Below are positions 1-64,000 of a stretch of DNA of 64,000 bases, one piece after another. A program made the position numbers and the translations under genes. The DNA lies in the NCBI RefSeq assembly GCF_000745265.1, contig NZ_JQNN01000001.1, forward strand, positions 5,270,001-5,334,000, read 5' to 3'. The DNA is from Massilia sp. 9096 (lineage in GTDB: Bacteria > Pseudomonadota > Gammaproteobacteria > Burkholderiales > Burkholderiaceae_D). The notes under the pieces are model-generated. The model was not told where the DNA came from, did not search any database, and worked only from the letters and a program-made list of their open reading frames with translations. Each line of letters begins with the position of its first letter. The first letter of the stretch is position 1.

Positions 1-27
1 GAAGTGCTGGCTGCGCGCGGCAAGTAA
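1..27 (+). CDS. ctaC: C-terminal end of cytochrome c oxidase subunit II (partial)
   Basis: The window opens inside a reading frame that ends EVLAARGK followed by TAA at 25-27. Only eight residues are visible, so the call rests on context: in Burkholderiales the subunit II gene lies directly upstream of subunit I, in the same orientation, and its product commonly ends in a short Ala/Arg/Gly/Lys tail. The gap to ctaD is 33 bases, consistent with one operon. It could be another upstream gene, because no copper-site residues fall inside the window. Confidence 0.55.
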   Translation, partial: EVLAARGK

Positions 28-60
28 TCGATCGATTCAGGTAACGACCAGGACTCCGAC

Positions 61-1668
61 ATGACTTCCAGCACTCTCGATCACGCACACGACGGCAACC
101 ACGACCTGAGCAGCCACGATTCGCACGCACACCCGCACGGCTGGCGCCGCTGGCTGTTCGCCACCAACCACAAGGACATCGGCACGCTGTACCTGTGGTT
201 CTCGTTCACCATGCTGCTCTCGGGCGGGGTGCTGGCGCTGCTGATCCGCACCGAGCTGTTCCAGCCCGGCCTGCAGTTCTTCCGCCCCGAGTTCTTCAAC
301 CAGCTGACCACCATGCACGGCATCGTGATGGTGTTCGGCGCGATCATGCCGGCCTTCGTCGGCTTCGCCAACTGGATGATCCCGCTGCAGATCGGCGCGT
401 CCGACATGGCGTTCGCGCGCATGAACAATTTTTCATTCTGGCTGCTGCCGCCCGCCGGCCTGCTGCTGGCCAGTTCGTTCTTCGTGCCGGGCGGCGCCAC
501 CGCGGCCGGCTGGACGCTGTACGCGCCGCTCTCCACCCAGATGGGCCCGGGCATGGACATGGCGATCTTCGCGCTGCACATCATGGGCGCCTCGTCGATC
601 ATGGGCTCGATCAACATCGTCGTCACGATCCTGAACATGCGCGCGCCCGGCCTGACGCTGATGAAAATGCCGATGTTCTGCTGGACCTGGCTGATCACCG
701 CCTACCTGCTGATCGCGGTGATGCCAGTGCTCGCCGGCGCGATCACCATGACGCTGACCGACCGCCACTTCGGCACCTCGTTCTTCAACGCGGCCGGCGG
801 CGGCGATCCGGTGATGTACCAGCACATCTTCTGGTTCTTCGGCCACCCCGAGGTCTACATCATGATCCTGCCGGCCTTCGGCATCATCTCGCAGATCATC
901 CCGGCCTTTGCGCGCAAACCCCTGTTCGGCTATGCCTCGATGGTGTACGCGACCGCCTCGATCGCGATCCTGTCCTTCATCGTCTGGGCGCACCACATGT
1001 TCACCACCGGCATGCCGGTGACCAGCCAGCTGTTCTTCATGTACGCCACCATGCTGATCGCGGTGCCGACCGGCGTGAAGGTGTTCAACTGGGTCGCGAC
1101 CATGTGGAAGGGCTCGATGACCTTCGAGACGCCGATGCTGTTCGCGGTCGGCTTCATCTTCGTGTTCACGATGGGCGGCTTCACCGGCCTGATCCTGGCC
1201 GTCACCCCGATCGACATCCAGGTGCAGGACACCTATTACGTGGTCGCCCACTTCCACTACGTGCTGGTGGCCGGCTCGCTGTTCGCGCTGTTCGCCGGTT
1301 TCTATTACTGGGCCCCCAAGTGGACCGGCCACATGTATCCGGAAGGGCGCGGCAAGTTCCACTTCTGGAATTCGCTGATCTGGTTCAACGTGACCTTCTT
1401 CCCGATGCACTTCCTGGGCCTGGCCGGCATGCCGCGCCGCTACGCCGACTATGCCGTGGAGTTCACCGACTTCAACCAGATCGTCTCGATCGGCGCGTTC
1501 CTGTTCGGCATCACCCAGGTCTACTTCCTGCTGTTCGTGGTGATTCCGACCATCCGCGGCGGCGCCAAGGCCGAAGCCAAGCCGTGGGAAGGCGCCGAGG
1601 GCCTGGAGTGGACCGTGCCGAGCCCGGCGCCGTTCCACACCTTCGAAAACCCGCCGCTGGTGAAGTAA
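61..1668 (+). CDS. ctaD: Cytochrome c oxidase subunit I (aa3-type)
   Basis: Catalytic subunit of the proton-pumping terminal oxidase in the inner membrane. It carries heme a and the heme a3-CuB centre where oxygen is reduced. The 535 residues match the usual length. Visible ligands are His86 (MHGIVMVF, heme a), His262 and Tyr266 in GHPEVY (CuB ligand and cross-linked Tyr), His311-His312 in WAHHMF (CuB), and His397/His399 in HFHYVL (heme a3 and heme a). The N-terminus before the first membrane span is unusually rich in His and Asp, which may be incidental. The ATG at 61 is preceded by AGGA at a suitable distance. It heads the oxidase operon that continues to 7957. Confidence 0.98.
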
Positions 1669-1689
1669 GCCGGCGCCAGGGAGGGCATC

Positions 1690-1833
1690 ATGAACGATCG
1701 CACTGAACAGCAGGTCGAATCCCACGTCGAACCGCGGCCCAAGCCGAACAACCTGCGCACCGGCCTGCTGCTGGCGGCGCTGGCCCTGTTCTTCTTCGTG
1801 CTGCTGTTCGTCAAGCGGCTGTGGCTCGGCTGA
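1690..1833 (+). CDS. Small cytochrome oxidase assembly-type membrane protein (47 aa)
   Basis: A 47-residue open frame between ctaD and ctaG. It has a polar, Pro-rich N-terminal half and a single C-terminal membrane span (LLLAALALFFFVLLFV) ending KRLWLG. The ATG at 1690 has GGAG-like purines upstream (gagggc), and the stop at 1831-1833 lies one base before ctaG. Tiny proteins of this shape sit in the ctaD-ctaG gap in many betaproteobacteria and are annotated as cytochrome oxidase small assembly protein. The role in assembly is inferred from position; no catalytic or metal-binding residues are visible. Confidence 0.85.
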   Translation: MNDRTEQQVESHVEPRPKPNNLRTGLLLAALALFFFVLLFVKRLWLG

Positions 1834-1834
1834 C

Positions 1835-2413
1835 ATGAACGCCGAGTCCAGCGGCCGCTTGCTGCTCAACCGCAGCACCTTTACCAAGCTGGTGGTGGTG
1901 GCCTTCATCATGTTCGGCTTCGGCTATGCGATGGTGCCGGTCTATCGCCAGGTGTGCGAAGTACTCGGCATCAACGTGCTGACGCAGAAGGACGGCACCG
2001 TGATACGCCCGGCCAACACCCAGATCGACATGACGCGTACCGTCACCGTCGAGCTGGACGGCAATGCCCAGGGACCGTGGCGCTTCCGCCCGACCCAGCG
2101 CAGCGTCGCCGTGCATCCGGGGGCGATGACGACGGTGGTCTACGAAGTCGTCAACACCCAGGGGCGCGCGGTCAAGGCGCAGGCGATCCCGAGTTATGCA
2201 CCGCAGTCGGCGACGCCGTTCTTCAAGAAGGTCGAATGCTTCTGCTTCCGCGAGCAGGTGCTCGGCCCGCACGAGGCGCGCCAGATGCCGGTGGTGTTCT
2301 TCATCGATCCCGGCTTGCCGCGCGAAGTGAAGGACATTACCTTGTCGTACACGTTTTTCGAGATCGGGGGCGCGGTCGCGGCGCGAGCGAGCGATGGACG
2401 CGGACCGGGATAA
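1835..2413 (+). CDS. ctaG: Cytochrome c oxidase assembly protein CtaG (Cox11 family)
   Basis: Copper chaperone thought to deliver copper to the CuB site of subunit I. One N-terminal membrane anchor (about residues 15-32) is followed by a periplasmic beta-sandwich domain. The Cox11 copper-binding motif CFCF is present with Cys135 and Cys137 (ECFCFREQ). At 192 residues it has the normal bacterial length. The ATG at 1835 follows the previous stop by one base, so translational coupling is likely. The 3' end overlaps the next gene by 20 bases. Confidence 0.97.
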   Translation: MNAESSGRLLLNRSTFTKLVVVAFIMFGFGYAMVPVYRQVCEVLGINVLTQKDGTVIRPANTQIDMTRTVTVELDGNAQGPWRFRPTQRSVAVHPGAMTTVVYEVVNTQGRAVKAQAIPSYAPQSATPFFKKVECFCFREQVLGPHEARQMPVVFFIDPGLPREVKDITLSYTFFEIGGAVAARASDGRGPG

Positions 2414-2615
2414 GCCGGCGCCGCGCAAGGCCGGCTTCGGCGCGACCATGCGCGCCGTGTTCTGGTCCTTCTTCGGCGTGCGCAAGCGCAAGGACTACGA
2501 GCACGACGCGGCGCACCTGAATCCGCTGCACCTGATCGTCGCCGCGCTGGTCGGGGTGGCGCTGTTCATCGGCGTGCTGGTCGTGCTGGTGCGCATCGCG
2601 GTGGCGCGGGGTTAA
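2394..2615 (+). CDS. DUF2970 family small membrane protein
   Basis: A 73-residue protein with a basic N-terminal half (GVRKRKDYEHD) and one C-terminal membrane span (about residues 46-68, LIVAALVGVALFIGVLVVLV). It matches the DUF2970 pattern of small proteins located between ctaG and ctaE in betaproteobacteria. The start ATG at 2394 lies inside the end of ctaG, a 20-base overlap. No function is established for the family. A role in oxidase assembly or stability is inferred from its fixed position in the operon. Confidence 0.9.
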   Translation: MDADRDKPAPRKAGFGATMRAVFWSFFGVRKRKDYEHDAAHLNPLHLIVAALVGVALFIGVLVVLVRIAVARG

Positions 2616-2719
2616 GTTCAGCAACAAGCTTCACAGGACAAGCAGCATGGCAACGAGAATCCGCTGGACCGCAGGGCAGCAACCGGAATTCGACAATATG
2701 CTTGATTGAGGAGATGAGA

Positions 2720-3601
2720 ATGAGTTCGCCACATACTGCGCCATCCGCGCCATCACATACCGCGCCGTATTATTTCGTCCCCGGGCCGTCGAGGTGGCCG
2801 CTGGCGGGCGGCCTGTCGATGCTGGTCACCATGGCCGGCGCCGCCGGCTGGGTCAACGGCACCGGCTGGGGCCCGGGCGTGTGCATCGCCGGCATCCTGG
2901 CGATGCTGCTGGTGCTGTACTTCTGGTTCGGCGACGCCATTGGCGAATCCGAATCCGGCCAGTACGGCGAGCGCATCGATTTGTCCTACCGCTGGTCGAT
3001 GAGCTGGTTCATCTTCTCCGAGGTCATGTTCTTCGGGGCTTTCTTCGGCGCGCTGTTCTACGCGCGTGCGGTGTCGATGCCCTGGCTGTCCGACCTCGAC
3101 CACAAGATCATCTGGCCGGACTTCGCCGGCCACTGGGGCAACACCGGCCCGGCCGGCACGGTCGAACAGTTCAACGTCATGGGACCGTTCCCGATCCCGA
3201 CCATCAACACCGCCTTGCTGCTGACCTCGGGCGTCACGCTGACCATCGCCCACCACGCACTGCGCGCCGGCCATCGCGCCAGGAGCGCGCTCTTTCTGTT
3301 CGCCACCATCCTGCTGGGCGCGATCTTCATGGGCTTCCAGGCCTTCGAATACCACCACGCCTACACCGAACTGAACCTGAAGCTGACCTCGGGCATCTAC
3401 GGCTCGACCTTCTTCATGCTGACCGGCTTCCATGGCTTCCATGTGACGCTCGGCGCCATCATGCTGTCGGTGATACTCTATCGCGTGCTGCGCGGCCATT
3501 TTACGCCCGAGAACCACTTCGGCTTCGAGGGCGCGGCCTGGTACTGGCACTTCGTCGACGTGGTCTGGCTCGGCCTGTACATCGTGGTCTACTGGCTATA
3601 A
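2720..3601 (+). CDS. ctaE: Cytochrome c oxidase subunit III
   Basis: Integral subunit III of the aa3 oxidase, 293 residues with seven predicted membrane spans. It stabilises the catalytic core and does not bind metals. Family hallmarks are SEVMFF in the third span region, the buried Glu-containing segment around AFEYHHAY, and GFHGFHV near the C-terminus, ending HFVDVVWLGLYIVVYWL. I chose ATG 2720 because a strong GAGGAG (2708-2713) is six bases upstream. The frame is open further upstream to a TTG at 2702 and an ATG at 2714, but both crowd or overlap that ribosome-binding site. Confidence 0.97.
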   Translation: MSSPHTAPSAPSHTAPYYFVPGPSRWPLAGGLSMLVTMAGAAGWVNGTGWGPGVCIAGILAMLLVLYFWFGDAIGESESGQYGERIDLSYRWSMSWFIFSEVMFFGAFFGALFYARAVSMPWLSDLDHKIIWPDFAGHWGNTGPAGTVEQFNVMGPFPIPTINTALLLTSGVTLTIAHHALRAGHRARSALFLFATILLGAIFMGFQAFEYHHAYTELNLKLTSGIYGSTFFMLTGFHGFHVTLGAIMLSVILYRVLRGHFTPENHFGFEGAAWYWHFVDVVWLGLYIVVYWL

Positions 3602-3602
3602 A

Positions 3603-3803
3603 TTATCGCAGCCCGGTCGGCTGGATCCAGCCCATCTTGTACGAGAACAGCACCAGCAGGAACAGGGTGATCGACAAGCCGACCCGGGTGGCCAGGGCCT
3701 GCACGGTGCGGTTGCTGCGGCCGCGGTCGCGCATCAGGAAGAACAAGGCAGAGGCCAGGCTGCCGATGATGAGCACGAAAGCGACGGCGACGACGATTTT
3801 CAT
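3603..3803 (-). CDS. DUF2909 / twin transmembrane protein
   Basis: A 66-residue protein with two hydrophobic segments (residues 3-23 and about 43-60) separated by a short basic loop (RDRGRSNR), ending PTGLR. This is the layout of the DUF2909 twin-transmembrane family that accompanies cytochrome oxidase genes in betaproteobacteria. It is encoded on the minus strand and faces ctaE tail to tail with one base between the stops. Its own promoter must lie in the 41-base gap shared with the SURF1 gene. Function is unknown. Confidence 0.88.
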   Translation of the reverse strand: MKIVVAVAFVLIIGSLASALFFLMRDRGRSNRTVQALATRVGLSITLFLLVLFSYKMGWIQPTGLR

Positions 3804-3844
3804 GGCTTGCCTATCCTGACACGAAAAGGTGAGGCTTTATTGTA

Positions 3845-4609
3845 ATGCGACCGCGCTTCCGATTTCGACCCATTCCCTTCATTGTCACGGTGTTATTGGT
3901 GGCGCTCGGCGTCCTGCTCGGTAACTGGCAGACCCGCCGCGCCGCCGAGAAGACGGCGCTGCAAAGCCGCCTCGACGTACGCCGCGCCGCGCCGCCGCTG
4001 GTGCTGGGCCGCGAGGCGGTCGACCCGGCCGCCGTCGAATTTCGCCGCGTCATTGTTACCGGCGAATTCGTCCCCACTTGGCCGGTGTTCCTCGACAATC
4101 GGCCAAACGGGGGCCGCAGCGGATTCGTTTTGCTGATGCCGTTTAAAATAACGGGTGCCGATGGCGCGACGAACAAATACGTCCTGGTCGAACGCGGCTG
4201 GCTGCCGCGCCGCGCCGAGTACGGCAGCGTCCCGGCGTTTTCGACGCCGGCCGGCCCGCGCCGGATCGAAGGCATCGCGGTATTGCGTCCGGCGCGCGTG
4301 ATGCAGCTCGGCGCGCCGGCGCCGCTGCACCCTGGCGCCATCGTGCAGAACGCCGAGCCGTCAGACATCGCGCGCGTCACCGGCTTCGATTTCCAGCCCA
4401 TCGTGCTGGAGCAGACGGGGGCCGACATCGCCGCCGGCGCCGCGAATGGGGCGGGCAGCACGCCACTGGTGCGCAACTGGCCCGCGCCCGGCGTCGACAT
4501 CGCGCGCCACCGCGGCTACGCGGTCCAGTGGTACGGCCTGGCGACGATGGCGTTTCTTTTTTATGTGATAACAGGATTTCGACGTGCAAGCAAACCCGCA
4601 GCAGCCTGA
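3845..4609 (+). CDS. SURF1 family cytochrome oxidase biogenesis protein
   Basis: A 254-residue protein of the SURF1/Shy1 family, which assists heme A insertion into subunit I. Two membrane spans flank a large periplasmic domain: residues 11-27 (PFIVTVLLVALGVLLGNWQ) and about 228-244. The family start FxxGxWQxxR appears as LLGNWQTRRA, and VERGWLPR occurs mid-protein. The last 26 bases overlap the next gene, which begins with GTG inside this frame. Bacterial homologues are sometimes called shyY. Confidence 0.95.
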   Translation: MRPRFRFRPIPFIVTVLLVALGVLLGNWQTRRAAEKTALQSRLDVRRAAPPLVLGREAVDPAAVEFRRVIVTGEFVPTWPVFLDNRPNGGRSGFVLLMPFKITGADGATNKYVLVERGWLPRRAEYGSVPAFSTPAGPRRIEGIAVLRPARVMQLGAPAPLHPGAIVQNAEPSDIARVTGFDFQPIVLEQTGADIAAGAANGAGSTPLVRNWPAPGVDIARHRGYAVQWYGLATMAFLFYVITGFRRASKPAAA

Positions 4610-5255
4610 CCCGGCAAGCCCCGGTGCGAAGCCGATCGCGCCGTCTTCCCCGAGCGCCGTCAAGCGCGGCCGCCGCATGCTGTGGCTCGTGCTGCTGGTC
4701 TGCGCGGCGCCGATCATCGCGTCGTACCTGACCTTTTACGTGATCAAGCCGGAAAAGCGCAACAACTACGGCGGCTTCATCGACGCGCGCACCCATCCGA
4801 TCCCGGCCGCGCTGCACACCACCACGCTGGACGGCAGGCCGCAGGCGCTGGAACAGTTCAAGGGCAAATGGGTCATCCTGATGGCGGCCCCCGGCGACTG
4901 CCCGGACGCCTGCCAGAAGCAGCTGTTCGCGCTGCGCCAGCTGCGCACGATGCAGGGCAAGGAAATGAACCGCATCGAGCGCGTCTGGCTGATCACCGAC
5001 CGGCAGCCGCTCGATACCATGGTGATCCGCGAGTACGACGGCACGCACATGCTGCGCGCCGATCCGCAGGCGGTCGCGGCCTGGCTGCCGGTCGACGCCG
5101 GCACCAGCATCACCGACCACATCTACGTGATCGACCCGCTCGGCCACCTGATGATGGTGTTCCCGAAAGACCCCAACCCCGCCCAGACCCATCTGCACAT
5201 GCAGAAGGTCTACAAGGACCTCAACAAACTGCTGAAGGCCTCGGCCATCGGCTGA
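4584..5255 (+). CDS. SCO-like thioredoxin-fold membrane protein of the oxidase cluster
   Basis: A 223-residue protein with one N-terminal membrane anchor (about residues 33-55) and a periplasmic thioredoxin-like domain. It keeps the SCO copper-site layout: Cys106-P-D-A-Cys110 and a distal His179 in TDHIYVID. Overall similarity to the second SCO protein at 7334 looks low by eye. The GTG start at 4584 overlaps the SURF1 end, indicating translational coupling. It may deliver copper to, or reduce disulfides in, subunit II. Homologues at this locus are often annotated only as transmembrane or cytochrome oxidase-associated protein. Confidence 0.85.
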   Translation: MQANPQQPDPASPGAKPIAPSSPSAVKRGRRMLWLVLLVCAAPIIASYLTFYVIKPEKRNNYGGFIDARTHPIPAALHTTTLDGRPQALEQFKGKWVILMAAPGDCPDACQKQLFALRQLRTMQGKEMNRIERVWLITDRQPLDTMVIREYDGTHMLRADPQAVAAWLPVDAGTSITDHIYVIDPLGHLMMVFPKDPNPAQTHLHMQKVYKDLNKLLKASAIG

Positions 5256-5265
5256 CATCGACACC

Positions 5266-6423
5266 ATGCACGTTTCGGATTTCGTATTACTGGCCCTCAC
5301 CGGGCTGCTCGCGGCTTGCGTGCCGCTCATCCTGATCCGCTCCGCGACCGGGACCAACAAGCTGCACAAGCTGGCCTGGGCGATCGCCTTCGTCACGTTC
5401 GACCTGATCGTGTTCGGCGGCTTCACGCGCCTGACCGACTCCGGCCTCGGTTGCCCCGACTGGCCGGGCTGCTACGGCGAAGCCAATCCCTTCCTGGCGC
5501 ATGCCCACATCGCCGCCGCCGAGGCGCTGCTGCCGACCGGCCCGGTCACGAAGATGAAGGCCTGGATCGAGATGATCCACCGCTTCCTGGCGATGGGCAT
5601 CGGCTTCCTGATCATCACACTGCTGGTCGCCTGCTGGCGGCGCTGGGGGCGCACGCGCGTGCGCGCGTACAAGCCCACTCTGCCGGGCATCCTGCTGCTG
5701 TGGGTGTGCGTGCAGGGCGCGTTCGGCGCCTGGACCGTGACCATGAAGCTGCAGCCGATCATCGTCACGCTGCACCTGCTGTTCGGGATGACGCTGCTGG
5801 CGCTGGCGGTCTGGATGGGCGGGCGCGTCGACACCGTCGGGCAGCCGAAGACGACGGCGCTGAGCTTCGAGCAGGTGGCGGCGCTACGGCGCCTGCGCCC
5901 GCTGGCCTGGCTGTCGGCCGCGGTCCTGCTGGTGCAGCTGTTCCTGGGCGGCTGGGTCAGCACCAATTACGCGACCCTGGCCTGCAGCGACTTCCCCTTG
6001 TGTAATGGACAAGTCATGCCGCCGATGGACTTCGAGCGCGGCTTCACGCTGTGGCGCGCGCTGGGCCGCGACGCCGCCGGCGACTACCTGCCGTTCCAGG
6101 CGCTGACCGCGATCCACTGGGTGCACCGCAATTTTGCCGCCGTCGTCGTGCTGGTGCTGGGCTGGACCGCCTGGCGCGCCTGGCGCTTGCCGAATCTGCA
6201 CAAGACCGCGCGCAACATGGCGCTGGTGCTTGTCATCCAGGCACTGACCGGCATCGCCACCGTGTTCCTGAACTTCCCGCTTGTGGTCGCCGTGCTGCAC
6301 AATGCGGGGGCGGCCCTCCTTGTCTCGCTGGTGACCATGTTAAACTACAAGGTACAGCATCAACTTGATCGCACCCGGCCAGCGCCGCAATTTCAGAGCG
6401 CCGCGTCTGCGAGTCACTCATGA
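5266..6423 (+). CDS. ctaA: Heme A synthase (COX15/CtaA family)
   Basis: Converts heme O to heme A by oxidising the C8 methyl group, for use in the aa3 oxidase. The protein has 385 residues and about eight membrane spans in two homologous halves. Conserved heme-ligand histidines appear as [10 protein letters not shown] and [10 protein letters not shown] in the first half and [10 protein letters not shown] and [10 protein letters not shown] in the second. The Cys pair in [10 protein letters not shown] is typical of proteobacterial CtaA. Its stop overlaps the start of ctaB by four bases (ATGA). Confidence 0.97.
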
Positions 6424-7316
6424 TTACCCAAACCGCTACCCACAAACCTCCGTCCAATCGGATCGCGCAATACTGGGCATTGACCAAGCCGCGCGTGACG
6501 CAGCTGGCCGTGTTCTGCGCCGTGATCGGCATGTTCCTCGCCACCGACGGCTTCCCCGGCTGGCACGTGCTGTTCTGGGCGACGCTCGGCATCTGGCTGC
6601 TGGCCGGCGCCGCCTTCGCCGTCAACTGCCTGATCGAGGCCGAGATCGACGCCCGCATGGCGCGTACCGCGCGCCGCGCGACCGCCATGGGCGAACTCTC
6701 GACCACGCAGACGCTGATCTTCTCGGCCATCATCGGCGGGGCCGGCATGGGCGTGCTGTACGCGATGGTCAATCCGCTCACGATGTGGCTGACCTTCGTG
6801 ACCTTCGTCGGCTATGCGCTGATCTACACGATTCTTTTGAAACCCAACACGCCGCAGAACATCGTGATCGGCGGGCTGTCCGGTGCGATGCCGCCGGCGC
6901 TGGGCTGGGCCGCAGTCGCCAACCACGTGCCGATGCAGGCTTGGCTGCTGGTGCTGATCATCTTCGTCTGGACCCCACCGCACTTCTGGGCGCTGGCGAT
7001 GTATCGCCGCGACGATTACGTCCGCTCCGGCCTGCCGATGCTGCCGGTCACGCACGGCATGAAGTACACCGGCCTGCAGGTCTGGCTGTATTCCATCGCG
7101 CTGGCGGCCTGCTCGCTGCTGCCGTTCGCGGTCGGCATGAGCGGCCTGGTCTACCTGGCGGCGGCGGTCGCGCTGAACGCCGTGTTCCTGCGCTACGGCT
7201 GGCTGATCCACAAGCACTACAGCGACCAGATCGCGCGCAAGGCCTTCGCCTGGTCGATCGTCTACCTGTCGCTGCTGTTCGCGGCGCTGCTGGTCGACCA
7301 CTATTTTAAGTTTTGA
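6420..7316 (+). CDS. ctaB: Protoheme IX farnesyltransferase (heme O synthase)
   Basis: UbiA-superfamily prenyltransferase that attaches a farnesyl group to heme B to give heme O, the substrate of the adjacent CtaA. The protein has 298 residues and about nine membrane spans. The first prenyl-diphosphate/Mg motif is visible as [18 protein letters not shown] and the downstream conserved segment as [17 protein letters not shown]. The ATG at 6420 overlaps the ctaA stop. The order ctaA-ctaB next to the oxidase genes is standard for this group. Confidence 0.97.
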
Positions 7317-7333
7317 TGCGCAAATACTGATCT

Positions 7334-7957
7334 ATGAAAAAGCTGCTGTCCGTCCTTGTCGCCTGCGCGTTCACCTTCAACCTGGCCGGCTGCGACAAGA
7401 CCGCCAGCAGTGCCGGCAGCGGCGCCGCCAGCGCCAGGCCGGCGCCCAGCTTCCAGAGCACCGACGTCTCTGGCCTCGACTACGCCAAGGGCTTTTCGCT
7501 GGTCGACCACACCGGCAAGCCGCGCACGCTGGCCGACTTCAAGGGCAAGGTGGCGCTGGTCTTCTTCGGCTACACCCAGTGCCCGGACGTGTGCCCGACC
7601 ACGATGGCCGAGCTGGCCCAGGTGATGCAAAAGCTGGGACCCCAGGCCGACCAGGTGCAGGTGCTGTTCATCACCCTCGACCCCGAGCGCGACAACCAGC
7701 AGCTGCTGGCCCAGTACGTGCCGGCCTTCGACAAGCGCTTCATCGGCCTGCGCGGCACGCCTGAGCAGACCAAGCAGACGGCCAAGGACTTCAAGGTGTT
7801 CTACGCCAAGGTGCCGGGCGAAGACCCGAAAACCTACACCATCGATCACATGGCCGGCACCTACGTGTACGACCGCGACGGCCACCTGCGCCTGTACATC
7901 AAGCGCGACCAGAGCGCCGACTCAATCGTGCACGACATCCGTCAGCTATTATCCTGA
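7334..7957 (+). CDS. SCO family copper chaperone lipoprotein
   Basis: A 207-residue SCO1/SenC protein that supplies copper to the CuA site of oxidase subunit II. It begins with a lipoprotein signal peptide whose lipobox LAGC places the lipidated Cys at residue 20. A low-complexity Ser/Gly/Ala linker precedes a thioredoxin-like fold with Cys83-P-D-V-Cys87 and His172 (IDHMAG), the three copper ligands. It is 17 bases after ctaB and closes the oxidase operon. It is the canonical SCO protein here, unlike the membrane-anchored one at 4584. Confidence 0.95.
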   Translation: MKKLLSVLVACAFTFNLAGCDKTASSAGSGAASARPAPSFQSTDVSGLDYAKGFSLVDHTGKPRTLADFKGKVALVFFGYTQCPDVCPTTMAELAQVMQKLGPQADQVQVLFITLDPERDNQQLLAQYVPAFDKRFIGLRGTPEQTKQTAKDFKVFYAKVPGEDPKTYTIDHMAGTYVYDRDGHLRLYIKRDQSADSIVHDIRQLLS

Positions 7958-7996
7958 CATCTCGGCTTTGCGGCGCGGCGACGCGCCGGAAGTGGC

Positions 7997-9052
7997 ATGG
8001 AAAAAAGCTATGCCCGCGCCGGCGCCGTCCTGCTGCTGACCGCCGGCTGCCTCATCGTCCTGCGGCCATTTCTTCCCGCGATGCTGTTTGCCGCGGCGGT
8101 CGCGATTTCGTCCTGGCCGCTCTACCTCAGGCTGCTGCGCCGCTTCAAAGGCCGGCGCAGCCTGGCCGCGCTGACCATGACGCTCAGCCTGACCCTGCTG
8201 GTGATCGTACCGCTGGCCCTGGTCGCCTACCGCCTGGCCGATAGCATCGCCCAGGCTTTCGAGGCCATACGCGCCGCGCTGGACCAGGGCGAGCTGCTGC
8301 CCCCGCAATGGATCCGCGACATCCCGCTGGTCGGCCAGCAGTTCGACGATTACCTGCGCCAGCTGGTCGCCAGCCGCGAGCGCATGATGGCGCTGGCGCG
8401 GCGCATGGTCGAACCGGCGCGCCACACCCTGTTTTCCGGCGGCCTGATCCTCGGCGCCGGCATCGTGCAGATGATCCTGGCCGCCTTCGTCAGTTTTTTC
8501 TTTTACCGCGACGGCGAGGCGCTGCGCAGCGTGTCGATGGCGGCCATGCGGCGCTTGATGGGCGAGCAGGCCGAATCGGTCGACACGATCGTCGCCCAGA
8601 CCGTGCGCGGCGTGATGTACGGCCTGCTCGGCACCGCGCTGGCGCAGGCGCTGGTGGCGGCCTTCGGCTTCGCGCTGGCCGGGGTGCCGGGCGTGGCGCT
8701 GCTGTCGGCGCTGGTGTTCGTGACGTCCCTGATTCCGCTCGGTCCGCCGGCGATCTGGGGCGCGGCGGCGCTGTGGCTGTTCGCCGAAGGGCGCGCCGGC
8801 TGGGGCGTGTTCATGCTGGTATGGGGCTTTTTTTGCATCAGCGGCGTCGACAACGTGGTCCGCCCGATCCTGATCAGCCGCGGCTCCAGCCTGCCGTTCC
8901 TGCTGACCTTCCTGGGCGTGCTGGGCGGCGTGATCGCCTTCGGCGTGGTCGGCATCTTCATCGGCCCGACGCTGCTGGCGGTCGGCTACGCGCTGCTCAG
9001 CGGCTGGACCGAAACGCGCGATCCGATCGTGCGCCAGGACCGGCAGGGGTGA
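7997..9052 (+). CDS. AI-2E family (PerM/UPF0118) permease
   Basis: A 351-residue polytopic membrane protein with the AI-2E transporter layout. Paired N-terminal spans (residues 10-50) and a span at about 55-80 are followed by a long amphipathic stretch (about 80-150). Spans then cluster in the C-terminal half, including GVALLSALVFVTSLIPLGP and GVLGGVIAFGVVGIFIGP, the most conserved regions of the family. Members export small molecules or serve as Na+/H+ antiporters, and the substrate cannot be read from sequence. It lies 39 bases after the SCO gene, so co-transcription is possible. Confidence 0.9.
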   Translation: MEKSYARAGAVLLLTAGCLIVLRPFLPAMLFAAAVAISSWPLYLRLLRRFKGRRSLAALTMTLSLTLLVIVPLALVAYRLADSIAQAFEAIRAALDQGELLPPQWIRDIPLVGQQFDDYLRQLVASRERMMALARRMVEPARHTLFSGGLILGAGIVQMILAAFVSFFFYRDGEALRSVSMAAMRRLMGEQAESVDTIVAQTVRGVMYGLLGTALAQALVAAFGFALAGVPGVALLSALVFVTSLIPLGPPAIWGAAALWLFAEGRAGWGVFMLVWGFFCISGVDNVVRPILISRGSSLPFLLTFLGVLGGVIAFGVVGIFIGPTLLAVGYALLSGWTETRDPIVRQDRQG

Positions 9053-9111
9053 CGGTCCCGGTGATGCGGTCCTGACGCAGACTCAGCGCAGCAGCGGCGG
9101 ATGACGGGCTG

Positions 9112-10281
9112 TCAGCGCGCCCGCAGCGCCGCCGGTGCTTCGGTCAGCGCTGCAGTGGGTGACGGCAGCGTGCGATTGCCCGGATACCAGCGCGCGCGCA
9201 GGCGCATGAACGGCGTCTCCACCACACGGTACAGCACCCAGCCCGCAAACACCGCCACCGCCATGATCGCGAGGATGACCAGTGGCGCGTGGGTATCGAC
9301 GTGCATGCGCTCGCACCACGGACGCAGCGCCATGAACACCGGCTTGTGCGCCAGGTAGACCGCGTACGACCACAGCGCCAGCTGCGCCGCGCCCGGCACG
9401 CGGATGCGGTTCAGCAGGCAGGCCGGGGTAAGGGCGGCGCAGGTCATCAAGCCGAAGCCGATCGCCAGCAGCGAGAAGCCGAAGATGCTGGCGACGCCGA
9501 GCGACGGCCAGTCGTGGCGGATGCAGGTCAGCACCGCGATGCTCAGCGCCAAGCCGATCGCGAGCAGGCGGTTGGCGTGGCGCTGCAGGCGCGCGAAGGT
9601 GGCTGGATGGAAGTTGCGCAGCATGGCGATGGCCACGCCCGGCAGCAGCTCGTCGAAACGGCCGAAGCTCGAGTAGTACACCTCGGCGCTGAATGCCTCG
9701 TGGCCATAGTCCAGCCAGGCGACGGCGCGCGCGGCGACGCCGAACAAAATGGCGCCGCCCAGCACGCACCAGGCCAGGCGCGGCGAGCGCTTCAGCCGCG
9801 CAAACGCCAGCACCGCCAGCGGCAACACCACGTAGAACTGCTCCTCGATGCACAGCGACCAGGAGTGGCTGAAGGTCTGCCCATAGGCCAGGCCGATGTT
9901 CTGCGTGAAGGTCAGCATCTTCCACAGCGGCGGCAGCGTGGAGCCGGCGATCGGAGAATGCGGCAACAGCACGTACACCGCCAGCACCACGTAATAATTC
10001 GGCAGCGTGCGCAGCAGGCGGCGCGCGAAGAACACCTTCAGCGACAGCGTCTCGCCGCGCGCGACCGGGGCCAGCAGCTGGTTGCCGATCAGGTAGCCGC
10101 TCAGCACGAAGAACAGGTCGACGCCGGCCCAGCCGACCGCGCCGAGCGCGCCGAAGACCGGCGCCCCGGCGACGAAGCCGGCGTAGTGCGACATCATGAC
10201 CAGCACGATGGCGGCGGCGCGCAGGAGGTCCAGGCCGCGCAGGCGCGCGGTCTCGTTGTGCGGCAGGTGTTGCGGATGCAT
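9112..10281 (-). CDS. Acyltransferase 3 family membrane protein
   Basis: A 389-residue, roughly ten-span membrane O-acyltransferase of the OafA/YrhL type, which acylates cell-surface or exported glycans. The catalytic-type His is in MMSHYAGF, following the usual RGLDLLRAAAIVLV first span, and GVDLFFVLSGYLIG is the second family signature. The frame stays open far upstream, but ATG 10281 begins the homologous region. It overlaps the stop of the LytTR regulator gene by one base (TGATG), so translation is likely coupled. The acceptor substrate is unknown. Confidence 0.92.
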   Translation of the reverse strand: MHPQHLPHNETARLRGLDLLRAAAIVLVMMSHYAGFVAGAPVFGALGAVGWAGVDLFFVLSGYLIGNQLLAPVARGETLSLKVFFARRLLRTLPNYYVVLAVYVLLPHSPIAGSTLPPLWKMLTFTQNIGLAYGQTFSHSWSLCIEEQFYVVLPLAVLAFARLKRSPRLAWCVLGGAILFGVAARAVAWLDYGHEAFSAEVYYSSFGRFDELLPGVAIAMLRNFHPATFARLQRHANRLLAIGLALSIAVLTCIRHDWPSLGVASIFGFSLLAIGFGLMTCAALTPACLLNRIRVPGAAQLALWSYAVYLAHKPVFMALRPWCERMHVDTHAPLVILAIMAVAVFAGWVLYRVVETPFMRLRARWYPGNRTLPSPTAALTEAPAALRAR

Positions 10282-11081
10282 CAGGCGGTCCTTGCGAGGG
10301 CAGGTTGCGAGAGGTCGATGCCGGCGTGGCGCGCCAGCGCCTCCTGCAGCGCCGGCATGTAGGTGCGGCTGGCGCGCACCAGCGTGCCGTCGCGCAGGCG
10401 CAGCAGGGCGTCGCGGTTGGTCAGCGCGCGCAGCTCCGCGACCATGTCGATGCGCACGATGCTCGAGCGGTGCACGCGCTGGAAGCAGTCCGGGTCGAGC
10501 CGAAGCGCCAGCGTGTGCAGGCGTTCGCGCACCAGATACGTCTTGCCGCCGGCGTGCAGCGTCGCGTAGTCGCCGTCGGCGTCGATGCGTTCGACGTCCT
10601 CGGCCGGGACCAGCACCGTGCGCGCGCCCGCGCGGACCGTGAACGTGCGGGTCCAGGCCTGCCGTTCCAGTGTGGGCCGCGCGCCCGGCGCCACGCCTGC
10701 GCGCCGCCACGGAAAGGCCAGCCGCGCGCGGTCCAGCGCCTCGTCGAGGCGCTCGTCGTCGAGCGGTTTGAGCAGGTAGTCGAGCGCGGCCAGGTCGAAC
10801 GCCTGCAGCGCGAAGCCGTCGTAGGCGGTGACCAGGATCGCCATCGGGCGCGTCTCGCGCGGCAGCGCGCGCAAGACCTCGAGGCCGCTGCGGCCGGGCA
10901 TCTCGACGTCGACCAGCGCCAGGTCCGCACGCACCTCGGCCAGCCCGGCGGCGGCGGCATCGCCATCGCCATATTCGGCGACCAGCTCGAAGCCGGGCCG
11001 CCCGGCCAGGCGCACCTTGAGCGCGAGGCGGGCCAGCGGCTCGTCGTCGACGATGGCGACGCGGATCGGGGCCGGCGTCAT
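10281..11081 (-). CDS. LytTR-type response regulator
   Basis: A 266-residue regulator. The N-terminal receiver domain (residues 6-120) has the acidic pair Asp12-Asp13, phospho-acceptor Asp58 (LVDVEMPG) and the KP switch (LLKPLDD). A C-terminal LytTR DNA-binding domain (about residues 160-255) contains FQRVHRSSIV, typical of the AlgR/AgrA/LytR class. Its start overlaps the kinase stop by four bases (ATGA). Its stop overlaps the acyltransferase start, so kinase, regulator and acyltransferase form one coupled unit. The partner signal is unknown. Confidence 0.94.
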   Translation of the reverse strand: MTPAPIRVAIVDDEPLARLALKVRLAGRPGFELVAEYGDGDAAAAGLAEVRADLALVDVEMPGRSGLEVLRALPRETRPMAILVTAYDGFALQAFDLAALDYLLKPLDDERLDEALDRARLAFPWRRAGVAPGARPTLERQAWTRTFTVRAGARTVLVPAEDVERIDADGDYATLHAGGKTYLVRERLHTLALRLDPDCFQRVHRSSIVRIDMVAELRALTNRDALLRLRDGTLVRASRTYMPALQEALARHAGIDLSQPALARTA

Positions 11082-12193
11082 GCGGCGGCCCGTTGCGGCG
11101 GCGCGGCCTGCAGCGGCATCGGCTGCAACGGCAATGGCTGCAACGGCAATGGCTGCAACGGCAATAGCCGCAGCGGCAGTACGAGCCGCACGTGGAAGCG
11201 CCCATTGCCGCGCCAGCCGGCCTCGCACCGGCCTTCCATGCCGTACAGGTGGCGCAGGCGCTCGGCGACGTTGGCCAGGCCGATGCCGGCGCCCGGCTCG
11301 GCATCGGCGGCGGTTGGAGGACGGCCATCGTTGACCACCTCGATGCGCAGGCGCGCGCCGTCGCGCTCGACGCGGACGTCGAGCCGGCCCGCCACGCCGA
11401 GCGGGGCGATGCCGTGGCGGATCGCGTTCTCGACCAGCGGCTGCAGTACCAGGTAGGGCACGGCGGCGTCGAGCACGTCGGGACCGGCCGCCATCGTCAA
11501 GCGCAGGCGCTCGCCCAGGCGGACTTTTTCGATGTCGAGATAGGCGTCTAGCAGCGCCAGCTCCTCGGCCAGCGCGTGTTCGTGGCGGCCGTCGTGGACC
11601 AGCGCGGCGCGCAGGAAGTCGGACACGCGCGCGATCATGCGCGTGGCGTCGCGCCCGGAGCCGCTCGCCACCAGCGCCGAGACCGCGTTGAGCGTGTTGA
11701 ACAGGAAGTGCGGATTGACCTGCAGGCGCAGGGCGCGCAGCTCGGCCTCGCGCGCGTGCGCCAGCGCCTGCGCCAGGCGCAGCTGGGCGCGCTGCAGCGA
11801 CAGGTAGTAGACCGCCACCGCGTGCATCGCGCAGAAGGCGATCAGGGCCAGCCAGCAGCTGTCCAGGCCGCGCACCAGGTCGGCCCACTGGTAGCGGGTC
11901 GCGAGGCCGAGTCCGATCTCCACGCGCTGGCCGAGCAGGGAATTCGCGACCGACATCGCGTAGGTCGCAACCAGCAGCACCAGCCCCGTCAGCGCCAGCG
12001 AGCATTCGCGCCGCCACAGCGCGCGCTGGAGCAGCGCCAGCGGCACGAGCCAGGCCATGCAGGCGACGAAGAACAGGGTGCGGAAGGTGACTGCATGACC
12101 GTGGCCGATCGCCGGCAGGCCCAGGATCGCCATGCAGACGGCCACCGGCAGCGCGGCGAGGACGGGGACGAGCGGTGGCGCGGGGTCTTTCAC
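11078..12193 (-). CDS. LytS/YehU-type sensor histidine kinase
   Basis: A 371-residue membrane histidine kinase. Four hydrophobic spans (about residues 8-130) precede a short coiled segment and the HisKA-type motif QVNPHFLFNTLN with His162 as the likely phospho-acceptor. The ATPase domain follows with LQPLVENAIRHGI and GIGLANVAERL. This is the family that pairs with LytTR regulators, matching its downstream neighbour. After the ATPase core the C-terminus carries an odd tail of LPLQP repeats encoded by 15-base tandem repeats (11106-11180), not a standard part of the family. Confidence 0.93.
   Translation of the reverse strand: MKDPAPPLVPVLAALPVAVCMAILGLPAIGHGHAVTFRTLFFVACMAWLVPLALLQRALWRRECSLALTGLVLLVATYAMSVANSLLGQRVEIGLGLATRYQWADLVRGLDSCWLALIAFCAMHAVAVYYLSLQRAQLRLAQALAHAREAELRALRLQVNPHFLFNTLNAVSALVASGSGRDATRMIARVSDFLRAALVHDGRHEHALAEELALLDAYLDIEKVRLGERLRLTMAAGPDVLDAAVPYLVLQPLVENAIRHGIAPLGVAGRLDVRVERDGARLRIEVVNDGRPPTAADAEPGAGIGLANVAERLRHLYGMEGRCEAGWRGNGRFHVRLVLPLRLLPLQPLPLQPLPLQPMPLQAAPPQRAAA
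11106..11180. repeat. 15-base tandem repeat in the kinase C-terminus
   Basis: Three perfect copies of ggctgcaacggcaat lie at 11121-11135, 11136-11150 and 11151-11165. Degenerate copies flank them at 11106-11120 and 11166-11180. The unit is a multiple of three and encodes LPLQP on the minus strand, so copy-number change would lengthen or shorten the kinase tail without breaking the frame. Confidence 0.9.
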
Positions 12194-12235
12194 GCGGGGC
12201 TTCCGGAGTGTTTGGAATCTTTCGATTCTAGCGCG

Positions 12236-12727
12236 TCAGCGGCCGATCGAATACAGCATCGAGCTGATTTTCCAGCCGTCTTCGGCACGCACCAGTTGCC
12301 AGCTCTCGCTGCCGCGGTTATTCAGCTTGCCGTCGGCGAGGAAATCAAAATCGAACCAGACCGAGGCGACCGCGCCGTTGGTCTCGATGCGCACGTTGTA
12401 GAAGCGCTCCTCGATCGGCTTGGAGCCGGCTTGCACGTCGTTGGCGAACTGCTTCCAGCTCGAATGCATCACCTTGGGTGCGTCGGGATGCCTGGTCTTG
12501 ACATCGGCCCAGGTCTTGGCGTCGGCCACCTCCAGCCAGCTGTCGTGGTCCTGTAAAAACAGGCTGCCGAGCGTCTTGCCGTCGTGCGCGATGACGGCGG
12601 TCTTGAACTGCGCGACAATCTTGTTGATGGCGGCGACGTCGGCGTCGTGATTAGGCGCGTCGGCTGGGTGAACAGGGGTGCTCAGGCAGAGCGTGCAGGC
12701 GAGGGCGAGGGCGGCGAGTGGGCGCAT
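12236..12727 (-). CDS. Secreted SnoaL/DUF4440-like (NTF2-fold) protein
   Basis: A 163-residue protein with a Sec signal peptide (MRPLAALALACTLCLS, cleavage probably after about residue 22). The mature domain resembles the NTF2-like/SnoaL fold: a first helix with AAINKIVAQFKTAVIAHDGKT, a central WLEV segment and a C-terminal DGWKISSM strand ending at Gly-Arg. Members of this fold act as small-molecule isomerases or as binding domains; nothing here fixes a substrate. It stands alone on the minus strand between the kinase and the CNNM protein. Confidence 0.75.
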   Translation of the reverse strand: MRPLAALALACTLCLSTPVHPADAPNHDADVAAINKIVAQFKTAVIAHDGKTLGSLFLQDHDSWLEVADAKTWADVKTRHPDAPKVMHSSWKQFANDVQAGSKPIEERFYNVRIETNGAVASVWFDFDFLADGKLNNRGSESWQLVRAEDGWKISSMLYSIGR

Positions 12728-12830
12728 GGGATGTCTCCGGCGTGATGGGTGCGATCACGGTACGCAGGCCGGGCGCGCGTCGCCATCACAATGCGGTGGG
12801 CCGTGCGCGCCATGCGATGAAGCGGTGCCC

Positions 12831-14177
12831 TCAATCCCGATCGTCTTCCTCATCCCCGCGCGAAAGCTGCGGAATCACCTTCACCAGCAGGATGCGCGGC
12901 CCGTTGGTCTTGCGCACCACCACGTCGAACTTCGGAAACTCGATGCGCTGCCCCTGCTTCGGGATGTCGCCCAGCTTGGCCATCAGGAGGCCGCCCACCG
13001 ATTCGACTTCGTCCAGCCCCATTTCCTCGTTGTCGATGTCGATGCCGAGCACCCGCTCGAGCGAGACGATCGGCAGGCTGGCCTTGCCGATGAAGGTGCC
13101 GTCGGTCTGCTTCATCCAGTCGTTTTCGTTGAGGCGGAATTCGTCGCGGATCTCGCCGACGATGGCGCCGAGCAGGTTGTCGAGCGTGATGAAGCCGACC
13201 GGGCGCTTGCCCTTTTCGCCGATCAGCGCGAAGTGCGGCGCGCCGCTGCGGAAGCGCCGGAACAGCTCGATCGCGGGCGTGCGCGCGGAAATCATCTCGA
13301 CCGGGCGCAGGTATTCGGTGAGGTCGGTGGTGTCCTTGCCGGCCTGGCTTGCGAAGAACAGGTCCTTCAGGTGGATCACGCCCAGCACTTCCTCGCCGTC
13401 CGCGTCGAAGTAGGGGTAGCGCGAGAAGCGGTTGCGGCGCATCGTGTCGAGGTTCTGCTCGAGCGTGCGGCTGGCGTACAGCGCGCTGACCTCGTTAATC
13501 GGGCGCATCAGGTCGGACACCGAGTGCTGCGAGAACTCCAGCGACTGGGCCAGGATGTGGCGCTCGTCGTAGGTGAATTTTTCGCCGCGCGTGCTGGTGT
13601 TCGAACGCAGGATCATCTTCAGCTCGTCGTTCGAATAATGCGTCTCGTGGCTGCCGCTGCCTGCCAGGCCGGCGATGCGCAGCACCAGGTTGGCGCTGGC
13701 GTTGAGCAGCCAGATCGCCGGGTACATCGCCCAGTAAAAGCCGTACAGCGGCAGCGCGCTCCACAGGCCGATCGCTTCCGGGATGCGGATCGCCAGCGAC
13801 TTCGGCGCCAGTTCGCCCACCACGATGTGCAGGAACGAGATCACGCCGAACGCGATCACGAACGAGACGCCGTGGATCACCTGCGGGCTGGTCACGCCGA
13901 CGATGGCGAAGGCCGGCTCCAGCAGCGCGGCGAAGGCCGGCTCGCCGACCCAGCCCAGGCCGAGCGAGGCGAGGGTGATGCCGAGCTGGCAGGCCGACAG
14001 GTAAGCGTCGAGCTGGCCGTGGACCTTGGCCAGGATGCGCCCGCGCAGGCCGGCGGTCTTGGCGATCGCGCGCACGCGCGTCTTGCGCAGCGTGACGATG
14101 CCGAATTCGGCCGCCACGAAAAAGCCGTTCAGCACCACCAGCAGCAGCGCGAGAACGACGAGGAGAACATTATGCAT
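12831..14177 (-). CDS. CNNM/CorC (hemolysin-like) membrane protein
   Basis: A 448-residue protein of the HlyC/CorC family. An N-terminal DUF21/CNNM membrane domain (about residues 1-190, four spans, with GLGWVGEPAF and GELAPKSLAI) is followed by a pair of CBS domains (about 210-335, LMRPINEVSAL and RPVGFITLDNLLGAIVGEI). A C-terminal CorC_HlyC transporter-associated domain (about 350-430) contains ESVGGLLMAKLG. The family is linked to Mg2+/Co2+ efflux or magnesium homeostasis. The older hemolysin label is not supported by mechanism. Confidence 0.93.
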   Translation of the reverse strand: MHNVLLVVLALLLVVLNGFFVAAEFGIVTLRKTRVRAIAKTAGLRGRILAKVHGQLDAYLSACQLGITLASLGLGWVGEPAFAALLEPAFAIVGVTSPQVIHGVSFVIAFGVISFLHIVVGELAPKSLAIRIPEAIGLWSALPLYGFYWAMYPAIWLLNASANLVLRIAGLAGSGSHETHYSNDELKMILRSNTSTRGEKFTYDERHILAQSLEFSQHSVSDLMRPINEVSALYASRTLEQNLDTMRRNRFSRYPYFDADGEEVLGVIHLKDLFFASQAGKDTTDLTEYLRPVEMISARTPAIELFRRFRSGAPHFALIGEKGKRPVGFITLDNLLGAIVGEIRDEFRLNENDWMKQTDGTFIGKASLPIVSLERVLGIDIDNEEMGLDEVESVGGLLMAKLGDIPKQGQRIEFPKFDVVVRKTNGPRILLVKVIPQLSRGDEEDDRD

Positions 14178-14239
14178 ATCGTCTTAGTTGGTTACGTCCT
14201 CCCGGCAAAGGCCGGGCGGCGGAATCTTTATTGTAGCGC

Positions 14240-15145
14240 TCAGCCGGCCGCAGCCATCCCATCCTGCGCCGCCGCCAGCATCGCCTCGACGGCCGGATGC
14301 TGGATCTTGCGGTCGTTCGAGATCATGTAGAACTGTTCGCGCACGCCGGCCGCGACGCCCACCTGCGCCGCGCCGAACTGCTCGGCCACGTCGGGCGCCA
14401 GCGTGGCCGGGGCGAAGAACAGGCCGAGGCCGCGCCGCCCGAAGGTGCTGACCAGTGCATTGTCCTCGAACTCGCCGACCACGTCGGGCCGCACGCCGTG
14501 CTGCACGAACCATTCGTCGATCTTGCCGCGCAGGGCATTATTACGTGTCGGCAGCAGGAACGGCGCGCTGTTCAGGTTGTTCGGGAAGCCTTCGCGGTAA
14601 ACCTCGGCCAGCGCCGGCGCGCCCACCACCACCAGCTCGCTGTCGAACAGGCGGTGGCTGAACACCTTCATCGTGCCGCCCGCACGCACTTCGCGGTCGG
14701 TCAGCACCACGTCCAGCTTGTGCAGGGCGAGGTCGGCCAGCAGCGCCTCGAACTGGTCTTCGTAGCAGACCAGGCGCACCGGACGGTTCATCTGCGTGGC
14801 CGCTTCCAGCATGCGGTAGGCCGACAGCTTGGGCAGCGAATCCGAGATGCCGACCGTCAGGCGCAGGCGCCCGCTGTCGGCCTCGTGCAGCGCTTCCTGC
14901 ATCTGTTCGCCCAGCAGGAAGATCTGGTCGGCGTAGCTCAGCGCCAGGCGCCCGGCCTCGGTCAGCACCAGGCGCCGGCCCTGCTGCGCGAACAGGGTCT
15001 TGCCGAGCGACTGCTCGAGCAGGGTCAGCTGGGCGCTGACGGTCTGCACCGCCAGGCCCAGGCGCTCGGCCGCGCGCGTGATGCCGCCTTCCTTGGCCAC
15101 CACCCAGAAGTAGTACAGATGACGGAAATTGATTTCGTTTTTCAT
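14240..15145 (-). CDS. LysR family regulator, NhaR type
   Basis: A 301-residue LysR-type regulator. An N-terminal winged helix-turn-helix (residues 5-62: FRHLYYFWVVAKEGG, ITRAAERLGLAVQTVSAQL) is followed by a substrate-binding domain. The start phrase MKNEINFRHLYYFW and the body match the NhaR branch, which activates genes in response to sodium or alkaline stress. I use ATG 15145; the frame is open to 15187 but lacks homology there. It is divergent from the DUF475 gene across a 145-base gap, so control of that operon is plausible. Confidence 0.9.
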   Translation of the reverse strand: MKNEINFRHLYYFWVVAKEGGITRAAERLGLAVQTVSAQLTLLEQSLGKTLFAQQGRRLVLTEAGRLALSYADQIFLLGEQMQEALHEADSGRLRLTVGISDSLPKLSAYRMLEAATQMNRPVRLVCYEDQFEALLADLALHKLDVVLTDREVRAGGTMKVFSHRLFDSELVVVGAPALAEVYREGFPNNLNSAPFLLPTRNNALRGKIDEWFVQHGVRPDVVGEFEDNALVSTFGRRGLGLFFAPATLAPDVAEQFGAAQVGVAAGVREQFYMISNDRKIQHPAVEAMLAAAQDGMAAAG

Positions 15146-15290
15146 ACCTGATGTCAAATACTGAGGTTTTACCGAAGTAACTCTCATATTATCTGCGCTT
15201 TTTACTTCAGGCGCACAGCTTTAGACTGCTTCCCTGTCAATCGCGCCATCGTATCGCGCAAAGACTCATATAAATACAGGGGTGCTGCAA

Positions 15291-16361
15291 ATGAAACATT
15301 TTAGAGTGTCGTTCATCGTCACCGCGCTTTGCCTGGCATTGTCGGCCTGGTGGGGCTACGAACACGCGGGCATCGCCGGCGCACTGACCGGCATCGGCGT
15401 CGCCGCCATCCTGGCGGTGATGGAAGTCTCGCTCTCGTTCGACAACGCGGTGGTCAACGCCTCCGTGCTCAAGACTTGGAGCCCGTTCTGGAAGAAGCTG
15501 TTCCTGGGCGTCGGCATCATCATCGCCGTGTTCGGCATGCGCCTGCTGTTCCCGCTGGTGATCGTCGCGGTGGCGGCCGACATCGGCATGATCGACGTCT
15601 GGCACATGGCCTTGCAGGATCCGAAGCAGTACTCGATGCACCTGACCAACCACCACGCTGAAGTGGCGGCGTTCGGCGGCATGTTCCTGCTGCTGGTCTT
15701 CCTCAACTTCCTGTTCGACGACGAGAAGGAACACCACTGGCTCGGCAACGTCGAAGAGAAGTTGGCGTCGTTCGGCAAGACTTCGTCGATCTCGGTGATG
15801 GTCGCGCTGGGCACGCTGATGGCCAGCCTCGGCCTGGTGACCGAAGCGCAGAAGATGGTGGTCCTGATGTCGGGCTTGTGGGGCATCCTGGTCTACGTCG
15901 GCGTCGACGTGCTGTCGAACCTGCTGGAAAAGTCGGAAGCGGGCGCGGAAGGCGTCGGCAACATGGTCGTGAAAGGCGGTATCGGCGGTTTCCTGTACCT
16001 GGAAGTGCTGGATGCGTCGTTCAGCTTCGACGGCGTGATCGGCGCGTTTGCGATCACCAACGACGTCGTGATCATCATGCTGGGCCTGGCGATCGGCGCG
16101 ATGTTCGTGCGCTCGCTGACGGTGTACCTGGTGGAGAAGGGCACGCTCGACCAGTTCGTCTACCTGGAGCACGGCGCGCACTACGCCATCGGCATCCTGG
16201 CCCTGATCATGTTGGCCAGCATGAAGTTCCACGTGCCTGAGCTGGTCACCGGCCTGGCGGGCGTGGCCTTCATCGGCGCCTCGGTCTGGTCGTCGATCCG
16301 GTATCGCAAGAAGCAGGAAGCGCTGGGCGGACATGCCAAGGCCGTCGCCCACGCTGAATGA
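15291..16361 (+). CDS. DUF475 family TerC-like membrane protein
   Basis: A 356-residue polytopic protein (about nine spans) of the DUF475 group, related to TerC. It has the characteristic acidic membrane motif MEVSLSFDNAVVN near residue 45 and a second copy, EVLDASFSFDGVIGA, at about 242, the paired negatively charged motifs expected of a metal-ion transporter. I chose ATG 15291, about eight bases after acagggg; a GTG at 15282 is in frame but overlaps this site. It opens an operon with two TerD proteins and an AIM24-like protein. Confidence 0.92.
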   Translation: MKHFRVSFIVTALCLALSAWWGYEHAGIAGALTGIGVAAILAVMEVSLSFDNAVVNASVLKTWSPFWKKLFLGVGIIIAVFGMRLLFPLVIVAVAADIGMIDVWHMALQDPKQYSMHLTNHHAEVAAFGGMFLLLVFLNFLFDDEKEHHWLGNVEEKLASFGKTSSISVMVALGTLMASLGLVTEAQKMVVLMSGLWGILVYVGVDVLSNLLEKSEAGAEGVGNMVVKGGIGGFLYLEVLDASFSFDGVIGAFAITNDVVIIMLGLAIGAMFVRSLTVYLVEKGTLDQFVYLEHGAHYAIGILALIMLASMKFHVPELVTGLAGVAFIGASVWSSIRYRKKQEALGGHAKAVAHAE

Positions 16362-16436
16362 AGCAGACAATGAAGCAAGCAGTGAAACAAACAAACTCGT
16401 TGTACAACCACGAAGCATCGTAAAAGGAGAATCACC

Positions 16437-17012
16437 ATGGCAATCAGCCTGCAAAAAGGCGGCAACGTCAACCTGTCCAAAGAAGCGCCGGGTCTCACCA
16501 AGCTGCAGGTCGGCCTTGGCTGGGACGTGCGCTCCACCGACGGCGCGGCGTTCGATCTCGACGGCGTCGTGTTCATGCTGAACGCGAGCGGCAAGGTCCG
16601 CGGCGACGGCGACTTCATCTTCTACAACAACCTGCGTTCGACCGACGGTTCGGTCGAGCACTCGGGCGACAACCGCACCGGCGCCGGCGAAGGCGACGAC
16701 GAGACCGTCAACATCGACTTGTCGAAGGTGCCGGCCGACGTCGAGCGCATCGCCTTCGCGGTGACGATCCACGAAGCCGACGCGCGCCGCCAGAACTTCG
16801 GCCAGGTCGCCAAGGCCTTCGTGCGTTGCGTGAACGGCGCCAACGGCAGCGAGATCGCACGCTACGACCTGTCGGAAGATTCGTCGACCGAAGCGGCGAT
16901 GATCTTCGGCGAGGTCTACCGCAACGGCGCCGACTGGAAGTTCCGCGCCGTCGGCCAGGGCTTCCAGGGCGGCCTGGGGCCCCTGGCCAAGAACTACGGC
17001 GTGAACGTCTGA
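16437..17012 (+). CDS. TerD family calcium-binding stress protein
   Basis: A 191-residue TerD/TerZ/CABP-type cytosolic protein. The typical opening [13 protein letters not shown] is followed by LGWDVR, an Asp-rich segment ([10 protein letters not shown]) and the Ca2+-site motif [15 protein letters not shown] near residues 80-95. TerD proteins bind calcium and are linked to tellurite, phage and stress resistance, but their mechanism is unsettled. A strong AAGGAGA lies seven bases before the ATG. It is separated from the DUF475 gene by 75 bases. Confidence 0.95.
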
Positions 17013-17025
17013 GCGAGGAAGCGCG

Positions 17026-17721
17026 ATGCCTAGATTTACTGTGACCGGGGACATCGACCCCTTCCTGCACGTCGCATTGAAGCAGGGCGAAACCATCTAC
17101 TGCGAGTCCGACGCGATGGTGATGATGGAAGCCACGCTCGACCTGAAGGGCAAGATGAAGGGCGGCCTGGGCAGCGCGCTGATGCGCACCTTCGCCAACG
17201 GCGAGTCCTTCTTCCAGCAGCACATCGAGGCCACGCGAGGCGACGGCGATTGCCTGCTGTCGCCCACGCTGCCCGGCGCGATGCAGGTGGTCGACTGTGG
17301 CCCGAGCCAGTACATCATCAGCGACGGCGCGTTCGTCGCGGCCACCAGCGGCATCGATTTGCGCGTGCGCACCCAGAGCCTGGGCAACGCGCTGTTCGCG
17401 CAGAGCGGCGGCTTTTTCGTCACCGAGACGGGCGGCCAGGGCCAGGTCGTGGTGTCCGGCTTCGGCTCGATGCACATGCTGGACGTCGAGCCGGGCAAGG
17501 ACGCGATCATCGACAACGCCCACGTGGTCGCCTGGGACAGCCTGCTCCGCTATGAAATCTCGATCACCACCGGGACCAGCGGCGGCTTCCTGGGCAACCT
17601 GATCAACAGCCAGACCAGCGGCGAAGGCATGGTGCTGCGCTTTTCCGGGCGCGGCAAGGTGTTCGTCTGCTCGCGCAACCGCGACGCCTTCAAGGCCTGG
17701 ATGCAATCGCCGAAGGGCTAA
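17026..17721 (+). CDS. AIM24 / TIGR00266 family protein
   Basis: A 231-residue protein of the AIM24 superfamily, a beta-rich fold without known catalysis. It is Gly-rich and contains MMEATLDLKGKMKGGLGSALMR near the N-terminus and QSGGFFVTETGGQGQVVVSGFG mid-protein, phrases typical of the TIGR00266 group. It lies 13 bases after one TerD gene and 19 bases before the next. Such genes recur in TerD-containing operons, so it probably works with them, though no reaction can be assigned. Confidence 0.9.
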   Translation: MPRFTVTGDIDPFLHVALKQGETIYCESDAMVMMEATLDLKGKMKGGLGSALMRTFANGESFFQQHIEATRGDGDCLLSPTLPGAMQVVDCGPSQYIISDGAFVAATSGIDLRVRTQSLGNALFAQSGGFFVTETGGQGQVVVSGFGSMHMLDVEPGKDAIIDNAHVVAWDSLLRYEISITTGTSGGFLGNLINSQTSGEGMVLRFSGRGKVFVCSRNRDAFKAWMQSPKG

Positions 17722-17740
17722 TTTTTAGGAGTACATCATC

Positions 17741-18325
17741 ATGGCAGTCAATCTCACCAAAGGGCAGAAGATCTCGCTCGAGAAGGAAGCCGGCGGCGCG
17801 CTGTCGCGCGTCACCATGGGCCTGGGCTGGGACGTCGCGCAGAAGCGCGGCTTCCTCGGTTTTGGCGGCGGCAAGGGCGATTCGATCGACCTGGACGCGT
17901 CCTGCGTGCTGTTCGACGACAGCAACCGCCCGGTCGATGTGGTCTGGTTCCGCCAGCTGAAAAGCCGTGACGGCAGCATCACGCACACCGGCGACAACCG
18001 CACCGGCGCCGGCGATGGCGACGACGAGCAGATCGTCGTCGAACTGAATCGCGTGCCGGAGCACGTCAAGTCGCTGGTGTTCACGGTGAACAGCTTCACC
18101 GGCCAGAACTTCGCGCAGGTGGCGAACGCTTTCTGCCGCCTGGTCGATACCGCTTCCAAGCGCGAAGTCGCGCGCTACGATTTGTCGGTGCAGAGTTCGC
18201 ACACGGCCCAGATCATGGCCAAGCTGTACCGCCATAACGGCGAATGGAAGATGCACGCGATCGGCGAGAACGGCAGCGGCCGCACCATCGACGAGCTGCT
18301 GCCGCAGATCCTGCCGCACCTGTGA
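17741..18325 (+). CDS. TerD family protein (second copy)
   Basis: A 194-residue TerD-family protein that closes the operon. It opens VNLTKGQKISLEKEAGG and has an insertion rich in Gly and Lys around residues 40-48 (GFLGFGGGKGD) that the first copy lacks. It keeps [15 protein letters not shown], the predicted calcium-binding loop, at about residues 83-97. The two TerD copies differ enough by eye to be distinct paralogues and not a recent duplication. AGGAG lies ahead of the ATG, and a strong terminator follows 29 bases after the stop. Confidence 0.95.
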   Translation: MAVNLTKGQKISLEKEAGGALSRVTMGLGWDVAQKRGFLGFGGGKGDSIDLDASCVLFDDSNRPVDVVWFRQLKSRDGSITHTGDNRTGAGDGDDEQIVVELNRVPEHVKSLVFTVNSFTGQNFAQVANAFCRLVDTASKREVARYDLSVQSSHTAQIMAKLYRHNGEWKMHAIGENGSGRTIDELLPQILPHL

Positions 18326-18353
18326 CTGCAGACGCAGATATTTTCAGCTTTCT

Positions 18354-18383
18354 AAAAAGCGCCTTTCAAAAGGCGCTTTTTTT
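18354..18383 (+). terminator. Rho-independent terminator after the TerD operon
   Basis: A stem of aaaaagcgcc and ggcgcttttt encloses a short tttcaaaa loop and runs into seven T residues. It separates the TerD operon from the peptide island that follows. Confidence 0.93.
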
Positions 18384-18746
18384 ATTTGGTGATGGGACGA
18401 CAAACGCGTTCCTCTGGCGTGGGCGGTCTGATTCCTCTTGCGGGCAAAACTTCTTTTTAGTTAGAATTTGATAGATTTTGCTAAAATGGATTATAACTTA
18501 ATTAATTATTGCGTCGAAAAATTCACTGTTTTTGCTATGTAGTAAAGCAAATCTCACTACTTGTCACTTAAGAAAATACTATTTATAAATAGATACATTT
18601 TTTTCTTGACTGCTTCAGTTTTTGCGTCAATACTCCATTCACTTCGGTGCGTCACGGTTTAAATCGCACTGCGGTGCAGACTGAATGGATGAAAGATTCG
18701 TCTATTTATTTGCTAGTTCTTAACAATCAAAGCAAACGGAGTTGGA
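18384..18746. other. A+T-rich intergenic region ahead of the peptide genes
   Basis: About 360 bases without a convincing gene. Composition shifts abruptly to A+T-rich after about 18460, marking the left edge of the island. It contains a sigma70-like promoter (18606-18634) and inverted repeats in the presumed leader: tccattca (18634-18641) with tgaatgga (18682-18689), and gtgcg (18647-18651) with cgcac (18665-18669). A competing small hairpin, gcac-tgcg-gtgc, lies at 18666-18677. The longest plus-strand frame here overlaps the first peptide gene in another frame and looks like noise. Confidence 0.6.
18606..18634 (+). promoter_or_regulatory. Candidate sigma70 promoter for the peptide operon
   Basis: TTGACT (18606-18611), a 17-base spacer and AATACT (18629-18634) resemble -35 and -10 hexamers. 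It would give a leader of about 105 bases before the first peptide gene. Confidence 0.5.
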
Positions 18747-18884
18747 ATGCAAGAGCTGAATCTGCAGGAAATCGAAGAGATTTCCGGTGCCGGTATCATG
18801 TATTACGTTGGCTACGCGATCGGATATGTGATTTCCGCGAGTCGAGTTGCTGATGACGAGTGGGCATGGTCGGGTGGCGGTTGA
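18747..18884 (+). CDS. Double-glycine-type precursor peptide 1, putative bacteriocin/microcin
   Basis: A 45-residue peptide too short for ordinary gene callers. The first 15 residues, MQELNLQEIEEISGA, have the double-glycine-type leader pattern (hydrophobic residues at -4, -7 and -12 with EI and EEIS) and end in Gly-Ala, a cleavage variant also used by microcins E492 and H47. The predicted mature part is 30 residues. It starts GIMYYV, carries a GxxxG helix-packing motif (Gly22-Y-A-I-Gly26), then an acidic stretch (DDE), two Trp and a Gly-rich end. ATG 18747 follows cggagttgga. The C39 exporter at 21055 is the expected processing enzyme. It could instead be a secreted signal peptide. Confidence 0.75.
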   Translation: MQELNLQEIEEISGAGIMYYVGYAIGYVISASRVADDEWAWSGGG

Positions 18885-18937
18885 TACCGCTCCCTTTTAT
18901 GTCGGAAATTTTAGTTTTTAATAAAAAGGGAAGTTAA

Positions 18938-19075
18938 ATGCAAGAAATGACAATGCAGGAAATGGATGAGGTCTCCGGTGCTTTAGGTCCGAAAGATCTG
19001 GTTTGGGTGGCTGACCAAATTACCGATTTCGTTCGCGGTTTTAGTGCTGGCTGGGATGCTGGCGCTCAGAAGTAA
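18938..19075 (+). CDS. Double-glycine-type precursor peptide 2, putative bacteriocin/microcin
   Basis: A second 45-residue precursor, 53 bases after peptide 1 and preceded by aaaagggaag. Its leader MQEMTMQEMDEVSGA is also 15 residues long, ends in Gly-Ala and shares the MQE...QE..E.SGA frame with peptide 1. The predicted 30-residue mature part starts LGPKDLVWV. It has overlapping GxxxG motifs at Gly34, Gly38 and Gly42 on one helix face and two Trp, and ends AQK. Paired peptides with GxxxG are the hallmark of two-peptide (class IIb) bacteriocins. The stop is TAA at 19073-19075. Confidence 0.75.
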   Translation: MQEMTMQEMDEVSGALGPKDLVWVADQITDFVRGFSAGWDAGAQK

Positions 19076-19091
19076 TAATTTTGAGTAGAAG

Positions 19092-19112
19092 AGCCCGGCC
19101 TTGTGCCGGGTT
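19092..19112 (+). terminator. GC hairpin between the peptide genes and the export genes
   Basis: agcccggc, loop cttgt, then gccgggtt form a compact stem in otherwise A+T-rich sequence, 17 bases after the peptide 2 stop. No T-run follows directly, so it is more likely a partial terminator or RNA-stabilising stem than a full stop. It would favour peptide mRNA over the downstream genes. Confidence 0.45.
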
Positions 19113-19580
19113 GATCGCAATTTGGAAAATTTTTTCTTCCGTTTACATCAGAAAAGCCGGCCGCTCTTCTTTATTTTGCTGCTGCTTGCATCAACAATTC
19201 CATTTGTTGCATCGTACTTATTTCCTGACGACAGGCCAGGCTTAATTGACCAGTTGGGTTATATAAAATATTTTCTTGCACTTGTTTATGCTCCTTTATT
19301 TGAGACGCTGATATTGCAACATATACCAGTACGATTTTGTGCTCGGAAAGGTTTAGTGGGTTGGCGTTGTATGGCTATCGTGATCGCTCCGTTCGTATTG
19401 GCACATATTTCGCTATCCTTCAGCCCGTTACCTTTATTAAATGGATTATCTGGTGGGACTGTTTTAGGTATATGTTATCTGACATGCTCCAAGTTGTCAT
19501 GGCGCTATGCGTTCGCAATAACAGCTGCGCTTCATTTTTTTCATAATATTATTGCGTTAATTCTGGCAAGTTTCTTTTAA
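19101..19580 (+). CDS. CPBP (Abi)-like membrane protein, possible immunity protein
   Basis: An up to 159-residue, strongly hydrophobic protein with about four or five spans. Three segments match CPBP/Abi intramembrane protease motifs: APLFETLILQ (usually APxxEExxFR), FVLAH (FxxxH) and HFFHN (HxxxN). The second Glu and the Arg of motif 1 are Thr and Gln here, so protease activity is doubtful. CPBP proteins in bacteriocin loci often give self-immunity. The start is uncertain: no early ATG exists, and TTG at 19101 (inside the hairpin loop) or TTG at 19122 are the options. A+T-rich codons set it apart from the flanking genome. Confidence 0.7.
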   Translation: MCRVDRNLENFFFRLHQKSRPLFFILLLLASTIPFVASYLFPDDRPGLIDQLGYIKYFLALVYAPLFETLILQHIPVRFCARKGLVGWRCMAIVIAPFVLAHISLSFSPLPLLNGLSGGTVLGICYLTCSKLSWRYAFAITAALHFFHNIIALILASFF

Positions 19581-19667
19581 ATTAAGCAATCTGGCGAGGC
19601 AGAAATAGATGGATCCATTCCTGGATGGCGACCATCTTTTCGTAAGTATCAGTCGGCAAGAAGTTGA

Positions 19668-20990
19668 TTGTTTTTTGTGTACAAGGTTGACCTTCAAGTG
19701 ACGAGCTTTCCCCCCCGTGTTTCCTCCAGTTCCCGTCCCCTGTTTCGGAAACAAGCCGTTGAGCGCGCAGGTATTCGCCAGTATGGATCCGTGAGCCTTG
19801 CGCAGCCGGTGAGCTTCCGAGTGCTGACGTGGCTGTTTGTCGCAATCGCCGTAAGCATTGTGGCATTCTTCTATAGTTTTTCTACTACCAGAAAAGCCCA
19901 GTGCCAAGGTGTTCTGCTGCCTTCTGCAGGTGTCATTAGAATCGTTCCGATACAGACTGGTACCGTCAAGTTCAGACGGGTAAAGGAAGGTCAGCATATT
20001 TCAGCTGGAGATGTATTGTTCGTGTTAAGTAGCGATCGCAGCGCGGCGGCTGGCGATGCCCAAAAGACGATTTCGGCCTTGCTCAAGACCCGTCGTGACA
20101 GCTACCGCGACGAGCTAAAGCAGCTGGAAATGCAGGCATACCAACGTGCGGATGCATTACGCAAGAAAATGACCGACATAACCTCGGACTTGGATAGACT
20201 CAACGAGCAGATTGCACTCCAGAAACAGCGTGTGGTACTCTCAGAACAGTCGTGGCAGCGCTACAGCGATTTGCAGGCATCTCACTATATTTCTTCAGCC
20301 CAGGCCCAGGATAAGCAGGCAGAGTTGCTGGACCAACGCCAACGCTTGAGTGACTTTTTCCGTACTAAAACCGCCACTCAGCGAGACTTCGACGCAGCGA
20401 ATGCCGAATTGCGTGATCTGAATATCCAATCCAAACGTGATGCGGCTGCACTACAGCGCAATATTTCAACTGTTGCACAAGACTTGACCGATAGCGAAGC
20501 GCGTCGCGAGATTTTGATTCGCAGTCCCCAGTCCGGTGTAGTTACGGCCATTACTGCGGAAGAGGGGCAAACTGTGTCGAGCGGCCAGGCTATTGCGTCC
20601 GTATTGCCCTTGGATGCTGCCTTGGAGGCGGAGATCTACGCGCCGTCGCGCTCTATAGGATTCGTCAAGCCCGGCATGCAGGTATTGCTGCGTTACCAAG
20701 CCTATCCTTATCAAAAGTTTGGGCAGCATACCGCCATCATCACCGAGGTCGCAAATACGTCATTGCGTCCAGACGAGATGGCTCTTCCTGGAGCGACCCT
20801 GCCAAGCGGTAGCGTGGCCGAACCCTTGTATCGGATCCGTTTGAAGCTAAACAAGCAAACGATAAAGGCATACGGCCAGGAAATGCCACTCAGGTCGGGA
20901 ATGCTGGTGGATGCAAGCGTTTTGTTAGAGCGTCGCCACCTGTACGAATGGGTCCTTGAGCCGATATTCAGTATCTCTGGACGTATGTAA
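19668..20990 (+). CDS. HlyD-family periplasmic adaptor (CvaA-like)
   Basis: A membrane fusion protein of up to 440 residues that would link an inner-membrane ABC exporter to an outer-membrane channel. The N-terminal LFRKQAVE phrase before a single span (about residues 52-72) is typical of CvaA-type adaptors. A lipoyl/barrel half-motif (GVIRIVPIQTGTVKFRRVKEGQHISAGDVLFVL), a long coiled-coil hairpin (about 125-275) and the second lipoyl half (IRSPQSGVVTAITAEEGQTVSSGQ) follow. The start may be TTG 19668, GTG 19677 or GTG 19698. No outer-membrane partner gene is nearby, so a TolC encoded elsewhere is assumed. Confidence 0.92.
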   Translation: MFFVYKVDLQVTSFPPRVSSSSRPLFRKQAVERAGIRQYGSVSLAQPVSFRVLTWLFVAIAVSIVAFFYSFSTTRKAQCQGVLLPSAGVIRIVPIQTGTVKFRRVKEGQHISAGDVLFVLSSDRSAAAGDAQKTISALLKTRRDSYRDELKQLEMQAYQRADALRKKMTDITSDLDRLNEQIALQKQRVVLSEQSWQRYSDLQASHYISSAQAQDKQAELLDQRQRLSDFFRTKTATQRDFDAANAELRDLNIQSKRDAAALQRNISTVAQDLTDSEARREILIRSPQSGVVTAITAEEGQTVSSGQAIASVLPLDAALEAEIYAPSRSIGFVKPGMQVLLRYQAYPYQKFGQHTAIITEVANTSLRPDEMALPGATLPSGSVAEPLYRIRLKLNKQTIKAYGQEMPLRSGMLVDASVLLERRHLYEWVLEPIFSISGRM

Positions 20991-21054
20991 TTTTTTTACT
21001 GAATCTGCCTAGCTCTGGCAACACGCCGAAATACATTTTTTTTGTAAAAGACCA

Positions 21055-23196
21055 ATGAAATTTCAAGCTTCGCCTCATCTAACTTTCTGGCGCTCCAATC
21101 GTTTGCCAGTATTGCTTCAGACCGAGGCAGCCGAATGCGGCTTGGCCTGTCTCAGCATGGTTGCCAGTTATTGGGGGCACCAAATCGATATTGCCAACAT
21201 GCGCAGAAGATATTCGGTTTCTCTCAAGGGGGTCACACTAAAAAGTATCATCGCTATGGCGCAGGGCTTATCGCTGAGCACACGTCCGTTGAAGCTGGAC
21301 ATGCAGCATCTACCAGACCTCAAGTTGCCATGCGTCTTGCACTGGGATCTCAACCATTTCGTTGTCTTGAAATCGGTGTCGGCAAATAATGCTATCATCC
21401 ATGATCCAGCAGTTGGCGAGCGTAAACTTCTGCTGGATGATTTTGCAAATCATTTCACTGGCGTCGCACTTGAGCTATCGCCAACGGGCGCTTTTAAGAA
21501 ACAACAGGAGACCGCAAAATTTTCCATGCGGTCGCTTATGGGTCGAGTTGCCGGCCTGCGGCAGGGCTTGGGTCAGATTCTGCTTTTAGGTCTGGCGCTG
21601 CAGATCTGTCTATTAGTGGCCCCTTTTTACCTGCAATGGATTGCCGACGAAGCCCTAGTGACATCCGACCGCGATCTTGTTACCGTACTCGGACTGGGTT
21701 TTTTGGCCTTGGTGACTGTGCAGACGGCAATCGGCGCCGTGCGCTCGTGGGTGACGACTATTTTGTCCACTAGTCTGAACTTTCAGTGGTTCGGAAATGC
21801 CTTCACTCACTTAATGAAACTTCCGCTGTCTTACTTCGCAAATCGGCATAGCGGCGATATAGTTTCACGCTTTAGTTCTATCCAGACCATTCAACGTGGA
21901 ATCACCACGCAATTCATCGAAGGCGTGATAGACGGCGTGTTGGCAGTTGGAACGCTAGGCATGATGCTTTTTTATAGCGTAAAATTGGCGAGTGTCGCCT
22001 GTGCTGCGATTGGATTGTACGTCTTATTGCGCTGGTTGATTTTTCGGTCTTTGCGTGCAGCTACTGCCGAGCAGATCATCCATGCGGCTAAGCAACAGAC
22101 CCACTTCCTTGAATCCGTGCGAGGAGTGCAAAGCGTGCGCCTGTTCGACCGCGCTGAAGAACGGCGTGCTGGCTGGATGAATATCCTCGCCGATCAGTTC
22201 AATGCCGATCTGCACATTTCGAAATTGGCAGTTTCATACCAGACAGCAAACACATTTTTGATTAGTGCAGAGCGAATCATCGTCATCTGGCTCGCTGCAC
22301 TCGCCGTACTGGACAATCAGTTTTCTGTCGGGATGTTATTTGCTTTTATCAGCTATAAAGACCAGTTCAGCCAGCGGACAGCGAGCCTCGTTGATAAGTT
22401 GTTTGAGTTTCGCATGATGAAGCTGCACGGCGAGCGCCTCGCAGATATTCTAATGACCGAACCTGAACAGGATGTCCAAGATGCAGAAATCGACATGGAA
22501 GGGATTACTCCTTCCATCGAATTCCGAAATGTATCGTTCCGGTACGCCGATGGTGAACCCTACGTGCTCAAGCAGCTCAATCTTACTATTCCGGCTGGAC
22601 AGTCCATTGCAATCACGGGACATTCAGGTTGTGGCAAAACTACCCTCATGAAGTTGCTGCTGGGATTGGTTGAGCCCAGTGAAGGAAATATCTTGATTGG
22701 CGGAATCGAGATCGGACATCTCGGATTGTCGAACTATCGCAAAATGATCGGTACGGTAATGCAGGACGACGCCTTGTTTTCAGGGTCGGTCGGTGACAAC
22801 ATCTGCTTTTTTGACCCGTCCCGCAACCAAGCCGGTATTGAGGCATGCGCCCAGCTTGCTTCAGTACATGCTGATATCGTCATGATGCCAATGGGGTACA
22901 ACACGCTGATCGGTGATATCGGTTCTGGCTTGTCGGGAGGTCAGATGCAGCGCGTTCTACTTGCGCGAGCACTATATAGAAAACCCAAGCTACTTGTCCT
23001 CGATGAAGCAACAAGTCATCTAGACATACACAATGAACAAGCAGTTAACACGGCGATCAAGCAGTTGCCTTTAACCCGCATCATAGTGGCCCATCGGCCC
23101 GAAACGATTGCCATGGCTCAGCGCGTTATTGTCTTACACCAAGGCGCAGTGATGCAGGACACCGTTTTGCTAAAGCAGGCTCCGGTTACAGCATGA
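21055..23196 (+). CDS. C39 peptidase-containing ABC exporter (CvaB/PCAT type)
   Basis: A 713-residue bifunctional bacteriocin exporter. The N-terminal C39 peptidase has Gln22, nucleophile Cys28 (QTEAAECGLACL), His101 (LNHFVVL) and Asp117 (HDPAVG), all intact. A membrane domain of about six spans follows (about 170-440). The ATPase domain has Walker A GHSGCGKTT, signature LSGGQ, Walker B LLVLDEATSHLD and the switch His (AHRPE). Such proteins cut double-glycine leaders while exporting the peptide, matching the two precursors upstream. It lies 64 bases after the adaptor gene. Base composition is island-like, not that of the flanks. Confidence 0.95.
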   Translation: MKFQASPHLTFWRSNRLPVLLQTEAAECGLACLSMVASYWGHQIDIANMRRRYSVSLKGVTLKSIIAMAQGLSLSTRPLKLDMQHLPDLKLPCVLHWDLNHFVVLKSVSANNAIIHDPAVGERKLLLDDFANHFTGVALELSPTGAFKKQQETAKFSMRSLMGRVAGLRQGLGQILLLGLALQICLLVAPFYLQWIADEALVTSDRDLVTVLGLGFLALVTVQTAIGAVRSWVTTILSTSLNFQWFGNAFTHLMKLPLSYFANRHSGDIVSRFSSIQTIQRGITTQFIEGVIDGVLAVGTLGMMLFYSVKLASVACAAIGLYVLLRWLIFRSLRAATAEQIIHAAKQQTHFLESVRGVQSVRLFDRAEERRAGWMNILADQFNADLHISKLAVSYQTANTFLISAERIIVIWLAALAVLDNQFSVGMLFAFISYKDQFSQRTASLVDKLFEFRMMKLHGERLADILMTEPEQDVQDAEIDMEGITPSIEFRNVSFRYADGEPYVLKQLNLTIPAGQSIAITGHSGCGKTTLMKLLLGLVEPSEGNILIGGIEIGHLGLSNYRKMIGTVMQDDALFSGSVGDNICFFDPSRNQAGIEACAQLASVHADIVMMPMGYNTLIGDIGSGLSGGQMQRVLLARALYRKPKLLVLDEATSHLDIHNEQAVNTAIKQLPLTRIIVAHRPETIAMAQRVIVLHQGAVMQDTVLLKQAPVTA

Positions 23197-23246
23197 ATTG
23201 AGTCCTGAGCCGGTCGGGTGCCGCCGCTGCTTGCTTCAATGCCCAC

Positions 23247-24992
23247 TCAGTACCCCTTCTTCTGCACCAGCGCCGTCCCGGTGCCATGCCGCTTGCCTTC
23301 GCTGACCGCCGTCACCGTGCCGTCCGGGTTGAACACGATGGCGTTCGCCGCGCCGATCTCTTCCGGGCTGACCGTCCACTTGTGCCCAAACGCTTCCAGC
23401 GCCTTGGCTTGCGCGCTGCCGGTGAAGCCGGCTTCGACCTCGGTCGCGGCCTCGTTGCGCTCGGACAGGCGCGGCGCGTCGATCGCCTCGTTCATCGGCA
23501 TGCCGAAGTCGAGGTAGTTGACGATGGTCTGCAGCACGGTCGTGATGATGGTCGCGCCGCCCGGGCTGCCGATGGTGAAGGCCGGCTTGCCGTCCTTGAA
23601 GGCGATGGTCGGCGCCATCGACGAGCGCGGGCGCTTGCCGGCTTCCGGAATGTTGGGGGCCGGGCCGCTGAAGTCGAAGTCGGTCATCTCGTTATTCAGC
23701 AGGAAGCCGTAGCCCGGCACCACGATCCCGCTGCCGCCCCAGGATTCGATGGTGAAGGTGTACGACACGATATTGCCTTCCTTGTCCGACACCGTCAGGT
23801 GGGTCGTGTGCACGCCCTCGCGCATGATCTGGTTCTGCATCGGGCGCAGCGGGAAGCTCTGGTCGTTCTCGTATAAAAAGGCGTCGCCGGCCGGGACGAT
23901 CTTGGGCGCGGCGCGGTTCGGGTTGATCAGCGAGCGGCGCTGGGCCGCGAACTGCTTCGACAGGATGCCGTCGACCGGCGCGTCGACGTATTCCGGGTCG
24001 CCGAGGAAGGCGTTGCGGTCGGCAAAAGCGAGGCGGCTGGCTTCCAGGTAGAGGTGCTCGGCATTCGCGCGCGGCATCGACTTCAGGTCGTAGCCCTCGA
24101 GGATGTTGAGCGCTTCTGCCACCGTCACGCCGCCGCTGCTGGGCTGCGCCATGCCGTACAAATCGTAGCCGCGGTAGGTCGAATGCACCGGCTGGCGGAT
24201 GCGCACCTCGTAGTTGGACAGGTCGGCCAGCGTCATGCCGCCGGCGCGCACCGAGGCGCCCGCGACCAGCGGTGGGCGGTTGACCGCGTCGACCACGGCC
24301 TGCGCCATCGGGCCTTCATAAAACGCCTTGTAGCCGCGCGTGGCCAGTTCGCGGTAGGCCTTGGCCAGGTCCGGATTCCTGACGATCGTCCCGACCGGGA
24401 GCGCCCGGCCATTCTTGAGATACAGCTGGCTGGTGCTGCCGAACAGGCTGAACTTCTTTTCGTTCTCGACCATCAGGCCGTGCAGCGTCGGCGTGACCGG
24501 ATAGCCCTTGGTCGCGACCTGAATGGCCGGCGCCAGCACCTGCTTGAACGACATCGTGCCGTAGCGCTCGAGCGCCTCGTGCCAGCCGCGCACCGTGCCC
24601 GGCACGCCCACCGACGCGCCGCTGGCGACCGCGGTGTCGAAGTCGATCGGCTTGCCGTTTTCCTGGAACACGGCCGGCGTGAACGAATTCGGCGCGGTCT
24701 CGCGGTGGTCGATCGTGACCACGCGCTTGTCCTTGGCCAGGTAGATCACCATGAAGCCGCCGCCGCCGATGCCGCAGCTGAACGGATCGGTGACGCCCAG
24801 CGTCGCGGCCGCCGCCACGGTGGCGTCGATGGCGTTGCCGCCCTTGTTGAGGATGGCGAGCGCCGATTGCGAGGCCTTTTCGCTGATGGTGGCGACGGCG
24901 CCGCCGGTGCCGGTGGCGACCGGCGGCGCGGCGAAGGCGGCGGGGCACGCCAGCGCGATCGCCAGCAGCAGGGGTTTGACGTGGGTGGTCAT
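23247..24992 (-). CDS. ggt: Gamma-glutamyltransferase
   Basis: A 581-residue periplasmic gamma-glutamyltranspeptidase. It hydrolyses or transfers the gamma-glutamyl group of glutathione and matures by self-cleavage into two subunits. A Sec signal peptide (LLLAIALACPAAFA) is present. The autoprocessing/nucleophile Thr is in VHTTHLTV (about Thr396), with the oxyanion segment PGGATI and substrate-binding motif PRSSMAPTI downstream. I use ATG 24992, which begins the signal peptide and overlaps the stop of the upstream lipoprotein gene by ATGA. The frame stays open much further upstream without meaning. Confidence 0.95.
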   Translation of the reverse strand: MTTHVKPLLLAIALACPAAFAAPPVATGTGGAVATISEKASQSALAILNKGGNAIDATVAAAATLGVTDPFSCGIGGGGFMVIYLAKDKRVVTIDHRETAPNSFTPAVFQENGKPIDFDTAVASGASVGVPGTVRGWHEALERYGTMSFKQVLAPAIQVATKGYPVTPTLHGLMVENEKKFSLFGSTSQLYLKNGRALPVGTIVRNPDLAKAYRELATRGYKAFYEGPMAQAVVDAVNRPPLVAGASVRAGGMTLADLSNYEVRIRQPVHSTYRGYDLYGMAQPSSGGVTVAEALNILEGYDLKSMPRANAEHLYLEASRLAFADRNAFLGDPEYVDAPVDGILSKQFAAQRRSLINPNRAAPKIVPAGDAFLYENDQSFPLRPMQNQIMREGVHTTHLTVSDKEGNIVSYTFTIESWGGSGIVVPGYGFLLNNEMTDFDFSGPAPNIPEAGKRPRSSMAPTIAFKDGKPAFTIGSPGGATIITTVLQTIVNYLDFGMPMNEAIDAPRLSERNEAATEVEAGFTGSAQAKALEAFGHKWTVSPEEIGAANAIVFNPDGTVTAVSEGKRHGTGTALVQKKGY

Positions 24993-25468
24993 GGTCGGGG
25001 TGGTGTGGAAGTGAAAGGGACAGTGGACGCGGAAGCCGGCGCGCCGGCCTGGCTGATCCTGAGCGTGACGGCCAGCGGGTCGGCCGCGTGCGCGCCTGCG
25101 CCCGCGCGCGCGGGCGGGAGCGCGCGCACGTCGAGCGACACGCGCGCGCCGTGCAGCGCGTTGGGCGCCGCCACGGCCTGGTCGGGACCGAGGCTGAACT
25201 CTTCGCGCCCGCCCGGGCCATCGACGATGAAGCGCAGGATCAGCCGTCCGGCCCAGATGCACTGGGTGTTGGCCGGGCAGCGGCTGTCGCTGAAGCTGTC
25301 GTAGGTGAGCGTGGTGCCCGGCGCCAGGGTCACGCTCTGTTCGGGCTGGAGCGGATAGACGCCGTCGCGGATCGGGTTGACCGCGCAGCCGCCCAGGGCG
25401 ACACCGGCTGCCATGGTGAAGGCGGCCGCGATGGCAAGGGGACGAGGCGGGAACCGCGATGGCATCAT
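24989..25468 (-). CDS. Small lipoprotein with RCPxxxxCIWAG motif
   Basis: A roughly 159-residue lipoprotein. The signal peptide has lipobox LGGC (VALGGCAVNP), and the mature part is beta-rich with a Cys pair in DSRCPANTQCIWAGR, a motif seen in uncharacterised lipoproteins. The last 40 residues are Pro/Ala-rich. Start choice is uncertain: adjacent Met codons at 25468 and 25465 begin the signal peptide, and the frame is open to 25564, but no clear ribosome-binding site distinguishes them. The stop overlaps the ggt start (ATGA), so the two are probably translated together. No function can be assigned. Confidence 0.75.
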   Translation of the reverse strand: MMPSRFPPRPLAIAAAFTMAAGVALGGCAVNPIRDGVYPLQPEQSVTLAPGTTLTYDSFSDSRCPANTQCIWAGRLILRFIVDGPGGREEFSLGPDQAVAAPNALHGARVSLDVRALPPARAGAGAHAADPLAVTLRISQAGAPASASTVPFTSTPPRP

Positions 25469-25581
25469 GGAGCATTCGGACATTTGCATTAAGCAAATAG
25501 TATCAAAACGCGACGCCTGCACAATTCGCGCTCCGGATGGCGTATCCTGTTGAGCACTTGTCAACTCACCAGGAGACCCGG

Positions 25582-26469
25582 ATGACGCGCTTGACCTCCG
25601 AGGATTTCGATCCCGAAGTCCTGAAACTGTTCGACGGCTACGTCCACGGACGCCTGTCGCGGCGCGACTTCCTGTCCCGCGCCGGCCGCTATGCCGTGGG
25701 CGGCGCGAGCGCGGCCACGCTGCTGGCGCAATTGTCGCCGTCGTTCGCCGCGCCGGTGGTGGCGCCGTCGGATGCGCGCTTGACCACGCGTTACCAGGAA
25801 TTCCCGTCGCCGCAAGGCTACGGCAAGCTGCGCGGCTACCTGGCGATGCCGGCCAGCGCCAAGGGCAAGCTGCCGGCGATCCTGGTGGTGCACGAGAACC
25901 GCGGCCTGAACCCGCACATCGAGGACATCGCGCGCCGCCTGGCGCTGGACGGCTTCATCGCGTTCGCGCCGGACGCGCTGTTCCCGCTCGGCGGCTACCC
26001 CGGCGACGAGGACAAGGCGCGCGAGCTGTTCCCCAAGCTCGACCAGGCCAAGACGCGCGCCGATTTCGTCGCCGCGGCCCAGCTGCTCAAGACGCTGCCG
26101 CAGGCGAATGGCAAGGTCGGGGTGGTGGGCTTTTGCTACGGCGGCGGCATCGCCAACTATCTCGCCACGCAATTGCCGGATCTGGGCGCGGCGGTGGCCT
26201 TTTACGGCATGCAGCCGGCAGCGGCCGAGGTGGCGCACATCCACGCGCCGCTGCAGTTGCACGACGCCGGCAAGGACGAGCGCATCCTGGCCGGCTGGCC
26301 GGCGTACGAGGCCGCGCTCAAGGCCAACCACGTCGACTACCAGCATTTCGTCTACGCCGACGCGCAGCACGGTTTCAACAACGACACCACCCCGCGCTTC
26401 GACGAAGCGGCGGCCAAGCTGGCGTGGAGCCGCACGGTTGCGTTCTTCAAGGACAAGCTGGGCAGCTGA
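25582..26469 (+). CDS. TAT-exported dienelactone hydrolase family protein
   Basis: A 295-residue alpha/beta hydrolase of the dienelactone hydrolase family (YghX-like). A twin-arginine signal (RLSRRDFLSRAGRYAVGG) covers about residues 30-48, predicting folded export. The catalytic triad is visible as Cys185 in GFCYGGG, an Asp in HDAGKDER and a His in AQHGFNND, with the family Glu in HENRGLN. I start at ATG 25582, seven bases after AGGAG; an in-frame upstream ATG at 25537 lacks such a site. The natural substrate is unknown. Confidence 0.92.
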   Translation: MTRLTSEDFDPEVLKLFDGYVHGRLSRRDFLSRAGRYAVGGASAATLLAQLSPSFAAPVVAPSDARLTTRYQEFPSPQGYGKLRGYLAMPASAKGKLPAILVVHENRGLNPHIEDIARRLALDGFIAFAPDALFPLGGYPGDEDKARELFPKLDQAKTRADFVAAAQLLKTLPQANGKVGVVGFCYGGGIANYLATQLPDLGAAVAFYGMQPAAAEVAHIHAPLQLHDAGKDERILAGWPAYEAALKANHVDYQHFVYADAQHGFNNDTTPRFDEAAAKLAWSRTVAFFKDKLGS

Positions 26470-26672
26470 GCCGGCGGGCATGCATGCCGGCCTCGGAAGT
26501 CGAGCGATACTGCAACTGCAGCTGCAGCGCACGCGGCGCTGGCGCACATCAGCGCGGTATTGCGCCCGGCGCGCGGCGAATCATCGGGCGTGAAAACCCG
26601 GGTCGCATGCACCATCGTGCCTACGGGCTGGAGGAAAGACGTCGATCGATCGCCGGATCGGTGCACCGAAAG

Positions 26673-26699
26673 AAAAGGCGCCCCGGAGGCGCCTTTTTT
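26673..26699 (+). terminator. Rho-independent terminator
   Basis: aaaaggcgcc, loop ccgga, ggcgcctttt plus a six-T run. It lies about 200 bases after the hydrolase stop. The 26470-26672 stretch before it holds no gene that I can support. Confidence 0.88.
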
Positions 26700-26724
26700 C
26701 GTGTTGCGCTAAATCAGAGGCGAA

Positions 26725-26894
26725 TCACGCGCGGCTGACACCGTCCACGAAGCCTTGGGTAAAGTCGTTCAAGCCTGCGCCGAGCCACATCATAAGCGCC
26801 GCCGCCAGCAGCAGGTTGCGGTTGGTCTTGCGATAGCCCACCGCCAGCAGCACCAAACCGATGATTTCGATCAGATAGAAAGAAAGTGTGTCAT
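26725..26894 (-). pseudogene. Small membrane-protein frame without a usable in-frame start
   Basis: On the minus strand a clean frame reads IEIIGLVLLAVGYRK, then NLLLAAALMMWLGAGL, and ends at TGA 26725-26727, the look of a roughly 55-residue two-span protein. No ATG is in frame. An ATG at 26894 would fit if one extra base followed it, since inserting a G there gives MDTLSFYLIE and then the visible frame. As it stands, that ATG meets a stop after seven codons. Either a one-base deletion broke the gene, or translation begins at CTG 26874 or TTG 26856. The product is unrecognised. Confidence 0.35.
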
Positions 26895-26979
26895 GTACGT
26901 CGACTTGTGATTGATGAGTCCGCTAGGGTATCAGATCGGCAAGCTCGTAAATACGCATATTGTCACTGCATAAGTGACC

Positions 26980-27004
26980 AAAAAAAAGCGCCCGAAGGCG
27001 CTTT
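26980..27004 (-). terminator. Terminator of rpoH
   Basis: Read on the minus strand, aaagcgcc, loop ttcg, ggcgcttt is followed by eight T residues. It lies 20 bases downstream of the rpoH stop. A second perfect 6-base inverted repeat (gtcact/agtgac, 26962-26978) lies just beyond. Confidence 0.92.
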
Positions 27005-27024
27005 CCTGATGCTGCGGTAAGGAA

Positions 27025-27921
27025 TCAGACGTAAGCGGCCAGCGCCGTTTTCATCTTTTTCAGTGCTGCGGTTTCGATCTGGCGGATACGCTCTGCCGAC
27101 ACGCCGAACTCCTCGGCCAGCGTGTGCAGCGTGGCGCCCGAGCCGTCGTCGTTGGCCAGCCAGCGCGCTTCCACGATGCGGCGCGAGCGCGGGTCCAGCT
27201 TGCCCAGGGCCGTTTCCAGGCCTTCCGACTGCAGGCGCACCACTTCTTCGGCTTCCAGCACCTTGGTCGGTTCCTGCTGGTCCGACGACAGGTAAGCGAT
27301 CGGCGAGAACTTGTCGTCTTCGTCGTCGGTCGGCGCTTCCAGCGCGATGTCGCGGCCCGACAGGCGCGTTTCCATCTCGATCACTTCTTCGCGCTTGACG
27401 TCGAGCATCTTGGCCAGGTCGTCGACTTGCTGCGGCGACATAGCGTCCAGGCCCTGCTTGTTGCTGCGCAGGTTGAAGAACAGTTTGCGCTGGGCTTTGG
27501 TCGTCGCGACCTTGACCAGACGCCAGTTCTTCAAGATGTATTCGTGCATCTCGGCCTTGATCCAGTGCATCGCGTAGGACACCAGGCGTACGCCCTGGTT
27601 CGGGTCGAAGCGCTTGACTGCCTTCATCAGGCCGATGTTGCCTTCCTGGATCAGGTCGGCGTGCGGCAGGCCATAGCCCAGGTAGCCGCGTGCGATCGAC
27701 ACCACCAGGCGCAGGTGGGACATCACCATCTTTTGCGCGGCGTCCAGATCGTTGTCGTCGCGCAGCCGCTTCGCCAGCGAGATCTCTTCCTCGTGGGTCA
27801 GCATCGGCAGGCGGTTCACCGCGGAGATATAAGCGTCGATATTGCCGAGATTGCCGTTGAAACCCAGTCCAAGAGCACGGCTGCCGGTAGGTACCAATGC
27901 GGATTGTGCGGACATGTTCAC
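27025..27921 (-). CDS. rpoH: RNA polymerase heat-shock sigma factor (sigma-32)
   Basis: A 298-residue sigma-32 directing transcription of chaperone and protease genes. Region 2 contains HLRLVVSIARGYLGYGLPHADLIQEGNIGLMKAVKRFD, including the core-binding and -10 recognition parts. The RpoH box QRKLFFNLR distinguishes it from other sigma factors, and region 4 ends with LAEEFGVSAERIRQIETAALKKMK. It is monocistronic, with a terminator 20 bases downstream. A CIRCE operator lies about 120 bases upstream of the start, which predicts additional HrcA control. Confidence 0.98.
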   Translation of the reverse strand: MNMSAQSALVPTGSRALGLGFNGNLGNIDAYISAVNRLPMLTHEEEISLAKRLRDDNDLDAAQKMVMSHLRLVVSIARGYLGYGLPHADLIQEGNIGLMKAVKRFDPNQGVRLVSYAMHWIKAEMHEYILKNWRLVKVATTKAQRKLFFNLRSNKQGLDAMSPQQVDDLAKMLDVKREEVIEMETRLSGRDIALEAPTDDEDDKFSPIAYLSSDQQEPTKVLEAEEVVRLQSEGLETALGKLDPRSRRIVEARWLANDDGSGATLHTLAEEFGVSAERIRQIETAALKKMKTALAAYV

Positions 27922-28039
27922 TCCCTCGTAAAAAGCTGCTGCATCGTCAATGCCATAAAGGCTGCCCCGGAGGCGCGGCGATTATGGGATGCGGACGGGA
28001 TGCTTTCAATAGCCAAACCCGTCGTGTACGGACAAGATA

Positions 28040-28066
28040 TTAGCACTCTCTTGAGGTGAGTGCTAG
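28040..28066. promoter_or_regulatory. CIRCE operator (HrcA-binding site) upstream of rpoH
   Basis: TTAGCACTC (28040-28048), nine bases, GAGTGCTAG (28058-28066). This matches the established CIRCE consensus TTAGCACTC-N9-GAGTGCTAA at 17 of 18 arm positions. On the minus strand the distal arm runs into taatat, a plausible -10 element, so HrcA would block the rpoH promoter. Confidence 0.9.
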
Positions 28067-28606
28067 CCGCCACCATATTTCCGCTGACGTCCTTAAGTTT
28101 CGTTAAAGTGTTGCTTACAGGAATCGAAAACGGATCGGTTCAACTGTAGAGGTGGCACTGTGATGCAGCTGATTTAAATCAAACGCGGGGCTTGAAACGT
28201 TTGAAATCGGTAGAAGATAGGTTATGCCTGCAAGTTACAGAGGTCTGTGAACTGGCGCACCTAGACATGTAGGCCGATGCCTTGCGTCCGCCGTGGACTT
28301 GACTGGCGAACAGCGGAAGAGTTCACAAAAACACAAGGCGTTCCAAGGTCCGAGTTCATTGCGGACACCGGCAATCTGCTCCATGACGTTCCTCGGCGCG
28401 ATGCGCCGATTCCCCCTCGGCACCGACGACAACGCCCCCCAAGACGCGGGTTTCCTTATTGCTGCGCTGCGGCAGCCGGACGCGCGAGATTCCATGCCTA
28501 TGCTACGTTCATGATCCAGGCAGGCCACCGGGACGGTATGCGCAACGTATTTACCAGAGGTTTGGCCTGCGGAATTCAAAGCACATCATCGTGAAGGAAT
28601 AATGCA
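28067..28606. other. Intergenic region between rpoH and the aldehyde dehydrogenase
   Basis: About 540 bases without a supportable gene on either strand. Short open frames on both strands lack ribosome-binding sites and recognisable products. It contains the FNR-like palindrome at 28169-28182 and must carry the promoters of both flanking divergent genes. Confidence 0.6.
28169..28182. promoter_or_regulatory. FNR/Anr-like palindrome
   Basis: CTGATTTAAATCAA matches TTGAT-N4-ATCAA at nine of ten arm positions. It lies 425 bases before the dehydrogenase start and about 250 before rpoH. Regulation by an oxygen-sensing CRP/FNR protein is possible but unproven. Confidence 0.35.
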
Positions 28607-30130
28607 ATGAGCAAGAATGCCGAAGCACGCGAATACCAGAATTTCGATACGCTGTTCATCGATGGCCGCTGGAAAGCCGGCGGGTCCAAGCCCAGGCCGA
28701 ATCTGAACCCCTGGACCGAACAGCCGATCGGCGAGGTCGCCCAGGCCAACGAAGCCGACCTGAACGCCGCCTACGATGCCGCCACCCGCGCCCAGCCCGC
28801 ATGGGCGGCCAAGCTGCCATCGGAACGTGCACAGGTGTTCGCCAAGGTCGCCCAGATCATGGACCAGCGCCGCGAAGAGATCATCGGCTGGATCGTGCGC
28901 GAAGCCGGGGGCACCCTGCTCAAGGCGGCGCTCGAGTGGAAGTCGGTGCAGGGCGTCATGCTCGAGGCGGCGTCGCTGCCGTATATGGTCGAAGGCAAGA
29001 TCCTGCCCAACGACACCGTCGGCAAGGAAAGCCGCGTCTACCGCAAGCCGGTGGGCGTGGTCGGCGTGATTTCGCCGTGGAACTGGCCGTTCCAGTTGTC
29101 GGCCCGTTCGGTGGCGCCGGCCATGGCGGTCGGCAATGCCGTGGTGCTCAAGCCGGCATCGGACACCCCGATCACCGGCGGCCTGCTGTTCGCCAAGATG
29201 TTCGAGGAAGCCGGCCTGCCGCCGGGCATCCTGAACGTCATCCCGGGTTCGGGCGGCGAGATCGGCGATGCCTTCGTCAAGCATCCGGCGCCGCGCGTGA
29301 TTTCGTTCACCGGCTCGACGCCGGTCGGACGGGGGATCGGCAAGATCGCCTACGAGGCCGCGATCATCAAGCGTCTCGAACTGGAGCTCGGCGGCGACAG
29401 CCCGCTGGTGGTGCTGGCCGATGCCGACCTTGATCTGGCGGTCGATGCCGCCGTGTTCGGCAAGTTCCTGCACCAGGGCCAGATCTGCATGATCTCGAAC
29501 CGCCTGATCGTCGAAGCGCCGATCTACGACGAGTTCGTCGACCGCTACGCCGCCCGCGTGAAAGGGCTCAAGATGAATGGTCCGGACGATCCCGAAACCT
29601 TCATCGGTCCGATCATCAATCGCGACCAGCTGAAAAGCGTGCAGGAGACGATCGCCCTGGCGCGCGGCGCCGGCTACCGCGAGATGGCCGGCGGCGAGGC
29701 GCAGGGACTGCTGATGCCGCCGCACGTCTTCGCCGACGTCGAGCCGGAAGGCGCGCTGTACCGGCGCGAGATCTTCGGGCCGGTCGCGCCGGTGATCCGC
29801 GCAGCGAATGCCGACGAGGCGCTGCGCATCGCCAACGACACCGATTACGGCCTGTCCTCGGCGGTGTTCACGCGCGACCTGGAAAAAGGCGTGCGCTTCG
29901 CGCGCTCGATCCAGGCCGGCATGGCGCACGTCAACGACCAGCCGGTGAACGACTTGCCGTTCAGCCCCTTCGGTGGCGAGAAGAACAGCGGCATCGGCCG
30001 CTTCAACGGCCGTTGGGCGGTCGAGGCCTTCACCACCGACCAGTGGGTCACGCTGCAGCACGCGCCGCGTCCTTATCCGTTCGACGCGCGCATCCTGAGC
30101 CCGGGGACGTCGGAAAGCGTGGGCGGCTAA
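28607..30130 (+). CDS. Aldehyde dehydrogenase family protein
   Basis: A 507-residue NAD(P)-dependent aldehyde dehydrogenase. The cofactor region shows PWNWPFQLS and GNAVVLKPA, then GSTPVGRGIG. The catalytic Glu is in LELELGGDSP (Asp where many families have Lys), and the nucleophile Cys294 is in QGQICMISNR. EIFGPVAPV and the C-terminal PFGGEKNSGIGRFNG are also present. It resembles the benzaldehyde/vanillin-type dehydrogenases, but the substrate is not determined. The start at ATG 28607 has AAGGA eight bases upstream; an overlapping ATG at 28602 meets a stop after two codons. It interrupts the common ftsYEX-rpoH order and lies on the opposite strand. Confidence 0.95.
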   Translation: MSKNAEAREYQNFDTLFIDGRWKAGGSKPRPNLNPWTEQPIGEVAQANEADLNAAYDAATRAQPAWAAKLPSERAQVFAKVAQIMDQRREEIIGWIVREAGGTLLKAALEWKSVQGVMLEAASLPYMVEGKILPNDTVGKESRVYRKPVGVVGVISPWNWPFQLSARSVAPAMAVGNAVVLKPASDTPITGGLLFAKMFEEAGLPPGILNVIPGSGGEIGDAFVKHPAPRVISFTGSTPVGRGIGKIAYEAAIIKRLELELGGDSPLVVLADADLDLAVDAAVFGKFLHQGQICMISNRLIVEAPIYDEFVDRYAARVKGLKMNGPDDPETFIGPIINRDQLKSVQETIALARGAGYREMAGGEAQGLLMPPHVFADVEPEGALYRREIFGPVAPVIRAANADEALRIANDTDYGLSSAVFTRDLEKGVRFARSIQAGMAHVNDQPVNDLPFSPFGGEKNSGIGRFNGRWAVEAFTTDQWVTLQHAPRPYPFDARILSPGTSESVGG

Positions 30131-30185
30131 GGCCGCTGGAGGGATGGCCGGTGCCCCGTCCGGGCGGCGCCGGTCCCTGACTTCA

Positions 30186-31109
30186 TTACTTCAGCCGCGC
30201 CAGGTGGCGCTGCACCGACAGCATGGCGCCGGCCAGCCCGAGGCCGGCGCTGATCGCCAGCAGGGCGGCCAGGCCGAGCGGCGGCAGCGGCGCCAGCTGG
30301 AACTCGGACGCGTACAGGCGTGCGAATTCGGCGATGGCGGTATTGAGCGGACGCAGCGCGAGCGTTACCGCGCCCAGCGCCACCGCGCCGGCGCACAGGC
30401 CGAGCAGGGCGCCGGTATAGTAAAACGGACGGTGGATGAAGTCGTTGGTCGCGCCCAGCAGCTTCGACACGGCGATTTCCTCGCGCTGGGTCAGCACCTG
30501 CAGGCGGATCGTGTTGAACACCACCGCGATCACCACCACGCCCAGCGTCAGCGCCAGCAGCAGCAGCGCCATGCGCAGCACGTTCAGCAGCGCCGCCAGG
30601 CGCTTGACCCAGGCCGAGTCGACCTGCACCGAGTCGACGCCCGGCAGCGCGCGCATCTGCTCGGCCAGGCCGTCGACGCGCTCGGCGTCGGCGCCGCTGT
30701 TGGCGAAGCCGTCCAGCTTCATCACGTAGCTGTCCGGCAGCGGGTTGTCGCCCAGCGTCTCCAGCACGTCGGTCAGGCCGCTCTTGGCGCGCAGGTTTTC
30801 CAGCGCCTGCTCGCGCGGCACGAAGCTGACCTTGGCGTGGCTGCCGGCCAGGATCCGCTGCAATTGCGGATCGACGGCCTGGGCCTGGTCGCGCGTCGCG
30901 TCCTGCTTCATGAACAGGCTGATTTCGGGGTCGACCGACAGCTCCTGCGACAGCGGCCGCACGTTCTCCAGCAGGGTCACGCCGGCGAAGGGCAGCGCCA
31001 GCGCCACCGCCACCACCAGCACGTTGAACAGGAAACTGCCGGGCGTCTTGCGCACCTGGCCGAAGGCCGCGCCGAGGGCGAAGCGATGCTGGCGGAACCA
31101 GACGTTCAT
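30186..31109 (-). CDS. ftsX: Cell division protein FtsX
   Basis: A 307-residue membrane partner of the FtsE ATPase. FtsEX couples ATP hydrolysis at the septum to activation of cell-wall hydrolases. The topology is standard: an N-terminal cytoplasmic segment, a first span at about residues 23-45, a periplasmic domain at about 50-165, then three spans at about 175-200, 225-250 and 280-300. LLGATNDFIHRPFYYTGA is a conserved FtsX phrase. The start overlaps the ftsE stop by four bases. Confidence 0.96.
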   Translation of the reverse strand: MNVWFRQHRFALGAAFGQVRKTPGSFLFNVLVVAVALALPFAGVTLLENVRPLSQELSVDPEISLFMKQDATRDQAQAVDPQLQRILAGSHAKVSFVPREQALENLRAKSGLTDVLETLGDNPLPDSYVMKLDGFANSGADAERVDGLAEQMRALPGVDSVQVDSAWVKRLAALLNVLRMALLLLALTLGVVVIAVVFNTIRLQVLTQREEIAVSKLLGATNDFIHRPFYYTGALLGLCAGAVALGAVTLALRPLNTAIAEFARLYASEFQLAPLPPLGLAALLAISAGLGLAGAMLSVQRHLARLK

Positions 31110-31810
31110 GCTTGGCCTCCCGCGGCATGGCCGGCGACGTCGCCGATCGCATCGGCCACCAGCGCCCCATGTTCGAGGCGGATCACGCGTGCGTTCGACG
31201 AGCCCAGTACGAAGTCGTCATGGGTCGAGATCACGCAGGTCACGCCGACCGAGTGGAACGCGCGCAGCGCGTCGAGCACGCGGTCGGCCGCGGCGCGGTC
31301 GAGGTTGGCGGTCGGCTCGTCGGCCAGGATGATCTGCGGACGGTTGACGATCGCGCGCGCGATCGCCACGCGCTGCTGCTCGCCGCCCGACAGTTCCACC
31401 GGCAGGGCGCCCGCGCGCTCGAGCAGGCCGACCTTGTCCAGCGCGGCGCGGGCGCGCCCCTCGGCCTGCCCCTTGGGCGAGCCGGTGACGATCAGCGGCA
31501 GCATCACGTTGGCCAGCAGGCTGCGGTCGTTCAGCAGGCGCTGGTGCTGGAAGATCAGGCCGAGGTTACGGCGCAGGAAGGGCACGCCGGCCTTCTTGAT
31601 GCGGCCGATGTCCTGGCCGTTGACGATCACGCGGCCCGAGGTCGGGCGCTCGATCGCGGCCACCATCTTCATCAGCGTGGACTTGCCGGCGCCGGACGGG
31701 CCGGCCAGGTAGACCAGCTCGCCCTTGCCGATGTTCAGCGAGACATCCTGCAGGGCGAGCGCGTCGGCCGAATACTTTTTCGAGACGGACTGGAATTCGA
31801 TCATGGGCAC
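31106..31810 (-). CDS. ftsE: Cell division ATP-binding protein FtsE
   Basis: A 234-residue ABC ATPase of the FtsEX complex. Walker A is GPSGAGKST, the signature LSGGEQQR, Walker B IILADEPTANLD, and the switch His is in STHDD. It is slightly longer at the C-terminus than the E. coli protein. The start ATG at 31810 is 19 bases after the ftsY stop, and the gene ends overlapping ftsX, giving a ftsY-ftsE-ftsX operon. Confidence 0.97.
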   Translation of the reverse strand: MPMIEFQSVSKKYSADALALQDVSLNIGKGELVYLAGPSGAGKSTLMKMVAAIERPTSGRVIVNGQDIGRIKKAGVPFLRRNLGLIFQHQRLLNDRSLLANVMLPLIVTGSPKGQAEGRARAALDKVGLLERAGALPVELSGGEQQRVAIARAIVNRPQIILADEPTANLDRAAADRVLDALRAFHSVGVTCVISTHDDFVLGSSNARVIRLEHGALVADAIGDVAGHAAGGQA

Positions 31811-31829
31811 GGTCGATGGGCTCCGCAGC

Positions 31830-33053
31830 TTAACCGAGCAGCGCTTCGGCGAACTCGTCGGCGCTGAAGGGCTGCAGGTCGTCCAGCTTTTCGCCGACGC
31901 CGATGAAGTACACCGGCACCGGACGGGTGCGCGCGATCGCGGCCAGGATGCCGCCCTTGGCGGTGCCGTCCAGCTTGGTGATCACCAGGCCGGTCAGCTG
32001 CAGCGCATCGTCGAAGGCCTTGACCTGCGCCAGCGCGTTCTGGCCGGTGTTGCCGTCGATGACCAGCAGGACTTCGTGCGGCGCGTCTTCCATGCCCTTG
32101 CCGATGACGCGCTTGATCTTCTTGAGCTCTTCCATCAGGTGCAGCTGGGTCGGCAGGCGGCCGGCGGTATCGACCATGACCACGTCGACGCCGCGCGCCT
32201 TGCCCGACTGGACCGCGTCGAACGCGACCGCGGCCGGGTCGCCCGACGCCTGCGAGATCACCGTGACGTTGTTGCGCTGGCCCCAGACCATCAGCTGCTC
32301 GCGCGCGGCGGCGCGGAAGGTGTCGCCGGCGGCCAGCAGCACCGACTGATCGAAGCGCTGCATGTGCTTGGCCAGCTTGCCGATGGTGGTGGTCTTGCCG
32401 GCGCCGTTGACGCCCGCGATCATCATCACCAGCGGCGCATGGCGGCCCAGCTCCAGCGGCTTTTCCAGCGGGCGCAGCAGGTCGACCATCAGGGTCTTGA
32501 GGGCGGCCTTGACCGCGGCCGGCTCGAGCAGCTTGTCTTCCTTGACCTTGCGGCGCAGGTTGTCGAGCAGGTACTGGGTCGCGTCCATGCCGGCGTCCGA
32601 CATCAGCAGGGCGCCTTCGAGTTCTTCGTACAGGTCTTCGTCGATGCGCGCGCCGACGAACAGCAGCGACAGGTTGTTCGAGGTCTTGGCCAGGCCGGCC
32701 TTCAGGCGCGACATCCAGGAGCGCTTGGCTTCGGCCGGATTGACCGGGCGTTCGGCGGTTTCGGGGAACAGCTGGCCTTCGTAGGCGGTGCCGATCGATT
32801 CGGCCGGGAGTTCGGCGTCGAGTTCGGCGCCGGCGGCGGCCTGGGCTTCGGCTTGTGCTGCGGCTTCCGGCGCGGCGGCATCGTCCGGCGCGAAGGCGGG
32901 CGTACCGTTGCTGCCGAACAGGCGTTGCAGAAAACCGGGCTGAGCGGGCGCCTCGGCCTCGGGGGCTGCCGGCGCCAACGCGGCGGCATCGGCCGGCGTC
33001 GGCTGCGCCGGGGTCTCGGCTTCAGGCTTTTTCTTTTTGAAAAAACTAAACAT
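31830..33053 (-). CDS. ftsY: Signal recognition particle receptor FtsY
   Basis: A 407-residue SRP receptor GTPase that brings ribosome-SRP complexes to the Sec translocon. The N-terminal A domain (residues 1-110) is Ala/Glu/Pro-rich and begins with the basic MFSFFKKKKPE. The helical N domain (about 115-195) precedes the G domain with GVNGAGKTTT (G1), DTFRAAA, DTAGRLPT (G3), TKLDGTAKGG (G4) and GVGEKLDDL. I start at ATG 33053, where this basic N-terminus begins; the open frame further upstream is not conserved-looking. It is the first gene of ftsYEX. Confidence 0.97.
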   Translation of the reverse strand: MFSFFKKKKPEAETPAQPTPADAAALAPAAPEAEAPAQPGFLQRLFGSNGTPAFAPDDAAAPEAAAQAEAQAAAGAELDAELPAESIGTAYEGQLFPETAERPVNPAEAKRSWMSRLKAGLAKTSNNLSLLFVGARIDEDLYEELEGALLMSDAGMDATQYLLDNLRRKVKEDKLLEPAAVKAALKTLMVDLLRPLEKPLELGRHAPLVMMIAGVNGAGKTTTIGKLAKHMQRFDQSVLLAAGDTFRAAAREQLMVWGQRNNVTVISQASGDPAAVAFDAVQSGKARGVDVVMVDTAGRLPTQLHLMEELKKIKRVIGKGMEDAPHEVLLVIDGNTGQNALAQVKAFDDALQLTGLVITKLDGTAKGGILAAIARTRPVPVYFIGVGEKLDDLQPFSADEFAEALLG

Positions 33054-33294
33054 GGTGTCGTGGGGAGGAACTGCGTGCGGCGCCCGCCGGGGCGGACATA
33101 CCAAAAAGGGTCGCGCGTATTCTACCAGAGCGGGCCACTGCGGCGGACGCGACACCGCTGAGCGCATGCCTGCGTCAGCTCAGCGATTTCGTGGCGAGAA
33201 TGCATCGCATCATGGAACTTGGCGACACCGCTTGCTCAATCATGGCGAGCGCTGGGTTAGATTGTGCCTATATCAAGAAACTGAAAGGGACGCC

Positions 33295-33498
33295 ATGATC
33301 TCCAGGTTCTTCAAGCGGCTGCTGACCGGCGACGCCGCGAGCGCCGGTGCGGCCTCGCTGCGCAACATCGTCGTCTGGCTCTTCATCATGCTGGTCGCGC
33401 TGTTCCTGACCCACCCGTCGGGCGGGCCGTTCAGCGCGTCCGACACGCCGGCGCCGTGGCCGGCGGAGCTGGGACTGGACGGGTCGCTGGGTCTCTGA
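33295..33498 (+). CDS. Small single-span membrane protein, hypothetical
   Basis: A 67-residue protein with a basic N-terminus (MISRFFKRLLTGD) and one membrane span (about residues 24-42, NIVVWLFIMLVALFL). A short Pro/Gly-rich tail follows. ATG 33295 has AAGGGA upstream. Tail to tail with the ThDP enzyme gene, it ends nine bases before that gene's stop. I do not recognise a family. Confidence 0.6.
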   Translation: MISRFFKRLLTGDAASAGAASLRNIVVWLFIMLVALFLTHPSGGPFSASDTPAPWPAELGLDGSLGL

Positions 33499-33507
33499 TG
33501 CCGCTGC

Positions 33508-35208
33508 TCAGGCCTTCTTTGCCGCCTGCGCATTCGCGCGGATCGTCTCCAGCGTCGCGTTCGGCGTGATCAGGTTGCCGTCGTAGCGCAGCTCGATCAG
33601 CGCCGGCAGCGAATGCGCGCGCGTGTACGCGATCGCGCGCGCGAGCGCGGGTGCGAAGTCGGCGGTGGCTTCGACCACTTCACCCTGGCCGCCGTAGGCC
33701 CGGGCCAGCGCCGCGAAATCCGGATTGTGCAACCCGGTGCCCGAGACCCGGCCCGGATACTCGCGCTCCTGGTGCATGCGGATCGTGCCGAACATGCCGT
33801 TGTTGAAGACGATGAAGATCACGCCGGCGCCGTACTGCACGGCGGTGGCCAGCTCCTGGCCGGTCATCATGAATTCGCCGTCGCCGGCGAACGTCACCAC
33901 GCTGCGGGCCGGGTCGACGATCTTGGCGGCGACGCCGGCCGGCACGCCGTAGCCCATCGCGCCGCTGGTCGGGGCCAGCTGGGTGCGCATGCCGCCGTAG
34001 CGCCAGAAGCGGTGCGCCCAGGTGGCGTAATTGCCGGCGCCGTTGGTGACGATGGTGTCGTGGGGCAGGGCGGACTGCAATTCCTGCACCAGCTGCCAGA
34101 GGTCCAGCGGCGCCGCGCCATCTTTGAAAATCGGCGGCTGCTCCTGCCAGGCGCGCAGCTCGGCCTTGGCTTCCTCGACCGTATGACGCCAAGCGGAAGC
34201 ATCGACCGGCTCCATCGCCGCCAGCATCCGGGCGGCTTGCGGCGCGCCGCCGGCGATCATCAGCTCGGCCTGGTAGACGCTGCCCAGCTCCTGCGGATCG
34301 GGGTGGATGTGCACCAGGGTCTGCCGCGGCACCGGCGCGGCCAGCAGCGAGTAGCCGCCGGTGGTCATCTCGCCCAGGCGCGGACCGAAGGCGATGATCA
34401 GGTCGGCGTCCTTCACGCGCGCGGCCAGCTTCGGATTGATGCCGATGCCCACGTCGCCGACGTAGTGCGGGTGGTCGTTGTCGAGCAGGTCCTGGAAGCG
34501 GAAAGCGCAGGCGACCGGCAGCGCGTTGGCTTCGGCGAAGCGCTGGACGTCGGCGCAGGCCTGCTCGGTCCAGGTGCCGCCGCCCAGCAGCAGCAGCGGC
34601 TTTTTGCTCGCGGCCAGCATGGCCCGCAAGGTGTCGACCTGCGCCGCGGAAGGCGAGGCTTGCACCGGCTGGTAGCGCCGGGTGTCGGCCACTTCGGCCC
34701 TGGACACCAGCATGTCCTCCGGCAGCGCCAGCACCACCGGCCCCGGCCGGCCGCTGGTGGCGACCTGGAACGCGCGCGCCAGGTATTCGGGGATGCGCTC
34801 GGCGCGGTCGATCTGCGCCACCCACTTGGCCATCTGGCCGTACATGCGGCGGTAGTCGATCTCCTGGAAAGCTTCGCGGTCCATGAAGTCGCCCCCGACC
34901 TGGCCGATGAACAGGATCATCGGCGTGGAGTCCTGAAATGCCGTGTGCACGCCGATCGAGGCGTTGGTCGCCCCGGGGCCGCGCGTGACGAAGCAGATGC
35001 CGGGCTTGCCGGTGAGCTTGCCGTAGGCCTCGGACATGAACGCGGCACCGCCCTCCTGGCGGTTGATGACGAAGCGGATGTTCGAGTCGTGCAGGGCGTC
35101 GAGCACGTCCAGGTAGCTTTCGCCGGGCACGCCGAAGGCGATGTCCACGCCGTGGACTTGCAGGGCGTCGACCAGGATCTGGCCGCCGGTGCGGGAGGGG
35201 TGCGTCAT
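33508..35208 (-). CDS. ThDP-dependent acetolactate synthase-like enzyme
   Basis: A 566-residue protein with the three-domain layout of the acetohydroxyacid synthase/pyruvate oxidase family. The N-terminal pyrimidine-binding domain has the catalytic Glu in INRQEGGAAFMSEAYGK. A central domain (about 190-330) follows, then the C-terminal PP domain with the ThDP-Mg motif GDGEFMMTGQE and NN about 25 residues later. No small regulatory subunit gene is adjacent and it is not in a branched-chain amino acid operon, so it may be a decarboxylase or oxidase acting on another 2-keto acid. Confidence 0.9.
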   Translation of the reverse strand: MTHPSRTGGQILVDALQVHGVDIAFGVPGESYLDVLDALHDSNIRFVINRQEGGAAFMSEAYGKLTGKPGICFVTRGPGATNASIGVHTAFQDSTPMILFIGQVGGDFMDREAFQEIDYRRMYGQMAKWVAQIDRAERIPEYLARAFQVATSGRPGPVVLALPEDMLVSRAEVADTRRYQPVQASPSAAQVDTLRAMLAASKKPLLLLGGGTWTEQACADVQRFAEANALPVACAFRFQDLLDNDHPHYVGDVGIGINPKLAARVKDADLIIAFGPRLGEMTTGGYSLLAAPVPRQTLVHIHPDPQELGSVYQAELMIAGGAPQAARMLAAMEPVDASAWRHTVEEAKAELRAWQEQPPIFKDGAAPLDLWQLVQELQSALPHDTIVTNGAGNYATWAHRFWRYGGMRTQLAPTSGAMGYGVPAGVAAKIVDPARSVVTFAGDGEFMMTGQELATAVQYGAGVIFIVFNNGMFGTIRMHQEREYPGRVSGTGLHNPDFAALARAYGGQGEVVEATADFAPALARAIAYTRAHSLPALIELRYDGNLITPNATLETIRANAQAAKKA

Positions 35209-35357
35209 GGAGAGGGTGTCCTTATCGAAGAAGCATCGCTCAATTCTAGGGGAGGGCGCCGGGGCTGGCTTGCGAAATTACGACACCGAATTTCAAAAAC
35301 GGCAGCGCCGGTGCGATCCCGGGCCGGCCGGAGCGCGCATCGGTTAGAATAGCGCCC

Positions 35358-35703
35358 GTGAAGCAGGCCAGACAGCCGCTGGTCCACGCCGCAAGGTCGT
35401 GGGCGGGAGGAAGGTCCGGACTCCATAGAGCAGGGTGACGGTTAACGGCCGTCCGCCGAAAGCCGGCGCAAGCGGGTATAAGGCGAGGAACAGGGCCACA
35501 GAGACGAGCGTATTCAGTTACGGTGAAACGCGGTAACCTCCACCTGGAGCAATTCCAAATAGGCACGCGTTGAGGTTGCTCGCGGAGCGTGCGGGTAGGA
35601 AGCTTGAGCGCCGGAGTAATTCGGCGCCTAGAGGAATGGCTGTCATAGGGGCGTCCCGCAAGGGAGACCACTACACAAAATCCGGCCTATCGGCCTGCTT
35701 TAC
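35358..35703 (+). ncRNA. rnpB: RNase P RNA component (class A)
   Basis: Catalytic RNA that trims tRNA 5' leaders. The ends pair as P1: aagcaggcc (35361-35369) with ggcctgctt (35692-35700). The conserved core is visible as ggaggaaggtccggactcc followed by agagcagggtg near the 5' end. The family phrase ataaggcgagga occurs in the middle, and cgtgcgggtaggaa and cccgcaaggg further on. The 3' domain ends ggcctatcggcctgc, typical of rnpB. A -10-like tagaat (35345-35350) lies just upstream. End points are accurate to a few bases. Confidence 0.95.
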
Positions 35704-35719
35704 ACATAATTCAGAAACG

Positions 35720-35750
35720 AAAAAAGGCGCCTCCGATGGGCGCCTTTTTC
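35720..35750. terminator. Bidirectional terminator between rnpB and the chemoreceptor gene
   Basis: aaaaaaggcgcc, loop tccgat, gggcgccttttt. T-runs occur on both strands, so it can end rnpB on the plus strand and the chemoreceptor transcript on the minus strand. Confidence 0.92.
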
Positions 35751-35774
35751 GTCTCGAGACAGGCTACGGCCGGG

Positions 35775-37352
35775 TCAGGCCGCCAGGCGCGCCACCGGCT
35801 CCGCCTGCGCGCTCCCGGCCAGCTTGAACAGCGACACCGTGGCTTCCAGCGCGCGCGCCTGGTCCTGCATCGCCGCCGCCGCCGCCGAGGCCTGCTCCAC
35901 CAGCGCGGCGTTCTGCTGCGTGACGCCATCCATGTCGGCAATCGCACGGTTGACCTGCTCGATGCCGCTGCTTTGCTCCGCGCTGGCGCTGGTGATCTCG
36001 CCCATGATGTCGGTCACGCGCTGGATGCTGGTGACCACTTCGGCCATCGTGGTGCCGGCCGATTGCACCAGCTGGCTGCCGGCGTCGATCTTGCCGACCG
36101 AGTCGCCGATCAGCGCCTTGATCTCCTTGGCCGCGCTGGCCGAACGCTGCGCCAGCGTGCGCACTTCGCCGGCCACGACCGCGAAGCCGCGTCCCTGTTC
36201 GCCGGCGCGCGCCGCTTCCACGGCCGCGTTCAAGGCCAGGATGTTGGTCTGGAAGGCGATGCCGTCGATCACGGCGATGATGTCGACGATCTTGCGCGAG
36301 GCCGCGTTGATCGCCTCCATCGTGTCGACCACCTGGCCGACCACTTCGCCGCCGCGCACCGCCACCGCCGATGCGCTCAGCGCCAGCTGGTTGGCCTGGC
36401 GCGCGTTGTCGGCGTTCTGTTTCACGGTCGAGGTCAATTCTTCCATCGAGGCCGCGGTTTCTTCCAGCGCGCTGGCCTGCTGTTCGGTGCGGCTCGACAG
36501 GTCGAGGTTGCCGACCGCGATTTCGCTCGAGGCGGTGGCGATCTGCGTGGTGCCCGAGCGCACCTGGCCGACGATGCGCGCCAACCCGGCGTTCATGGTC
36601 TTGAGCGCGCCCAGCAGGCGGCCGGTTTCGTCGCGGCTGCTCACCTCGATGTCGCTGCGCAGGTCGTTGTTGGCGACGCTGACGGCGATCTCAACCGCGC
36701 GGTTCAACGGCACCACGATGCCGCGCGTCAGCCACCAGGCGCAGGCCGCACCGAATGCCAGCACGGCCAGGCCCATGCCGAGCAGCACGCTGCGGTTGTG
36801 CTGGTACAGCGCATCGACCTCGCCGGTGCGGCGGTTGATGGCCTCGCGCTGCAGGTCGAGGAAGTCGCTCAGCGACGCCAGGTACTCGGCGCCGGCCGGC
36901 TGGAACTGCTGCACCAGCATCTGCTGCGCTTCCTCGGCCTTGCCATCCTTTTTCAGGGCCGTCATGGCGTCGCGGAGCGCCAGATACGGCTTGCGTGCGG
37001 CGGCGATGCGCGCCAGCGCCTGCTTTTCCTGCGGCGTGTCGAGCAGCGGCTCGACCTTCTTCTGCAGCTCGGTGACTTCGCGCGTCGAGACGGCGGTCTG
37101 CTCGGCGAAGAAGGCGCCCAGCGACGGGTCGGCGCTCCTGGCGATCGCCGTGGTGCGCGTGACGCTGGTGTGGATACGGCGGTACCAGTCCGACACCAGC
37201 CTTTCCTTGGTCAGCGGGACGGTCATCATGTCGCGGGTGGCGTCGGCGACCGAACGCATCTGGAAGATGCCGATGGCCGTCATCAGCAGCGTGAAAGCGA
37301 GCACCAGTCCGAAGCCGAGCGATAGACGGGCGCCGATATTCAGGTTTTTCAT
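35775..37352 (-). CDS. Methyl-accepting chemotaxis protein
   Basis: A 525-residue chemoreceptor. The first span is at about residues 10-32, a four-helix-bundle periplasmic sensor domain at about 35-190, the second span at about 192-212, then HAMP (about 213-265) and the cytoplasmic signalling domain. The hairpin tip is [41 protein letters not shown], the CheA/CheW-contacting part. ATG 37352 begins [10 protein letters not shown], a common receptor start; an in-frame ATG 30 bases upstream is less likely. The ligand is unknown. Confidence 0.96.
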
Positions 37353-37482
37353 AGAATGGTCGTGGAATGGATGAGTAAACATGATTGTATAGGCAGTTTA
37401 TTTCCATAGTGTAACTTTATGGCGACATGTAGCGGATGCGCCATATCGGTTGCACAATCAAACCTGTCTGGAGGAGTCACCG

Positions 37483-38985
37483 ATGCACTATGTTCTCGCC
37501 CTCGACCAGGGCACCACCAGTTCGCGCGCGATCCTGTTCGACCGCCGCGGCCAGGTCTGCGCCAGCGCGCAGCGCGAATACCCGCAGCATTTTCCGCATC
37601 CCGGCTGGGTCGAGCACGATCCGCTCGACATCTGGGCCAGCCAGCTCGCGTGCGCGCGCGAGGTGCTGGCATCGAGCGGCGTCGACGCCGGCCAGGTCGC
37701 CGCGGTCGGCATCGCCAACCAGCGCGAAACGGCCGTGGTGTGGGAGCGCGCCAGCGGTGCGCCGCTGTGCCGCGCGATCGTCTGGCAGGACCGGCGCACG
37801 GCCGAGCGCTGCGACGCCCTGCGCGCGCAAGGCAAGGCCGGCCTTGTCGCGCGCAAGACCGGCCTCGAACTGGACGCCTACTTTTCCGCCACCAAGCTCG
37901 AATGGATCCTGGACCACGTGCCCGGCGGGCGGGCGCGCGCCGAACGCGGCGAACTGGCCTTCGGCACCGTCGACAGCTGGCTGGCTTTCAAGCTGACCGG
38001 GCGCCACGTTACCGACGTCAGCAACGCGTCGCGCACGATGCTTTTCAATATCCACGAACTGCGCTGGGACGACGAGCTGCTCGCGCTGTTTCGCGTGCCG
38101 GCGGCGCTGCTGCCCGAGGTGGTGGCCAGCAGCGAAGCGGTCGGCCGCTGCGATGCGCAATGGTTCGGGCGTGCGATCCCGCTGGCCGGCATCGCCGGCG
38201 ACCAGCAGGCGGCGACGTTCGGCCAGGCCTGCCACCGGCGCGGCATGGTCAAGAATACCTATGGCACCGGCTGCTTCATGCTGATGCATGCCGGCGACGC
38301 GCCGCCGGTCTCGCATAATCGCCTGCTGGCGACGGTCGGCTGGAAAGTCGATGGCCGCACCGACTATGTGTTGGAAGGCAGCGTCTTCATGGGCGGCGCC
38401 ACCGTCCAGTGGCTGCGTGACGGCCTGGGCATCATCAAGCAGTCGAGCGACGTCGAGGCGCTGGCCCAGTCCGTGCCCGACAGCGGCGAAGTGATGCTGG
38501 TGCCGGCCTTCGTCGGCCTGGGCGCGCCGCACTGGGACGCGTATGCGCGCGGCACCCTCGTCGGCATGACGCGCGGGACCACGGCCGCCCACATCGCGCG
38601 CGCCGCGGTCGAGGCGATCGCCTACCAGAGCGCCGAACTGCTGAATGCGATGCAGAGGGACGCCGACTGCGCCGTGCACGAGGTGCGCGCCGACGGCGGC
38701 GCCGCGCGGAACGACCTGCTGATGCAGTTCCAGGCCGACCTGCTGGGCGTGCCGGTGATCCGGCCGAAGGTGACGGAAACCACGGCGCTCGGCGCGGCAT
38801 ACCTGGCCGGGCTGGCGGTCGGCTTCTGGGGTTCGCAGGAAGAGATCGCGGCCCAGTGGCAGGCCGAGCGGCGCTTCGATCCGGCGATGTCGCCTGACCA
38901 GCGCGAGCGGAAGATGGCGCGTTGGGCGCGCGCGGTCGCGCATGCGCGCGCATGGGCCGAGCCCGATACCGCCGCGCAGCGTTGA
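37483..38985 (+). CDS. glpK: Glycerol kinase
   Basis: A 500-residue FGGY-family kinase that phosphorylates glycerol to glycerol 3-phosphate. Key segments are [14 protein letters not shown] (ATP loop), [22 protein letters not shown] (substrate-binding), [13 protein letters not shown] and GTGCFML, ending with the [20 protein letters not shown] adenine-binding region. ATG 37483 has GGAGGAG seven bases upstream. No glpF, glpD or glpR gene is in the window, so it stands outside a glp operon here. Confidence 0.96.
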
Positions 38986-39104
38986 CGGCAGCCGGGCAGC
39001 CGTGCGGCTTGGGCGCGCCAAATCATGCACAATCGATGCGGTCGTATTGACGACCGCTTGCCGACACCCGCTGACCCCACCCCTTGACTGACGCCCGAAC
39101 CTGC

Positions 39105-39605
39105 ATGTCCATCCTCAAGACCTTTTTCTCGATCGCCCACGCCGTGCTGGCGCTCCTGTTCGTCGGCCTGGCCGTGATGCTGACCGTGTACGCCACCCAG
39201 ACCGCCTGGAGCGCGATCGGCGAGGGGCCGGAAGGCAGCGAGACCGCGATCGAAGCGATCGGGCTGCTGGCCATCGCCGTGGTGTCGCTGCAGATCTCGC
39301 AGACCATCACCGAGGAAGAGGTGATCCGCGACGCCCACATCAGCGCGCCGACACGGGTGCGGCGCTACCTGTCGCGCTTCATGGTGGTGGTCGTGGTCGC
39401 GCTGTCGATCGAAGGCCTGGTCGGCACCTTCAAAGCGCTGCACGAAGATCCCGAAATGCTGCCGCATGCCGCTTCGGTGCTGGTCGCCGCCGGCATCCTG
39501 TTGTCCGGCTGGGGCGTGTTCATCCGCCTGAACCGCAGCGCCGAGGAGCTCGAGCCGGAAGCGATGAAGGCGGCCAAGGCCGAAGACAAGAAGATCGACG
39601 AGTAA
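39105..39605 (+). CDS. Hypothetical membrane protein
   Basis: A 166-residue protein with about four hydrophobic segments (about residues 8-32, 50-67, 92-112 and 125-145) and a charged C-terminus rich in Glu and Lys (AEELEPEAMKAAKAEDKK). Between spans two and three lies TITEEEVIRDAHISAPTRVRRYLSR. I do not recognise the family. ATG 39105 starts the first span directly; a TTG at 39084 is in frame upstream. It stands alone after glpK. Confidence 0.7.
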   Translation: MSILKTFFSIAHAVLALLFVGLAVMLTVYATQTAWSAIGEGPEGSETAIEAIGLLAIAVVSLQISQTITEEEVIRDAHISAPTRVRRYLSRFMVVVVVALSIEGLVGTFKALHEDPEMLPHAASVLVAAGILLSGWGVFIRLNRSAEELEPEAMKAAKAEDKKIDE

Positions 39606-39713
39606 AGCCGCAGCGCGCGCTTGCAAACGCTTGCACTTGCCTCTACCGAACTGGTTGCCGGCGCGCGCAGGGTCGATTACATTGAGCGCCAGCCCACCTT
39701 GACGGACACTGTG

Positions 39714-40139
39714 ATGCGCCTTTCGACCCTGTGCTTTTCCCTGTGCCTGGCCAGCCTCGGCGCCGCTGGCGCGTCGGCTCAGACTCAGACGGGTCAGACG
39801 GGTCAGACGGGTCAGACGGCTCGGAAATCCGTCGCCCTCCAGAGTGGCGAGATCGCGTCGATGACGGCGCTGCCGGCCGAGATCCGCGCCGCGCTCGGCG
39901 AGATGTCGGACCGCGGCGGCCCGTTCGCGCCCGGCTGCGTCAGCCTGCACGGCGAGCCGCACAGCCGCTTCGCGGGCGCCCGCGTGGGCGCCGACACGGC
40001 CCAGGTCAGGATCGAGCGTGGCGGCATCGCCCATTTCGTCGACACGCGCAACTTCAGGAAGGTCGACGGCCACTGGGTGGCGCTGCCGGACGCCGGCCTC
40101 CCCACAGCCCCGCCTGCGCCGCTGGCCGCCAGGAACTAG
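39714..40139 (+). CDS. Secreted small hypothetical protein with GQT repeat
   Basis: A 141-residue protein with a Sec signal peptide (LSTLCFSLCLASLGAAGASA, cleavage near residue 21), then a QTGQTGQTGQT repeat encoded by nine-base tandem repeats. The remaining domain contains GPFAPGCVSLHGEPHSRFAGA with a single Cys and IERGGIAHFVDTRNF. No family is recognised. The stop TAG overlaps the convergent downstream gene's stop by four bases. A GTG at 39711 could also start it. Confidence 0.65.
   Translation: MRLSTLCFSLCLASLGAAGASAQTQTGQTGQTGQTARKSVALQSGEIASMTALPAEIRAALGEMSDRGGPFAPGCVSLHGEPHSRFAGARVGADTAQVRIERGGIAHFVDTRNFRKVDGHWVALPDAGLPTAPPAPLAARN
39786..39821. repeat. Nine-base tandem repeat
   Basis: cagacgggt is repeated three times perfectly (39786-39812), followed by a variant copy, cagacggct (39813-39821). 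It encodes QTG units just after the signal peptide and is frame-preserving. Confidence 0.9.
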
Positions 40140-40822
40140 GCCGGCGCCGGCGTTGCCGCCTGCGTCTTGCGGCGGCCGCGCTCGAGGGCGAAGGCGCGAA
40201 AACGTTCCTGCTGCGTCGCCGTCAGGCAGCGCAGCGGAATCGGCATCGCTCCGCTCTCCACGATCACCAGATACCCTTGCCGGCAGCGCCGCACCGCCTC
40301 GACCTCGTCCCAGCGGCGCACCAGCTGCCCGCTGCGCGTGGGGCGCACGATTCCGGCGGCGTCGATCTCGAACACGCACAGCGGCATGCGCCGTTTCTTC
40401 ATATAAAAGACCGGGGTGGCGAGCAGGGCGACCCAGAAGCCGGTCAGCGCCGGCACCCAGGCCAGCGCGAGCGCAGACGCCGCCATCGCCAGGCCGCGCA
40501 GCCAGCCGGGGCCGGCAAACCAGGCGAGCAGGGCGGCCAGCGCGGCGATCGCGACCGGCCACATCCACATGCTGCGCCGCTCGCGCGCGGACGCATGGCG
40601 CAGCAGGAAGGCCAGGTGGTCGCGCACGAAGCCGCGGTATTCGCCGGCGCTGTAGGCAACCTCGAAACGCAGCGGCGCATCGGCTGGCGGCGGCGCCGCC
40701 ACGGGGTCGTCCGGCAGCTCGACGGTCAGCTCGGTGGCGCTGAACCGGCGCGCTTCCTGCTGGACGATCTGCATCGCCACTTCCTTGCGGCTGGGCGGAC
40801 GCGGGTGGGTGAAGCCGAGCAT
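40136..40822 (-). CDS. YcxB-like membrane protein
   Basis: A 228-residue protein with two hydrophobic stretches (about residues 85-102 and 105-142) and a C-terminal domain resembling the YcxB-like fold (FEIDAAGIVRPTRSGQLVRRWDEVEAV, then YLVIVESGAMPIPLRCL). Two starts are credible: ATG 40822 with AGGAG seven bases upstream (used here), and ATG 40774 with AAGGAAG five bases upstream, giving 212 residues. It converges with the preceding gene, sharing CTAG at the stops. Function is unknown. Confidence 0.7.
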   Translation of the reverse strand: MLGFTHPRPPSRKEVAMQIVQQEARRFSATELTVELPDDPVAAPPPADAPLRFEVAYSAGEYRGFVRDHLAFLLRHASARERRSMWMWPVAIAALAALLAWFAGPGWLRGLAMAASALALAWVPALTGFWVALLATPVFYMKKRRMPLCVFEIDAAGIVRPTRSGQLVRRWDEVEAVRRCRQGYLVIVESGAMPIPLRCLTATQQERFRAFALERGRRKTQAATPAPA

Positions 40823-41038
40823 GACGGTCTCCTGCGGTTGCGTTGCCACGCTACATGCGATCCTCTTTTGATATTGCAATAGTGAAAATAAGCGTTGATT
40901 GTTGTAAATCGTGAACTTTCTTTGTCAAAACACCACTAATTTATGGATTGCAATAATTCGAGAGAATTTAGGTATCTCAGCCGTGGCATGATCCGCGCTT
41001 GTTTGTAATGCATTCAACAAGAGAGAGACAAAACAATC

Positions 41039-42700
41039 ATGAAGAAAACAGCAAGTTTTATTTTGGTAAGTGCAGCGCTTGCTGCTTGCGGCGGTGGCGG
41101 TGGGGGCGGCAGCCCTGCTGCGAGCGCGCCGGTCGGCACGACGATACCGGCCGCGCCGACGCCGACGCCAGCGCCAGCGCCAGCGCCACCACCACCGGCG
41201 CCCGAGGTCAAGGTGCTGTCGGCGTCGATGGCGCGCGTGGCGGCGCAGAACACTGGCGTCAGCTTCAACGTGCAGATCAAACCCAACAATTTCACGCCGG
41301 CCGGGACGCTGTTCGTGACCGCGAGCGATCCATCCAACGTGATCGCCTCTCAGGTCAGCGTCGCACCGAATACGGACGGTAGCTACACGCTGTCGCTGGG
41401 CAGCGTTGCCGGCGCCGACGCCGGGCACTACACCGGCAACATCACCCTGAAGCTGTGCGCCGATCAGGCCTGTGCCACACCGCAGGCGGTGTCGTCGGTC
41501 ACCGTGCCCTATGACCTGACGGTGATGGGATCGGGAACCGCCTGGCCGGGCGATAACCTGACGACCTTGGCGGCGTGGACCGACGCGCCGGAGTGGAGCA
41601 CCTTCCAGGGCAACGCGGCGCACACGGGTTACGTGCCAGTGACGATCAGCCCCGACCAGATCAAATTGCGCTGGAAATCGGCTGCCATCAGCCAGTCCCA
41701 GTCGGCGTTTGGATACGGTTCTCCGGCGACTATGGCTATCGGCAACGGCTTGTTCTACGCCGCCGGCCCCGCCGCGCTCAAGGCCCGCAAGGAATTCGAC
41801 GGCAGCGTGGTCTGGTCGTACGATGTGAGCGGCCTGCAATTCCCGTCGGTGAATCCGCCTGCTTTCGCCAACGGCTCGGTCTACATGGCTGCCGGGCAGC
41901 AGTGGTCCACGTACATGTTCGCTTTCGACGCGGCCACCGGCGCGGTGCAATTCAAGTCGCCGATGGGGTCGCAGTGGGAAAACTACCTGGCACCGGTCGC
42001 GCTGAATGACGCCGTGTACACCAGCGGAGGCAGCTACGGCGGCCTGTACGGCTTCAAGCCCAGCGGCGAGCAATTGTTTTTCAAGACTTTGGCGCAAGTG
42101 TCGATGTGGAGCCCGGCCGTAGACGCGAACTCGGTCTATGTCTACGACGGCACACTGCACGTGCTGGACCGCAAGACCGGCGTGGTGATTACCGAGATCA
42201 AGAACCAGAACGTGCAGTATGCCGTCCAGATGAACGGTGCGGTGGTGTTGGGCGCGGACGGCAACGCGTTTGCCGGCAATTACGCCAGCGGATCCACGTA
42301 TGCCGGCTCCACAGCCAACGAACTGCTCAAATTCAACACGGCCAAGGGCTATATCGACTGGCGAGTCTCGGGCAACTATCCGCTGACGCCAGCCTATTCA
42401 AAGGGCTTGGTGTATGTGCCGAACCTGTCGCCGTACCGCATCGAAGCACGCAATGAGGGCGACGGCTCGCTGGCATGGTCGTGGACGCCCGGTCAGGCGG
42501 CAGAGACGAGCTGGGGCGGTGAACCGGTCGTCACCAACAACCTGATCTTCGTCAGCACCAACCTGGCCACGTACGCGATCGACATGACTACCCACAAGCC
42601 GGTGTGGAGCTATCCGGCTTCGGGCCGCCTGGCCTTGAGTCGCAGCGGTATCCTGTATATCCAGAACATGGAAGCGGTGGTCGCGATCAATCTCAAGTAA
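41039..42700 (+). CDS. PQQ-like beta-propeller lipoprotein
   Basis: A 553-residue lipoprotein. The signal peptide ends at lipobox LAAC (Cys17), followed by a poly-Gly stretch and a Pro/Thr/Ala linker (about residues 18-55). An Ig-like segment (about 55-160) precedes a C-terminal beta-propeller made of repeated blades such as FAFDAATGAVQF, LHVLDRKTGVVI and LLKFNTAKGYIDW, the PQQ-repeat or BamB-like style. It lacks the catalytic Asp and Ca2+ site expected of true quinoprotein dehydrogenases as far as I can see, so a structural or binding role is likelier. It ends directly against the convergent AAA ATPase gene. Confidence 0.85.
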   Translation: MKKTASFILVSAALAACGGGGGGGSPAASAPVGTTIPAAPTPTPAPAPAPPPPAPEVKVLSASMARVAAQNTGVSFNVQIKPNNFTPAGTLFVTASDPSNVIASQVSVAPNTDGSYTLSLGSVAGADAGHYTGNITLKLCADQACATPQAVSSVTVPYDLTVMGSGTAWPGDNLTTLAAWTDAPEWSTFQGNAAHTGYVPVTISPDQIKLRWKSAAISQSQSAFGYGSPATMAIGNGLFYAAGPAALKARKEFDGSVVWSYDVSGLQFPSVNPPAFANGSVYMAAGQQWSTYMFAFDAATGAVQFKSPMGSQWENYLAPVALNDAVYTSGGSYGGLYGFKPSGEQLFFKTLAQVSMWSPAVDANSVYVYDGTLHVLDRKTGVVITEIKNQNVQYAVQMNGAVVLGADGNAFAGNYASGSTYAGSTANELLKFNTAKGYIDWRVSGNYPLTPAYSKGLVYVPNLSPYRIEARNEGDGSLAWSWTPGQAAETSWGGEPVVTNNLIFVSTNLATYAIDMTTHKPVWSYPASGRLALSRSGILYIQNMEAVVAINLK

Positions 42701-43654
42701 TCAAAACCCGATCCGCCCCTTGCCCGGGGTGGGTTTCAAACGGATGTCCTGCGCGCGCACGTGCGCGCGCCCGTCCGCGACCGCGTAACCCAGGCCGTCC
42801 AGCAGGGTCTTGCGCAGGTCGCGCGGCGACACCCCCGCCAGCTGATCGAGCACCACGTCGCCCAGCAGCGGGTCGAACCCGGCCAGGTTCAGTTCCTTCA
42901 GCAGGCCGCCGTACATGCGCTGGGCGATGCCGGCCGCCTGGTCGGGCGTCGGCGACGGCACGTCGTAGATCGCCATCCGGTTCAGCAGCGGATGCGGGAT
43001 GCCGTCCAGCGAATTGGCGGTCAGGACCCAGAAGATCTGGCTGGCGTCGATGTCGACGTCGATGAATTCGTCGCGAAAGGCCGAGGCGGTCTCGGGTTCC
43101 AGCAACTGGTAGAGCGCAGCCAGCGGGTCGGACTGCGACGAGCCGCTGGCTTTTTCGACTTCGTCCAGCACGATCACCGGATTGGCGTACTGGCCGCGCA
43201 CCAGGCGTTCGGCGACCTTGCCGCACTTGGCTCCGCGCCAGCTGGCCGAGCTGCCGGTGATGACGAAGCCGGCCGACAGGGCGTTCATGCTGATCAGCTC
43301 GCAGTCGGTCTGCAGCACGCGCGCCAGGCGCTTGGCGAAATGGGTCTTGCCGACGCCGGGCCCGCCCAGCAGCAGGATCGGCATGACGTTGAACCCTTTG
43401 TCCCCGGCGTGGGACAGGCGCAGGTAGCGCTTCAGGTCGTCCAGCACGTCGTCGAAATTGGGACACTCCTCGAACAGCGGGTCGAGGGCATCGACGGAAG
43501 AGGGCGTGGTCACGAAACGCTCGGCGCCGGTCTCGAGCATGCGTTCGTAGAACGCCTCGAGCTCGGGCGAGCGTCCGCGGCTCCGGTCGAGCGCGCCCTG
43601 GACCTCGTTCAGGTCGTACACGGCGCGGGTCCGGGCAAAGGCAATGCTGTTCAC
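42701..43654 (-). CDS. Lon-like AAA+ ATPase without protease domain
   Basis: A 317-residue AAA+ ATPase. Walker A is GGPGVGKTH, Walker B VIVLDEVEKA, sensor 1 WVLTANSLDGIP and sensor 2-like ISPRDLRKTLLDG (seen as GVSPRDLRKTL). The arrangement resembles the ATPase module of Lon (LYQLLEPETASAFRDEF), but the Ser-Lys protease domain is absent and the protein stops at KGRIGF. It may be a remodelling ATPase or unfoldase with an unknown partner. It converges with the propeller lipoprotein gene with no spacing. Confidence 0.85.
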   Translation of the reverse strand: MNSIAFARTRAVYDLNEVQGALDRSRGRSPELEAFYERMLETGAERFVTTPSSVDALDPLFEECPNFDDVLDDLKRYLRLSHAGDKGFNVMPILLLGGPGVGKTHFAKRLARVLQTDCELISMNALSAGFVITGSSASWRGAKCGKVAERLVRGQYANPVIVLDEVEKASGSSQSDPLAALYQLLEPETASAFRDEFIDVDIDASQIFWVLTANSLDGIPHPLLNRMAIYDVPSPTPDQAAGIAQRMYGGLLKELNLAGFDPLLGDVVLDQLAGVSPRDLRKTLLDGLGYAVADGRAHVRAQDIRLKPTPGKGRIGF

Positions 43655-44054
43655 GGTGTTCTCCTACCAGGATCGAAGCATCGCCCTGCCGCCGACTACG
43701 GCTCAAGGCTGGGTGATCGCCTCGGCTTCATCCTAAACCCGTCCGCATGAATCTGCAATTTCACAGGTGCACGTGCAAGCCCAGCCGTGCGCGGCCATGC
43801 ATGGCGCATGATGTTAGTGAGTACTTGCACGCGGCTAAGACGCCGCTTCGCCTGTGCCTCCGAAGCGACCAACCTCCAGTAAAAAGTTGAGATTAAGCAA
43901 GGGTAAAACCCATGTGTGCAGATGAGGTAGCACATGCAGTCTAGGGGCTAAGTACCTAATTTTGCTCAACATTTTCACTTTAACGGTTTTTAAGGAAGTG
44001 CGCTAAGTCATTGGTTTCATTAGCAATTTGCCTGTTTTCCAATCGTGAATTCGC
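43655..44054. other. Intergenic region upstream of the dcw cluster
   Basis: About 400 bases without a supportable gene. A short minus-strand frame near 43696-43935 has no recognisable product or ribosome-binding site. The last 150 bases turn A+T-rich and lead into the mraZ promoter. Confidence 0.6.
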
Positions 44055-44083
44055 TTGACCACAGACAACGCTTCACTTAAAGT
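44055..44083 (+). promoter_or_regulatory. Candidate mraZ/dcw promoter
   Basis: TTGACC (44055-44060), 17 bases, TAAAGT (44078-44083). The -10 overlaps the first MraZ box, so MraZ binding would block it. Confidence 0.65.
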
Positions 44084-44121
44084 GGGAAACGGTGGCAAAA
44101 AGTGCAGTTTTGTGGGAGACC
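44082..44121 (+). promoter_or_regulatory. MraZ operator: four 10-base direct repeats
   Basis: GTGGGAAACG, GTGGCAAAAA, GTGCAGTTTT and GTGGGAGACC follow each other with exact 10-base spacing. MraZ proteins are known to bind repeated GTGGG-type boxes with this spacing upstream of their own gene. The two outer boxes match GTGGG exactly and the inner two are degenerate. Confidence 0.85.
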
Positions 44122-44180
44122 GATCCGTTTCCCGGCCTCCAAAAATAACCAGACTGATAACTCTCCAACTAGGTAAATAC

Positions 44181-44609
44181 GTGTTTCAGGGCGCGTCAGC
44201 GATCAATCTCGATGCAAAAGGGCGGATGTCAATACCGGCCAAGCATCGCGACGCCTTGAGTCAGCAGTGTGAAGGCCGTATGACGCTCACGAAACATCCA
44301 CATGGTTGCCTGTTGTTCTTTCCGCGCCCGGTGTGGGAACAGCACCGCGAGCAGATCGCGTCCTGGCCGATGTCGGCGCGCGCCTGGCAGCGCATTTTCC
44401 TGGGTAACGCGTGCGATGTCGAGATGGACAGTGCAGGCCGGGTGCTGATTTCGCCCGAGCTGCGCAGCGCAGTAGGACTGGAGAAAGAGGTCATGATGCT
44501 CGGGATGGGCACCCATTTCGAGATCTGGGACGCCGCCAAACTTGCAGCCGACGAGGCCCAGGCCGTCGCCGGCGGCATGCCCGACGCCCTTTCCAATTTC
44601 TCCTTCTAA
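44181..44609 (+). CDS. mraZ: Transcriptional regulator MraZ
   Basis: A 142-residue DNA-binding protein that represses its own operon. It contains two tandem SpoVT/AbrB-like half-domains, marked by [16 protein letters not shown] and [14 protein letters not shown]. The start is GTG 44181 (VFQGASAI), seven bases after aggt; the frame is open upstream to a TTG at 44055, but that triplet is the -35 box. It is the first gene of the dcw cluster, with rsmH eight bases downstream. Confidence 0.96.
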
Positions 44610-44617
44610 GGCACCCA

Positions 44618-45574
44618 ATGAACCAGAGTCCGGTGCCTGATTTGCAGCATCGCACGGTGCTGCTCGATGAAGCGGTCGATGCGCTTGCCCTCGAAGGCGC
44701 GCGCGCGGCCGGTACGTATGTCGATGGTACGTTCGGCCGCGGCGGCCACAGCCGGCTGATCCTGTCGAAGCTGGCGCCGCAAGGCCGCCTGATCGCATTC
44801 GACAAGGATCCGCAGGCGATCGCCACGGCGGAACAGATTGGCGATCCGCGTTTCGCGATCGTGCACGACAGCTTCGCGACGATGCGCGAAGCGCTGGCGG
44901 CCCGCGGGATCGCCCAGGTCGACGGCATCCTGCTCGACCTGGGCATCTCCTCGCCCCAGGTGGACGATGCGAGCCGCGGTTTCAGTTTCCGCAACGATGG
45001 TCCCCTGGACATGCGGATGGATACGACACGGGGCATCTCGGCGGCCGAGTGGCTGGCCACGGTGCCGGAACTACAACTGGAAAAGGTGATTCGCGATTAT
45101 GGGGAAGAACGGTTTGCTTTTCAGATTGCAAAGGCGATTGCTGCTCGCCGGTCAATCGAGCCAATTTCAAGCACACGACAGCTTGCCGCAATCGTGGCAA
45201 ACGCGGTCAAAACCCGGGAGAAAGGCAAGGATCCGGCAACTCGCACCTTTCAGGCTATCCGGATTTTCATCAATAAAGAGCTTGAGGACCTTGAAGCAGG
45301 TTTGAGTGCTGCCTACGAACTGCTCGCGCCCGGCGCGCGCATGTCGATCATCAGCTTCCACTCGCTGGAAGACCGCATGGTCAAGCAGTTCCTGGCATCC
45401 AAGGCCAAGGTCGAGCAGCCGGATCGCCGGCTGCCGATCCGCGCCGTCGATTTGCCCCAGCCTTTGATGAAGCTGATCAGCAAGACCAAGCCCTCCGACT
45501 TCGAAGTCGAGGCCAACGCGCGCGCGCGTTCGGCAGTGCTGCGCGTGGCCGAACGCCTGGAGACCACCCGATGA
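44618..45574 (+). CDS. rsmH: 16S rRNA (cytosine1402-N4)-methyltransferase
   Basis: A 318-residue SAM-dependent methyltransferase acting on C1402 of 16S rRNA. The SAM site is [12 protein letters not shown], with [31 protein letters not shown] further on, and the C-terminal [15 protein letters not shown] motif is typical. Start ATG 44618 lies eight bases after the mraZ stop. The gene ends overlapping ftsL by four bases. The stretch around 45080-45300 is visibly more A+T-rich than the rest of the gene. Confidence 0.97.
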
Positions 45575-45843
45575 CCGGCAAGCTCAACGCCGTGCTGACC
45601 GTGCTGCTGGTGGGCTGCGCGCTGTCGGTCGTGAACGCGCGCTACCAGCGCAACCGCCTCGTCAACGACCTGGAAAAGCTGGCGACCCAGCAGCGCCAGC
45701 TCGAAATCGACTGGTCCCAGCTCCAGCTCGACCAGTCCACCTACGGCAAGAACGAGCGCATCGAACAGATCGCGCGCACCCAGCTGAACATGACGCCGCT
45801 CAGCCCGGCGCGTACCCAATATCTGACGGAAGGCGGCAAATGA
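45571..45843 (+). CDS. ftsL: Cell division protein FtsL
   Basis: A 90-residue bitopic protein of the FtsQLB divisome subcomplex. It has a short cytoplasmic N-terminus, a membrane span (about residues 4-22, [19 protein letters not shown]), then a periplasmic coiled coil ([23 protein letters not shown]). It overlaps rsmH and ftsI by four bases on each side (ATGA), so translation is coupled. Confidence 0.95.
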
Positions 45844-47609
45844 AGGTCGGCACCAACGGTTCCCGCGTCGCCGCCGCTAAAGGCGTCGCGTTCTCCAAGA
45901 GCCCCGTGCTGGCGGTGCGCCTGCCGGACTGGCGCTCGCGCGTCGTGCTGTTCGGCCTGTTCTCCGCGTTCGCGGCGCTGGCCGGACGCGCGCTCTGGCT
46001 GCAGGGCGTGTCCGACCAGTTCCTGCAGAAGCAGGGCGCGAGCCGCTACGAGCGCACGCTCGAGCTGCCGGCCACGCGCGGCAAGATCCTCGACCGCAAC
46101 GGCCTGGTGCTGGCGTCCTCGCTGCCGGTCAAGGCGGTGTGGGCGATTCCGGAAGACGTGAAACAGTCGCCGCCCGAGAAGCTGGCCGAACTGGCGCGCC
46201 TGCTCGAGATGCCGCAGGCCGATCTGATGAAGAAGCTCGACTCCGACCGCACCTTCGTCTACCTGAAACGCCAGGTCGAGATGGACGTCATCGCCAAGAT
46301 CGAGAAGCTCGGCATCGACGGCCTCGACACCCGCAAGGAATACAAGCGCTACTACCCGCAGGGCGATGTGATGGCGCACATGGTCGGCTTCACCAACGTC
46401 GAGGACATCGGCCAGGAAGGCATCGAGCTGGCGCAGCAGAAGAACCTGGTCGGCCAGACCGGCAGCCGGCGCGTGATCAAGGACCGCCTGGGCCGCATCG
46501 TCGAGGACGTCGGCATGTCGCGCGAGCCGCACGACGGCAAGGACATCACGCTGTCGGTCGACAGCAAGCTGCAGTACATCGCCTACCAGAGCATCAAGGA
46601 CGCGGTCGCGAAGTTCAACGCCAAGGCCGGCGCGGCCGTGGTGCTGGACGTGCACACCGGCGAGGTGCTGGCGCTGGCCAACTGGCCGACCTACAACCCG
46701 AACGACCGCTCGCACCTGACCGGCGAGCAGCTGCGCAACCGCGTCATCACCGACACCTTCGAGCCGGGTTCGACCCTCAAGCCGTTCACCGTCTCGCTGG
46801 CGATGGACAAGGGCCTGGTCAAGCCGAGCACGATGATCGACACCGGCAACGGCGTGATCATGATCGGCGGCCACGTGGTGCACGACACCAGCGCGCACGG
46901 CGTGATCAACGTCAGCGAAGTCATCCAGCACTCCTCGAACATCGGCACCAGCAAGATCGCGCAGATGCTGACCCCGCAGGAGATGTGGGAGATGTTTACC
47001 AAGGTCGGCTTCGGCCAGGCCCCGCGCTTCGGCTTCCCGGGCGCCGCTGCCGGCCGCGTGCGTCCGTATAAAGCTTGGAGCCAGATCGGCCAGGCCAACA
47101 TGTCGTTCGGCCAGGGCATCTCGATGTCGCTGCTGCAGCTGGCGCGCGGCTGGCTGATCTTCGCGCGCAACGGCGATATCATCCCGCTGTCGTTCCAGAA
47201 GGTGACCGAGAAGCCGGTCGGCCAGCAGATCATCTCGCCCAAGACCGCCGCGCAGATGCGCACCATGGTCGAATCGGTGGTCAGCCCGGAGGGTACCGCG
47301 CCGCAGGCGCAGATCGCCGGCTACCGCGTGGGCGGCAAGACCGGCACCGCGCAGAAGGTGATCGACGGCCGCTATTCGCAGAGCCACTACATCGGCTCCT
47401 TCGCCGGCATCGTGCCGATGTCCAATCCGCGCTTCGTGATCGCGGTGATGATCGACGATCCGGTCGGCGCCGGCCACTGGGGCGGCACGGTCGCGGCGCC
47501 GACCTTCGCGACACTGGCGGCAAACGCCTTGCGGGCCGAGAACATACCGCCCGATTCGTCGGTCACCGACATCATCATCCCCGAGCATCCGGTCGAGGAG
47601 AGTAATTGA
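45840..47609 (+). CDS. ftsI: Peptidoglycan transpeptidase FtsI (PBP3)
   Basis: A 589-residue septal class B penicillin-binding protein. One N-terminal span (about residues 35-55) is followed by the PBP dimer domain (about 70-230) and the transpeptidase domain. Active-site motifs are SxxK as STLK (in EPGSTLKPFTV), SxN as SSN (SSNIGTSK) and KTGT (GGKTGTAQ). It works with FtsW, encoded at 53226, for septal peptidoglycan synthesis. The stop overlaps the murE start (TGATG). Confidence 0.98.
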   Translation: MKVGTNGSRVAAAKGVAFSKSPVLAVRLPDWRSRVVLFGLFSAFAALAGRALWLQGVSDQFLQKQGASRYERTLELPATRGKILDRNGLVLASSLPVKAVWAIPEDVKQSPPEKLAELARLLEMPQADLMKKLDSDRTFVYLKRQVEMDVIAKIEKLGIDGLDTRKEYKRYYPQGDVMAHMVGFTNVEDIGQEGIELAQQKNLVGQTGSRRVIKDRLGRIVEDVGMSREPHDGKDITLSVDSKLQYIAYQSIKDAVAKFNAKAGAAVVLDVHTGEVLALANWPTYNPNDRSHLTGEQLRNRVITDTFEPGSTLKPFTVSLAMDKGLVKPSTMIDTGNGVIMIGGHVVHDTSAHGVINVSEVIQHSSNIGTSKIAQMLTPQEMWEMFTKVGFGQAPRFGFPGAAAGRVRPYKAWSQIGQANMSFGQGISMSLLQLARGWLIFARNGDIIPLSFQKVTEKPVGQQIISPKTAAQMRTMVESVVSPEGTAPQAQIAGYRVGGKTGTAQKVIDGRYSQSHYIGSFAGIVPMSNPRFVIAVMIDDPVGAGHWGGTVAAPTFATLAANALRAENIPPDSSVTDIIIPEHPVEESN

Positions 47610-49168
47610 TGACCGAGACCAGGGACATCTTCCAGTGGATCGAGGCCGCCGCACCGGGCGGCGCTTTTGCATCTTCGCCTGCATCTCGACTGGCCTCCGA
47701 CTCGCGCCGCGTGGGCCGTGGCGACGTGTTCTTCGCCTATCCGGGCGAGGCGGCCGACGGACGCAAGTTCATCCAGTCCGCCATCGACAGGGGCGCGGCC
47801 GCGGTCGTGTACGATCCGCGCGATTTCGCCTGGCCGGAAGCGCTGGACCTGCCGCATCTGGCCGTGCCCGAGCTGAAGAAGAACGCCGGCCCGATCGCGC
47901 ACGCCTTTTACGGCATGCCGGATGCGGACATGTTCACCGTCGGCGTGACCGGCACCAACGGCAAGACCTCGATCGCGCTGTGGACCGCGCAGGCGCTGGC
48001 TTCGATCGGCGACGCGCCGAGCGCCATCATCGGCACGCTCGGCGTCGGGCTGGTGCGTGGACACGCCGAGCCGGAATTCGACGTCACCGGCTACACCACG
48101 CCCGACGCGGTGCTGCTGGCCGGGGAGCTGGCCGGGCTGCGCGACGCGGGTGCGCGCGCGCTGGCGATCGAAGTCTCGTCGATCGGGCTGGTCGAGGCGC
48201 GCACCGCCGGCATGCATTTCGACGTCGCCGTGTTTTCCAACCTGACGCGCGACCACCTCGACTACCACGGCGACATGGCCAGCTACGAAGCCGCCAAGCG
48301 CCAGCTGTTCGACTGGCCGGGCTTGAAGCATGCCGTGGTCAACCTCGACGACGAGGCCGGCCAGCGCATCGTCGCGCACCTGCGCGCAGCACGCGCGGAC
48401 GTGCGCGTGACCGGGTACACCCTGCGTCCGCAAGCCGAGCAGCCGGCCATCGAGGGCGTGGCGATCCTGCGCGCCAGCGGCATGCGCAGCCGCTTGGGCG
48501 GCACCGAATTCCAGCTCGAGACCGAGCAGGGTAGCGCGCAGGCGCGCACCCGCCTGGTCGGCCACTTCAACGTCAGCAATGCGCTGGCGGTGCTGGGCGC
48601 GCTGCTGGCCAAGGGCGTGGTTCTCCCCGCCGCGCTGGACGCCATCGCGACCTTGAGCCCGGCCCCGGGCCGCATGCAGCAGGTCGGCGGCCAGGACGCG
48701 CCGATGGTCGTGATCGACTACGCCCACACCCCGGACGCGCTGGAAAAGACCCTGGCCGCGCTGCGCCAGGTGGCCCAGGACCGAGGCGGCGAACTGTGGT
48801 GCGTGTTCGGCTGCGGCGGCGACCGCGACCCGGGCAAGCGCCCGCAGATGGGCCGCATCGCGCAAATGGCCGGGCACGTGCTGGTCACCAGCGACAACCC
48901 GCGCAGCGAAGAGCCGCGCGCGATCATCGACCAGATCGTGGCCGGCATGGATGCCCGGCATCCGGCGTCCACGACCCAGGCCATCGAAGACCGCGCCGCC
49001 GCGATCCTGTCGGCGGTCAAGCATGCCGCCAAGCCGGACGTGATCCTGCTGGCGGGGAAGGGGCATGAGCCCTACCAGGAAATCAAAGGCCGGAAGATTC
49101 CCTTTTCCGACGCCGACCATGCCGCGCTGGCCTTGAGCGCGCGGCTCACGATGATGAGGACTGCTTAA
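47609..49168 (+). CDS. murE: UDP-MurNAc-tripeptide synthetase MurE
   Basis: A 519-residue Mur ligase that adds meso-diaminopimelate to UDP-MurNAc-L-Ala-D-Glu. The ATP site is GVTGTNGKTS, and DYAHTPDAL precedes the C-terminal domain. The DNPR motif (TSDNPRSEEPR) marks meso-DAP specificity, as expected in Gram-negatives. ATG 47609 overlaps the ftsI stop; a TTG one codon earlier is in frame, but the GGAG spacing favours the ATG. Confidence 0.97.
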   Translation: MTETRDIFQWIEAAAPGGAFASSPASRLASDSRRVGRGDVFFAYPGEAADGRKFIQSAIDRGAAAVVYDPRDFAWPEALDLPHLAVPELKKNAGPIAHAFYGMPDADMFTVGVTGTNGKTSIALWTAQALASIGDAPSAIIGTLGVGLVRGHAEPEFDVTGYTTPDAVLLAGELAGLRDAGARALAIEVSSIGLVEARTAGMHFDVAVFSNLTRDHLDYHGDMASYEAAKRQLFDWPGLKHAVVNLDDEAGQRIVAHLRAARADVRVTGYTLRPQAEQPAIEGVAILRASGMRSRLGGTEFQLETEQGSAQARTRLVGHFNVSNALAVLGALLAKGVVLPAALDAIATLSPAPGRMQQVGGQDAPMVVIDYAHTPDALEKTLAALRQVAQDRGGELWCVFGCGGDRDPGKRPQMGRIAQMAGHVLVTSDNPRSEEPRAIIDQIVAGMDARHPASTTQAIEDRAAAILSAVKHAAKPDVILLAGKGHEPYQEIKGRKIPFSDADHAALALSARLTMMRTA

Positions 49169-50541
49169 TGATCCGCGGCTCGCTTTCCCATTTGCTCGCG
49201 TCGATCGACGGCGCACACATCACGCGCGACGCGTATTTCCAGGGCGTCTCGACCGACACCCGCCAGGTGGTGCCGGGCGCGCTGTTCGTCGCCCTGCGCG
49301 GCGACAGCTTCGACGCCCACGACTTTCTCGACCAGCTGGTCGGCAATCCGGTCGCGGCCGTCGTGGTCGAACGCCTGCCCGAAAATTATCCGCTGCCGGC
49401 CCTGGTCGTGCCGGACACGCTGGCGGCGCTGGGGCGCATCGGCCATTTCTGGCGCAGCAAATTCGACATCCCCGTGATCGGCGTCACCGGCAGCAACGGC
49501 AAGACCACGGTCAAGGAGATGATCTCCGCCATCCTGGCGGCAGCGTTCGGCGAGGAGGCGCGCCTGGCCACCCAGGGCAACCTGAACAACGAGATCGGCG
49601 TGCCGCTGACCGTCACCCGCCTCACCGCCGAGCACAAGGCCGCGGTGGTCGAGCTGGGCATGAACCATCCGGGCGAGATCGCGCGCCTGGCCGCCATCGC
49701 CGCGCCCACCGTCGCCCTGGTCAACAACGCCCAGCGCGAGCACCAGGAATTCATGCACACCGTGGAAGCGGTGGCGCGCGAGAACGGCTCGGTGCTGCAG
49801 GCGCTGCCGGAAAACGGCGTGGCCGTGTTCCCCGGCGACGACGAGTACACCGCGCTGTGGCGTGGGCTGGCCGCCGGCCAGCGCGTGCTCACGTTCGGCC
49901 TGACAAACGATTGCGACGTGCGCGCGACGTACACCGGCAATGGCTTCGGCAGCACGCTGGCCGTGAGCGCCAACGGCGCGCAGTTCACGATCGAACTGGC
50001 CGCCGCCGGCGAACACAACGTGCGCAACGCGCTGGCGGCTACCGCCTGCGCGCTGGCCGCCGGCATCGGCCAGGACGCCATCGTGCGCGGCCTGGAAGCG
50101 TTCGCGCCGGTCAGCGGCCGCCTGCAGCGCAAGCAGGCCGCCAACGGCGCCACCGTGATCGACGACAGCTACAACGCCAACCCGGATTCGGTGCGCGCCG
50201 CCATCGACGTGCTGGCCGCCTATCCGGCGCCGCGCGTGCTGGTGCTGGGCGACATGGGCGAAGTCGGCACGCAGGGACCGGAGTTTCACCAGGAAATCGG
50301 CGCCTACGCACGACAGCGCGGCATCGAGACCGTGCTGGTCACCGGCGCACTGGCGCGCCACATGGTGGGCAACGGGGCAACACATTACGAGCAGTTCGAC
50401 GAATTATTGGCAGCACTGGACAAGCAACTGGGCAGCAAATCTGACGCAACTGTGTTGGTGAAGGGCTCGCGTTTCATGAAGATGGAGCGCGTGGTCCGCC
50501 ACCTGACCGCAACAACCGACACTGGCAAGGATTCGCACTGA
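49168..50541 (+). CDS. murF: UDP-MurNAc-tripeptide-D-Ala-D-Ala ligase MurF
   Basis: A 457-residue Mur ligase that adds D-Ala-D-Ala to complete the UDP-MurNAc-pentapeptide. The ATP loop is [14 protein letters not shown], followed by [11 protein letters not shown] and [14 protein letters not shown], the MurF-specific segment. The start overlaps the murE stop by one base (TAATG). It uses the dipeptide made by Ddl, encoded at 56907. Confidence 0.97.
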
Positions 50542-50542
50542 T

Positions 50543-51712
50543 ATGCTGCTTTGGCTCGCACAATATTTTCAGGACTACATCGGTCCGCTGCGCGTTTTTA
50601 ACTACATCACCTTCCGGGCGGTGTTCGCGACCATCACCGCGATCACCATGGGCATGGTGTGCGGTCCGGCCGTGATCCGCAAGCTGACCGAGATGAAGGT
50701 CGGCCAGGCCGTCCGTACCTACGGCCCGCAGACCCACCTGTCCAAGCACGGCACCCCGACCATGGGCGGCGTGCTGGTGCTGATCGCGATCGGCGTGTCG
50801 ACGCTGCTGTGGTGCGATCTGTCGAACCGCCTGATCTGGCCGGTGCTGGTGGTCACGCTCGGCTTCGGCGCCATCGGCTGGGTCGACGACTACCGCAAGG
50901 TGGTCTACAAGGACCCGGAAGGCATGCGTTCGGGCGAAAAATACTTCTGGATGTCGCTGATCGGCATCACCTCCTCGCTGTACCTGGCGTTCTCGGTCTC
51001 GGCCAAGACGCCGTGGGAAGTGTGGCAGCTGTTCTTCGCCTGGGTGCAGTCGGGCTTTTCGATGGAGCTGCCGCCCAAGGCCGACCTGATCGTCCCGTTC
51101 TTCAAGACCGTCAGCTATCCGCTCGGCGTGTGGGGCTTCATCGCGCTGACCTATTGCGTGATCGTGGGCGCGTCGAACGCGGTCAACTTCACCGACGGCC
51201 TGGACGGCCTGGCGATCATGCCGACCGTGATGGTGGGCGGGGCGCTGGGCCTGTTCGCTTATCTCACCGGTAACGCGACCTATTCGAAATACCTGTTCAT
51301 CCCGCACATCCCGGGCGCCGGCGAACTGCTGATCTTCTGCGGTGCGCTCGCGGGGGCCGGCCTGGCCTTCCTGTGGTACAACGCGCATCCGGCGCAGATG
51401 TTCATGGGCGACGTCGGCGCGCTGGCGCTGGGCGGCGCGCTCGGCACCATCGCCGTCATCGTGCGCCAGGAGATCGTGCTGTTCATCATGGGCGGCGTGT
51501 TCGTCGCCGAGACGCTGTCGGTGATCATCCAGGTCGGCTGGTTCAAGTACACCAAGAAGCGCTACGGCCAGGGCCGCCGCGTCTTCCTGATGGCGCCGCT
51601 GCACCACCATTTCGAACAGAAGGGCTGGAAAGAAACCAAGGTCGTGGTCCGCTTCTGGATCGTGACCATGATCCTGGTCCTGGTCGGCTTCTCGACCCTC
51701 AAACTGCGCTGA
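50543..51712 (+). CDS. mraY: Phospho-MurNAc-pentapeptide translocase MraY
   Basis: A 389-residue, ten-span enzyme that transfers phospho-MurNAc-pentapeptide to undecaprenyl phosphate, giving lipid I. Catalytic and Mg2+-binding segments are visible as GWVDDYRK (two adjacent Asp), [10 protein letters not shown] and [12 protein letters not shown], plus the HHHFE motif ([11 protein letters not shown]). GTPTMGG near residue 72 is also conserved. It starts one base after the murF stop codon. Confidence 0.98.
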
Positions 51713-51717
51713 CGACG

Positions 51718-53226
51718 ATGAGCTACGAAGGCAAAACCGCACTGGTGCTCGGGCTCGGCGAATCGGGCCTGGCGATGGCGCAATGGCTCGCCCGCGCCGG
51801 CGCGCGCGTGCGGGTCGCGGATACGCGCGAGACGCCCGCGCGCCTGGACGCGCTGCGCGCGGCCGTGCCGGATGCGGATTTCGTCGGCGGTCCATTCACG
51901 GCCGCGCTGATCGATGGCGTCGATTTCGTCGCCGTTAGCCCGGGCCTGGCGCCGAACCGCGAGCTGGCCGAGATCTCGCCTGCCGCGGCCGAGCGCAATA
52001 TCCGCGTGTGGGGCGAGATCGAGCTGTTTGCCCAGGCGCTCGCGGCGCTGAAGGTAAGCCGGGACTACAGCCCGAAGGTCATCGCCATCACCGGCACCAA
52101 CGGCAAGACCACGGTGACCAGCCTGACCGGCCTGCTGTGCCGCCGCGCCGGTTTCACGACGCGCGTGGCCGGCAACATCAGCCCGGCGGCGCTGGACGTG
52201 CTGCGCGAAGCGCTCGACAGCGATGAGCTGCCCCAGGTCTGGGTGCTCGAGCTGTCCAGCTTCCAGCTGCACACCACCTTCAGCCTGAACGCCGATGCCG
52301 CGACCGTCCTGAACATCACCCAGGACCACCTCGACTGGCACGGCAGCATGGCCGCCTACGCCGCGGACAAGGCGCGCATCTTCGGGGCCGACACGGTGCG
52401 CATCCTCAATCGCGACGACGCGACCGTGATGGGCATGGGCTCGCCGACCGCGCAGATGAATACATTCGGCACCGGCGAACCCGATGCGCCGGACAGCTTC
52501 GGCCTGGTCAGCGAACGCGGCGTGCTGTGGCTGGCCAATGCCAATCCGGCCGAAGAACCCGAGAAAAAACGCCGCCGTGGCTCATCCTCGGGTGAGACGC
52601 CCGAACCGGTCGAGCTCACCATCAACCGCCTGATGCCGGCCGACGCGCTGCACATCCGCGGCCTGCACAACGCCTCGAACGCATTGGCCGCGCTGGCCCT
52701 GTGCCGCGCCGCCGGCCTGCCGCTGGCGCCGCTGCTGCACGGCCTGCGCGAATACAAGGGCGAGCCGCACCGCGTCGAGCTGGTCACCAGCATCGACGGC
52801 GTCGAGTACTACGACGATTCGAAGGGCACCAACGTCGGCGCCACCGTCGCCGCGCTGGAAGGCCTGGGCAAGTCCTTCGGCGAGGCCGACCGCCAGATCC
52901 TCCTGATCGCCGGTGGCGACGGCAAGGGCCAGGACTTCAGCCCGCTCGCGGGCCCATGCGCGCGTTACGTGCGCGCGGCCCTGCTGATCGGACACGACGC
53001 CGCACAAGTGCGCGCCGCGATCGAGCCGACCGGCGTGCCGTGCTTCGACCTGGACGACCTGCCGCAGGCGGTGCGCCGCGCCGCCGGCCTGGCGCGCTCG
53101 GGCGACGTCGTATTGTTGTCGCCGGCCTGCGCCAGCCTCGACATGTTCACCAATTACGCGCACCGCGCACAGGTCTTCGTCGACGCCGTGCGCGACATCG
53201 CCCTGGAAAAAGGGCAGGACATCTGA
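51718..53226 (+). CDS. murD: UDP-MurNAc-L-Ala D-Glu ligase MurD
   Basis: A 502-residue Mur ligase that adds D-glutamate to UDP-MurNAc-L-Ala. The N-terminal nucleotide fold has [11 protein letters not shown], the ATP loop is [12 protein letters not shown], and [10 protein letters not shown] and [13 protein letters not shown] are the substrate and phosphate-binding parts. A low-complexity charged insertion ([19 protein letters not shown], about residues 280-300) lengthens it beyond the usual 450 residues. The start ATG 51718 is five bases after mraY. Confidence 0.97.
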
Positions 53227-54443
53227 TGGGCTTCCAGATTCCGTTCAAGTTCAGCGGTTCGTCCAGCGATGCGACCATCGCGACCCGCGCACGCCCGTCG
53301 CGCATGATGGAATACGACCAGCCGCTGGTGTGGGTCGTGATCCTGATGATGCTGTTCGGGATGGTGATGGTGTACTCGGCCTCGATCGCGCTGCCGGATT
53401 CGCCCAAGTACGCCAGCCTGGGCGGCAAGAACAGCTACTTCCTGATGCGCCAGGCGGCCTTCATCGTGGTCTCGGTGCTGGCCGGCGCCTTCGTGTTCCG
53501 CTTTCCGGTGGCGACCTGGCAGCGCCTCGCGCCGATCCTGTTCATCGGCACGCTGTTCCTGCTGGCCCTGGTGCTGGTGCCCGGCGTGGGCCACTCGGTC
53601 AACGGCGCGCGGCGCTGGATCCCCTTGAAGATCATGCAGCTGCAGCCGTCCGAGATCATGAAGGTGGTGGCGGTGCTGTACGCGGCCGACTTCACCGTGC
53701 GCAAGCAGCAGTACATGCACAAGCTGACCAAGGGCTTCATGCCGATGGCCTTCGCGATGGGTCTGGTCGGCGGTTTCCTGATGCTGGAACCCGACCTGGG
53801 CGCGTTCGGCGTGGTGGTCTGCATCTCGATGGGCATCCTGTTCCTGGGCGGCTTCAACATGATCTGGTTCGGCGGCATCGGCGCGGTGCTGGTGCTGGTG
53901 TTCTCGACGATCATCGCGCTGTCGCCGTTCCGCCGTGCGCGCATGTTCGCCTACATGAACCCGTGGGAAGAGGGCAATGCGCTCGACAAGGCCTACCAGC
54001 TGACCCACTCGCTGATCGCCTTCGGACGCGGCGAGATCTTCGGCGTCGGCCTGGGCGGCAGCGTCGAGAAGCTGCACTACCTGCCGGAAGCGCACACCGA
54101 CTTCATCATGGCCGTGATCGGCGAGGAACTCGGGCTGGTCGGCGTGGTGGTGGTGATCGGCCTGTTCTACTGGCTGGTCAAGCGCGCCTTCGACATCGGC
54201 CGCCAGGCGATCGCGCTGGAACAGCACTTCGCCGGCCTGGCCGCGAAGGGCGTCGGCATCTGGCTCGGCGTGCAGGTCTTCATCAACATGGGCGTGAACC
54301 TCGGCCTGCTGCCGACCAAGGGCCTGACGCTGCCGCTGATGAGCTACGGCGGCTCGGGCATCCTGTTCAACTGCGTGGGTCTCGCGATCCTGCTGCGCAT
54401 CGATTACGAAAACCGGGTGCGCATGCGCGGAGGCCGCCAATGA
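53226..54443 (+). CDS. ftsW: Septal peptidoglycan glycosyltransferase FtsW
   Basis: A 405-residue SEDS-family polymerase with about ten spans that builds septal glycan strands with FtsI. It has a cytoplasmic N-terminal extension of about 35 residues, GARRWI and LQPSEIMK in the conserved loop, [14 protein letters not shown] and the C-terminal motif [10 protein letters not shown]. The ATG overlaps the murD stop (TGATG), and the end overlaps murG by four bases. Confidence 0.97.
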
Positions 54444-55516
54444 CGAAACGATTGATGATCATGGCGGCCGGCACCGGCGGCCACATCTTCCCCGGCATCG
54501 CGATCGCGCAGACGATGCGCGCGCGCGGCTGGGAAGTGTCGTGGCTGGGCACCCAGCACGGCATGGAAAAGGACATCGTGCCCAGGCACGACATCCCGAT
54601 GGACCGCATCGACTTTTCCGGCATGCGCGGCAAGGGCCTGGGGCATACGGTCGGCGGCGCGTTCAAGCTGCTCGCCAGCTTCGCCTCCTGCCGCAAGTAC
54701 CTCGCGCTGCGAAAGCCCGACGTGGTGCTGGGCATGGGCGGCTACGTGACCGTGCCGGGCGGGATGATGGCGCGTGCGCGCGGCGTGCCGCTGGCGCTGG
54801 TCAATGCCGACGCCGCGCTGCTGTTGTCGAACAAGACCCTGACGCCGATCGCCCAGCGCGTGCTGTTCGGCTTCCCGGCCGATTTCGGCAAAGCCGCCGG
54901 CAAGGCGGTCGTCACCGGCAACCCGGTGCGCGCGGAGATCCTCGACATGCTGGCGCCGGGCCGCCGCTTCGCCACGCGCAGCGGGCCATTGAACATCCTG
55001 GTGGTCGGCGGCAGCCTGGGCGCCAAGGTGCTCAACGACGCCGTGCCGGCCGCGCTGGCGCTCATTCCGGAAGGCCTGCGTCCGAACGTGACCCACCAGT
55101 CGGGCAAGAAGAACATCGACGCGCTGCGCGCCGCGTACGCGCAAGCCGGCGTACAGGCCAACGTGGTCGACTTCATCGACGACATGGCGGCCGAATACGC
55201 CAACGCCGACCTGGTGATCTGCCGCGCCGGCGCGATCACGGTGTCGGAACTGACCGCGGCCGGCGTGGCGAGCGTGCTGGTGCCGTTCGTGGCCAGCACC
55301 ACCAGCCACCAGCGCGACAACGCGATCTGGATGCAGGAACAGAAGGCGGCGGTGCATTTGCCGCAGGGCGAACTCAATCCGCAGAAGCTGGCCCAGCTGC
55401 TGCAATCGACCACGCGCGACGACTGCCTGCGCATGGCCGAGGCGGCGCAGGCGGTGGGCAGGCGCGACGCCAACGAGGCGATCGCGAAAGTTTTGGAAGA
55501 ATTGGCGGGCCAATGA
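54440..55516 (+). CDS. murG: Lipid II synthase MurG
   Basis: A 358-residue GT-B glycosyltransferase that adds GlcNAc to lipid I at the inner face of the membrane. The N-terminal Gly-rich loop is [13 protein letters not shown], with MGGYVTVPG in the first domain. The donor site of the C-terminal domain is [13 protein letters not shown], then [12 protein letters not shown] and HQRDNA. It overlaps both ftsW and murC by four bases. Confidence 0.98.
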
Positions 55517-56910
55517 AACACAAGATCAAACACATTCACTTCGTCGGCATCGGCGGCAGCGGCATGAGCGGCATCGCCGAGGTGCTGCTGAACCTGGGCT
55601 ATAAAGTGTCGGGCTCGGACCTGGCCTCGAACGCGGCCAGCCAGCGCCTGGCGGAACTGGGCGCCATCGTCAGGATCGGCCACGCGGCCGAGCACATCCT
55701 GGGCGCCGACGCCGTGGTCACCTCGACCGCCGTCAACGAAGCCAATCCGGAAGTGGTGGCGGCGCGCGCCGGCAAGGTGCCGGTGGTGCCGCGCGCGATC
55801 ATGCTGGGCGAACTCATGCGCCTGAAGCGCGGCATCGCGATCGCCGGCACGCACGGCAAGACCACCACCACCAGCCTGGTCGCTTCGGTGCTGGCCCAGG
55901 GCGGCATGGATCCGACTTTTGTCATCGGCGGGCGCCTGAACAGCGCCGGCGCCAACGCCAAGCTGGGCACCGGCGAGTACATCGTGGCCGAAGCCGACGA
56001 GTCGGACGCCTCGTTCCTGAACCTGTCGCCAATGATCGAGGTCATCACCAACATCGACGCCGACCACATGGACACCTACGAGCACGACTTCGAAAAGCTC
56101 AAGGGCGCGTTCGTCAACTTCACCCACCGCCTGCCGTTTTACGGCCGCGTGATGCTGTGCGTGGACGATCCGCACGTGCGCGCGATCCTGCCACAGGTGA
56201 CCAAGCCGGTGACGACCTACGGCTTTGCCGAGGATGCCGAAGTGCGCGCCCTGAACGCCGGCGCCGACGGCGTCCAGATGCGCTTTACCGTGCGCCAGGA
56301 AGGCTATGCCGACACCGAATTCGTGCTGAACCAGCCGGGCATGCACAACGTGCTCAATGCGCTGTCGGCGATCGCGATCGCGCGCGAGATCGGCGTGCCG
56401 GACGAGGCGACCGCCATCGGCCTGCGCGAATTCCGCGGCGTCGGCCGCCGCTTCACGCGCTACGGCGAGATCCCGCTCGAGGGCGGCGGCAGCTTCACCC
56501 TGGTCGATGACTACGGCCACCACCCGGTCGAAGCCCAGGTGACGCTGGCCGCCGCGCGCGCCGCCTATCCGGGCCGGCGCCTGCTGCTGGCCTTCCAGCC
56601 GCACCGCTACACCCGCACGCGCGACCTGTTCGAAGACTTCGTCAAGGTGCTGGGCGCGCCGGACGTGCTGCTGCTGGCCGAAGTCTACGCCGCCGGCGAG
56701 ACCCCGATCGTGGCCGCCGACGGGCGCGCGCTCGCGCGTGCGCTGCGCGCGGGCAGCCAGATCGAACCGATCTTCGTCGAAGCCATCGCCGACATGCCGG
56801 CGACCATCATGAAGGTGGCGCGCGACGGCGACGTCGTGCTCACCATGGGCGCCGGCTCGATCGGCGGGGTGCCGCATCAACTGACACAGTTTCAAAAGGT
56901 AGCATCGTGA
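55513..56910 (+). CDS. murC: UDP-MurNAc-L-alanine ligase MurC
   Basis: A 465-residue Mur ligase that adds L-alanine to UDP-MurNAc, the first peptide step. It has [16 protein letters not shown] at the N-terminus, ATP loop [22 protein letters not shown], and the C-terminal DDYGHHPVE and [12 protein letters not shown] motifs. The start overlaps murG, and the end overlaps the GTG of ddl by four bases. Confidence 0.98.
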
Positions 56911-57890
56911 CCGCGACTCAACTCACCTCGCAAGAAATCGCGGACCTGGGCAAGGTCGGCGTCCTGTTCGGCGGCCGTTCGGCCGAGCGCGAGATCTCGA
57001 TCCTGTCCGGCACCGGCGTGCTCGAGGCCCTGAAATCGAAAGGCGTCGACGCCCACGCCTTCGATCCGGCCGAGCGTTCGCTGGCCGACCTGGCGGCCGA
57101 AAAATTCGACCGCGTGTTCATCGCGCTGCACGGCCGCTACGGCGAAGACGGCAGCCTGCAGGGCGCGCTCGAGCAGCTCGGCATCCCGTACACCGGCAGC
57201 GGCGTAATGGCGTCCTCGGTCGGCATGGACAAGATCACCACCAAGATCGTCTGGCTGGCGCACGGCGTGTCGACGCCGAAGTACGCGATCATCGATGACG
57301 GCACCGACCTCGATAAGGTGGTGGAAGAGCTGGGCCTGCCGCTGATCGTCAAGGCGCCGCTGGAGGGGTCCAGCATCGGCATCACCAAGGTGACCCGCCG
57401 CGAAGAGCTGCAGGCGGCGGTCGAGCTGTCGCGCAGGTACGATGCGCGCGTGCTGGCCGAGCAGTTCATCGTGGGCCGCGAGTTCTCGGTGCCGCTGCTG
57501 GGCACCGGCCCGACCGCGCGCGCGCTGCCGATCGTCGAGATCGTCGCCCCGGAAGGCAAGTACGACTACCAGAACAAGTACTTCACCGACGACACCAAGT
57601 ACTACTGCCCGGCGCCGCTGGATGCCGCTGCTACCATTGCCATCCAGCGCGAGGTCGAGAAGGCCTACCGCGCCCTCGGCTGCGAAGGCTGGAGCCGCAT
57701 CGACGTGCTGCTGCGCGAATCCGACGGCAAGTTCTTCCTGCTGGAAGTGAACACCTCGCCCGGCATGACCGGGCACTCGCTGGTGCCGATGGCCGCGCGC
57801 GCCGAAGGCACCAGCTACGAAGACCTGTGCGTGCAGATCCTGCGCAGCGCCAGCCTGAAGATGAAACAGAACAGCAAGGACAAGGCGTAA
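56907..57890 (+). CDS. ddl: D-alanine-D-alanine ligase
   Basis: A 327-residue ATP-grasp enzyme that joins two D-alanines for MurF. Conserved segments are [12 protein letters not shown] at the N-terminus, [22 protein letters not shown] (ATP-binding) and the C-terminal [15 protein letters not shown]. It starts with GTG 56907 inside the murC end. The position between murC and ftsQ matches ddlB of the dcw cluster. Confidence 0.97.
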
Positions 57891-57893
57891 GCG

Positions 57894-58709
57894 ATGTGGC
57901 ATGACGTGCGAGCCTTGAACGCAACCGCCGGCGCGCTGACCGCGCTGTCGGTGCTCGCCTGCGTGGCCTCCGGCGTGTGGTGGATTTCCCAGCGCCCGAT
58001 GTTCACGCTGCGTTCGGTGCGGGTCGAGAGCATGTACGGGCTGGAACTGCAGCACGTGAACGAACTGACGGTGCGCAACGGCGTGCTGGGCAAGATCAAG
58101 GGCAACTTCTTCACCTCGGACCTGGACCAGGTGCGCAACACCTTCGAGGCGGTGCCCTGGGTGCGCAAGGCCAGCGTGCGGCGCGAATGGCCGAACCAGC
58201 TGATCGTCCAGGTCGAGGAGCACGAGGCGCTCGGCACCTGGGGCGAGGATGGCCGCCTGTTGTCGGTCAAGGGCGACGTGTTCACCGCCAACCTGGCCGA
58301 GGCCGACGAGGACCACCCGCTGCCGGCGTTCGAAGGCCCGGCCGGGAGCGAGAAGGAAGTGCTGTCGCGCTTCGCCCAGCTGCGCGGCTGGTTCGCGCCG
58401 GTGCGCCTGGTGCCGACCTCGATCAGCCTGTCGAACCGCTATGCCTGGACCGTCAAGCTGGACAACGGCATGAGCGTCGAGCTGGGCCGCGAGCAGGACA
58501 AGAATACGCTGCAGGCGCGCGTACAGCGCCTGGTGAGCATTTATCCGCAGCTGGTGGCGCGCCTGCAGGAAGGCCGGATCGACACGATCGACATGCGTTA
58601 TCCGAACGGCCTGGCGCTGTCGTCGGCCTCGCTGGCGATCCCGGCCGACGCCACCAAGCCGGTGAAGCCGGTCGTGAAAAAGCCCGTGAAAACGACAAAA
58701 CATACTTAA
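57894..58709 (+). CDS. ftsQ: Cell division protein FtsQ
   Basis: A 271-residue bitopic divisome protein and the scaffold of FtsQLB. A short N-terminus is followed by a span at about residues 14-34, the POTRA domain (about 38-108, FTLRSVRVESMYGLELQHVNE) and the FtsQ-type beta domain, with VRREWPNQLIVQVEEHEALG in between. A basic Lys/Pro-rich tail ends the protein. It starts three bases after ddl. Confidence 0.95.
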   Translation: MWHDVRALNATAGALTALSVLACVASGVWWISQRPMFTLRSVRVESMYGLELQHVNELTVRNGVLGKIKGNFFTSDLDQVRNTFEAVPWVRKASVRREWPNQLIVQVEEHEALGTWGEDGRLLSVKGDVFTANLAEADEDHPLPAFEGPAGSEKEVLSRFAQLRGWFAPVRLVPTSISLSNRYAWTVKLDNGMSVELGREQDKNTLQARVQRLVSIYPQLVARLQEGRIDTIDMRYPNGLALSSASLAIPADATKPVKPVVKKPVKTTKHT

Positions 58710-58736
58710 AAATTCTGAAAGCAGGCGACAGCTAAC

Positions 58737-59969
58737 ATGACAAAAGACGCGAAGAACCTGATCGTCGGTCTGGACATCGGCACCTCGAAGGTGGTGGCGG
58801 TGGTGGCCGAGGTGATGGCCGATGGGCGCCATGAGGTAATCGGTCTCGGCCAGCACGAGTCGAAGGGTTTGAAGAAGGGCGTTGTCGTCAACATCGAGGC
58901 GACCGTCGAGTCGATCCAGCGCGCGCTCGAAGAAGCCGAGCTGATGGCCGATTGCAAGATCCGTAACGTCTACGCGGGCATCGCCGGCAGCCATATCCGC
59001 TCGTTCAACTCGAGCGGCATGGTCGCCATCAAGGACAAGGAAGTCACCTCGACCGACGTCGCGCGCGTGATCGAGACCGCCAAGGCCGTCAACATCCCGA
59101 CCGACCAGCAGCTGCTGCACACGGTGCCGCAGGAGTTCATCGTCGACAACCAGGAAGACGTGCGCGAGCCGATCGGCATGAGCGGCATCCGCCTCGAGGT
59201 GCGCGTGCACATCGTGACCGGCGCGGTGTCGGCGGTGCAGAACATCGTCAAGTGCGTGCGCCGCTGCGGCCTCGAAGTGTCGGACCTGATCCTGCAGCCG
59301 ATGGCCTCGGCCGACTCGGTGCTGACCAACGACGAGAAGGAACTCGGCGTGGTCATCATCGACATCGGCGGCGGCACGACCGACATTGCGGTGTTCTCCG
59401 ACGGGGCGATCCGCCACACCGCCGTGATCCCGATCGCCGGCGACCAGATCACCAGCGACATCGCGATGGCGCTGCGCACCCCGACCGGCGAAGCCGAAGA
59501 GATCAAGATCCGCTACGGCGTGGCCAAGCAGGTGCTGGCCGATCCGGGCGAGACCCTCGAAGTGCCGGGCCTGGGCGACCGCGGTCCGCGTTCGCTGTCG
59601 CGCCAGGCGCTGGCCGCCGTGATCGAGCCGCGCGTGGAAGAGCTGTTCGCGATGGTGCACCAGGTGGTGCGCGAGTCCGGCTACGAAGGCGTGCTGTCGT
59701 CGGGCATCGTGCTGACCGGCGGCTCGTCGATCATGCCGGGCATGATCGAAATGGCCGAAGACATCTTTTTGAAACCGGCGCGCCTCGGCACGCCGGAGTA
59801 CCGCGGCCAGCTGGCCGACGTGGTGCGCAGTCCGCGCTACGCGACCGTGCTCGGCCTGCTGCTGGAAGCGAAGAAGCAGTACCTGCGGGGTCACATCGTC
59901 ACGCGCCAGGATGGCTCGGTGAAGGCGGTGTGGCAACGCATGAAGGAGTGGTTCCTCGGAAATTTCTAA
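58737..59969 (+). CDS. ftsA: Cell division protein FtsA
   Basis: A 410-residue actin-like protein that tethers FtsZ to the membrane. The phosphate-1 loop is GLDIGTSKVVAVV, phosphate-2 VIIDIGGGTTDIAVF and the adenosine loop SGIVLTGGSSIMPG. The C-terminal amphipathic helix (AVWQRMKEWFLGNF) is the membrane anchor. It is 27 bases after ftsQ, a looser spacing than in the rest of the cluster. Confidence 0.98.
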   Translation: MTKDAKNLIVGLDIGTSKVVAVVAEVMADGRHEVIGLGQHESKGLKKGVVVNIEATVESIQRALEEAELMADCKIRNVYAGIAGSHIRSFNSSGMVAIKDKEVTSTDVARVIETAKAVNIPTDQQLLHTVPQEFIVDNQEDVREPIGMSGIRLEVRVHIVTGAVSAVQNIVKCVRRCGLEVSDLILQPMASADSVLTNDEKELGVVIIDIGGGTTDIAVFSDGAIRHTAVIPIAGDQITSDIAMALRTPTGEAEEIKIRYGVAKQVLADPGETLEVPGLGDRGPRSLSRQALAAVIEPRVEELFAMVHQVVRESGYEGVLSSGIVLTGGSSIMPGMIEMAEDIFLKPARLGTPEYRGQLADVVRSPRYATVLGLLLEAKKQYLRGHIVTRQDGSVKAVWQRMKEWFLGNF

Positions 59970-60077
59970 GTCGCCACGAAGGTTGCCGTACGAACTTGCA
60001 GTGTGGAAGTGGTTACAACTAAAAAGCAACGCACGGCGATTATTTCGGGTACAAGTAACAAGCAGTAACGGTTTTTC

Positions 60078-60107
60078 TTGGTTAAAGAACGCAAACATTT
60101 TTAAAAT
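60078..60107 (+). promoter_or_regulatory. Candidate ftsZ promoter
   Basis: TTGGTT (60078-60083), 18 bases, TAAAAT (60102-60107), within the 221-base ftsA-ftsZ gap, the largest gap between mraZ and ftsZ. It would allow ftsZ expression independent of the upstream cluster. Confidence 0.5.
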
Positions 60108-60190
60108 AGAGCGCATTTCCAATCTCCAGGTTTGATGGCGAACCATGAGCTCTGCAGCTTGGACGTGCACTTACAGATTAGGAGTTCATC

Positions 60191-61390
60191 ATGGAGTTTG
60201 ATATGGTCGATAACGCAGCACTGGGTACCGTCATCAAGGTCGTCGGCGTTGGCGGCGCGGGCGGTAACGCGGTGCAGCACATGATCAACAAGGGCGTGGC
60301 CGGCGTCGAGTTCATCGCCGCCAACACCGACGCCCAGGCCCTGGCCGCGTCGAGCGCCCACAACATCATCCAGATCGGCGACTCCGGTCTGGGCGCCGGC
60401 ATGCGTCCGGAAGTCGGCCGCCAGCTGGCCGAGCAGTCGCGCGCGCGCATCGAGGATGCGCTGCGCGGCGCGCACATGGTCTTCATCGCCGCCGGCATGG
60501 GCGGCGGCACCGGCACCGGCGCCGCACCGATCGTGGCCGAAGTGGCCAAGAGCCTGGGCGCGCTGACCGTGGCGGTCGTGTCCAAGCCGTTCTCGTACGA
60601 AGGCGGCAAGTGCATGGAAGTGGCCGAGACCGGCCTGAACGAACTGACCAAGCACGTCGACTCCCTGATCGTCATCCTCAACGAAAAGCTGGAAGACATC
60701 TACGAAGACGAATCGATGCTGGACTGGATGAAGCACGCCGACGACGTGCTGAACAACGCGGTCGCCGGTATCGCCGAGATCATCAACGTGCCGGGCCACA
60801 TCAACGTCGACTTCAACGACGTCAAGACCATCATGAGCGAGCAGGGCAAGGCGATGATGGGCACCGCGACCGCCGCCGGCGTCGACCGCGCGCGCATCGC
60901 CGCCGAGCAGGCCGTGGCCTCGCCGCTGCTGGACGGTATCGACCTGTCGGGCGCCAAGGGCGTGCTGGTGAACGTCACCGCGTCGCGCGGCCTGAAGGGC
61001 AAGGAGATCAAGGAAGTCATGGCCGCCGTGCGCGCTTTCGCGGCGCCCGACGCCGCCATTGCCCAGGGCATCGCCTACGACGACGCGATGGGCGACGAGC
61101 TGCGCGTGACCGTGGTCGCGACCGGCCTGGGCAAGAACAAGGCCAATATCTCGCTGGTGCAGCCGCAGCAGGTGCTGCGCACCGGCACTTACGGCAGCCC
61201 GGTCATGGGCGCCACCTCGGTGACCCCGGGCGTGGCCGTGGGTTCGGTCGCCGGCGCGCCGGGCATGGACGGCATGAAGCAGCCGGCCGTGTGGCGCCGC
61301 GAGCAGGCCTCGGAGCAGGTGCGCGCGATGCAGAACAACGGCGTCGAGACGTACGACATTCCGGCCTTCCTGCGTAAACAGGCTGACTGA
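60191..61390 (+). CDS. ftsZ: Cell division protein FtsZ
   Basis: A 399-residue tubulin-like GTPase that forms the division ring. It shows GVGGAGGNAVQHM, NTDAQAL, the tubulin signature GGGTGTGAAP and the T7-loop region NVDFNDVKTIM. A flexible linker follows, then the conserved C-terminal peptide YDIPAFLRKQ, which binds FtsA and ZipA. A strong TTAGGAG lies six bases before the ATG. A terminator follows about 36 bases after the stop. Confidence 0.99.
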   Translation: MEFDMVDNAALGTVIKVVGVGGAGGNAVQHMINKGVAGVEFIAANTDAQALAASSAHNIIQIGDSGLGAGMRPEVGRQLAEQSRARIEDALRGAHMVFIAAGMGGGTGTGAAPIVAEVAKSLGALTVAVVSKPFSYEGGKCMEVAETGLNELTKHVDSLIVILNEKLEDIYEDESMLDWMKHADDVLNNAVAGIAEIINVPGHINVDFNDVKTIMSEQGKAMMGTATAAGVDRARIAAEQAVASPLLDGIDLSGAKGVLVNVTASRGLKGKEIKEVMAAVRAFAAPDAAIAQGIAYDDAMGDELRVTVVATGLGKNKANISLVQPQQVLRTGTYGSPVMGATSVTPGVAVGSVAGAPGMDGMKQPAVWRREQASEQVRAMQNNGVETYDIPAFLRKQAD

Positions 61391-61425
61391 GCAAGCGGAC
61401 TGAACGCCGTTAAAACTCCATGATG

Positions 61426-61465
61426 AAGGGCCCGGGACGACCAAGCGTCCCGGGCCTTTTGTTTT
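61426..61465 (+). terminator. Terminator after ftsZ
   Basis: aagggcccgggacg, loop accaag, cgtcccgggcctttt, then gtttt. The very stable stem and interrupted T-run suggest that it ends the dcw transcript before the peroxiredoxin gene. tatact (61465-61470) just after it could be the next -10 box. Confidence 0.88.
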
Positions 61466-61506
61466 ATACTCGTCGATCTCGTTCCAACCACATGGAGTAG
61501 CACAAC

Positions 61507-62013
61507 ATGACCATCCAGATCGGCGACCGCCTGCCCGACGCCACCCTGTCCGAATTCATCGAGACCGAAACCGAAGGCTGCGCGCTCGGCCCGAACACCT
61601 TCCAGGTCGCCGACCTGGTCCGGGGCAAGACCATCGTCGTGTTCGGCCTGCCGGGCGCCTTCACGCCGGGCTGCTCGATCCAGCACCTGCCCGGCTACAT
61701 CCAGCACGCCGAGGCGCTGAAAGCCAAGGGCGTCGACGAGATCTGGTGCGTGTCGGTCAACGACGCCTTCGTGATGGGCGCCTGGGGCCGCGACCAGAAG
61801 GCGACCGGCATCGTGCGCATGATGGCCGACGGCAGCGCCATGCTCACCCGCGCGCTGGGCCTGGAATTCGACCTGACCGCCAGGGGCCTGGGCGTGCGCA
61901 GCCAGCGCTACTCGATGCTGGTGGTCGACGGCGTGGTCAAGCAGCTCAACGTCGAGAACGGCGGCGGCGTCGACGTCTCGTCGGCCGAGAAGATGCTGGC
62001 CCAGCTGGCATGA
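61507..62013 (+). CDS. Peroxiredoxin (Prx5 type)
   Basis: A 168-residue thiol peroxidase that reduces H2O2 and alkyl hydroperoxides. The peroxidatic Cys is in PGAFTPGCSIQHLPGY, the Prx5 signature. The downstream WCVSVNDAFVMGAWG and the Arg in RSQRYSML complete the active-site surroundings. The ATG follows GGAG by nine bases. It stands between ftsZ and lpxC as an independent unit after the terminator. Confidence 0.95.
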   Translation: MTIQIGDRLPDATLSEFIETETEGCALGPNTFQVADLVRGKTIVVFGLPGAFTPGCSIQHLPGYIQHAEALKAKGVDEIWCVSVNDAFVMGAWGRDQKATGIVRMMADGSAMLTRALGLEFDLTARGLGVRSQRYSMLVVDGVVKQLNVENGGGVDVSSAEKMLAQLA

Positions 62014-62056
62014 TGCACGCAACCGCGCACGCAACCACGCGCGCACACGCGCAGGC

Positions 62057-62944
62057 ATGAGCGCGGAGGCGGGCGCGCGCCTCAAGGGCAACCTGCGCAG
62101 CATCCAGGCGATGCTGCTGGCGGTGGTCGCTTTCTCCATCATGGACACGATGATGAAGCTGCTGGCCGCCGAATTCCCGCCGATGCAGGTGGCGGCGCTG
62201 CGCGGCCTGTCGTCGCTGCCGCTGGTGTGCGCCTACGTCGCCTGGCGCGGCGCGTTCAAGGGGATCCTGCGCGTCCGCTGGCCGCTGCACATCCTGCGCG
62301 GCGTGATCGGCATCGCCATGCTGGCGCTGTTCGCCTACGGCGTGAATACGCTGTCGCTGGCAGAGGCCTACACGATCTATTTCGTCGGACCGATCCTGAT
62401 CACCGCCTTGTCGGCCCCGGTGCTGGGCGAGCGCGTGAACGGCGCGCGCTGGATCGCGATCGCGATCGGCATGGCCGGCGTGCTGGTGGTGCTGCGCCCG
62501 AGCGGGGCGGGTTTTCTTTCCGTCGGCGGGCTGGCGGTGCTGGCCTCGGCGATCGGGTATGCGGTGTCGGCGGTCGCCGGGCGGATCCTGGCGCGCAGCG
62601 ACCGCGCCGAGCACATGGTGTTCTGGGTGATGCTGATGATGGGGCTGGGGGCGGCCGTGCTGGCGGCGCCGTCGTGGGTGCCCTTGCAGGCCCGGCATGT
62701 GCCGCTGCTGGCGGCGCTGGCGGTCTCGGGTTTCGTGGCCCAGCTGGCGTTGACCGAAGCCTTCAGCCACGGCGAAGCCTCGGTGGTCGCGCCGTTCGAA
62801 TACACGGCCCTGGCCTGGGGCGTGGCGATCGACTGGCTGATGTGGAAAACCCTGCCGGACGGCTTCACCTTGCTGGGTGCGGCGATCATCATCGGCAGCG
62901 GCTTGTACCTGATTCGCCACGAAACGGTGCACGCGCAAGCCTGA
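62057..62944 (+). CDS. EamA/DMT family transporter
   Basis: A 295-residue transporter with ten predicted spans in two EamA repeats (about residues 14-145 and 150-290). Repeat phrases include VAALRGLSSLPLVCAYVAWRG and LAEAYTIYFVGPILITALSAPVLGERV, a typical EamA segment. The second half ends ALAWGVAIDWLMW and then LLGAAIIIGSGLYLIRHE. The substrate is unknown; relatives export amino acids or metabolites. It is 43 bases after the peroxiredoxin gene and may share its transcript. Confidence 0.92.
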   Translation: MSAEAGARLKGNLRSIQAMLLAVVAFSIMDTMMKLLAAEFPPMQVAALRGLSSLPLVCAYVAWRGAFKGILRVRWPLHILRGVIGIAMLALFAYGVNTLSLAEAYTIYFVGPILITALSAPVLGERVNGARWIAIAIGMAGVLVVLRPSGAGFLSVGGLAVLASAIGYAVSAVAGRILARSDRAEHMVFWVMLMMGLGAAVLAAPSWVPLQARHVPLLAALAVSGFVAQLALTEAFSHGEASVVAPFEYTALAWGVAIDWLMWKTLPDGFTLLGAAIIIGSGLYLIRHETVHAQA

Positions 62945-63022
62945 CATCCATGAAACGTGGCGTGCCAACCACCCCCAATGGGCCACTGAGGGGGGCTGTC
63001 GGCGCACTGGTGCACGCTACGC

Positions 63023-63028
63023 TATAAT
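63023..63028 (+). promoter_or_regulatory. Consensus -10 box directly before lpxC
   Basis: A perfect TATAAT ends six bases before the lpxC ATG, and no good -35 hexamer is visible. If used, transcription would start at or next to the ATG, giving a leaderless message. Confidence 0.45.
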
Positions 63029-63034
63029 CAAACG

Positions 63035-63970
63035 ATGCTAAAACAAAGAACAATCAAACAGCTGGTGCGCACCACAGGTGTCGGCCTGCACTCCGGCACC
63101 AAGGTCGAACTGACCCTGCGCCCGGCTGCAATCGGCACCGGCATCGTGTTCCGCCGCGTCGATCTCGACCCGGTGGTCGAGTTCCCCTCGAACGCGGACA
63201 TCGTCGGCGACACCCGCATGGCGACGGTGCTCACGCATGGCAATGCGCGCGTCTCGACGGTCGAGCACCTGATGTCGGCCTGCGCCGGACTGGGCATCGA
63301 CAACCTGTACGTCGACGTCACTGCCGAGGAAATCCCGATCATGGACGGCTCGGCCTCGTCCTTTGTTTTTCTGCTGCAGCAGGCCGGCGTGCAGGAGCAG
63401 GGAGCGCCCAAGAAGTTCATCCGCGTGCTCAAGCCGGTCGAGATCCGCCAGGGCAGCGGGGCGGGCGAAAAGTGGGCGCGCCTGTCGCCGTACGACGGCT
63501 TCAAGCTCGACTTCTTCATCGAATTCAACCACCCGGCGGTGGACGGCACCATGCAGCGCGCCAGCATCGACTTCGGCAAGGTCTCCTACGTGCACGACGT
63601 CTCGCGCGCACGCACGTTCGGCTTCATGCAGGACGTCGAAAGCCTGCGCGGCATGGGCCTGGCGCGTGGCGGCTCGCTCGAAAACGCGATCGTGATGGAC
63701 GAATACCGCATCCTCAACGCGGACGGCCTGCGCTACGAGGACGAGTTCGTGCGCCACAAGATCCTCGACGCGATCGGCGACCTCTACCTGGTCGGTTACC
63801 CTCTGCTGGCCGCGTACGAAGCGCACAAGTCGGGCCATGGCCTGAACAACCAGCTGCTGCGCGAACTGCTGGCCCATCCGGACGCCTACGAGATCGTCAC
63901 CTTCGAAGAGCAGGCGCGTGCGCCGCAGTCGTACGGCGAGCAGATGGAACGGGAGTGGGCGCTGACCTGA
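63035..63970 (+). CDS. lpxC: UDP-3-O-acyl-N-acetylglucosamine deacetylase LpxC
   Basis: A 311-residue zinc deacetylase catalysing the committed step of lipid A synthesis. The zinc ligands are His in VEHLMSA, and His and Asp in [13 protein letters not shown]; the catalytic His is in HKSGHGLNN. The N-terminus [18 protein letters not shown] is typical. No Shine-Dalgarno sequence precedes the ATG; a TATAAT lies there instead. lpxC is the usual last gene of the dcw region in proteobacteria. Confidence 0.98.
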
Positions 63971-64000
63971 AGTTGCGGGGCGGCGTTCGACCCGGCGCCT

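Follow-up and report, generated by a model that had tools for sequence, protein, structure and literature searches.

Two-peptide bacteriocins are best known in Gram-positive bacteria, and lactococcin G is also served by a C39 exporter. Lactococcin G, enterocin 1071 and enterocin C are Gram-positive class IIb bacteriocins whose target is BacA/UppP, and the lactococcin-G-type homologous bacteriocins number only four in the available portion of a 2025 paper (PMC12765074). CPBP/Abi proteins serve as immunity proteins for two-peptide bacteriocins, as described in the available portion of PMC6957408, and the term "two-peptide" is absent from the main text of a class II microcin paper in the portion available (PMC9746304). 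The literature we searched holds no description of two-peptide pairs with a type I exporter in Gram-negatives.

The window considered here is the whole stretch of DNA that was analysed, 64,000 nucleotides in length. Judging from its sequence, it probably carries a chromosomal cassette, placed in a variable spot, for a secreted two-peptide bacteriocin of the lactococcin G type with a CPBP-like protein as its immunity factor. An earlier sequence-only reading had proposed a five-gene, single-strand cassette in an A+T-rich island, and both the ORF positions (all five on one strand, 18747-23196) and the G+C profile agree with it. The features are as follows.

18354..18381, + strand: terminator-like hairpin 3' of the TerD gene (pattern only; class total 7 against 6.2 in shuffles)
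18606..18634, + strand: promoter-like TTGACT-17-AATACT 5' of the peptide genes (consensus match only)
18747..18884, + strand: peptide A precursor, 45 aa; leader 18747-18791, ending GA; core GIMYYVGYAIGYVISASRVADDEWAWSGGG
18938..19075, + strand: peptide B precursor, 45 aa; leader 18938-18982, ending GA; core LGPKDLVWVADQITDFVRGFSAGWDAGAQK
19101..19580, + strand: CPBP/Abi-like membrane protein, putative immunity protein; start TTG 19101 or in-frame TTG 19122
19668..20990, + strand: HlyD-type membrane fusion protein; start TTG 19668 (the frame's first) or in-frame GTG 19698
21055..23196, + strand: C39 peptidase-containing ABC exporter (Cys28, His101, Asp117)

The promoter- and terminator-like patterns carry little weight as evidence. 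In 500-base steps the G+C content lies at 0.40-0.54 over 18500-22999 and at 0.54-0.71 in the remainder of 12000-29999. The A+T-rich island is flanked by a TerD gene and a gamma-glutamyltranspeptidase gene, which are convergent neighbours in all 57 testable genomes of the genus and stand merely 146 and 242 bp apart in two congeners. By Pfam, neither the three large genes of the operon nor six neighbours include a modification enzyme of the kind expected for a modified RiPP or NHLP product.

The matching 15-residue Gly-Ala leaders claimed for the two adjacent 45-codon genes, MQELNLQEIEEISGA and MQEMTMQEMDEVSGA, are borne out by scores far above the reversed-sequence null. A matrix built from 29 other sequences, with neither of the window's leaders in it, gives them 45.1 and 32.8 and gives the next-best leader-like stretch on either strand of the 64 kb 18.7; a 32-sequence matrix that did include both window leaders reached at most 10.9 in reversed sequence totalling 2.27 Mb over the two strands. 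The mature peptides are slightly acidic (net charge -2 for A and -1 for B). That they form a GxxxG-bearing pair likewise holds, with one such motif in core A and two in core B, and across 24 cores from 12 pairs, some of them related to each other, the motif totals 28 against 10.9 in shuffles. The full pair table has 17 rows, and the five excluded from this test (two further L107 rows, L120 and two L164 rows) were repeats or did not follow the pattern of two different cores. The G22xxxG26 spacing of A is kept in five of seven A-type rows, L113 and L119 carrying extra intervening residues. Pfam offers no family for either peptide, and PDB sequence searches with A and B found no bacteriocin.

Two close relatives of A, P0002 (Undibacterium) and P0003, are 60% identical to it and keep G22, G26 and the same final ten residues, DDEWAWSGGG. 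This tail motif occurs in none of the 77 loci collected before a DNA scan; the scan itself, of genome contigs for DEWAWSGG, gave nine matches, all unrelated once translated. A profile of these three A sequences matched 174 of 392 family genomes at E<=1, many of them in the leader only, and fell below 1e-4 solely in the window (1.3e-27) and in one further genome (G198, 3.4e-8, locus L107). With the B-type profile, 12 of 349 genomes of the order match at E<=0.01, the window's own counted, and 13 of the 20 matches fall inside model positions 1-30 of 48.

The sequence-only reading had also proposed a search for homologues and for co-conservation of the genes. A-B pairs do recur in Undibacterium and Janthinobacterium, both Betaproteobacteria of the host family; a protein search with B returns B itself alone. 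The Undibacterium locus L107 is ordered A-B-CPBP and the Janthinobacterium locus L123 has the window's own order, A-B-115-aa membrane protein-HlyD-ABC; both are more distant from the window than P0002 and P0003. L113 is ordered B-A-CPBP. A membrane protein gene thus lies 3' of the pair in all three, CPBP-like in two. L119 is a possible further A-B pair. Around exporters more widely, a leader ORF scoring at least 20 was absent in the stretch fetched from 26 of 70 exporter-bearing loci; because L107-L126, L172 and L173 were chosen via the leader search, the counts of 44/70 and 10/70 are not unbiased frequencies.

How far do the peptides resemble lactococcin G? Among full precursors compared with NCBIfam, P0002 (E 2.1e-4, 21.3 bits) and P0003 (E 0.032) match lactococcin G-alpha, and the B peptides of the window (E 0.018, 15.2 bits), L107 (5e-4, 20.2 bits) and L123 (0.013) match lactococcin G-beta, all of these scores (NF038034/NF038035) falling short of the 37 bits set as curated cut-off. 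For window A no NCBIfam family matched, leader on or off. When leaders were removed, three of ten A/B cores still matched weakly, each solely its own subunit family, as against none of ten control cores from other pair loci for either lactococcin G subunit. In shuffle comparisons, where p values are nominal and uncorrected for multiple testing, four of the six A cores, a set in which P0002 and P0003 are near-copies, passed p<0.05 against LcnG-alpha, with window A at 0.052, and none against LcnG-beta; three of six B cores passed against LcnG-beta and none against LcnG-alpha. The resemblance is not limited to lactococcin G, since 8 of 48 core comparisons with plantaricins E, F, J and K also pass p<0.05, the lowest values including window A-PlnK (0.002), window B-PlnF (0.001) and L113 A-PlnE (0.003); we give lactococcin G more weight because a core's own subunit passes in 7 of 12 comparisons and the other subunit in 0 of 12. 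The GxxxG of B (RGFSAG) aligns on KGFGKG of LcnG-beta (G18xxxG22), and the C-terminus of A is without counterpart in LcnG-alpha. Several A-type peptides appear to resemble G-alpha, and several B-type peptides G-beta, in a weak but subunit-specific manner. Further weak family matches might suggest other affinities. Confined to the leader were those of window B with the lacticin 481 lantibiotic family (E 0.19) and of L113 A with an ATP-grasp RiPP target family (E 0.0098); in addition, L119 matched XyeA (E 0.039) and SLATT_1 (E 0.079), and a third L107 peptide matched BlpC (E 0.13).

The proposed C39 peptidase with intact Cys28, His101 and Asp117, and its HlyD adaptor, are confirmed by Pfam (HlyD_3 1.8e-17, Peptidase_C39 1.2e-35, ABC_membrane 2e-32, ABC_tran 7.3e-32) and by alignment of the three residues with the Cys, His and Asp of 8vp3, solved as an "ABC-type bacteriocin transporter". 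The system had further been called self-contained, which fits the peptides, exporter and adaptor but not the outer-membrane channel: the genome has 24 domain matches to the TolC-like family PF02321, none within the window's operon, so that the channel would be encoded elsewhere.

The identity of the CPBP-like protein, whose gene directly adjoins the peptide pair, could be upheld in part. Motif 2 (FxxxH) is kept as FVLAH at residues 98-102 and the motif 3 histidine as H145, plus N149; on the other hand, motif 1 is degenerate, E68-T69...Q73 (ETLILQ) replacing EE...R (EExxxR), and PF02517 is matched at E 0.0057 with 17.3 bits, under the gathering cut-off of 22.4 that L107 passes (31.5) and L113 fails (12.7). 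By shuffling, the similarity has a z of 6.9 for window-L113, 8.3 for L107-L113 and 1.8 for window-L107, and a structure predicted with 3 sequences has a mean pLDDT of 54.1 and a pTM of 0.40. It is plausible, the degenerate motif 1 notwithstanding, that this protein is the producer's immunity factor.

What the sequence itself shows is the order of the genes, their leaders, the catalytic residues of the exporter, the recurrence of the pair in relatives and the subunit-specific resemblance; cleavage, export, helix pairing, killing, immunity and receptor use are proposed as follows. A (alpha-like) and B (beta-like) would be produced with double-glycine-type leaders, the C39 domain would cleave after Gly-Ala, and the ABC/HlyD exporter would release the 30-residue cores, presumably via a TolC-like channel. 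Once in a sensitive neighbour's inner membrane, the two cores may pair as helices through GxxxG and permeabilise it, with the conserved tail of A recognising a receptor or uptake route. The producer itself would be shielded by the CPBP-like protein. More boldly, and with considerable doubt, we speculate that these are true lactococcin G homologues that crossed to or from Gram-negatives, that A and B hit neighbouring betaproteobacteria at the inner membrane via BacA/UppP or another membrane receptor, DDEWAWSGGG guiding entry, and that the CPBP protein, its protease motif disabled, immunises by binding and not by cleavage.

Alternatively, A and B might be two independent single-peptide class II microcins that share an exporter, their pairing without functional meaning. 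Exporters of the window's type do adjoin a wide range of unrelated leader peptides, some of which stand alone (at L154, an ABC protein 77% identical to the window's has one different leader peptide in the 16 kb fetched), and the window shows just one immunity candidate. We nevertheless find independence unlikely, given the joint recurrence of A- and B-type peptides in L107, L113 and L123 (possibly L119), the single membrane protein gene located 3' of the pair in the first three, and the resemblance of several peptides to the matching lactococcin G subunit. It is quite unlikely, too, that the peptides target the producer's own population: Pfam finds no sensor or regulator among the five genes, relatives that retain the exporter differ in their cargo, the usual pattern in bacteriocins, and GxxxG and the lactococcin G resemblance also speak against it. 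Certain GG peptides are, for all that, pheromones, so the peptides might be signals, or else autolysis factors; the cores are slightly acidic, and Neisseria Nap peptides, which carry GG motifs and come with a C39 peptidase and the LagC-like NapI, cause autolysis and leave competitors uninhibited (available portion of PMC11798529).

A decaying or misread locus, its small ORFs being chance or remnants, is very improbable indeed; the ORFs are small and B is without a database relative, but all five frames are open, the leaders stand well clear of the window's next best with a matrix excluding them, the tail of A is conserved and the exporter residues are intact. The two-peptide, C39-exported, microcin-like reading is supported by the pairs in two other genera, the GxxxG excess, the subunit specificity and, at three related loci, the membrane protein gene 3' of the peptide genes. 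If Oxalobacteraceae do combine such pairs with a type I exporter, one would have to ask how a membrane permeabiliser made of two parts crosses the outer membrane, and natural alpha/beta-like pairs with differing tails would serve tests of receptor choice. The varied cargo beside exporters of this type suggests many undescribed leader peptides in these genera.

Among described systems, class II microcins (MccV/CvaAB) share the GG/GA leader, the C39 ABC protein with Cys/His/Asp, the membrane fusion protein and a nearby small membrane protein (PMC9746304, available portion), whereas in the window an alpha-like and a beta-like core, each of 30 residues, are encoded together. Caulobacter CdzCD likewise combines two small GxxxG proteins, type I secretion and a small membrane immunity protein; unlike the window's GG-type leaders and 30-residue cores, however, it has RTX-like secretion-signal regions, is cell-associated and contact-dependent, and its CdzC aggregates (PMC5380434, available portion). 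The Neisseria nap island is betaproteobacterial, with several GG peptides, a C39 peptidase and the LagC-like NapI, but its peptides are cationic, it causes autolysis and not antagonism, and its export channel is FapF-related (PMC11798529, available portion). With the CPBP/Abi immunity proteins of two-peptide bacteriocins (PMC6957408, available portion) the locus shares a membrane protein 3' of the pair, FxxxH and a C-terminal His, and differs in the ETLI[LF]Q that the window and L107 have at motif 1. The lactococcin G, enterocin 1071 and enterocin C group is like the window in its adjacent small genes and GG-type leaders, and its alpha and beta subunits align, weakly, with A- and B-type peptides respectively; the window departs from it in its Gram-negative host, its HlyD partner, its scores below the family cut-offs and its CPBP-like neighbour in place of a LagC-type immunity protein. 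Window A ends in an acidic Trp-rich tail, and in enterocin C it is the C-terminal halves that dock in BacA (PMC12765074, available portion).

The five open reading frames that the sequence-only reading had described (two 45-residue peptide precursors, A and B, a CPBP-like membrane protein, an HlyD adaptor and a C39 ABC exporter) were all found as described when the window was read for ORFs. With a leader matrix built from 29 other sequences, the window's own A and B leaders excluded, A scores 45.1 and B 32.8, the runner-up stretch in the window reaching 18.7; with a second matrix of 32 sequences that includes the window's leaders, a null made by reversing sequence (2.27 Mb with the two strands included) reaches 10.9 at most. 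The catalytic residues attributed to the exporter's C39 domain (Cys28, His101 and Asp117) are likewise present, aligning with the Cys, His and Asp of 8vp3. The only full-length match to this exporter in its own genome is itself, and the 64 further matches begin at residue 152 or later, so that the peptidase part is not covered by them.

The cassette lies between a DUF475/TerC-like gene, two TerD genes and an AIM24 gene on the upstream side, and a gamma-glutamyltranspeptidase gene on the opposite strand with a dienelactone hydrolase family gene on the downstream side. In 500-base steps, G+C is 0.40-0.54 over window positions 18500-22999 and 0.54-0.71 in the remainder of 12000-29999. At the set thresholds, and counting the window's own, the flanking TerD gene (17741) has a match in 60 of 62 genomes of the genus and the gamma-glutamyltranspeptidase gene in 61 of 62; in all 57 that carry both on one contig the two are convergent, at a distance ranging from 146 to 39,899 bp (4,927 bp in the window, 146 and 242 bp in two congeners). 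Positions were compared in 11 further genomes of the genus that carry a close exporter: in each, both flanking genes are on a single contig, and the exporter is on a different contig (8 genomes) or at least some 44 kb away from TerD (3 genomes). Because the interval lengths vary and the exporter is so placed in these 11 relatives, we conclude that the cassette occupies a variable interval and that the exporter sits elsewhere in the relatives compared. We note that window positions 18322-23250, from TerD to the gamma-glutamyltranspeptidase gene, conserved in order and variable in length across the 57 genomes, form a candidate insertion spot.

An exporter match at E<=1e-150 occurs in 27 of 62 genus genomes and 52 of 195 family genomes, the own genome counted in each. 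The leader scan covered 81 loci (80 fetched stretches and the window), 70 of which have the exporter. The sequence-only reading held that loci keeping the exporter with random sequence at the peptide positions would refute it; this is not the picture in 44 of the 70, the window among them, which carry one or more leader ORFs with a score of 20 or above, and 26 have no such ORF in the fetched stretch. A scripted rule found an adjacent leader-peptide pair in 10 of the 70; neither this count nor the 44 is a frequency, because some loci were picked by leader matches. L164, among these 10, consists of repeats that are nearly identical, which leaves nine pairs of differing peptides, window counted. 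Cargo varies among the relatives while the exporter is retained, since relatives such as L154, whose exporter is nearest to that of the window (77% identical), carry unrelated leader peptides, in L154 a single one.

Several of these loci have distinctive contents of their own. L109, L110, L111 and L112, from genus g6, also the home of the Janthinobacterium locus L123, have an exporter that shares 73-74% identity with that of the window and is surrounded by an array of 6-8 tiny leader genes; these are 27-39 codons long, and their cores resemble LMPESSVGG followed by a variable tail. In L110, the only one of the four opened, the array is adjoined by a gene for a protein kinase-TPR protein (PF00069, 158.1 bits). 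L045 has a second array of this layout: eight tiny leader genes at 7418-8687 and 12687-12990, whose cores resemble PEVDVESG followed by a tail rich in Gly, with genes for a C39 exporter, an HlyD protein and a protein kinase-TPR protein (PF00069, 177.6 bits) close by. In L049-L054, exporters 53-55% identical to the window's are adjoined by leader peptides whose cores contain Cys and whose tails are rich in Pro. Broken or duplicated exporter copies are seen in L171 (G291:C1:351000-367000), where the gene is split into two adjoining pieces, and in L125 (G375:C24:124000-138000), which has a second, partial match.

Relatives of the A-B pair itself were found at a few loci. In L107 the features are as follows.

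Features of the A-B cassette at locus L107
6000-6149, A-type peptide
6164-6307, B-type peptide
6413-6916, CPBP-like protein (the exporter genes of L107 are divergent)

L123 has the same order as the window (A, B, a 115-residue membrane protein, HlyD, ABC), and L113 has B, A and a CPBP-like gene, no exporter being found within the 13 kb fetched. Against the Pfam cut-off of 22.4, the CPBP protein of L107 scores above (31.5) and that of L113 below (12.7); the 115-residue protein of L123 has no match in Pfam. Shuffle tests gave z 6.9 for window-L113, 8.3 for L107-L113 and 1.8 (p 0.064) for window-L107, and the window and L107 proteins have PLFETLI[LF]Q in common. By the Abi motif definitions in the part of PMC6957408 consulted, the window's protein retains the C-terminal His as well as the FxxxH of motif 2, and its motif 1 is degenerate. 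Beyond its cassette, L107 encodes three more leader peptides of other kinds (6980-7719) and a fourth (8177-8323) followed by a gene for a DUF3267 putative zincin peptidase (region to 8954). L119 has another pair at 6298-6622, whose first member is similar to the B-type peptides found in L107 and L113 and whose second (SFWGRVGAWLHEF...) has the relatives P0007 and P0010.

Among 5.8 billion proteins A has two relatives, P0002 (Undibacterium sp. SXout11W) and P0003, both 60% identical to it and sharing its tail DDEWAWSGGG; B retrieved no relative but itself in the protein search. A profile of seven A-type peptides gave nine matches at E<=1, one of which is the window's own peptide, with Undibacterium sp. 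SXout11W, Undibacterium sp. CY7W, unclassified Janthinobacterium and Janthinobacterium svalbardensis as named sources. Since P0005 (Undibacterium sp. CY7W) is identical to A of L107 and P0006 (Janthinobacterium) to A of L123, the window's family includes Undibacterium and Janthinobacterium, that is, Oxalobacteraceae, Betaproteobacteria in the NCBI taxonomy. The literature searched, with subscription journals mostly outside it and hence no claim of priority, yielded no "two-peptide microcin" or like phrase, nor, by title or abstract start among the matches listed, any paper on bacteriocins of Janthinobacterium, Massilia or Undibacterium; a term search of PMC13174018 also gave no hit.

The 24 cores of 12 pairs, some of them related to one another, contain 28 occurrences of GxxxG, compared with 10.9 (sd 2.9) over 2000 shuffles; glycine spacing 6 is also raised (19 vs 10.1) and spacing 2 slightly so (16 vs 11.6). 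The G22xxxG26 spacing of the A-type peptides is retained in 5 of 7 rows.

As full precursors, P0002 (E 2.1e-4) and P0003 (E 0.032) match the lactococcin G-alpha family, and B of the window (E 0.018), L107 (5e-4) and L123 (0.013) the beta family; L123 B in addition scores 25.0 on TIGR03949, which covers class IIb bacteriocins of the lactobin A/cerein 7B family and has a cut-off of 21.5. No match to a lactococcin G family came from A of the window, L107, L123 and L113, from B of L113, from L119 or from the third L107 peptide; in Pfam, L123 A matches the alpha/beta enterocin family with an E no better than 0.24. Without leaders, 3 of 10 cores match lactococcin G, and in each case solely the family for the corresponding subunit (P0002 E 0.0033, window B 0.11, L107 B 0.0097); of 10 control cores from other pair loci, none matches these families and three match other families weakly. 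Shuffle tests used lactococcin G sequences confirmed in PDB, and their p values carry no correction for multiple testing. A cores against alpha gave p 0.052 (window), 0.021 and 0.041 (P0002 and P0003, which are near-copies), 0.45 (L107), 0.002 (L123) and below 0.0005 (L113), and against beta every p is above 0.06. B cores against beta gave 0.002 (window), 0.049 (L107), 0.032 (L123), 0.39 (L113), 0.26 (L119) and 0.91 (third L107 peptide), and against alpha every p is above 0.1. Comparisons with plantaricins gave p<0.05 in 8 of 48.

We infer all steps of the proposed mechanism that would follow gene expression. According to the part of PMC12765074 consulted, the C-terminal halves of the enterocin C peptides dock in BacA, for which the genome of the window has one gene copy; because A of the window, unlike these peptides, has no such C-terminus, the sequence does not predict a BacA target. 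The same source describes enterocin C as a lactococcin G homologue whose two peptides interact in the membrane via their GxxxG parts. In B of the window, RGFSAG lines up with G18xxxG22 of lactococcin G-beta.
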